Source: a virus | Virus record (IMG/VR): IMGVR_UViG_3300014497_000028 | Coordinates: 1 to 24,308 of that record | DNA length: 24,308 nucleotides | Strand: one strand, 5' to 3' | Shown: one piece after another, positions 1-24,308 of the stretch | Position numbering within the stretch: position 1 is the first letter of the stretch | Layout: each line of letters opens with the position of its first letter | The notes under the pieces: generated by a model | Seen by the model: only the letters and a program-made list of their open reading frames with translations | Databases searched by the model: none | Told to the model about the DNA's origin: nothing | Program-made: the position numbers and the translations under genes

Positions 1-30
1 GAGGTTTTTCAGTTTGCGCGGCATGGCCAT
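1..30 (-). CDS. FII: Major tail tube protein, P2 gpFII-like (5' end only)
   Basis: Only the first ten codons are present; the gene runs off the left edge. The minus strand reads MAMPRKLKNL, the characteristic opening of P2-type tail tube proteins. The tube protein forms the inner tube through which DNA passes, inside the contractile sheath. The start at 30 is chosen because a GGAG ribosome binding site lies about nine bases upstream; an in-frame ATG at 24 is less well spaced. It follows the sheath gene with a 15-base gap, the usual FI-FII order. Confidence 0.8.
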   Translation of the reverse strand, partial: MAMPRKLKNL

Positions 31-45
31 GGCGCAGCTCTCCGG

Positions 46-1215
46 TTAGCGATTGATCTGGCTGGCGAAGTTGATGAGGTAGCGATCGGTGATGCGCTGG
101 CGCAGGGTGAGGTCTTCCAGCGGCGGAACCGGGGTGTAGTCGTAATCGAGCCAGAGCTTGCCGGCTTTGAGCGTGTCCTTGGTGTTGATGTCTTCGGGGT
201 ACCAGCAGCTCCCACCCATCAAATAACCAGCGGAAACCTTGCTGCGGAATTCGGCGTTGACGCCTTCGATCATGTCGCGCACCAACGAGGCGTGCAGCGG
301 CTTGTCCATGGCCCACATCTGCGTGCCGGCCATGGTGTCGGCCAGCACTTGGGCGGTGCGGGTGTAGCTCTCGAAAGCGAACAGCGGATCGTCGCTGCAG
401 GTGCGGCTGCCCCAGAAGCGCAAGCCGCCCTCGTTGATCAGCGTGGTGACCTCGTGGCCGTTGAGGTAGTTGGCGTCGGTGGCGGGGTTTTGCAGGTCCC
501 AGAACACATCGGCGTTGATACCGGTGACGCCGTTGACGGCGATGTTGGAGAGGGTTTTGTGCCAGCCGGTTTGCTGATCGATCTTGGCACGTAGACCGAG
601 GGCGCGAGCGGTGGCGGTGGCGTTGACGGTTTTGTTGGTGACGGTTTCCCAGCTGAGGAAGTCGGGCCAGATGACCATGACTTCCCGGGCGCCGAAATTC
701 TTGCGATAAGCGACCGCTTCTTCCTTGGTGTTGCAGCCCCAGGCGCTGACGTAGCTGAAGGCCCGTAGCTGCTGGGCGATGGTCGCGAGTGCGGTGGCGA
801 CGGGCAGGGTGTCCAAGCCTGGGACACCGAGAATACGCGGCACCAGGCCGAGCCGTGATTTGGCAGCGAGCAGGGCTTTCATGCCGGTGTATTTGCCCAG
901 CTCGGTGGTAGTGCCGATCAGGGCGCTGGTGGTCTCGGCTTCGTCCTGGCCTTCCTTCACGCGCACGACGATGACGTAGGGTTTGGTCTGGTCGGCAATG
1001 GCTTGCAGGCTGGCGGCAAGGGTGCCTTTAACACCGGCATTGCCGATGGCGGTCTGGATGCTGGTGATCAGGACGGGGGTGTCAAACGGGAAGACCGTCG
1101 CGTCGGCATCGTCGGCGGTGCACACCATGCCGATCACGGCGGTGGGGATGGTGCGGATCGGGCGTGAGCCATCGTTGAGTTCGATGACTCGCACGCCGTG
1201 AAGGTAGTCGGACAT
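46..1215 (-). CDS. FI: Contractile tail sheath protein, P2 gpFI-like
   Basis: This 389-residue protein has the length and sequence character of P2 gpFI (about 396 residues). It opens with MSDYLHGVRVIELNDG, followed by a stretch of the type IPTAVIGMVCTA. The conserved C-terminal part of phage sheath proteins is also present (EGGLRFWGSRTCSDDPLF near residues 265-282, then the IEGVNAEFR segment). Subunits assemble around the tail tube and contract on infection to drive the tube into the cell. The gene heads a tail transcript that continues into the tube gene. A TGT-N13-ACA box lies about 86 bases upstream of the start, and an 8-bp inverted repeat lies in the leader. There is no strong ribosome binding site before the ATG. 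Confidence 0.93.
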   Translation of the reverse strand: MSDYLHGVRVIELNDGSRPIRTIPTAVIGMVCTADDADATVFPFDTPVLITSIQTAIGNAGVKGTLAASLQAIADQTKPYVIVVRVKEGQDEAETTSALIGTTTELGKYTGMKALLAAKSRLGLVPRILGVPGLDTLPVATALATIAQQLRAFSYVSAWGCNTKEEAVAYRKNFGAREVMVIWPDFLSWETVTNKTVNATATARALGLRAKIDQQTGWHKTLSNIAVNGVTGINADVFWDLQNPATDANYLNGHEVTTLINEGGLRFWGSRTCSDDPLFAFESYTRTAQVLADTMAGTQMWAMDKPLHASLVRDMIEGVNAEFRSKVSAGYLMGGSCWYPEDINTKDTLKAGKLWLDYDYTPVPPLEDLTLRQRITDRYLINFASQINR

Positions 1216-1221
1216 GGTGCG

Positions 1222-1255
1222 GCCTGTGCGGTGAAGGTTAAGTCAGTGCACAGGC
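1222..1255. repeat. Inverted repeat in the leader of the sheath gene
   Basis: GCCTGTGC (1222-1229) and GCACAGGC (1248-1255) are exact 8-base complements separated by 18 bases, just upstream of the sheath start codon. No T-run follows on either strand, so it does not look like a simple intrinsic terminator. It may fold in the FI leader RNA and affect translation, or it may be chance; only the inverted repeat itself is seen. Confidence 0.4.
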
Positions 1256-1291
1256 TGCCGCGCGCAGGTCAATTCGTCGCGTGGTGAGGGT

Positions 1292-1310
1292 TGTAGGTGG
1301 TTTGAGTACA
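1292..1310 (-). promoter_or_regulatory. Candidate Ogr/Delta-type late activator box upstream of FI
   Basis: TGT (1292-1294) and ACA (1308-1310) are separated by 13 bases, and the dyad extends to GTTGT...ACAAC. P2 late promoters are known to carry a TGT...ACA dyad about 55 bases upstream of transcription start, bound by the zinc-finger activator Ogr; the published spacing I recall is 12. The centre lies about 86 bases before the FI start, which leaves room for a promoter and short leader. Two matching boxes occur at the other expected late promoters of this prophage. Confidence 0.55.
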
Positions 1311-1320
1311 ACGCATGTGT

Positions 1321-1884
1321 TTACCGGCGCTGCTGTTGTGGCTGTGTCGGCCATGCAATTGTGCTGGGGAAATGGTCTTGTTGCTCGATGCGGTTGAGCT
1401 CGACGCTGTAGCCCATCCAGCTCAGTAGGGATGCCTGTTCCTCAGGCGTGGCGGTGCCCAGTTTCTCTGCGTATTGAAGGGGTGCGATGCGCAGTTGGGC
1501 GTCACGCAGCAAGTGATCTCGATGCTCCAGGACTTGAGCACTTTGCGCCGCGCGTTGAGCAGATTGGTCGAGTGTCCATTGCCCATCCAACCATTTGAAA
1601 TGTTCGCCCGGCCACGGCTGAGTGGTCAGTTCCTCGGGCAGTTCTCCCAACTGTTGCCATGTCTGTTGCGTGCCGTCTGCTGTACGAAAAGCGGTGCCTC
1701 GCAGGTCGACCATTTGTTGAGCTGCTCCATCAATCAGAGCCCAGGTTTTGCCTGAATCGGGCGGTGCAAGTACCTTCGGGACTTGCACCGCGTTGCCGGG
1801 CAGTTGTGGACCGAAACCCGGAATGGCCGGGAAGGTGACCGGGCCAGAAAGGGCGCCCGCATCGTCAATCAGGTAGGTAATCAT
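1321..1884 (-). CDS. Tail fibre assembly protein (Caudo_TAP / gpG-like chaperone)
   Basis: This 187-residue protein lies directly downstream of the tail fibre gene. It has the layout of phage tail fibre assembly chaperones: a variable N-terminal part beginning MITYLIDDAGALSG, then a charged helical C-terminal region (about residues 110-185) of the type seen in Caudo_TAP proteins. Such proteins help fibre trimers fold and attach to the baseplate. The start is placed at the ATG at 1884 rather than the TTG just before it, because GAGG lies about five bases upstream. It begins seven bases after the fibre stop codon and is probably translated from the same mRNA. The tail (WPTQPQQQRR) is proline/glutamine rich. 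Confidence 0.75.
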   Translation of the reverse strand: MITYLIDDAGALSGPVTFPAIPGFGPQLPGNAVQVPKVLAPPDSGKTWALIDGAAQQMVDLRGTAFRTADGTQQTWQQLGELPEELTTQPWPGEHFKWLDGQWTLDQSAQRAAQSAQVLEHRDHLLRDAQLRIAPLQYAEKLGTATPEEQASLLSWMGYSVELNRIEQQDHFPSTIAWPTQPQQQRR

Positions 1885-1891
1885 CAAGACC

Positions 1892-3391
1892 TCAAATCAT
1901 TTTGATACGGCCGGGGTAGGCGATGTTGCGGGGGCGGGTTTCTGCGTTGCCGGCCCGAGCGATGTAGGGAGGTGACGTGTTTCTTCCCACCACATAGGAA
2001 TGCTGTCCGGTTCGGGGGAGATTTTCAGGCGTGAGCGTGTCGTGGCTACCCGTACCAGCCCCATACGAGATGCCGTGAGTGTGACGTTCGAAAGTGTCGG
2101 GGGACCATGAGCCCGCTACTCGCCCGATAACGTTCCACTCTCCATCGCCATCTTGTTGTAATGCATTCGAAACGACGATCTCATTGGCATTGATGGATAC
2201 GATGGTGGTGCCCCTCGGAACATCGCTGCCCTCCAGCGTCATGCCAATGGCTATGAGCGACCTTCCTCTGACGTCGGTAATAACGGCGCTACCGGATTTG
2301 GCAGCGCCCGAAATCGTCGATTTATCGACTTGTCGGCCTTCGTCCAATACCCGGAAAAATTCGCCTCGGGCTTCAGGTGCGCGAAACGTCGATTTGTCAT
2401 CGCCGCTGGTCCATCCGCCCTCCATGTGCCGCTGTCTTTCCGCGTTGAGCATTCCCGATTGTTGAGCGTGATCCCATAGCCATGGCCATTCAGTTCGTTT
2501 GAGCAGTTGCCCATTCAAGGCACCGTACCCGCCGGGACTGAATACGGTAGTGGTTTCGAAGACCGGGCGACCCAGCGGCGTGTTATCGAAGCGCCCAACC
2601 GGCCACCAACTCCCAGCCCCGTCGCTGCGCAAATGCCACCAATCACCCGCGCCCATCAGCACCAGGAAGGGATAGCCCGCCGGGTTCAAGTGAGTATGAA
2701 ATCTCAGTGTGTCTTTGCCTTTCGTCTTGATGACCAGACGATTGATGCTGTTGTCTTTGCGGTGAACAAGCAGATCGCGCGTGCCCACGGTGGCATCGGC
2801 CGGCGGCAGCTGGATGTTCAAAGCCACGGCGCTAGCGTCGATCAAGACGAAGCCCATTTCTGTGGGCTTTAACGCTCTGGATGACGACACCATGGTGAAG
2901 GCTGCGCCCGCATTGACCGACCGATCCACGTATTCGCGGGTGGCCAGGACCACGGACGGATCGATTTTGAGCTGAATGTTGGCGGTGCCGTTGGTGATGA
3001 TGTGCATCCGCACCACCTGGTTTCGCCCCGTGCCCTGAGCCAGAAGCGGTTTGTAGCTGGGTGCCAGATTCGCCACCGCGGAAAACACACCGTCCTTATC
3101 TTCAAGAGCCAACTCCCGCATCCACCAGCCGCCGACTTCGGGGGGCAACACCACTTCGGCAATCAACACGTTCGGGTCAGTGGGGGAGACGCGTAGTTGA
3201 TTCAGCGGCGCGCGGTACACCTGATTGAGCAACCGAGTCTGTGACGGATCCGGCACAGGGTCGCTGCCGTTGGCGTCACCGATCAGCATATGGCTCGGCT
3301 CCCAGGCAGTGCCGAGTGCGTCGCAGTTGGTTTTTTTGGCGGCTCCGAGATGAGTGAGCATGCCGCCGAATAGGGTGTTCTTATCAACCAT
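1892..3391 (-). CDS. H: Tail fibre protein, P2 gpH-like with tail-collar domain
   Basis: This 499-residue receptor-binding fibre is shorter than P2 gpH (about 669 residues). Residues 1-150 are the conserved P2-type anchor (MVDKNTLFGGMLTHLGAAKK; LNQVYRAPLNQLRVSP; PPEVGGWWMRELALEDKDGV). A coiled or beta shaft follows. The C-terminal half contains a phage tail-collar segment (LGRPVFETTTVFSPGGYGAL) and HTHGIS, and ends IAYPGRIKMI. Between residues of the type EFFRVLDEGRQVD and GRVAGSWSPDTFERH sits a module of roughly 70 residues with a G-x-DVPRGTTIVSIN-like repeat, apparently inserted into the collar domain. The start at 3391 matches the family; a longer open frame upstream only reads through gene I. 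It overlaps gene I by eight bases, suggesting coupled translation. Confidence 0.88.
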   Translation of the reverse strand: MVDKNTLFGGMLTHLGAAKKTNCDALGTAWEPSHMLIGDANGSDPVPDPSQTRLLNQVYRAPLNQLRVSPTDPNVLIAEVVLPPEVGGWWMRELALEDKDGVFSAVANLAPSYKPLLAQGTGRNQVVRMHIITNGTANIQLKIDPSVVLATREYVDRSVNAGAAFTMVSSSRALKPTEMGFVLIDASAVALNIQLPPADATVGTRDLLVHRKDNSINRLVIKTKGKDTLRFHTHLNPAGYPFLVLMGAGDWWHLRSDGAGSWWPVGRFDNTPLGRPVFETTTVFSPGGYGALNGQLLKRTEWPWLWDHAQQSGMLNAERQRHMEGGWTSGDDKSTFRAPEARGEFFRVLDEGRQVDKSTISGAAKSGSAVITDVRGRSLIAIGMTLEGSDVPRGTTIVSINANEIVVSNALQQDGDGEWNVIGRVAGSWSPDTFERHTHGISYGAGTGSHDTLTPENLPRTGQHSYVVGRNTSPPYIARAGNAETRPRNIAYPGRIKMI

Positions 3392-4007
3392 GAAGGTACA
3401 CGTCCAGTTCGTCGAGGGTGTAAATGCGGGTGCCGCCGTAGCCGTGAATGAACACGTCGATGTCCGGGTTGACCCACGGATAGACTTCGATTTCGTCGCC
3501 GTCATCGATGGCAATTGCCGCATGGGAGTCGACGCGAGTTTCCAGAATGATGTCGAGGCTGACCAAGTGGCGGGTGAGCGGCTTGGCGTCGTCGATGAGC
3601 CAGGTCAGCTCCTGGTACATCTGTTCGGTGATGCCGATTTCGGACACGCTGATGTTCATGGCAAAAGTCGCGCGAGGGCCGAAGGGGACGGTCTGCCACC
3701 ACTCCACGACTTCGATCACAAAGCCCAGTGGTTCGACGACGCGGCGCAATGAGCCGAGGGTGCCTTTGCGGGAGTGGATGTAGTAAGCGGAGCGGATGGC
3801 CGAGCGCTTGGCTGACTCGGGCCATTGGCTGTCCCAGCGGTCTACCGAGAAGGCCCAGGCCAAGTAGGGCAGCAAGGGCAGGGGGCAGCGGTCCGGGTTG
3901 TAGAGTTGGCGTAGTGGGATGGGGACGCGCTGGATCTGGGCCAAGGCTTGAGCGGCTTGGTGCTCCAGGGGTGTGGCGTTGCGCGGGAGCAGTGACAGGT
4001 CAGTCAT
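3384..4007 (-). CDS. I: Baseplate/tail protein I, P2 gpI-like
   Basis: This is a protein of about 207 residues (208 if the preceding ATG at 4010 is used) of the phage tail protein I family. It opens MTDLSLLPRNATPLEHQAAQ and contains the typical segments LPYLAWAFSVDRWDSQW and YYIHSRKGTLGSLRRVVEPL. It forms part of the baseplate wedge and connects to the tail fibres. Of the two adjacent ATGs, the one at 4007 sits seven bases after GGGG, a better spacing than the ATG at 4010. The gene overlaps the end of J and the start of H, as is usual for this tightly packed operon. Confidence 0.9.
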   Translation of the reverse strand: MTDLSLLPRNATPLEHQAAQALAQIQRVPIPLRQLYNPDRCPLPLLPYLAWAFSVDRWDSQWPESAKRSAIRSAYYIHSRKGTLGSLRRVVEPLGFVIEVVEWWQTVPFGPRATFAMNISVSEIGITEQMYQELTWLIDDAKPLTRHLVSLDIILETRVDSHAAIAIDDGDEIEVYPWVNPDIDVFIHGYGGTRIYTLDELDVYLHG

Positions 4008-4917
4008 CATCAAGCCCCAATGACAGGTCAATGTTTGTGCAGTAGGGCGCCTGGTAAGGAGTGGCGACAATGTCGTCCCAGTCTTCCAGCACTACCTTGC
4101 GCACGCCCTCGACGTGCAGCGAGGCGTGGAGGATGGATTCGGAAATCTCCAGGCCCAATCGACGGCGTTGGCGCACAAACTTCAATAGCCGTTCTTTGGC
4201 CGCTTTCAGGATCAGCTCTGATTCAGGGCCTGATGTCAGAAGATAAAGCTCTGCGCTGATCTGATAGTTGATGATCTGTGCGCTCTGGACTGTCAGGCGA
4301 TCGCCTAAAGGGCGGCGGTCATCGTCGCTGAGGTAGGCTTTAACGATGGCCAGCAGATCCGCTGAAGCGTGGCCATTGCCCAATGCCGATTGCACGGTGA
4401 TGACCGCTTCCGCGGGTTTTGGGCTTTCTGCGGTGGCGTCGGCAACGCGACCGTCGGCGGAACGTGCGTGGAAGATGTAGCTGTTGCGCGGGCCTGCTGT
4501 GCTGAGACCTTCCCAGGCCATTTGGGCGCGTTCGCGCAGGCTGTCGTCGCTTTCCATCAACTTTGGCAGCGGCGGTAAGGCTGAGAGATTGGCGACCTGA
4601 ATGACCAACCGTTTGACGTTGTAGTTGGCCGCCAGGTTCTCCAGATCGGCGCCCTTGGCCAAGGCCAGCATGTTGGCCACTGATGCCTCATTGACCCGCT
4701 GACGCCAGATCATTTCGCGGTAGGCGTTCTCCTCGAGCAGTTTGGTCAGCGGCTCCGATTCCATGTTCAGGCGCGAGGCGATTTCCGCCTGTTCTTCGGC
4801 TGGCCAGAGGCTGATGGCGTAGGCTTTGCGCTCGGTGAGGATCTGTTCGTAATCGATTTGTTCGACCACTTGCGGTGCCGGGAGCTGGCTTAGGTCGATG
4901 GCGACGAAGGTATTCAT
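4000..4917 (-). CDS. J: Baseplate assembly protein J, P2 gpJ-like
   Basis: This 305-residue protein matches the P2 gpJ length (302) and style. It opens MNTFVAIDLSQLPAP. The segment LLEENAYREMIWRQRVNEAS (about residues 60-79) is strongly characteristic of the family, and a central part reads RERAQMAWEGLSTAGPRNSY. Baseplate J proteins form the wedges that trigger sheath contraction. The gene starts inside the last four bases of W (ATGA overlap) and ends inside the start of I, so W-J-I are translationally coupled. Confidence 0.93.
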   Translation of the reverse strand: MNTFVAIDLSQLPAPQVVEQIDYEQILTERKAYAISLWPAEEQAEIASRLNMESEPLTKLLEENAYREMIWRQRVNEASVANMLALAKGADLENLAANYNVKRLVIQVANLSALPPLPKLMESDDSLRERAQMAWEGLSTAGPRNSYIFHARSADGRVADATAESPKPAEAVITVQSALGNGHASADLLAIVKAYLSDDDRRPLGDRLTVQSAQIINYQISAELYLLTSGPESELILKAAKERLLKFVRQRRRLGLEISESILHASLHVEGVRKVVLEDWDDIVATPYQAPYCTNIDLSLGLDDD

Positions 4918-5258
4918 GCGCTGCCCCCCAGCTGCAGAGGAACGCTTAGGCTCAACGGCTCGTTGGTATCGACGATGCTGCCCTCAAGTTCCAGGGTTGA
5001 TTGGCCTGCGAACGTGGCGCCGTGAAATTGCACGCGGCTGAGGCTGATGCGCGGTTCCCAGCGCATCATGGCCATGACGGTGGCCGCGTAGACCTGCAAC
5101 CGGGTGAAGTCGTTGAATGGCTGGTCCACCAGCTCGGGCAACAAACTGCCGTACTCGCGGCGCATGATGCGGGTGCCGAGACGGGTGGTCAGGATGTCGG
5201 TGATGGACTGTGTGATGTGATCGGGCAGATTAATGGCGGCGCCGGTTTGTCGGTTCAT
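4914..5258 (-). CDS. W: Baseplate wedge protein W, gp25/gpW family
   Basis: This 114-residue protein of the GPW_gp25 family is close to P2 gpW in length. It carries the typical core ITDILTTRLGTRIMRREYGS, then LLPELVDQPFN. The family corresponds to T4 gp25, which links baseplate wedges to the first sheath ring; despite the lysozyme-like fold label it is structural. It overlaps V upstream and J downstream by four bases each. Confidence 0.92.
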   Translation of the reverse strand: MNRQTGAAINLPDHITQSITDILTTRLGTRIMRREYGSLLPELVDQPFNDFTRLQVYAATVMAMMRWEPRISLSRVQFHGATFAGQSTLELEGSIVDTNEPLSLSVPLQLGGSA

Positions 5259-5827
5259 TGCGGCAGGCCTGTTATGCCGCTGCCAGACATGACGCCGCTG
5301 TGGGGGTGTTTGACGAGGCTGATGTTGGCCGCGACTACGTCTACTGAGGCGGTGATTTTGCCGGTGATGGTTTGGTTGCCGGTTTGGGTGTAGTCGCCCT
5401 CATGGGTGATTGGGCCGACGATGTGAATGCCGCCTGTACTGGTCAGATTGATTGTGCCGCCGTCGACGAGGATGGCATTCAGATGGTGGGCAACGCAGTC
5501 GTACTCAATCACCGAGCCGTCGCGGTAGGTGCGACGGTGCAGGCCTTCGCGGTCGCCGTTGGCGGGAATGTGGTCGCTGAACAGGCCGGTGAGGACTATG
5601 CCGTTGCCTAGCTGGCCGGAGGGGCTGAACAGGATGACTTGTTCGTTCACGGTTGGCGGGTTCCACTCGCGGTCAGCTCCGGCTCGCGAGGCAATCCAAG
5701 GGAGCCAGCCAGTTGTGAGGGCGCCGGTTTTAACTTGTGCGCGTGGAGGCTTCATCTGGATGTCGGCGATGGTGCCGAAGCGGATGAGGTTTTCGATTTG
5801 GCGGGCGAGGGTGGCTGAGTCGTTCAT
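5255..5827 (-). CDS. V: Baseplate spike protein V, P2 gpV-like
   Basis: This 190-residue protein is the membrane-piercing spike at the tail tip. Its N-terminal half is an OB-fold baseplate domain (ENLIRFGTIADIQ; GWLPWIASRAGADREWNPP; EQVILFSPSGQLGNGIVL). The C-terminal half is a repetitive beta-helix needle (GTINLTSTGGIHIVGP, then THEGDYTQTGNQTITG). It ends with a histidine-rich tip HPHSGV; P2 gpV uses an HxH motif there to bind iron. The ribosome binding site is weak. A TGT-N13-ACA box centred about 57 bases upstream probably marks the V-W-J-I-H-G transcript, although that spacing leaves little leader. Confidence 0.92.
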   Translation of the reverse strand: MNDSATLARQIENLIRFGTIADIQMKPPRAQVKTGALTTGWLPWIASRAGADREWNPPTVNEQVILFSPSGQLGNGIVLTGLFSDHIPANGDREGLHRRTYRDGSVIEYDCVAHHLNAILVDGGTINLTSTGGIHIVGPITHEGDYTQTGNQTITGKITASVDVVAANISLVKHPHSGVMSGSGITGLPQ

Positions 5828-5874
5828 GGCGCTGATGGTGGAGCTGTGTGCGACTCATCGCAGCTTTTATGATT

Positions 5875-5893
5875 TGTGGTTTTGGTCTATACA
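5875..5893 (-). promoter_or_regulatory. Candidate Ogr/Delta-type late activator box upstream of V
   Basis: TGT (5875-5877) and ACA (5891-5893) are separated by 13 bases, the same arrangement as before FI and between O and P. It lies between V and the inserted HNH gene, where P2 has its PV late promoter. The centre is about 57 bases from the V start codon, closer than at the other boxes. Confidence 0.45.
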
Positions 5894-5895
5894 GG

Positions 5896-5913
5896 AGACC
5901 GATAAATCGGTCT
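5896..5913. promoter_or_regulatory. Perfect 18-bp palindrome in the V / HNH intergenic region
   Basis: AGACCGATAAATCGGTCT is a perfect palindrome lying three bases from the candidate activator box and 43 bases before the HNH gene start. A further GGTCT copy lies at 5885-5889. On the plus strand it is followed by GATTTTTA, so it could be a weak terminator hairpin (7-bp stem, TAAA loop). Its position between divergent genes also fits an operator. The sequence does not decide between these. Confidence 0.45.
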
Positions 5914-5956
5914 GATTTTTACTCGCCAATTAAATTATCAATAAAAAGAGGAATAT

Positions 5957-6757
5957 ATGAAGTCGTGTGCATACTGTGGAATGCCTGGGGTGATGACTAA
6001 GGAACATATTTGGGCTGCCTCATTGATCAGAAAGTATAATGACCTTCTTACATATAATAAAAGTAACCACAAATTCTATAAAGGGGAGGCGGTCGTAAAA
6101 GACGTTTGTGCGAATTGCAATAATGTGGTTTTAGGAAGGCTTGATAACTATCTGAGTGGGTTGTTCGATAAAGCATTTCAGCGATTTTTAACTCCGGGTG
6201 AAACTGCGGTTCTTGAGTACGATTACGACTTGCTACTTAGAGTGCTTCTAAAGATTTCTTACAATTCAGCAAGATCTGTAGGGAATGAAAAAGCATCAAA
6301 GCATTTAAAAAAGTTTGTTCGATATATATTGGAGGGTACTCATAGAGGCAGTATTATGTTGCGACTTCAGATCGTGACATCTTCGAGGAAAGTTGACGTT
6401 GAAGGAAATGTTCAAGGACTCTTGAATCCGGAAATATTGAGATCTGGTGAGATTCCTTATGACGGCGTATTAGCAGATCGCTTCATGGTTCGGATGGTCG
6501 CTATAAACTGCTTTTGGTTTTATATTATTTCCCCTTATAAAAATGAATCTGCCCATAAGTGGAAGGCCTTTCTACAAGGCTTTATTCAACAGGAAGGCAT
6601 GATGCGACCTGGAGTAGTTGTTGGTCCGACGGTGAATCGCATGATTATTCCACCTAATAAGACTACTTACTTTCATCCGGTTCTCTACGACAATCTTCTA
6701 AGTGCTGACCATCCAAATAATAGGGATTTTCAGGAGCAGTTAGATCAGCTTAATTGA
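5957..6757 (+). CDS. HNH-type zinc-binding putative nuclease (moron gene)
   Basis: This 266-residue protein has an N-terminal treble-clef/HNH signature: Cys4-x2-Cys7, Thr14-Lys-Glu16-His17-Ile-Trp, then Cys51-x2-Cys54-Asn-Asn. The C-x2-C / EH / C-x2-CN pattern is that of HNH endonuclease-like proteins, but the catalytic assignment of His17 and Asn55/56 is inferred. The remaining roughly 200 residues are unassigned and could be a sensor or specificity domain. The start has AGAGGA five bases upstream. The gene is clearly more AT-rich than its phage neighbours, lies on the opposite strand, and ends inside the last 13 bases of gene S, so it looks like a later insertion between V and S. It may be a phage-exclusion gene or a homing-type nuclease. 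Confidence 0.65.
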   Translation: MKSCAYCGMPGVMTKEHIWAASLIRKYNDLLTYNKSNHKFYKGEAVVKDVCANCNNVVLGRLDNYLSGLFDKAFQRFLTPGETAVLEYDYDLLLRVLLKISYNSARSVGNEKASKHLKKFVRYILEGTHRGSIMLRLQIVTSSRKVDVEGNVQGLLNPEILRSGEIPYDGVLADRFMVRMVAINCFWFYIISPYKNESAHKWKAFLQGFIQQEGMMRPGVVVGPTVNRMIIPPNKTTYFHPVLYDNLLSADHPNNRDFQEQLDQLN

Positions 6758-7200
6758 GAAAGTAGCTTGTCACGAATCAGATCAAAATCTGATTCGGTAA
6801 AGCCCAGTAGTTCGCGGCGTTCATAAGTGACGTTCGGAGCGCCACGTTCAGCACTATCCCTTAATCCGTACTGATGTACTCTGGCAATCTTGGCAGTCCG
6901 CGCGGTGAAGCCCACACTGATAGCGTTCCTGTCGCCTTGTAGCTTCAGAAAGCTGGCTGTACGAAGCTTCTGGAACATCTTCACCTTCCGCTTCACCTTC
7001 CCTTGTTTACCGCGAAGATTGCGCTGTTTACGCGGCGTGTAACTGCTGCCGTCCGGTTCCTGTTGGGCAATGACTCGTTTCTGCTGGCTACGACGCAACG
7101 TCTGGCCGAGGCTGCGGGCGAGCCGACTCCGCGATACCGGTTCAAGTTTGTCGAGTAAGCCAGCCGCCCAGTTCTCCAGCGCATCCAGTCGGTTAGTCAT
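6745..7200 (-). CDS. S: Tail completion / virion morphogenesis protein S, P2 gpS-like
   Basis: This 151-residue protein agrees with P2 gpS (150 residues). It begins MTNRLDALENWAAGLLDKL. It has the basic central segment with KRVIAQQEPDGSSYTPRK and the motif VHQYGLRD found in the phage virion morphogenesis family. It helps terminate the tail for joining to the head. The ATG at 7200 is chosen because it overlaps the R stop codon by four bases (ATGA), the usual R-S coupling. Its 3' end overlaps the convergent HNH gene by 13 bases. Confidence 0.9.
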   Translation of the reverse strand: MTNRLDALENWAAGLLDKLEPVSRSRLARSLGQTLRRSQQKRVIAQQEPDGSSYTPRKQRNLRGKQGKVKRKVKMFQKLRTASFLKLQGDRNAISVGFTARTAKIARVHQYGLRDSAERGAPNVTYERRELLGFTESDFDLIRDKLLSQLS

Positions 7201-7673
7201 TTCGGCAGTACCCATTCGCTATTGGTACCTGGGGCGCCGGGTATCCAGTTCGGATCGAGGAAGTCGGCAGCTCGTTGCGGTTCGCCGGGATGGCGAATGG
7301 TGGTGTTGCCATGGTTGTCTTTGCCCACCACTACGCGTTCGGTCAGGGGGAGGGTCAGACTCATGTCAACTTTGCTGTTATCAAGAATGTCAGCCTCAAA
7401 CTTGATGCCATCAGCGGCTTTGTTCAGGTTCTCCAGCAACTCGGACTGATGCACGCTCAACCACCCTAGTAGGGGCAACATGACGCTATCGGCATGACCC
7501 GCATAGTCGGTCAGGATGATTTGCAGATCGAAGCTGTACTCGAACGACAGGCTCGCCGCAGCAGTGCAACGCACTTTGCCGTTGTCGATGAAAATTAGTA
7601 ACCGGTCAGGGTTGTGCTTGAGTTCGGGGATTGTAGCGAGCAGGTGCGTGCGGAGATTTTCGGGTTTATTCAT
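7197..7673 (-). CDS. R: Tail completion protein R, P2 gpR-like
   Basis: This 158-residue protein is similar in length to P2 gpR (155) and has the family's opening, MNKPENLRTHLLATIPELKH, with the segment NPDRLLIFIDNGKVRCT. It caps the tail at the head-proximal end together with S. Just upstream, where lysis genes normally lie on the same strand, there is opposite-strand AT-rich sequence. Transcription of R and S would therefore need read-through from O across about 1.2 kb, or a new promoter. Confidence 0.9.
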   Translation of the reverse strand: MNKPENLRTHLLATIPELKHNPDRLLIFIDNGKVRCTAAASLSFEYSFDLQIILTDYAGHADSVMLPLLGWLSVHQSELLENLNKAADGIKFEADILDNSKVDMSLTLPLTERVVVGKDNHGNTTIRHPGEPQRAADFLDPNWIPGAPGTNSEWVLPK

Positions 7674-8133
7674 GTAGGAAACCTGGAATGTTCGGCTTTA
7701 GTGATCATTTCGCTCAGACTGCTATGAAGCGGATCTAGTAGGTCCGCTAGCTATACTTAATGATGGAAACAGCTCCGCTTGGCGGAGAACATCCCTGCCG
7801 GAAAATATTCGTTGAGTATAGAAATTAATGGACAACGGCTGACTGCGGGCCATCAGCAATCAGAAAAGGCTAGTCGGCGGGTGATTGTTGATGGCGATGA
7901 TAATGGTGTTAAGCGCTTCTATTTTCCGTTGCGTAAATCTGTAGCTGGAATGGCGACAAACAATCGCTGATTCAGCAGGCAGACGCGAAGGAGAGGAGAT
8001 TATTCCTACTCTTTGACGGTGGGGGGCTAGACAGCGTGATGTCAAAATAGTAGCGTTGCATAGGTTTGCTCTATCAAGAAACTTTAAGTGTAATTCTGAT
8101 CACTTAAAACCGGGGTTTAGAAAGGAGTTTAAA
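7674..8133. other. Intergenic stretch with a possible gene fragment
   Basis: No convincing complete gene. The plus-strand frame 7764-7970 is open after a stop codon at 7761, with only a TTG (7779) as a possible start. It reads protein-like (e.g. IPAGKYSLSIEINGQRL, then VIVDGDDNGVKRFYFPLRKS), so it may be the 3' end of a disrupted gene. Two short hairpins lie upstream: AGCGGA...TCCGCT (7728-7748) and CTCCGC...GCGGAG (7773-7787). No holin, endolysin or spanin sequence is recognisable here. Confidence 0.35.
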
Positions 8134-8394
8134 ATGGCACGATGGACCGCATCTTATAACGAGCGGAAACAGTTTGCTCAGGTTAATCGCGATATCCCAA
8201 TATTTGGCCTTGTTCAGATTATTTTGCATAATGAAAACGTAATCGAAGGCTTAATTTGTGGTCACCGGGTTGGTAACAACGCTGGGCAAGGTGGCTGGGA
8301 ATACTATGGAGTATGTGAAGTTGCAGTAGACGATGGTCCTCGTTTGCTTATTGATTATTTGGATATTAAAAGCATTATCGAAGTCGGAGAGTGA
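8134..8394 (+). CDS. Small protein of unknown function (86 residues)
   Basis: I do not recognise this protein. The ATG at 8134 has an excellent ribosome binding site, AAAGGAG, seven bases upstream, so this start is preferred over an in-frame ATG at 8056. It encodes an acidic soluble protein beginning MARWTASYNERKQFAQVN and ending IKSIIEVGE. It contains a glycine-rich stretch GHRVGNNAGQGGWEYYGV. There is no signal peptide, membrane helix or cysteine pair. It lies on the strand opposite the tail genes, in AT-rich DNA, within the gap where the lysis cassette is expected. A holin or antiholin role is unlikely because no hydrophobic segment is present. Confidence 0.6.
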   Translation: MARWTASYNERKQFAQVNRDIPIFGLVQIILHNENVIEGLICGHRVGNNAGQGGWEYYGVCEVAVDDGPRLLIDYLDIKSIIEVGE

Positions 8395-8461
8395 TTTGCT
8401 CTCTAAAGTTACTGGGCTACTGTGGGATAAGTAGGCGGTTTTCATTTTGTTGGGGTGAGTA

Positions 8462-8791
8462 ATGGCGAAGAAGTCGATGTTTTTTTCTGTGACTGTTAAG
8501 GATGGTTATGATGAGGTGGTGCTTGATCCCGTTCCTGCAAGAACTAAGGATCATGCGACTCTCTATTTTCAAACAAATACTATAAAGGTTACTGCTGTTA
8601 AATATTTGGGTCAGTGGGATGTGTTAAGTTATAGTGATCCGTCTAATGGTGTTGTTTTCTATGCTATAGATCCGATGACAGCGGGGCCTAATGCAGTAAC
8701 TTATCAGTATGAAGTAAACCAGATTGGCTACAATCATTTGAAAAGTTTATTTTTAAAGCAGTATATGTCTGGGCTGGATGAATTAGATTGA
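8462..8791 (+). CDS. Small protein of unknown function (109 residues)
   Basis: I do not recognise this protein. It starts MAKKSMFFSVTVKDGYDEVV with GGGGTGAG just upstream and ends GLDELD. The composition suggests a beta-rich soluble fold, and there is no transmembrane segment, signal peptide or metal-binding motif. It follows the 86-residue gene by 67 bases on the same strand, and both are AT-rich compared with flanking R and X. They may be co-transcribed accessory genes (a moron pair), perhaps with partner functions, but no toxin or antitoxin family is recognisable. Confidence 0.6.
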   Translation: MAKKSMFFSVTVKDGYDEVVLDPVPARTKDHATLYFQTNTIKVTAVKYLGQWDVLSYSDPSNGVVFYAIDPMTAGPNAVTYQYEVNQIGYNHLKSLFLKQYMSGLDELD

Positions 8792-8870
8792 TTTATAGAG
8801 TTAAAAGAGCGAAGTGGCGTCGAATTGAAGCTCAGCTTGCGCTGCGCTGGCGTCATTAGTTGCCGTGTAT

Positions 8871-9083
8871 TCAGTCCCATAGGTTCACCATCTGCCGCTG
8901 AGGGGCGGCAGTTTGTGTTTCGGGCATGTACACGGTCAGGCCTTGGGGCAATGTCGGACCGTGGTCGGCCAGACCGGGATTGGCCGCAAGTACCGCCTCG
9001 GTAACGCCAGCGGTCCGGCCGTAGTGGCGCCAGCAGAGGGTATCGACGGTTTCGTTTTGTTGGGCCCGCACAGTGACGGTCAT
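8871..9083 (-). CDS. X: Tail protein X, P2 gpX-like (LysM-like)
   Basis: This 70-residue protein is of P2 gpX type (67 residues). It has the compact LysM-like pattern: NETVDTLCWRHYGRTAGVTE, VLAANPGLADHGPTLPQGL, then VYMPE. The family is needed for tail assembly and probably binds the tail hub. Its ATG overlaps the L stop codon by one base (TAATG), so it is coupled to L. Confidence 0.92.
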   Translation of the reverse strand: MTVTVRAQQNETVDTLCWRHYGRTAGVTEAVLAANPGLADHGPTLPQGLTVYMPETQTAAPQRQMVNLWD

Positions 9084-9544
9084 TAGATCAATTCCACCGT
9101 GGTGCGACCGAGGCCGAGGAAGTCGCGCACGGCCCAGCGCTGGTCGCGGCGCAGTTCGTCGATGCTCGGGGTGAGGTCGTCTGCGTTCTGGTGGCCGCTG
9201 TTGGTGCTGTCGTAGGAGCGGTAGCGCTCGCAGATCTCCGCGCCAGTCGCGGTGTAGATCGCTCGCTGGTACAGGTGAATGTAGTGCGACACGCCTTCGA
9301 CCTGATCAGCCGGGACATCGGCGAGGGTGGGGTAGCCCTCGGCCTGTTTGGTTCGGCGCCAGTCGGTGAACTCGCGGTTAACACTGATGGCGGCAGAGAT
9401 GGTCGCGGTTTCCAGTCGGATCGCGGTGACGCTGGCGTCGATTCTCAGCGTGCCGCGCACGTCGTCGAGATTGATCGATGGCCAGAAAGCGTCGGTATTG
9501 ATGTGGCCGGCGAGGGCTTTGCCGGTCGCTACGAATCCGCTCAT
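9083..9544 (-). CDS. L: Head completion/stabilisation protein L, P2 gpL-like
   Basis: This 153-residue protein matches the P2 head completion family (gpL about 169 residues), with FWPSINLDDVRGTLRIDAS and AVRDFLGLGRTTVELI at the C-terminus. It joins the filled capsid to the connector and stabilises packaged DNA. The leader upstream of its ATG contains GTTGTAGGT (near 9558-9566), which repeats the left half of the late activator box before FI but lacks the ACA half. Confidence 0.9.
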   Translation of the reverse strand: MSGFVATGKALAGHINTDAFWPSINLDDVRGTLRIDASVTAIRLETATISAAISVNREFTDWRRTKQAEGYPTLADVPADQVEGVSHYIHLYQRAIYTATGAEICERYRSYDSTNSGHQNADDLTPSIDELRRDQRWAVRDFLGLGRTTVELI

Positions 9545-9647
9545 GGTTCTGCGCTCTGTTGTAGGTCGCCGGTGGTCGGGGCTTCACGTTCAGGTACGTG
9601 GCCTGGCCGATCCGCCCCGAGCCGGCGGGGTGCGTGGGGACGCTCGG

Positions 9648-10346
9648 TTAGCCGCCGGTGGCGGCGAGTTTGTTGAGCAGGCGATCGGCCCGCTCCAGAT
9701 CCTTTTTGCCACCGCAGGCGTCGTGCCGTTCGATGGCTGTTTTCAGCAGGTCGATGCCGGCCTGTACTTGACTGGGCTGGCCGGGGAATTCTTCAGTGAT
9801 ACCTTCCAGAGTGGCGCGGCCCATGGCGAGGAACAGCTTGGCGCGGGCTTGGTCGGGCATGTCTTCGGCTTCGGTCAGTTCGGCGGCGCGATGCAGGGTG
9901 GCCAGGTCGAACGGTTCGTTGATCTTCTGGGCACTCAATGCTGCCGTGGCGATGTCTTCGGCTACCAGGCAGCCCAAGGTACGAGCGAAGCGATCCGGCA
10001 TGACCATCTTGTGCTTCAGCACGTATTGGGCAATGTCGAGGCCGCCGTTAAAGTCGCCAGCATCGAAGCGCCAGACCATGACGGTGGTCATCACTTCGTC
10101 CTGAGCACCCAGGCCCGCTTCCAGGACGCCTTGCACGTAGGGCACGTAGTCGGGCAGCAACTGGCGTTTGAGTTCGGCTTTGCCCTGATTCGACTGGATC
10201 TGTTTCAGACGCAGGCGATCCTGCAGCAGCTGGTTGAGCTGATGTTCGTAGGCGGTGGCGCCGGCCATGGTTTGGTTGGGCTCGACCGCGGCCGCCTCGA
10301 TGGCGGCCGTGACGCGCAGGAAGTGATGACGGCAGGGGTTGGTCAT
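9648..10346 (-). CDS. M: Terminase small (endonuclease) subunit M, P2 gpM-like
   Basis: This 232-residue protein is close to P2 gpM (247). It opens with the conserved MTNPCRHHFLRVTAA and carries the core VMVWRFDAGDFNGGLDIAQY. In P2-type phages gpM recognises cos and cuts it, working with ATPase gpP from the opposite strand. AAGG lies about eight bases before the start. It follows N by ten bases. Confidence 0.93.
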   Translation of the reverse strand: MTNPCRHHFLRVTAAIEAAAVEPNQTMAGATAYEHQLNQLLQDRLRLKQIQSNQGKAELKRQLLPDYVPYVQGVLEAGLGAQDEVMTTVMVWRFDAGDFNGGLDIAQYVLKHKMVMPDRFARTLGCLVAEDIATAALSAQKINEPFDLATLHRAAELTEAEDMPDQARAKLFLAMGRATLEGITEEFPGQPSQVQAGIDLLKTAIERHDACGGKKDLERADRLLNKLAATGG

Positions 10347-10356
10347 GTCGGCTGCC

Positions 10357-11367
10357 TTACGATGCGATTTCGATGTTTTCAGCGAGGGCCGCGCATTCCA
10401 GATCCTCGATGACGTAGGCGTCGTTGACCGACTCGTAATTTTCGATGCGGTCGCGTTTGGCGTTGTCGAGGACGGTGCGACGGCGGCTGCCTTCTTGCCA
10501 GTAGATCGACAGGTTTTCGAGCTTGGTCACCAACAGCCCACGCGCTGGGAAGTAAGGCACTCGCACCGCCGGCAAGTTGCCCAGGCGTTTCTGGCTGGTG
10601 ACGATGTCGGCGGCCAGCATTTCGGTTGGGGCGTTGTCCTTGTTGATGATCGGGAAGTACTTGTCGGCCAGCAGCTGGCGGCCGCAGATCACCACCAGGG
10701 CGGGGTCTTCCTGATACCAGGGCGCGATGAACTCTTCGACCATGCTGAACACCAGGGCGTCGAGGTTGGTGAAGTCTTTGCCGGCACCGATGGCGATCTT
10801 GCCCGAGCCTTCGCCGATTTCCTTCATCACTCGCGCGGCGTTTTCGGTGCGCATCTTTTGCAGCCAGCCGATGTTGACGTCCTGGCGCAGTGGGTTTGTC
10901 GCCGGGTTGGAGGTAGGGGCGCGGCTGGTACCGTTCCAACCGATCAGGATGCGGTCCAGTGCCTGGCGCTTCAGGATGGCGTCGCGGATGCGTGCCTGGA
11001 AGTCGGGGAACTTGGCCCAGGCATCCAGCTTGCTATAGCGCAGGTGGGTGTCGAAGTTGGTCTGCGAGCAGAAGTAGCCACGTTCATCGAGGGTGGTGAT
11101 GTCGCTGGTTTCGCGGTCTTTCTGGGTGGTGTCGGTGGTGCCGGCGTTCGGTCCGCCGATGCCCATGCCGATCTTTTCACCCATCTGCTCGGTGACGCCG
11201 TAGATGTTGATCGCGCTGAGGAACTGACTGGATTCCTGCATGCGGGTTTCCAGCGTTTGGGTGACGCTCGGCGCGGTGGCGAATTTGGTGGTGACGTCGG
11301 GTACGCCGTGCAGTTTGGTCAACTGGCCGAGGTAGGCGTTGAAGAGGTTGCGGGTGTCGTTGCGCAT
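10357..11367 (-). CDS. N: Major capsid protein N, P2 gpN-like
   Basis: This 336-residue major capsid protein of the P2 family (P2 gpN 357 before processing) carries RNLFNAYLGQLTKLHGV near the N-terminus, DERGYFCSQTNFDTHLRY centrally, and AYVIEDLECAALAENIEI at the end. The N-terminal peptide is expected to be removed by the O protease during head maturation. AAGGAC lies about eight bases before the ATG. It is encoded directly after O, so scaffold and capsid share a message. A long opposite-strand open frame over this gene is a codon-bias shadow. Confidence 0.94.
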   Translation of the reverse strand: MRNDTRNLFNAYLGQLTKLHGVPDVTTKFATAPSVTQTLETRMQESSQFLSAINIYGVTEQMGEKIGMGIGGPNAGTTDTTQKDRETSDITTLDERGYFCSQTNFDTHLRYSKLDAWAKFPDFQARIRDAILKRQALDRILIGWNGTSRAPTSNPATNPLRQDVNIGWLQKMRTENAARVMKEIGEGSGKIAIGAGKDFTNLDALVFSMVEEFIAPWYQEDPALVVICGRQLLADKYFPIINKDNAPTEMLAADIVTSQKRLGNLPAVRVPYFPARGLLVTKLENLSIYWQEGSRRRTVLDNAKRDRIENYESVNDAYVIEDLECAALAENIEIAS

Positions 11368-11397
11368 GGAGGTCGTCCTTGGTGACTCGGTCCGGGT

Positions 11398-12228
11398 TCA
11401 GCAGTCGGTCATGAGTTGGTTGCCGCCGCCGGTGACCGGAGGGCGTGTCTTCTGGTTGGGGTCTTGGGTGATTGCGAGTTTGGTTTTTAGCTCGGTGAAG
11501 TCTTTGCTCAGTTGGTCGAGCTGGGTTTTCAGACCTGCCGAAAACTGTTTCTCGGCGGCCAGTTGGTCGGGCAGGTCTTTGACGTGTTCGGCGATGGTTT
11601 CGACGGCTTGGCCGATCTGGGCAAACTCGCTGTCGTCCTTGGCCTGTTTGCCTTTGAGCAAGGTTTGTACCTTGCTGAAGAGCTGGGCACCGAGGCTGGG
11701 TTTTTCTTCGAACTCTTCAAACGTCAGTTCGGCTTCCACGGCCTCGGTGAACATTGAGGTTGCGGAGTAGTGGCGATCTTTGAAGGGGCTGACGTCGGGC
11801 TTCTGCGCCGAGAAGGCCAGTACGTCGGTGCCTAGGCTGGCCGGGGAGTCGGTGACCGCCAGGCCGACGATGTAGGCCTCACCGGTGTCGGCGAAGCTGT
11901 CGTCGATTTCAATCGAGGTGTAGATCTTCTGCTTGGCCTTGTTCATGGCGATCAGTTCGGCGGTGGGCTCGACCTGGGCGAACAGGGCCAGTTTCTTCTG
12001 ACCGTTGATGTCGATTTCTTCGGTCTTCACCGCGAGGACATCGCCGTAGGCCTTGAACGGGCTGTCTGGCAGCAGGCTGCGGAAATGCTCCAGCCAGATG
12101 CGGGCGCCGTAGGTGGTCGGGTTGAAGTTTTTGGCGGCCTGTTCCAGCCAGTCGCGTTTGATGGTGCGCTTGTCCGAGGTCGCGCTTTCGACGGCGACGC
12201 GGAACCAGTTGCTGCGAAATTTCTTCAT
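11398..12228 (-). CDS. O: Capsid scaffold and maturation protease O, P2 gpO-like
   Basis: This 276-residue bifunctional protein (P2 gpO 284) has an N-terminal serine protease and a C-terminal scaffold. It begins MKKFRSNWFRVAVESATSDK. Asp19 and His48 sit at the same positions as the P2 catalytic residues, and Ser105 (in IYTSIEID) fits the nucleophile (P2 Ser107). The C-terminal 100 residues are helical with a coiled-coil character (AAEKQFSAGLKTQLDQLSKD) and end GGNQLMTDC. The start is the family ATG at 12228; the open frame extends upstream without similarity. It diverges from P across a short region that holds a candidate late activator box 83 bases upstream. Confidence 0.92.
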   Translation of the reverse strand: MKKFRSNWFRVAVESATSDKRTIKRDWLEQAAKNFNPTTYGARIWLEHFRSLLPDSPFKAYGDVLAVKTEEIDINGQKKLALFAQVEPTAELIAMNKAKQKIYTSIEIDDSFADTGEAYIVGLAVTDSPASLGTDVLAFSAQKPDVSPFKDRHYSATSMFTEAVEAELTFEEFEEKPSLGAQLFSKVQTLLKGKQAKDDSEFAQIGQAVETIAEHVKDLPDQLAAEKQFSAGLKTQLDQLSKDFTELKTKLAITQDPNQKTRPPVTGGGNQLMTDC

Positions 12229-12301
12229 GCCGGGGATTCTCAGTGCGTTGCAATGAGGGGCATGTTCGGGACGCGCGCGGGTGGCGGCAATGAGGCGGGA
12301 C

Positions 12302-12320
12302 TGTAGGCGGGGAGGGCACA
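12302..12320. promoter_or_regulatory. Candidate Ogr/Delta-type late activator box between O and P
   Basis: TGT (12302-12304) and ACA (12318-12320) are 13 bases apart, the same geometry as before FI and V, and the left half TGTAGG is identical to that before FI. It lies in the 139-base divergent O/P region, where P2 keeps its PO and PP late promoters. Its centre is 83 bases from the O start and 57 bases from the P start. A symmetric site could serve both directions, but this is inference. Confidence 0.5.
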
Positions 12321-12367
12321 TGGGGCGGTGCTATTGAGTCGCGGGCTGGGGCGGCAGCATCGCGGCC

Positions 12368-14125
12368 ATGACTACGACCGCACTGTTGCCCATCGATCCG
12401 CGACGCCAATCCAAATTTCTGTACTGGATGGGCTGGCGTGTCTGCGAGATCGCCGAGGCGACGGGGGAAAAGGAGAAAACGCTGCATAGCTGGAAGGCCC
12501 GGGACGCTTGGGACCGGGCGGACAATGTCGAGCGCATTGGCGGGGCGTTGGAAGCGCGGCTGGTGCAACTAATCCTCAAGGACGGTAAGAGCGGCGGTGA
12601 TTTCAAAGAGATTGATCTGCTGCACCGGCAACTTGAGCGGCAGGCGCGTATCCAGCGCTTTCAGGGTGGCGGTACTGAGACAGATCTCAATCCGAACCTG
12701 GCCAAGCGCAACGAAGGGCCGAAGAAGAAAACCCCGAAAAACGATATTAGCGAAGACCAGATCGAGCTGCTGCGCGAAGCGTTTATCGATGGCTGTTTCG
12801 ACTACCAGAAGGATTGGTATCGGGCTGGCAATCAGCGCACCCGCGTCATTCTCAAGAGTCGGCAAATTGGCGCGACTTACTACTTTGCCCGTGAGGCGTT
12901 TATCGATGCCCTGGACACGGGGCGGAATCAGATTTTTCTGTCTGCTTCGAAGAACCAGGCCTACCTGTTTCGTGGGTACATTCTGGCGTTTGCCCGGGAG
13001 GTGATTGGGGTCGAGCTAACCGGTGATCCGATCGTCCTGCCCAACGGTGCCGAGTTGTATTTTCTCGGGACCAATGCGCGTACCGCCCAGGGGTACCACG
13101 GTAATTTCTACTTTGATGAGTTCTTCTGGACGTTCAAGTTTGAGGAGCTGAACAAGGTCGCCTCGGGCATGGCGATGCACAAGAAGTGGCGCAAGACCTA
13201 TTTCTCGACGCCGTCCAGCATGGCCCATGAGGCGTACACCTTCTGGACGGGGGAGCGCTTCAACAAGGGTAAGCCAGCGGCGCAGCACACGAAAGTGGAT
13301 ATCTCACATGGATCGCTGCAGCAGGGGCGACTTTGCGAAGACCGGGTGTGGCGGCAGATCGTCAACATCCTGGACGCGGAGCAGGGCGGGTGTGACCTGT
13401 TCGACGTTGAAGAGCTGCGCCGTGAGTACAGCTCTGAGGCGTTCGCCAATCTGTTGATGTGCGACTTTGTCGATGACGGAGCGAGCATCTTTCCGCTGGC
13501 GTTGTTGCAGTCGTGCATGGTCGATAGTTGGGTGGAGTGGGCTGAGGACTACAAGCCGTTTGCCATGCGGCCGTTTGGCGATCGGCAGGTGTGGATGGGG
13601 TATGACCCGGCTGAGACGGGCGATTGTTCCGGATTGGTGGTGGTCGCGCCGCCGTTGGTTCCGGGTGGGAAGTTTCGTGTGCTTGAGCGGCATCAGTTCA
13701 GGGGTATGGATTTCGCTGCGCAGGCCGCTTTTATCAAGAGTGTTTGCGACCGGTACTGGGTGACCTACATCGGTATCGATGTCACTGGGCTAGGCAGCGG
13801 CGTAGCGCAGCTGGTGCGCCAGTTCTTCCCGGCTGTGACCACTTTCAGCTATTCGCCCGAAGTTAAAACGCGGTTGGTTCTCAAGGCCTACGACGTGATT
13901 CGCAAGGGGCGGCTGGAGTTTGATGCGGGCTGGACTGATATGGCGCAGTCGCTGATGGCGATTCGTAAGACGGTTACGTCTGGTGGGCGTCAGTACACCT
14001 ATACCGCTGGGCGCAACGACAACACCGGTCACGCTGATCTGGCGTGGGCGCTCTTTCATGCATTGCATAACGAACCGCTTGAGGGGCAGACGGCTGCCAA
14101 TACTGGGCGGATGGAGATTTATTGA
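12368..14125 (+). CDS. P: Terminase large (ATPase/nuclease) subunit P, P2 gpP-like
   Basis: This 585-residue protein closely matches P2 gpP (590). It drives DNA packaging into the procapsid. Order of parts: an N-terminal helix-turn-helix-like segment (VCEIAEATGEKEKTLHSW, residues 25-42); an ATPase with a Walker A-like stretch KSRQIGATY (163-171) and Walker B YFDEFFW (248-254); and a C-terminal RNase H-like nuclease with the expected acidic residues Asp413 (GYDPAETGD), Asp471 (IGIDVTG) and Asp557 (GHADLAW). All key residues are intact. The ribosome binding site is weak. Its TGA overlaps the portal ATG by one base. Confidence 0.96.
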   Translation: MTTTALLPIDPRRQSKFLYWMGWRVCEIAEATGEKEKTLHSWKARDAWDRADNVERIGGALEARLVQLILKDGKSGGDFKEIDLLHRQLERQARIQRFQGGGTETDLNPNLAKRNEGPKKKTPKNDISEDQIELLREAFIDGCFDYQKDWYRAGNQRTRVILKSRQIGATYYFAREAFIDALDTGRNQIFLSASKNQAYLFRGYILAFAREVIGVELTGDPIVLPNGAELYFLGTNARTAQGYHGNFYFDEFFWTFKFEELNKVASGMAMHKKWRKTYFSTPSSMAHEAYTFWTGERFNKGKPAAQHTKVDISHGSLQQGRLCEDRVWRQIVNILDAEQGGCDLFDVEELRREYSSEAFANLLMCDFVDDGASIFPLALLQSCMVDSWVEWAEDYKPFAMRPFGDRQVWMGYDPAETGDCSGLVVVAPPLVPGGKFRVLERHQFRGMDFAAQAAFIKSVCDRYWVTYIGIDVTGLGSGVAQLVRQFFPAVTTFSYSPEVKTRLVLKAYDVIRKGRLEFDAGWTDMAQSLMAIRKTVTSGGRQYTYTAGRNDNTGHADLAWALFHALHNEPLEGQTAANTGRMEIY

Positions 14126-15126
14126 TGACGGAACAACTGGCTAACCAGACGCTGTCCGCTGCCACACCTACTACCGGTGCCGGGACTCAGGTGTTTTCTT
14201 TCGGTGAGCCGACGCCGGTGCTGGGGGGCCGGGAGGTGTTCGATTATCTGGAGTGCTGGTTCAACGGGCGGTGGTATGAGCCGCCGTTGTCGCTGGATGG
14301 GCTGGCCCGGTCGGTGGGGGCGAGCGTGCATTTGCATTCGGGGTTGATGTTCAAGCGCAACTTGTTGAGCAAGACGTTTATTCCGCATCCGTTGTTGTCG
14401 CGGGCTTCGTTTGAGCAGTTTGCATTGGACTTCCTGTGCCTGGGCAATGGCTACCTTGAGGGGCGGCGTTCGCGGCTGGGCGGCGTTCGCAAACTGGAAA
14501 CGCCGTTGGCCAAGTACATGCGGGCCGGGCCGGATGGGCAGTTCTACCAGGTGCGCGGGTGGAAGGACGAACACACCTTCGAACCGGACAGCATTTTTCA
14601 TCTGCGCGAGGCTGATCTGCACCAGGAGATTTATGGATTGCCGGAGTGGATTAGCGCGTTGCAGTCGGCGTTGCTTAACGAATCGGCGACCCTGTTTCGC
14701 CGCATGTATTACGAAAACGGGAGTCATGCGGGGTTCATTCTGTACATGACAGATGCCGCGCAGACAGAGGCCGATATTGATGCGCTGCGCAAGGCGTTGA
14801 AGGATTCGAAGGGGCCGGGGAATTTTCGAAATCTGTTTGTTTATTCACCGACTGGAAAGAAGGATGGAATACAGCTGATTCCGGTGAGTGAGGTCGCGGC
14901 GAAAGACGAATTCAACTCCATCAAGAATCAGACGCGTGACGATGTGTTGGCGAGTCTGCGCATTCCGCCGCAGCTGATGGGCATTGTTCCTCAGAACGCA
15001 GGAGGATTCGGATCGATTCGGGATGCAATGGATGTATGGATAGAGAACGAGCTGAAACCCGTCCAAAGCCGCATGTTGCACTTGAATGAATGGGCGGGTG
15101 AAGAAGTGATTGCTTTCAATGTCTAA
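14125..15126 (+). CDS. Q: Portal protein Q, P2 gpQ-like
   Basis: This 333-residue protein is of the phage portal family (P2 gpQ 344). It has VFSFGEPTPVLGGREVFDYL near the N-terminus, LDFLCLGNGYLEGRRSRLG, then ISALQSALLNESATLFRRMY and LASLRIPPQLMGIVPQN. It forms the dodecameric vertex for packaging and tail attachment. The ATG at 14125 is used rather than the preceding TTG. It is coupled to P by the TGATG junction. It converges on the AlbA_2 gene with 59 bases between them. Confidence 0.95.
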   Translation: MTEQLANQTLSAATPTTGAGTQVFSFGEPTPVLGGREVFDYLECWFNGRWYEPPLSLDGLARSVGASVHLHSGLMFKRNLLSKTFIPHPLLSRASFEQFALDFLCLGNGYLEGRRSRLGGVRKLETPLAKYMRAGPDGQFYQVRGWKDEHTFEPDSIFHLREADLHQEIYGLPEWISALQSALLNESATLFRRMYYENGSHAGFILYMTDAAQTEADIDALRKALKDSKGPGNFRNLFVYSPTGKKDGIQLIPVSEVAAKDEFNSIKNQTRDDVLASLRIPPQLMGIVPQNAGGFGSIRDAMDVWIENELKPVQSRMLHLNEWAGEEVIAFNV

Positions 15127-15140
15127 TAAGCAGTTTTGAT

Positions 15141-15178
15141 ACGGTTAGCCCCTGTCCACTTAAAGATAGGGGCTGCGT
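15141..15178. terminator. Hairpin between convergent portal and AlbA_2 genes
   Basis: AGCCCCT (15147-15153) pairs with AGGGGCT (15168-15174) across a 14-base loop, with outer ACG/CGT pairing possible. It lies between two convergent genes, where a bidirectional terminator is expected. There is no clear U-run directly after the stem in either direction, so termination strength is doubtful. Confidence 0.45.
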
Positions 15179-15185
15179 TAAAAAA

Positions 15186-16592
15186 TTAGTTCTTCAGGTT
15201 ATTTCGGTTCTGCTGAACTTCTATGGCTCTCTTGCCTGCATCATTAAGCTGCGCGTAATAGCCTTCTCTCGGGGCATCTTCCTCCGAGCTTCTTTCGTCA
15301 ACGAGTAGGTCGAATAGAGGGATGCCGTAAGCAAATGCTATGGGCATGAATGAAAGTATTGTTTGTGCTACTAACTCCGAGTCAGCATTTCCGGTAGGGT
15401 ACTCTTTGACACTGAAGAATGAATCCGGATGGGATCCTTGTGGTGAGGTTGCTTTGTCAGTTAAGCACATAGGTATGCCATTGAGATTTATGTTTTCTAT
15501 AAAAAATTTTGTGTCTAGAAAAGGTATTGTTCGCCAAGCATTGAGTAGTTTTATTTTTATGTGGAAACTAAGAGGCCAGCCTGCCTTTTTTTGTAGGTCT
15601 CTCTGGGCCCCTATTATTCCGAGAAGAGCTTGATGAATAACATTTAGGTCGACTACGCGCGTGGTTTCAACTTTAGAGTGAGATAATTTATTTATGAATT
15701 CCGTCGTATGTATATAGCCGGTAAGGTAGTCCTGTATTTCATATATGTTTCCCTCGCGAAAATGCAAGGGCACGGTGATATCGCTTGTCAGGTCGCTTTC
15801 AAGATCCCAAGTGGTGCTCAGTGTGGTCGGGTCGTTATTTAAACATTGCCTCGCTATAAACCCGCCCGCTCTTGGATAGATAGTGTCGAATGGAAGACAG
15901 ATGGTTCTACCTTCTTTGGCCCCCAATACTTCTTTAATTGTCGTTAATTTGAATTCAAAATTCGATCTTGGAATGCCCCATAGGTTGGGAGCAATCATTA
16001 TTCTTAGGTAAGGCGACTCAGACTCCTTCTTTGAAAATTCAGGATCTTTGTCGTGCCATCGCTTGAAATTTGAAATCGTTTTTTTTGATCGGTCAAATAG
16101 TTTTTCTATGATGTACCTATCGGTTTCAGGCAAAGGCTCTGATCCATCGGCAATTCGTCGATAAATATATCCACCACTATGCACGTGGGGAGCTTCTATG
16201 CTTTGAGGAACTACAACGCATAAAATCGATTTCCCATCTTCTAAACCAATTTTTTCACAAGGACCATGGAGCACTTTTGTTTCAAAATGGCACGCTGGAC
16301 TCATGTTGGCGACGGCTTGCCTTATTTTTTGCAGCGCGGCATCTAGATCAGACGCATCTATACCTAAAAAATGTCCAGCGACTGAATTTTCTTTTGATTC
16401 TTCTTTGACTCCGTAGAAAATCCAGCCACCGTAACTGTTGGCAAATGCAGAAATAGACTTCGCAATGGCTGGCGATTTTGGAACGGCTTGTTTGTACTCA
16501 ATATACCAACCCTCATGTACTTCTCTAAGTACTTCTAAGTCATTAGCCTTGATTTCATCAAAGCCTTTTTCGAATGGAGAGTATTTATTCAT
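15186..16592 (-). CDS. AlbA_2 / Schlafen-type putative RNA- or DNA-binding protein
   Basis: This 468-residue protein has an N-terminal AlbA_2 (Schlafen) domain. EGWYIEYKQ (27-35, with Glu27, Glu32 and Lys34) is followed by SISAFANSYGGWIFYGVKEE (46-65) and by the later strand HVHSGGYIYRRIADGS. In Schlafen proteins such acidic/lysine residues make up an RNase site, while bacterial AlbA_2 proteins are variously nucleases or regulators, so activity here is inference. The C-terminal 300 residues are not recognised and could sense a trigger. AAGGAT lies about ten bases before the ATG. The gene is AT-rich and opposite to portal Q. It occupies the portal-adjacent spot that carries defence genes in P2-like prophages, supporting a role in phage exclusion. 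Confidence 0.72.
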   Translation of the reverse strand: MNKYSPFEKGFDEIKANDLEVLREVHEGWYIEYKQAVPKSPAIAKSISAFANSYGGWIFYGVKEESKENSVAGHFLGIDASDLDAALQKIRQAVANMSPACHFETKVLHGPCEKIGLEDGKSILCVVVPQSIEAPHVHSGGYIYRRIADGSEPLPETDRYIIEKLFDRSKKTISNFKRWHDKDPEFSKKESESPYLRIMIAPNLWGIPRSNFEFKLTTIKEVLGAKEGRTICLPFDTIYPRAGGFIARQCLNNDPTTLSTTWDLESDLTSDITVPLHFREGNIYEIQDYLTGYIHTTEFINKLSHSKVETTRVVDLNVIHQALLGIIGAQRDLQKKAGWPLSFHIKIKLLNAWRTIPFLDTKFFIENINLNGIPMCLTDKATSPQGSHPDSFFSVKEYPTGNADSELVAQTILSFMPIAFAYGIPLFDLLVDERSSEEDAPREGYYAQLNDAGKRAIEVQQNRNNLKN

Positions 16593-17248
16593 GGAGATGA
16601 GATCCTTTTTGTGCTCAAAACAGAGGATTTATTAATTGAATTCTAAACCTTAGTGTGCCATGAAAACGCCATCAGCGAGGGGTGTTTAGAAGGATTTTTC
16701 TGATCCCCTGCAGATGTACTTTCAAATCGAATTTCGCATTTAGCTTTCAGTGTAGGAGCGTATTTAGGACTTCTTAACAAAGCGTTTTTCGTGCAAGCCA
16801 GTGATTCTGCCGACTTCTCCGGACGTGTGGAGAGTTAGAACTGCCCATCCGCATTCGTGTACGCCTTCCCGTCATAGGTGTGGGTTGACCCCGGAGGCAC
16901 ATCTGTCGCTTCATATCGTCTCCAAGAGTTTGCCCGTCTCCACCCTCACAACGTCGACGCGAGCGCGAGGTGACTAGCTGCCAAAAAATCAGGGGGTGTG
17001 GCGTGCTACATGGCGTCCGGCGGGGAAACTTCATACTTGGCGCGCCGTCATCCCCCCACCTCGCCTGCGGGCTAAATGGTTCTTTCTCTCTGCACTTCTG
17101 CGCCTCGTTAAGGGTGGTTGCGACTGGGGCCGGGGTGTTTGAATGAGAGAGGGGAAAAGCCTGCGAATCCCCGCGGAATAGGTAGGAGCACTTAAAAAAG
17201 GTGTTGCCTAGAATTTTCTGTTACGCATCAAATATGGAGTGCGAAAAA
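16593..17248. other. Gene-poor stretch containing the cos candidate
   Basis: No complete gene is supported. On the minus strand a short open frame ending near 16838 reads TDVPPGSTHTYDGKAY followed by TNADGQF and a stop. It resembles a protein C-terminus without a start and may be a remnant. The segment 17040-17200 is GC-rich and contains the cos-like sequence. The expected P2 early genes (A, B, cox, C, int) are not here. Confidence 0.5.
17052..17065 (-). other. Candidate cos (cohesive end / packaging) site
   Basis: The minus strand reads GGCGAGGTGGGGGG. P2 cos, as I recall it, begins GGCGAGGCGGGG, so 11 of the first 12 bases agree. Orientation also fits: in P2 the strand that starts with cos runs on into gene Q read from the complement, and here the same strand runs from this site leftwards to Q, with the AlbA_2 gene lying between. 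The GC-rich surroundings are also typical. The exact cut positions cannot be read from this sequence. Confidence 0.55.
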
Positions 17249-17792
17249 ATGCCCGAACATCTGAGTGTTTCAAAAATCGAGGTTGCTCAACGGCAATTGA
17301 ACGTGGCGATACGAATGTTGTTTGCGAATGATGACCCGATAGCTGTGCATACCCTGGTGGGAGCTGCGTCTTCGTAATCTGGTCGAGCGTCAGCATCCAA
17401 ATGAGTCCTGGGACAAACTCGCGCAGGGAGCAAATGGTCTTTCCCCTTCGGAGTACTTCGGGGTCATGCGTAAGGCGCAAAATTGGTTCAAGCACGCGAT
17501 AGACGATCCTGATGAGCGCTTCGAGTTTGATCCGGAGGAAACTGAAGCCTTAGCTTTCTGGGCTGTCCTGAACGCAAGCCTGCTCGCAAATTTGTCCACC
17601 GAAGCAATGATTTATCAAGTCTGGTTCATTGCTTTGCAGGAGCCGCACGAAGATCTGGAGGAGCAGTCGCATGTAGCGAGACAGCTTTTCGGGGATATTC
17701 GAACGAAACCAAGGACTGAAAGATTGCTGGCGGGAGCTGAGGTGCTTCGGGAACATTTGCTTCTGAGCGAAGGAGAGCGAGGGAGTCAATGA
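17249..17792 (+). pseudogene. Frameshifted bacterial hypothetical gene
   Basis: An ATG at 17249 opens a frame reading MPEHLSVSKIEVAQRQLNVA and IRMLFANDDPIAVHTLVGAA, which stops at 17375-17377. The continuation lies in another frame (RNLVERQHPNESWDKLAQG, MRKAQNWFKHAIDDPDERFE, ETEALAFWAVLNASLLANLS) and stops at 17790-17792. Together they give about 180 residues resembling a widespread proteobacterial hypothetical family with a WFKHA motif. The junction near 17365-17375 seems to have lost a few bases, so it is a pseudogene. Function unknown; it is not a phage structural gene and suggests past insertion of chromosomal or island DNA. Confidence 0.65.
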
Positions 17793-17879
17793 TTTCAGGA
17801 AGAGCTATCGGAAAATGGTAAGTGAGTTATTTGTGGGCGGTGGAATCCCTGAAAGCCCCGCATTCATGGTGCTTCGCTT

Positions 17880-18018
17880 GATTACCTCTAAAGGTAATCA
17901 GGAGTAATTCGAGAGGTAATGCTATTTTAAGTAATTGATTTATAAGGAATAAATTGAATGGAGAATTACCTTTCCAATAGGTAATTGTCTTACATTTACC
18001 TTACTAAAAAATTACTTT
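17880..18018. repeat. Cluster of GGTAAT/ATTACC repeats with two hairpins
   Basis: GATTACC TCTAAA GGTAATC forms a perfect inverted repeat at 17880-17899. AATTACC (17964-17970) pairs with GGTAATT (17980-17986). Extra copies or near copies occur at about 17903 (AGTAATT), 17914 (AGGTAAT), 17930 (AGTAATT), 17995 (TTACCTTA) and 18010 (AATTACTT). No gene is visible from 17793 to 18236. The iterated motif suggests a protein-binding array, such as a replication origin, partition site, integrase arm region or operator, but no matching gene lies in the window. Confidence 0.55.
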
Positions 18019-18168
18019 GTTCCACGCCTTCGAAAGCCAATGATATCGAGGCTTCGACGTAGGAGAGGGGAGGGTCATACCAAAATTACTGGTTTCCGAG
18101 ATCTTTCCCGAAAACTGCGGGCTCTGTGTCCCTGCGTGAGCTTTATGCTCAATCGCACGAAAAGAGAA

Positions 18169-18190
18169 ACTGTCACCAAAACTGTCACCA
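18169..18190. repeat. Tandem direct repeat next to the tRNA-Gly remnant
   Basis: ACTGTCACCAAA (18169-18180) is followed immediately by ACTGTCACCA (18181-18190). Short direct repeats close to an attachment core are typical arm-type integrase-binding sites. It lies 46 bases from the tRNA-Gly fragment. Its role is inferred from position only. Confidence 0.45.
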
Positions 18191-18236
18191 GCCTTGAGAA
18201 GTCAGGCTTCTGCACCGCTGGAAGCCTTGAAAATAG

Positions 18237-18285
18237 TGGAGTGGGTGAAGGGAATCAAACCCTCGTTGTCAGCTTGGGAAGCTGA
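18237..18285 (-). pseudogene. 3' half of tRNA-Gly(CCC), attachment-site remnant
   Basis: Read on the minus strand it has the anticodon arm TCAGC-TTCCCAA-GCTGA (anticodon CCC), a T arm GAGGG-TTTGATT-CCCTT, and 3' ACTCCA. The D arm and 5' acceptor strand are missing: similarity stops just 5' of the anticodon stem. The T loop has T where the universal C56 should be, so the fragment is degenerate and cannot be a working tRNA. Fragments of this extent are left when elements integrate into tRNA 3' ends. It separates the phage-derived part from the STAND gene. Confidence 0.7.
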
Positions 18286-18348
18286 TAAGCACCCCCGAAG
18301 GCCGGTTACTCCGGCGAGTGACTGTACATGGCCACTTGCCGAAAATAA

Positions 18349-21300
18349 TCACTCAAAACTCTCTTCTTGCTGCCGACCTTTCTTTTGCTGATGCTCGATC
18401 AAACGATCTAGCTTAGGAAGAACATCGTTAACCCATTCGCGTACTTCTGCATATGGGCTCTCACACAACTCAAGCACCTTTGCTCTGCGCACAACGAGGA
18501 TATCGGCGAGCGACCCCCACCAGTCGTTAGGATGCAGTCGAGACCAAAAATCTCCGAGGAAGGCGCGCTTATCAGGCGCGTATTCCAGCATCTCTAGCAG
18601 TAAAGGTGCGATGTCATTACTTGTTTCTCCATTAATGGTTTTAAACATTGCAATGGCTTGGCCGAGCACTGGGTATCGTATCGCAGGGTCAAGATCTGCC
18701 CACTGGCGGAGAACTACCGGATCTATGTCCTCAACCGCGTTATCAGATCCGCGCGTTTTTCCAGGCAGAAGGAGTATGTCCAATGCAATAAAGGGCTGAG
18801 TCTTGAACATTGCAGCGAGCAGATAACGTACATCGTGGAAGGAGAGGTGGAATGACTCGAACGAGGAATGGAGACGTGTGCAGACTTCCAGTGCGGTTGC
18901 TTCTCCGTCAACACCTGAGCAGCAAATGCGGAGGACTGTATCTAAGCCGAAGTCGTTCAGTACACTGGTCTTGCTGAAGTCGATTCGGCGCAGAAGGTCA
19001 CGGCCTATCTCAATCAGAGATTGGTTACTTTCGCGTGCTTCTTCTCGGTCGCGATAAAAATGCATGTGTAAAATATCTAGGGCTATTTCGACGCCACCTG
19101 GCAGTCCTGCGATGTCATTAAGCAGGGCCCCAAGTTCCGGTGGCGGCGAGTCAGCCACAACGCCATTAGCGATGTCGAAGAAGTCGTTGGCCTTGAGTAC
19201 GCCCTTGCTGATCGCTCGGCGTAATCTTGCGATACCTTCATTGTCTATTCCGACACTCGCTTGGAGATAAGGCAGGTATGATCCGAGATCGGGGTCGTCG
19301 GTGATGGCTTCAAGAGTAGTTAGCGCGAGTGCTGCATCCTGCTGATGCATCTGATGGATGAATCCGCGGAGCACCGTAGGTCTACGCTGCTTTGGGTCGG
19401 CCGATGAAAATTGAGCGACCAATTCTCCCCACATGACTGAAAGATTATCTGCCTCTTCGGCAAGGCCAACACCACATTCGTACGCGTGCTGAGGATACGA
19501 CTCCACCAGAAGCTCAGTGAGGAATTTTTTGCGGGTCTCAGGATCGTGAGTCAGTTGGCGTCCAATACCTTGTGCCAGCTGCGACGCATGCTCCGAAGGT
19601 TGCATTTCGTCGGAGCTTGCGATGTCCCAACCGTCGTAACCGCCTTTGAGTACTATCGCGCGAGCCTGATGCAAGAGATCTGACGGTTTAAGTCGCTGGA
19701 TGATTGCCTCGAGTCTCGCCTTGGTAGCTGCAGGCATGGCCTTGCCTTGGAAACGAAGTGATTTCCGAAAGCCGCTCCACCCTTTGATCCAAGGGGCTTC
19801 TTTCATGAAGGTTGTAGCGGCTCTGTCCAGCGCATCATGACAGGCAGCAAAGTTCCAAAGTTCACAAACGCTCCTGGCAAGAATGTCACGGGCGTCCGGC
19901 AGGATAGGTGCCAATTCAACACAAAGGTCAATTGCGGTGATATACCAGTTCCACACATCAAGGTTCAGCTTTGGCTGCCATCCCCAGTCACGCGATCTTG
20001 CTCCAAAGTCGAAGTCGCTCGACGAAGAAAAATAATGTGCCTTCAGCAATGCCTTCAGGGCTAACGATGCGCAGCGACTTTGCGCTGGTTCGGTCGACCT
20101 TGCCAGCTGCCTGATGACTTCAATTCGTTGATGCGGTGGAGCCTGCGTTCCGGACAGTTGGAGATGAAACAGCTCTGAGAACGCGTCTTTAGCAGAAGCG
20201 CTTTTGCAGTCATCGGGCTCGGCGGCAACAAAACGTGCGAGTAACATTGCCGCGACTTCGAACATATGAGGGTCATAACCGAGCACCTTGATAAGACGGA
20301 TCCATCGCCCGCGCATCTCAGAGTTGGGTGTCAGAGTCTCCTCTCCGGCTGGGCCGCTAAGCTCGTCTTCTATTTTGGCCAGTACTTTTTCGGGTGCAAC
20401 GGGCGCAATGTTGGCGATGATCTGGAATCCACTTTCACCTTGGGAGATAAGATCACCGAAGGGACCGTCAGCATGGAGTAATCTATTAACGGCTGCCTGC
20501 GCCTCGACACTGTCGTGTAGATAGCCTAGCCGTCGCGAAAGTGATTTCCGCATCCGCGGTGTCAGTAAACTACAGAAACGATCGAAATCCGCGGGGGGGA
20601 TTCTTTCCAAGGCGAAAGTGGCAAGGGGGTTGGCGATCGCATGCGGCAAGATCGCGCGCCACCGGCTACGGGACTGTGCGATTCCTCGTTGGCGCAACGT
20701 TGTTAGCGCCCTATACAAAGAGTGTGCACTTGTAGAGCGGATGCTTCCAATCCGTGCCAATTCGCCATCGTCCGAGCTGTCCTCTCCGTCAACCGAATAG
20801 AGGAGAGAGAGTTCTTCGGCTGCTAAGCGCAAGTCCTCATCTGGTTCATTGCGCTGCTGGAAAATGCGCATGAAAAGATCGCGGCTCTTTAGCTTGCCAA
20901 GGGTTTCTCCCTTGCCCAGTGTTTCTCCTAGCGCTCGTGCAACGCGGAAATTTCCGTCGCTGAAGTCTGCAATCGTTCTGCGGTCTACTTGTGAAATGTC
21001 GGGAAAGGACTGCTCTAGCCATTGCGAGACAATCTCGGGTGATCCCGATTGCAAGCGTAATACCTCTGTCCGTTCTGGTTCATCGTCTCGAACGTCATAT
21101 TCAATGGTCAGCAAGCTGACATTGCTCGCGCCTTCGGAGCAAATGCGCGCGAGTTCACTGTGTGTAGCCGGATTGCAATTATCGACGACAAGGATCGCGC
21201 GTTGGCGGCGGATGACGAGCTGCCGTGCCATGTCGCGGGCAGTTGGATTGGTTTCTACCGAATAATCGGTATAGACCGCTAGGCTCGGGTCCAGTGGTTC

Positions 21301-22080
21301 ATCACCAACGCCACTTTCGAATAGGGCTTGTACTAGCCGCGTTTTGCCAAGCCCTGATAATCCAATTAGTCGGATGCATTGCTTAGCAATACTTAGCGCT
21401 GTGCGCAGCCGAACGATTCCTTCGCCGATGCTCAGTTGTACGCGCTCTCGAGATTTCTCATCGGTTAGGCACGCTTTATCGTTAAATAAGTAAGGGGTGG
21501 GCTCGGTGACCGTTGTACCAACCCAGTCACCGATGCTGCTCCAGCCAGAAAGCCCAAGTCCAGTTCTGTTTCGGACCCATGCAGCAATCCCAGGGTATTC
21601 ATTTACCCAGATAGCTAGCCGATCCCGATCATAAAAGTCGGTGAGAAGCTGGTCGGCGGTGGGCAGTTCGCTTACTTGATTTCGGATGGCTATACGCCGA
21701 TCAGCCAACGGCTTATCAGCGACAGATCCTTGGGCGCTGACGATAATGTATGCACCGGACAACGCTGCGAGCTCGGCGATGACGGGACGCAAAATACCTT
21801 TTGGACGCATTTCGAGGGCAATTGCGCTAGGGGACATATCGGGCTTTTTGACTTGGAATCCGGTGACAGCTCGCGGCACGAAGTCTGGATTGGCGATCGT
21901 ACTCGGGCACTGGACGCGAACGTCGATCCCACCGTCCGCAGCATCTTGATTGCCGCCGGCTGTAACGGACGAAAGAGGGCAACCTTGTGCACGTAACTCA
22001 GACAAAGCCAAGCGGGTGACGAGCGTGCGAAGATCGCCGTCGTTCAAATTGGTGATGTCAGCGCCAGTAACTTCAAACAT
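18349..22080 (-). CDS. STAND-type NTPase with N-terminal Mrr-like nuclease domain (Avs-like defence candidate)
   Basis: This is a 1243-residue protein. Residues 15-130 look like a PD-(D/E)xK/Mrr-type nuclease: Glu28 in the first helix, GGNQDAADGGIDVRV (42-56, with Asp49/Asp53), then FQVKK (75-79), a QxK variant of the catalytic lysine motif. Residues 225-420 are a P-loop NTPase with Walker A GLSGLGKT (240-247) and Walker B AILVVDN (295-301). The last 800 residues are alpha-helical without a named repeat, as in sensor superhelices. This effector-NTPase-sensor order is that of Avs antiphage proteins, where Mrr-bearing Avs4 senses portal protein and other Avs types sense terminase. Assignment to Avs4 is inference, and it is shorter than known Avs4. 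The ATG at 22080 has GGTGAAG upstream; an upstream ATG at 22122 has none. It stands alone, transcribed towards the tRNA-Gly remnant. Confidence 0.65.
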   Translation of the reverse strand: MFEVTGADITNLNDGDLRTLVTRLALSELRAQGCPLSSVTAGGNQDAADGGIDVRVQCPSTIANPDFVPRAVTGFQVKKPDMSPSAIALEMRPKGILRPVIAELAALSGAYIIVSAQGSVADKPLADRRIAIRNQVSELPTADQLLTDFYDRDRLAIWVNEYPGIAAWVRNRTGLGLSGWSSIGDWVGTTVTEPTPYLFNDKACLTDEKSRERVQLSIGEGIVRLRTALSIAKQCIRLIGLSGLGKTRLVQALFESGVGDEPLDPSLAVYTDYSVETNPTARDMARQLVIRRQRAILVVDNCNPATHSELARICSEGASNVSLLTIEYDVRDDEPERTEVLRLQSGSPEIVSQWLEQSFPDISQVDRRTIADFSDGNFRVARALGETLGKGETLGKLKSRDLFMRIFQQRNEPDEDLRLAAEELSLLYSVDGEDSSDDGELARIGSIRSTSAHSLYRALTTLRQRGIAQSRSRWRAILPHAIANPLATFALERIPPADFDRFCSLLTPRMRKSLSRRLGYLHDSVEAQAAVNRLLHADGPFGDLISQGESGFQIIANIAPVAPEKVLAKIEDELSGPAGEETLTPNSEMRGRWIRLIKVLGYDPHMFEVAAMLLARFVAAEPDDCKSASAKDAFSELFHLQLSGTQAPPHQRIEVIRQLARSTEPAQSRCASLALKALLKAHYFSSSSDFDFGARSRDWGWQPKLNLDVWNWYITAIDLCVELAPILPDARDILARSVCELWNFAACHDALDRAATTFMKEAPWIKGWSGFRKSLRFQGKAMPAATKARLEAIIQRLKPSDLLHQARAIVLKGGYDGWDIASSDEMQPSEHASQLAQGIGRQLTHDPETRKKFLTELLVESYPQHAYECGVGLAEEADNLSVMWGELVAQFSSADPKQRRPTVLRGFIHQMHQQDAALALTTLEAITDDPDLGSYLPYLQASVGIDNEGIARLRRAISKGVLKANDFFDIANGVVADSPPPELGALLNDIAGLPGGVEIALDILHMHFYRDREEARESNQSLIEIGRDLLRRIDFSKTSVLNDFGLDTVLRICCSGVDGEATALEVCTRLHSSFESFHLSFHDVRYLLAAMFKTQPFIALDILLLPGKTRGSDNAVEDIDPVVLRQWADLDPAIRYPVLGQAIAMFKTINGETSNDIAPLLLEMLEYAPDKRAFLGDFWSRLHPNDWWGSLADILVVRRAKVLELCESPYAEVREWVNDVLPKLDRLIEHQQKKGRQQEESFE

Positions 22081-22098
22081 AACTTCACCGAGAGTAAA

Positions 22099-22119
22099 AA
22101 TTCTGCTTATAACAGAATT
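22099..22119 (-). promoter_or_regulatory. Inverted repeat overlapping the likely promoter of the STAND gene
   Basis: AATTCTG (22099-22105) and CAGAATT (22113-22119) form a perfect 7-bp dyad with a 7-base centre that reads TTATAAG on the minus strand, like a -10 element. It lies 19 bases upstream of the chosen start. A repressor bound here would block transcription. No regulator gene lies next to it, and no good -35 element was seen. Confidence 0.45.
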
Positions 22120-22156
22120 CATAAAGGCGTGGTGGAAAGCCCGTCCGGTAAGCCAT

Positions 22157-22226
22157 GAAAGGTCGGAAAGGCAGGAAAGGGGGACGAAAGGGGGGCGAGC
22201 AGCGTAGATCTGTCCCCTTTTTTCTT
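22157..22226. repeat. Iterated GAAAGG purine tract followed by a TCTGTCCCCTTTTTTC motif
   Basis: GAAAGG occurs at 22157, 22166, 22175 and 22187 (spacing 9, 9, 12). It is followed by AGATCTGTCCCCTTTTTTC (about 22207-22225), which resembles a sequence scattered through gammaproteobacterial genomes. ATCTGTC (22209-22215) can pair with GACAGAT near 22231, so this may also act as a terminator for the DUF2971 gene. It occupies the gap between the two accessory genes. Confidence 0.4.
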
Positions 22227-22238
22227 CTAGACAGATGT

Positions 22239-23684
22239 CTACTCATCCGCCGATTTTTCCTCCGAGTATCTGAGTAACGACAATTCTGAATGTTTTATGC
22301 ATTTGTGCTTTGGTGAGTAATATGCTTGATAGAATTTGAAGTCGAGCCTATTGTGTTCAGCGCATTTTGCTTCAATGGTGCGCATTATTTCTATTTTGTC
22401 TTCGATGCTTGTTTTTATTCCAAATATTATTCCTTTAAGGCTTGAAAACTCATAATTAAGGCTGCGATCTTCTGGCTTGGTGTGGCTGTTCATCATATCG
22501 CATAGAATCAGCCTGTATTCATTCTCATATCGCCAGTCAGGCGATTTTATTACTATATCTCTGTGAAAGTTCTGCCAATATGCCGTCCTCCAATCCTCCT
22601 CTGAGGCCTGCATCGATACTGCGCAGTTACTTACCTTGCCGTTTAAGGTGTGCCATGTCGAATTCAAAGTCGAACCAGTCAGGCGACCAAGCGATTGAAA
22701 GAAGTCTATATCTCCGAATCCCTCTTCGTAATTGACAGATTCGAACTTGAATTTAATATCTCCGTAAAGTGCGCCGTTGGATCCCCATCCATTTATTCCT
22801 CTGAGAGAAAGAAAGTCACTGCCACTCTCATCTTCCGATTCAAATATTAGACATGCGCCTTTGTGATTATCGCCATAGTGCCCCCAAACTGATGAGTTTT
22901 CGCAAGAGGACATAAAGCAAGCGGTGTACCATTCTGGATATACAAGATTCTCGAGCAATAATGCATAATGTTCAGGAAAGTCTTGAAAAATAAGAAAGGC
23001 GTTTTGGCGGTTTTTTTCCGTCGCCCCATTGTAGCGAGACAAAATACTTATTTGTGAGTTGAGATTTCGCTGCGCTGAAAAAATAGCATTGGTCGCTTCT
23101 TCACTAGTATCGTTTTCGCTGATAAGTTGTTCAATATGCTCAACAAACTTTCCATCTGTGAGTTTTTTTATTGCATAATCCGGTAAAAATTTTTTTGATG
23201 CTCTCTTTGGTATTATTTTAATTTCTTCGTGCTTTTGTAATATTACTTCGACTGCTAGCGGGTGGACGGAGCTTAAATAAAATGTTAGCTCGTTTATTCG
23301 TATAGGGGTTGACCTGGTAATAATGCTTTTTATTAGTAGCTCTATGTGTTCATTGTCAAAAAATGCATCAATTATGTCTTGGCATATTTTTTTGCTTTGC
23401 GGAGTGGGAAAATCATCCATGCTGATATGAACTGGAATATCTTCAGGCGTCAGACCGTTGTTGTCATTGCAAAGTAACGCTAATACACATGTTCTTTCCA
23501 GACAGATTAAGTAGTGGCGGAAAAGATTTCTCCATACAATCTCGTCCCCTTTCCAATATATCTCCCTATATCCCTCCATAGGGTCGTTAAGTTGTTTTGG
23601 ATGTGCAAAATAAATAGATTGATTTAAGAGTTCTTTGTGGCCATTAAGCAACCGATCGGTGGTTCTAAACCTATAAAAAATCAT
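22239..23684 (-). CDS. DUF2971 family protein
   Basis: This 481-residue protein of the DUF2971 family opens MIFYRFRTTDRLLNG. The family signatures are visible: IYFAHPKQLNDPMEG (24-38), CFMSSCENSSVWGHYGDNHK (256-275), WRYENEYRLI (384-393) and GIIFGIKTS. It is longer than many members because of an insertion of about 180 residues between the first two motifs. DUF2971 proteins often occur in defence islands, but their activity is not known to me. AAGGAAG lies eight bases before the ATG. The gene is strongly AT-rich, unlike the adjacent STAND gene, so the two were probably acquired separately. It shares the strand with the STAND gene, 158 bases upstream of its start. Confidence 0.75.
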   Translation of the reverse strand: MIFYRFRTTDRLLNGHKELLNQSIYFAHPKQLNDPMEGYREIYWKGDEIVWRNLFRHYLICLERTCVLALLCNDNNGLTPEDIPVHISMDDFPTPQSKKICQDIIDAFFDNEHIELLIKSIITRSTPIRINELTFYLSSVHPLAVEVILQKHEEIKIIPKRASKKFLPDYAIKKLTDGKFVEHIEQLISENDTSEEATNAIFSAQRNLNSQISILSRYNGATEKNRQNAFLIFQDFPEHYALLLENLVYPEWYTACFMSSCENSSVWGHYGDNHKGACLIFESEDESGSDFLSLRGINGWGSNGALYGDIKFKFESVNYEEGFGDIDFFQSLGRLTGSTLNSTWHTLNGKVSNCAVSMQASEEDWRTAYWQNFHRDIVIKSPDWRYENEYRLILCDMMNSHTKPEDRSLNYEFSSLKGIIFGIKTSIEDKIEIMRTIEAKCAEHNRLDFKFYQAYYSPKHKCIKHSELSLLRYSEEKSADE

Positions 23685-24185
23685 CGCGTGACTTCCTTTT
23701 CTTACAGCTGAAGAAGGGCTGATGCTAGGGCTGTTTGTTTACGCTACTATTTTGCGAGCGTGCTGTCCATTGGCCAGTGTTGGGGGGTGATGACATTATT
23801 TGCCATATGGCTGCGTGGCATATTTTGATAAAAATTTGGGTCGAGTAAGATGCCCGATAGGTGGGTTTATACTGGTGCCATAGCGACCAAGAACTATACG
23901 AGCACAGCCTAGTTTTGGGTCCGAAACCTGGCGATGAGACCGCACCGGTACTGCACTGACGGCATTCGACGTGACCGCTGGTATTTAGATTAGTACTCAT
24001 CCGCCTGAGTCTCCATGACCATTCAGTCATCCTCAAAACGATGATTTAGCCTGCAAGATCCCAGATTTTCTTTGCTCCGCAACTGAATCTACAGAGCAAG
24101 GAGATAAGGGTATCAGAACCGGAATTGAACGCCGGATGCGTAGCAATTTACAGGCTAAGCAATTGTTTTATATGAAAAAAAGTAC
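23685..24185. other. Gene-free stretch inside the right attachment region
   Basis: No supported gene. A minus-strand open frame (23725-24036) has a biased, cysteine- and serine-rich product and no ribosome binding site, so it is not called. The last 60 bases before the tRNA-Leu fragment are AT-rich, as attachment-site arms often are. A P2-like prophage should carry its integrase here, but none is seen. Confidence 0.5.
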
Positions 24186-24243
24186 GGACTTAAAATCCCC
24201 CGCTCGTAAGGGCGTGCCGGTTCGATTCCGGCTTCGGGCACCA
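24186..24243 (+). pseudogene. 3' half of tRNA-Leu(UAA), right attachment-site remnant
   Basis: The segment begins GGACTTAAAATCC (anticodon loop CTTAAAA, anticodon TAA). It continues through a class II variable arm, an intact T arm GCCGG-TTCGATT-CCGGC, and 3' TTCGGGCACCA. Everything 5' of the anticodon stem is replaced by AT-rich foreign sequence. This is what is left at the distal end when an element recombines into a tRNA 3' half; the restored tRNA-Leu should lie at the other end of the element, outside the window to the left. The conserved T arm and CCA contrast with the degenerate tRNA-Gly fragment. Confidence 0.8.
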
Positions 24244-24251
24244 TATATATC

Positions 24252-24295
24252 AAAGGCCTGCATGAGGAAACTCATGCAGGCCTTTGTCGTTTTTG
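24252..24295 (+). terminator. Strong intrinsic terminator of the original tRNA-Leu gene
   Basis: AAAGGCCTGCATGAG (24252-24266), a GAAA tetraloop and CTCATGCAGGCCTTT (24271-24285) form a perfect 15-bp stem, followed by GTCGTTTTT. It lies eight bases after the tRNA 3' CCA, so it is probably the native terminator and marks the return to ordinary chromosome. Confidence 0.93.
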
Positions 24296-24308
24296 CTTCG
24301 CAATTTTA

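Follow-up and report, generated by a model that had tools for sequence, protein, structure and literature searches.

Probable activator boxes with a 13-base spacing at the late promoters of a P2-like phage and their counterparts in related phages

The window, which is the whole 24,308-nucleotide stretch of DNA that was analysed, contains the first genes of four late operons (FI, V, O and P), each assigned by Pfam. An earlier note had placed TGT-N13-ACA boxes at 1292, 5875 and 12302, and all three are present: the first lies upstream of FI, the second upstream of V, and the third separates O from P. The halves of the box, TGT(a) and (t)ACA, have identical letters in inverted order and are separated by 13 bases. 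All features are listed in Table 1.

Table 1. Late operon genes, activator boxes and -10-like hexamers in the window.
Feature	Positions	Strand	Remarks
FI, tail sheath, first in F operon	46..1215	-	Pfam PF04984, E 1.1e-28
PF -10-like hexamer, CAGCCT	1252..1257	-	predicted start ~1245
PF activator box, TGT-N13-ACA	1292..1310	-	dyad centre 85.5 bases ahead of FI start
V, baseplate, first in V operon	5255..5827	-	Pfam PF04717, E 3e-13
PV -10-like hexamer, CACCAT	5835..5840	-	predicted start ~5828, 0-1 base before V start codon
PV activator box, TGT-N13-ACA	5875..5893	-	centre 56.5 bases ahead of V start
Candidate R-S -10-like hexamer, CATTAT	7900..7905	-	predicted start ~7893, leader ~220 bases
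Candidate fifth box, TGT-N13-ACA	7940..7958	-	faces R and S
O, capsid scaffold, first in O operon	11398..12228	-	Pfam PF05929, E 5.4e-105
PO -10-like hexamer, GAACAT	12262..12267	-	predicted start ~12255, leader ~27 bases
Single box common to divergent PO and PP, TGT-N13-ACA	12302..12320	.	centre 56.5 bases ahead of P start codon, 82.5 ahead of O start codon
PP -10-like hexamer, CAGCAT	12355..12360	+	predicted start ~12367, 0-1 base before P start codon
P, terminase ATPase, first in P operon	12368..14125	+	Pfam PF03237, E 5.7e-62; PF06056

A hexamer matching [TCG]AnnnT, a loose pattern defined post hoc from alignments, starts exactly 35 bases past the promoter-facing half at all four window promoters. 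It is found at this distance from box 12302 in both directions, and therefore the three boxes would serve four promoters. The predicted starts lie 55–56 bases from the box centre, as in P2-type Ogr-dependent late promoters (about 55). The window contains seven TGT-N13-ACA matches against a mean of 3.89 in shuffled sequences (seven or more in 8 of 100 shuffles) and three TGT-N12-ACA matches against 3.59. The raw N13 count is not significant; the unusual part is the position of the boxes and what lies downstream of them. Combinations of box and -10-like hexamer number five in the window, with a mean of 0.32 and a maximum of 3 in 300 shuffles.

The match at 7940, missed by the earlier reading and also found in relative L004, is a candidate R-S promoter, weaker than the other three boxes; N13 is found upstream of S in 3 of 109 relatives. 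The N13 matches at 8914, 19824 and 21986 were rejected, with no hexamer at 35 bases in either direction, as were the N12 matches at 3240, 23128 and 23778, which lie away from operon starts and are at chance level. The half box remarked on before L (near 9558) is likewise attributable to chance, with N13 before L in none of 124 relatives.

In the relatives, N13 is enriched upstream of O (85 of 136, 2.8 expected), P (88 of 129, 3.1 expected), V (74 of 105, 3.2 expected) and FI (9 of 24, 1.0 expected), and is found in none of 142 regions upstream of N, 131 upstream of M and 133 upstream of X. Only 24 distinct FI upstream regions were usable, because FI mostly lies outside the fetched stretch. Duplicates were dropped by their last 120–150 upstream bases, as were short or N-containing upstream regions and starts that did not align within 15 residues (12 for the spacing-by-lineage counts below). 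Over 159 relatives' loci, N13 density is 10.95 per kb in promoter intervals and 0.088 elsewhere. Equal frequency inside genes, which the earlier note had named as a mark of chance, is thus not what was found: the motif is about 120-fold denser at late promoters, and this density supports the proposal that the boxes are probably late-promoter activator sites. Within the window's group, N13 is absent from the expected place upstream of P in 43 of 133 regions and upstream of V in 39 of 105, and PSP3, K139, ENT90, KL3 and phiT5282H have no exact TGT-Nk-ACA (k 9–17) between O and P. Shoulders at N16 and N19 in the relatives are read as TGTTGT...ACAACA double half-sites rather than separate spacings.

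The arrangement resembles that of P2, in which Ogr acts at PP, PO, PV and PF: four operons, one box for the divergent pair, a box ~55 bases before the start and a V transcript that starts on the V start codon. The -10-like hexamer of P2 lies at 35 bases at three of four mapped promoters and at 36 at PF, compared with 35 at all four in the window. The P2 boxes read TGT-N12-CCA (CAA at PV) and their right half is weak, whereas those of the window have N13 and complete right halves, and the P2 P transcript has a 23-base leader, whereas that of the window is predicted to be leaderless. A spacing of 12 is quoted for P2 late promoters (PMC3931495), which bears out the earlier contention that 13 departs from P2; with 13 rather than the P2-type 12, the window promoters would be a spacing variant of the P2-type Ogr-dependent late promoter. 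The annotated B sites of phage 186 are TGT-N12-CCA with [TCG]AnnnT at 35 bases, so that the register agrees with that of the window, but the spacing of 12 and the weak right half of these B-dependent promoters differ.

A spacing of 13 has already been printed for the Ralstonia phages phiRSY1 and phiRSA1 (PMC5694545), with TGTTGT-N13-ACAACA boxes at four late promoters, centred 50–90 bases ahead of the start codon. Their half-sites are longer than those of the window, and the passage describing them reports neither a -10 register nor a comparison of lineages nor a leaderless pattern. The Citexvirus phages Dobby and D14A of Pseudomonas aeruginosa, in which Ogr is present, also have TGT-N13-ACA between O and P, ~57 bases before P as in the window, with spacer bases different from those of the window.

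Comparison among hundreds of relatives indicates that spacing is a lineage character, with 12 in Felsduovirus relatives, 13 here and 14 in Halomonas-phage relatives. SEN8 relatives have N12 at P in 41 of 41, at V in 53 of 55 and at FI in 11 of 11, and the Halomonas-phage relatives have N14 at P in 20 of 20 and at V in 19 of 21. The earlier suggestion of a variant peculiar to this phage does not hold, 13 being the rule in the branch of Pseudomonas, Burkholderia, Cupriavidus and others. Judged from these alignments, the late promoters of one phage nearly always agree in spacing: P and V are equal in 140 of 145 phages (mean 57.7 and maximum 77 in 10,000 shuffles), and in 99 of 99 with unambiguous boxes each having its -10-like hexamer. 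One phage, L065, combines N13 at P with N12 at V and is discordant even when the hexamer is required; among 128 phages with qualified boxes, one has no common spacing. The other discordances do not stand under the -10 register: L155 and L052 hold N13 at V, and in L018 and L459 no V box qualifies.

A terminase tree was built from 160 loci with both spacings, of which 156 had enough terminase; clustering at 95 percent, among loci of equal spacing, left 48. On this tree there are three independent spacing changes, with P and V moving in the same direction each time; because there are only three, a sign test is unable to reach 0.05. L058 has N14 at P, V and FI and is nested in the N13 group, and the Halomonas group has N14 at P and V beside the N13 neighbours L146, L159 and L411. 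In the sequences compared, the spacing has therefore changed at least three times, P and V jointly. The -10 peak in the relatives lies at +46.0 from the box centre for N12, +46.5 for N13 and +47.0 for N14, i.e. at a constant distance from the near half; as read from these alignments, a shift leaves the near half and the -10-like hexamer in register and moves the far half. The hexamer was found for O in none of 41 members of the SEN8 group.

Applied to P2, the register rule recovers two annotated starts, 3127 and 3016, without error, a third, 10308, to within one base and the fourth, 17626, with one extra base; in phage 186 it gives the end of the p12 feature (3753) exactly and falls 2 bases short of the pJ start. 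The fixed register also provides a rule by which late transcript starts in P2-like phages can be predicted during annotation. By this rule nearly all of these phages, the window included, are predicted to have leaderless V and P operons. Shine-Dalgarno counts used start codons inferred from alignments, which for V in the SEN8 group were displaced by some bases. Leaderless V and P operons (low-copy baseplate, portal and terminase), as opposed to leadered capsid and sheath operons, might be a simple means of setting amounts.

No ogr was found in the 24-kb window fragment, and the record of one of the eight nearest relatives (L001, also a fragment) contains none; ogr is present in the records of seven of the eight nearest relatives (L002, L004, L005, L007, L008, L034 and L081). 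In the Ogr comparison, from which the L407 row was dropped as a false pattern match and in which two Ogr loci had no pattern match, two positions are specific to N14: an Arg that follows the fourth cysteine by three residues, and the Asp in a PSD motif. Both are common to the two N14 lineages and absent from 32 of 32 N13 Ogr rows. These columns were chosen post hoc; when L058 was replaced by each of 49 other sequences, one such column arose in 3 cases and two in none. A sequence search found no solved Ogr structure.

We consider it very probable (roughly 0.87) that the boxes are Ogr-type activator sites at four late promoters and that their spacing is a property of the lineage, equal at all of them. 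An Ogr-type zinc-finger activator, presumably as two subunits, would bind the boxes of PF, PV and the divergent PO/PP pair, the latter sharing one box. The gene-facing half-site would end 34 bases ahead of [TCG]AnnnT, and RNA would start ~7 bases after the hexamer, so that O and FI would have leaders of ~30 bases and V and P of 0–1 base. In a spacing shift the far half would be displaced, while the promoter-facing half and the -10-like hexamer keep their register, and the geometry of the cognate Ogr may dictate the spacing. The fuller proposal, in which spacing is regulon-wide and set by Ogr, moving one base at a time among 12, 13 and 14 at all promoters together and in the far half only, possibly helped by the Arg and Asp, is put forward tentatively, as somewhat less than an even chance.

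In a GC-rich phage genome a pattern this short could match at three sites by chance, which would agree with the lack of a significant excess (seven N13 matches, 3.9 expected). This reading is extremely improbable, and the comparative data already refute it: the density at late promoters in the 159 loci, the exact register at four of four window promoters and the excess of box/-10 combinations over shuffles all argue against it, and boxes before V are kept although the bases between the halves differ among close relatives. The spacing might instead be inherited by descent and unrelated to the activator, with boxes drifting slowly and relatives simply alike. Spacing is indeed strongly clustered on the terminase tree, and few independent shifts were found, but the boxes of O/P, V and FI, distinct sequences that lie many kilobases from one another, nevertheless shifted jointly in L058 and in the Halomonas group, and independent drift predicts mixed phages, of which the qualified set holds a single one. 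We regard drift by descent as unlikely.

It is also conceivable, and in our judgement quite unlikely, that the far half-site is read by a host protein or a second factor and that spacing reflects this partner. The mobility of the far half against a near half fixed relative to the -10-like hexamer would fit such a factor, as would the weak right half (CCA or CAA) in P2 and 186. Both halves carry the same inverted letters, however, and the O/P box serves both directions, so that the half near to PO is the far half of PP and vice versa; both points speak against such a partner.

How a transcription factor and all of its dispersed sites come to change specificity in step is a general question. In these phages it comes down to a single integer (12, 13 or 14), a protein of 70–100 residues and four promoters per phage, and each spacing state has natural examples, so that the question is testable with natural parts in laboratory strains.

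A search of the L004 record for lysis genes gave no match to PF01471, PF00182 or PF00959, the PF00182 control likewise matching nowhere. In the same record, a 283-residue open reading frame after D is a cytosine methylase.

The earlier note had placed a TGT-N13-ACA box, a putative site for the phage zinc-finger late activator Ogr/Delta, before FI, before V and between O and P (N12, N13 and N14 give the bases between the halves). All three were read exactly at their coordinates, and its gene names (FI sheath, V, S, L, M, N, O, P and portal Q) were matched by Pfam. The count of N13 boxes by itself proves nothing, as the window holds 7 matches against 3.89 expected and at least seven occurred in 8 of 100 shuffles; TGT-N12-ACA has 3 matches against 3.59 expected. 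Combinations of a box with a -10 hexamer number five, against a mean of 0.32 and a maximum of 3 in 300 shuffles. The boxes are a real finding, mostly of a known kind. Comparison raises its value: the spacing is lineage-wide and regulon-wide, the near half (the half-site facing the gene) is fixed, and the V and P operons are predicted to be leaderless.

Positions of late-promoter boxes and neighbouring features (window unless another record is named)
Feature	Position	Strand	Remark
FI, tail sheath	46-1215	-	
FI box	1292-1310		hexamer CAGCCT
V, baseplate	5255-5827	-	
V box	5875-5893		hexamer CACCAT
266-residue ORF	5957-6757	+	in the S-V gap, diverging from V
X-R stretch	7680-8870		
Short ORF	7779-7970	+	overlaps candidate box
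Candidate fifth box	7940	-	N13; hexamer CATTAT
Two X-R ORFs	8134-8394, 8462-8791		
O, scaffold	11398-12228	-	
O/P box	12302-12320		hexamers GAACAT (O), CAGCAT (P)
P, terminase	12368-14125	+	
468-residue ORF	15186-16592	opposite to portal gene	Schlafen AlbA_2 domain
1257-residue ORF	18349-22122		PADLOC PD-Lambda-4_A, 1133 bits
481-residue ORF	22239-23684		DUF2971; PADLOC candidate PDC-S31
O/P box, Halomonas phage 4908 (L279)	~1132-1157		26-base palindrome
Cytosine methylase gene (L496)	7467-8479		after D, L004 phage record

Relatives were fetched with the capsid gene of the window (80 viral-contig and 80 bacterial-genome loci), and all spacings from 4 to 21 were counted in the 220 bases upstream of each gene and compared with shuffles. 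The one spacing in clear excess is 13, flanked by shoulders at 16 and 19; it is confined to operon heads: O (85/136, 2.8 expected), P (88/129, 3.1 expected), V (74/105, 3.2 expected) and FI (9/24, 1.0 expected). Among internal genes, the N13 box was found upstream of S in 3/109 (3.5 expected) and R in 7/117 (2.0 expected), and upstream of L (0/124), N (0/142), M (0/131) and X (0/133) in none. The earlier note would have dismissed the boxes as chance had they been equally frequent inside genes; they are not, their density over 159 loci (2.55 Mb) being 10.95 per kb in late-promoter intervals versus 0.088 per kb elsewhere. A -10-like hexamer lies in the right place for 172 of 194 N13 boxes inside these intervals and 27 of 222 outside. 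At the V box, spacer bases vary widely among close relatives (the window, L001, L002, L004, L007 and L081), while both halves and the spacing of 13 are kept.

When promoters are aligned on the box, a hexamer [TCG]AnnnT begins 35 bases past the last base of the near half, and all four promoters of the window have it at exactly this distance. Averaged across every position scanned, the baseline for V in the window's group is about 2/66. Since the hexamer was defined post hoc from inspected alignments, an independent check on P2 matters: its annotated transcript starts at 3127 and 3016 agree exactly with the rule, the start annotated at 10308 is placed at 10307, and 17626 is reached with a distance of 36. 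For phage 186, the rule lands on 3753, where the annotated p12 feature ends, and on 14157 versus 14159 for pJ. The -10 lies at +46.0, +46.5 and +47.0 from the box centre for N12, N13 and N14 respectively; therefore, the -10 stays at a constant distance from the near half, and the far half alone moves.

Box spacing, -10 hexamer and start codon in three groups
Group	Spacing	Boxes with this spacing	Hexamer at exact place	Start 4-10 bases past hexamer
Window's group	N13	P 90/133, V 66/105, FI 9/24	V 55/66, P 74/90, O 68/83, FI 8/9	V 55/55, P 74/74
SEN8 relatives	N12	P 41/41, V 53/55, FI 11/11	V 44/53, P 41/41, FI 11/11, O 0/41	V 43/44, P 41/41
Close Halomonas-phage relatives	N14	P 20/20, V 19/21	V 19/19, P 20/20, O 19/19	V 18/19, P 20/20

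The P2 consensus has been given as TGT-N12-ACA (PMC3931495); the P2 boxes themselves read TGT-N12-CCA (CAA at PV), as do the annotated B sites of 186 (TGT-N12-CCA). Four late promoters of phiRSY1 carry TGTTGT-(X)13-ACAACA, with an identical motif in phiRSA1 (PMC5694545). The O-P interval was examined in 15 named phages: the spacing is 13 in Dobby, D14A, KS14, LPM4 and a Mannheimia phage, 12 in SEN8 and two Klebsiella phages, and 14 in a Halomonas phage; SEN4 has an N12 match at a different distance, and an exact box was absent in PSP3, K139, ENT90, KL3 and phiT5282H. The O/P box of Halomonas phage 4908 is a perfect palindrome with spacing 14. In the Smp131 record (L273), TGT-N12-ACA is not present at the late-promoter coordinates printed in PMC3931495 (4381-4398, 10964-10981 and 14928-14946), which may mean that the published numbering is not that of the sequence record examined.

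Further relatives were scanned starting from SEN8 and from the Halomonas phage. Within one phage, the P and V spacings agree in 140 of 145 cases (10,000 shuffles: mean 57.7, maximum 77); with a -10 required for each box, the spacing is common to the promoters in 127/128 phages, and all 99 unambiguous P/V pairs agree (46 with 12, 33 with 13 and 20 with 14), the phages in these counts not being independent of each other. A terminase tree of 48 representatives calls for three changes in the P spacing, and V changes the same way in a mean of 2.9 of 3 independent pairs and never in the opposite way. One of these changes is locus L058, with N14 at P, V and FI amid N13 neighbours. Judged from these sequence comparisons, box spacing is a lineage character. 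We found no report of spacing 14, of a cross-lineage spacing comparison or of a fixed -10 register in the open literature, including the available portions of PMC8537503, PMC7067206, PMC3091744, PMC10612066 and PMC4633059; such a report may nevertheless have been published.

An Ogr/Delta gene was not found in the window, a virus record of 24,308 bases from IMG/VR. It is present in 40 of the 43 relatives' records searched first (including 7/8 nearest ones chosen), in 17/18 named phage records and in 24/30 further records. In the Ogr alignment, the N12 rows have a distinct type in common (KERY.QC in most); several types occur among the N13 rows, and two that differ clearly from each other among the N14 rows. 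Two alignment columns, an Arg three residues past the fourth cysteine and the Asp in PSD, hold that residue in all 8 Halomonas-group N14 rows and in L058, and in none of the 32 N13 rows; when L058 was replaced by 49 other sequences, one such column was obtained in 3 and two in none. These columns are a lead only.

A predicted leaderless start was counted where an in-frame ATG or GTG began 4–10 bases after a hexamer in place. At V and P this distance is nearly always 6 or 7, and such a start was never seen for O (0/68, 0/19) or FI (0/8, 0/11). Ribosome-binding-like sequence in the window's group is rare at V (1/105) and P (3/133) and commoner at O (42/137) and FI (13/24), with exceptions elsewhere at V in the Halomonas group (10/21) and FI in the SEN8 group (0/11). 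The P2 record places the V transcript start on its start codon, whereas the leader of P is 23 bases long there; for branches other than that of P2, a leaderless P operon is thus a prediction.

The N13 match at 7940, with its hexamer at 35 bases and facing R and S, is likely a fifth late-promoter box. Box and hexamer are retained in L004, which is weak evidence because the window and L004 share about 87 percent identity across the X-R region. In both, two small opposite-strand ORFs replace the lysis-like ORFs of other relatives; those of the window have no Pfam, PHROGs or PADLOC match, and the 109-residue one is shared, in the viral collection, only by the L004 record.

The S-V gap measures 65–90 bases in many relatives and 1–3 kb in others, a pattern suggestive of a cargo site; in P2 this position is occupied by Orf30. 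The 266-residue ORF in this gap has no match in Pfam, PHROGs or PADLOC. The 468-residue ORF lies directly past the portal gene. The 1257-residue ORF, matched over nearly its whole length, is a candidate anti-phage defence gene beside phage late genes, and the 481-residue ORF follows it. In the L004 phage, the cytosine methylase gene is preceded by a short ORF that presumably resembles a Com-type zinc protein.
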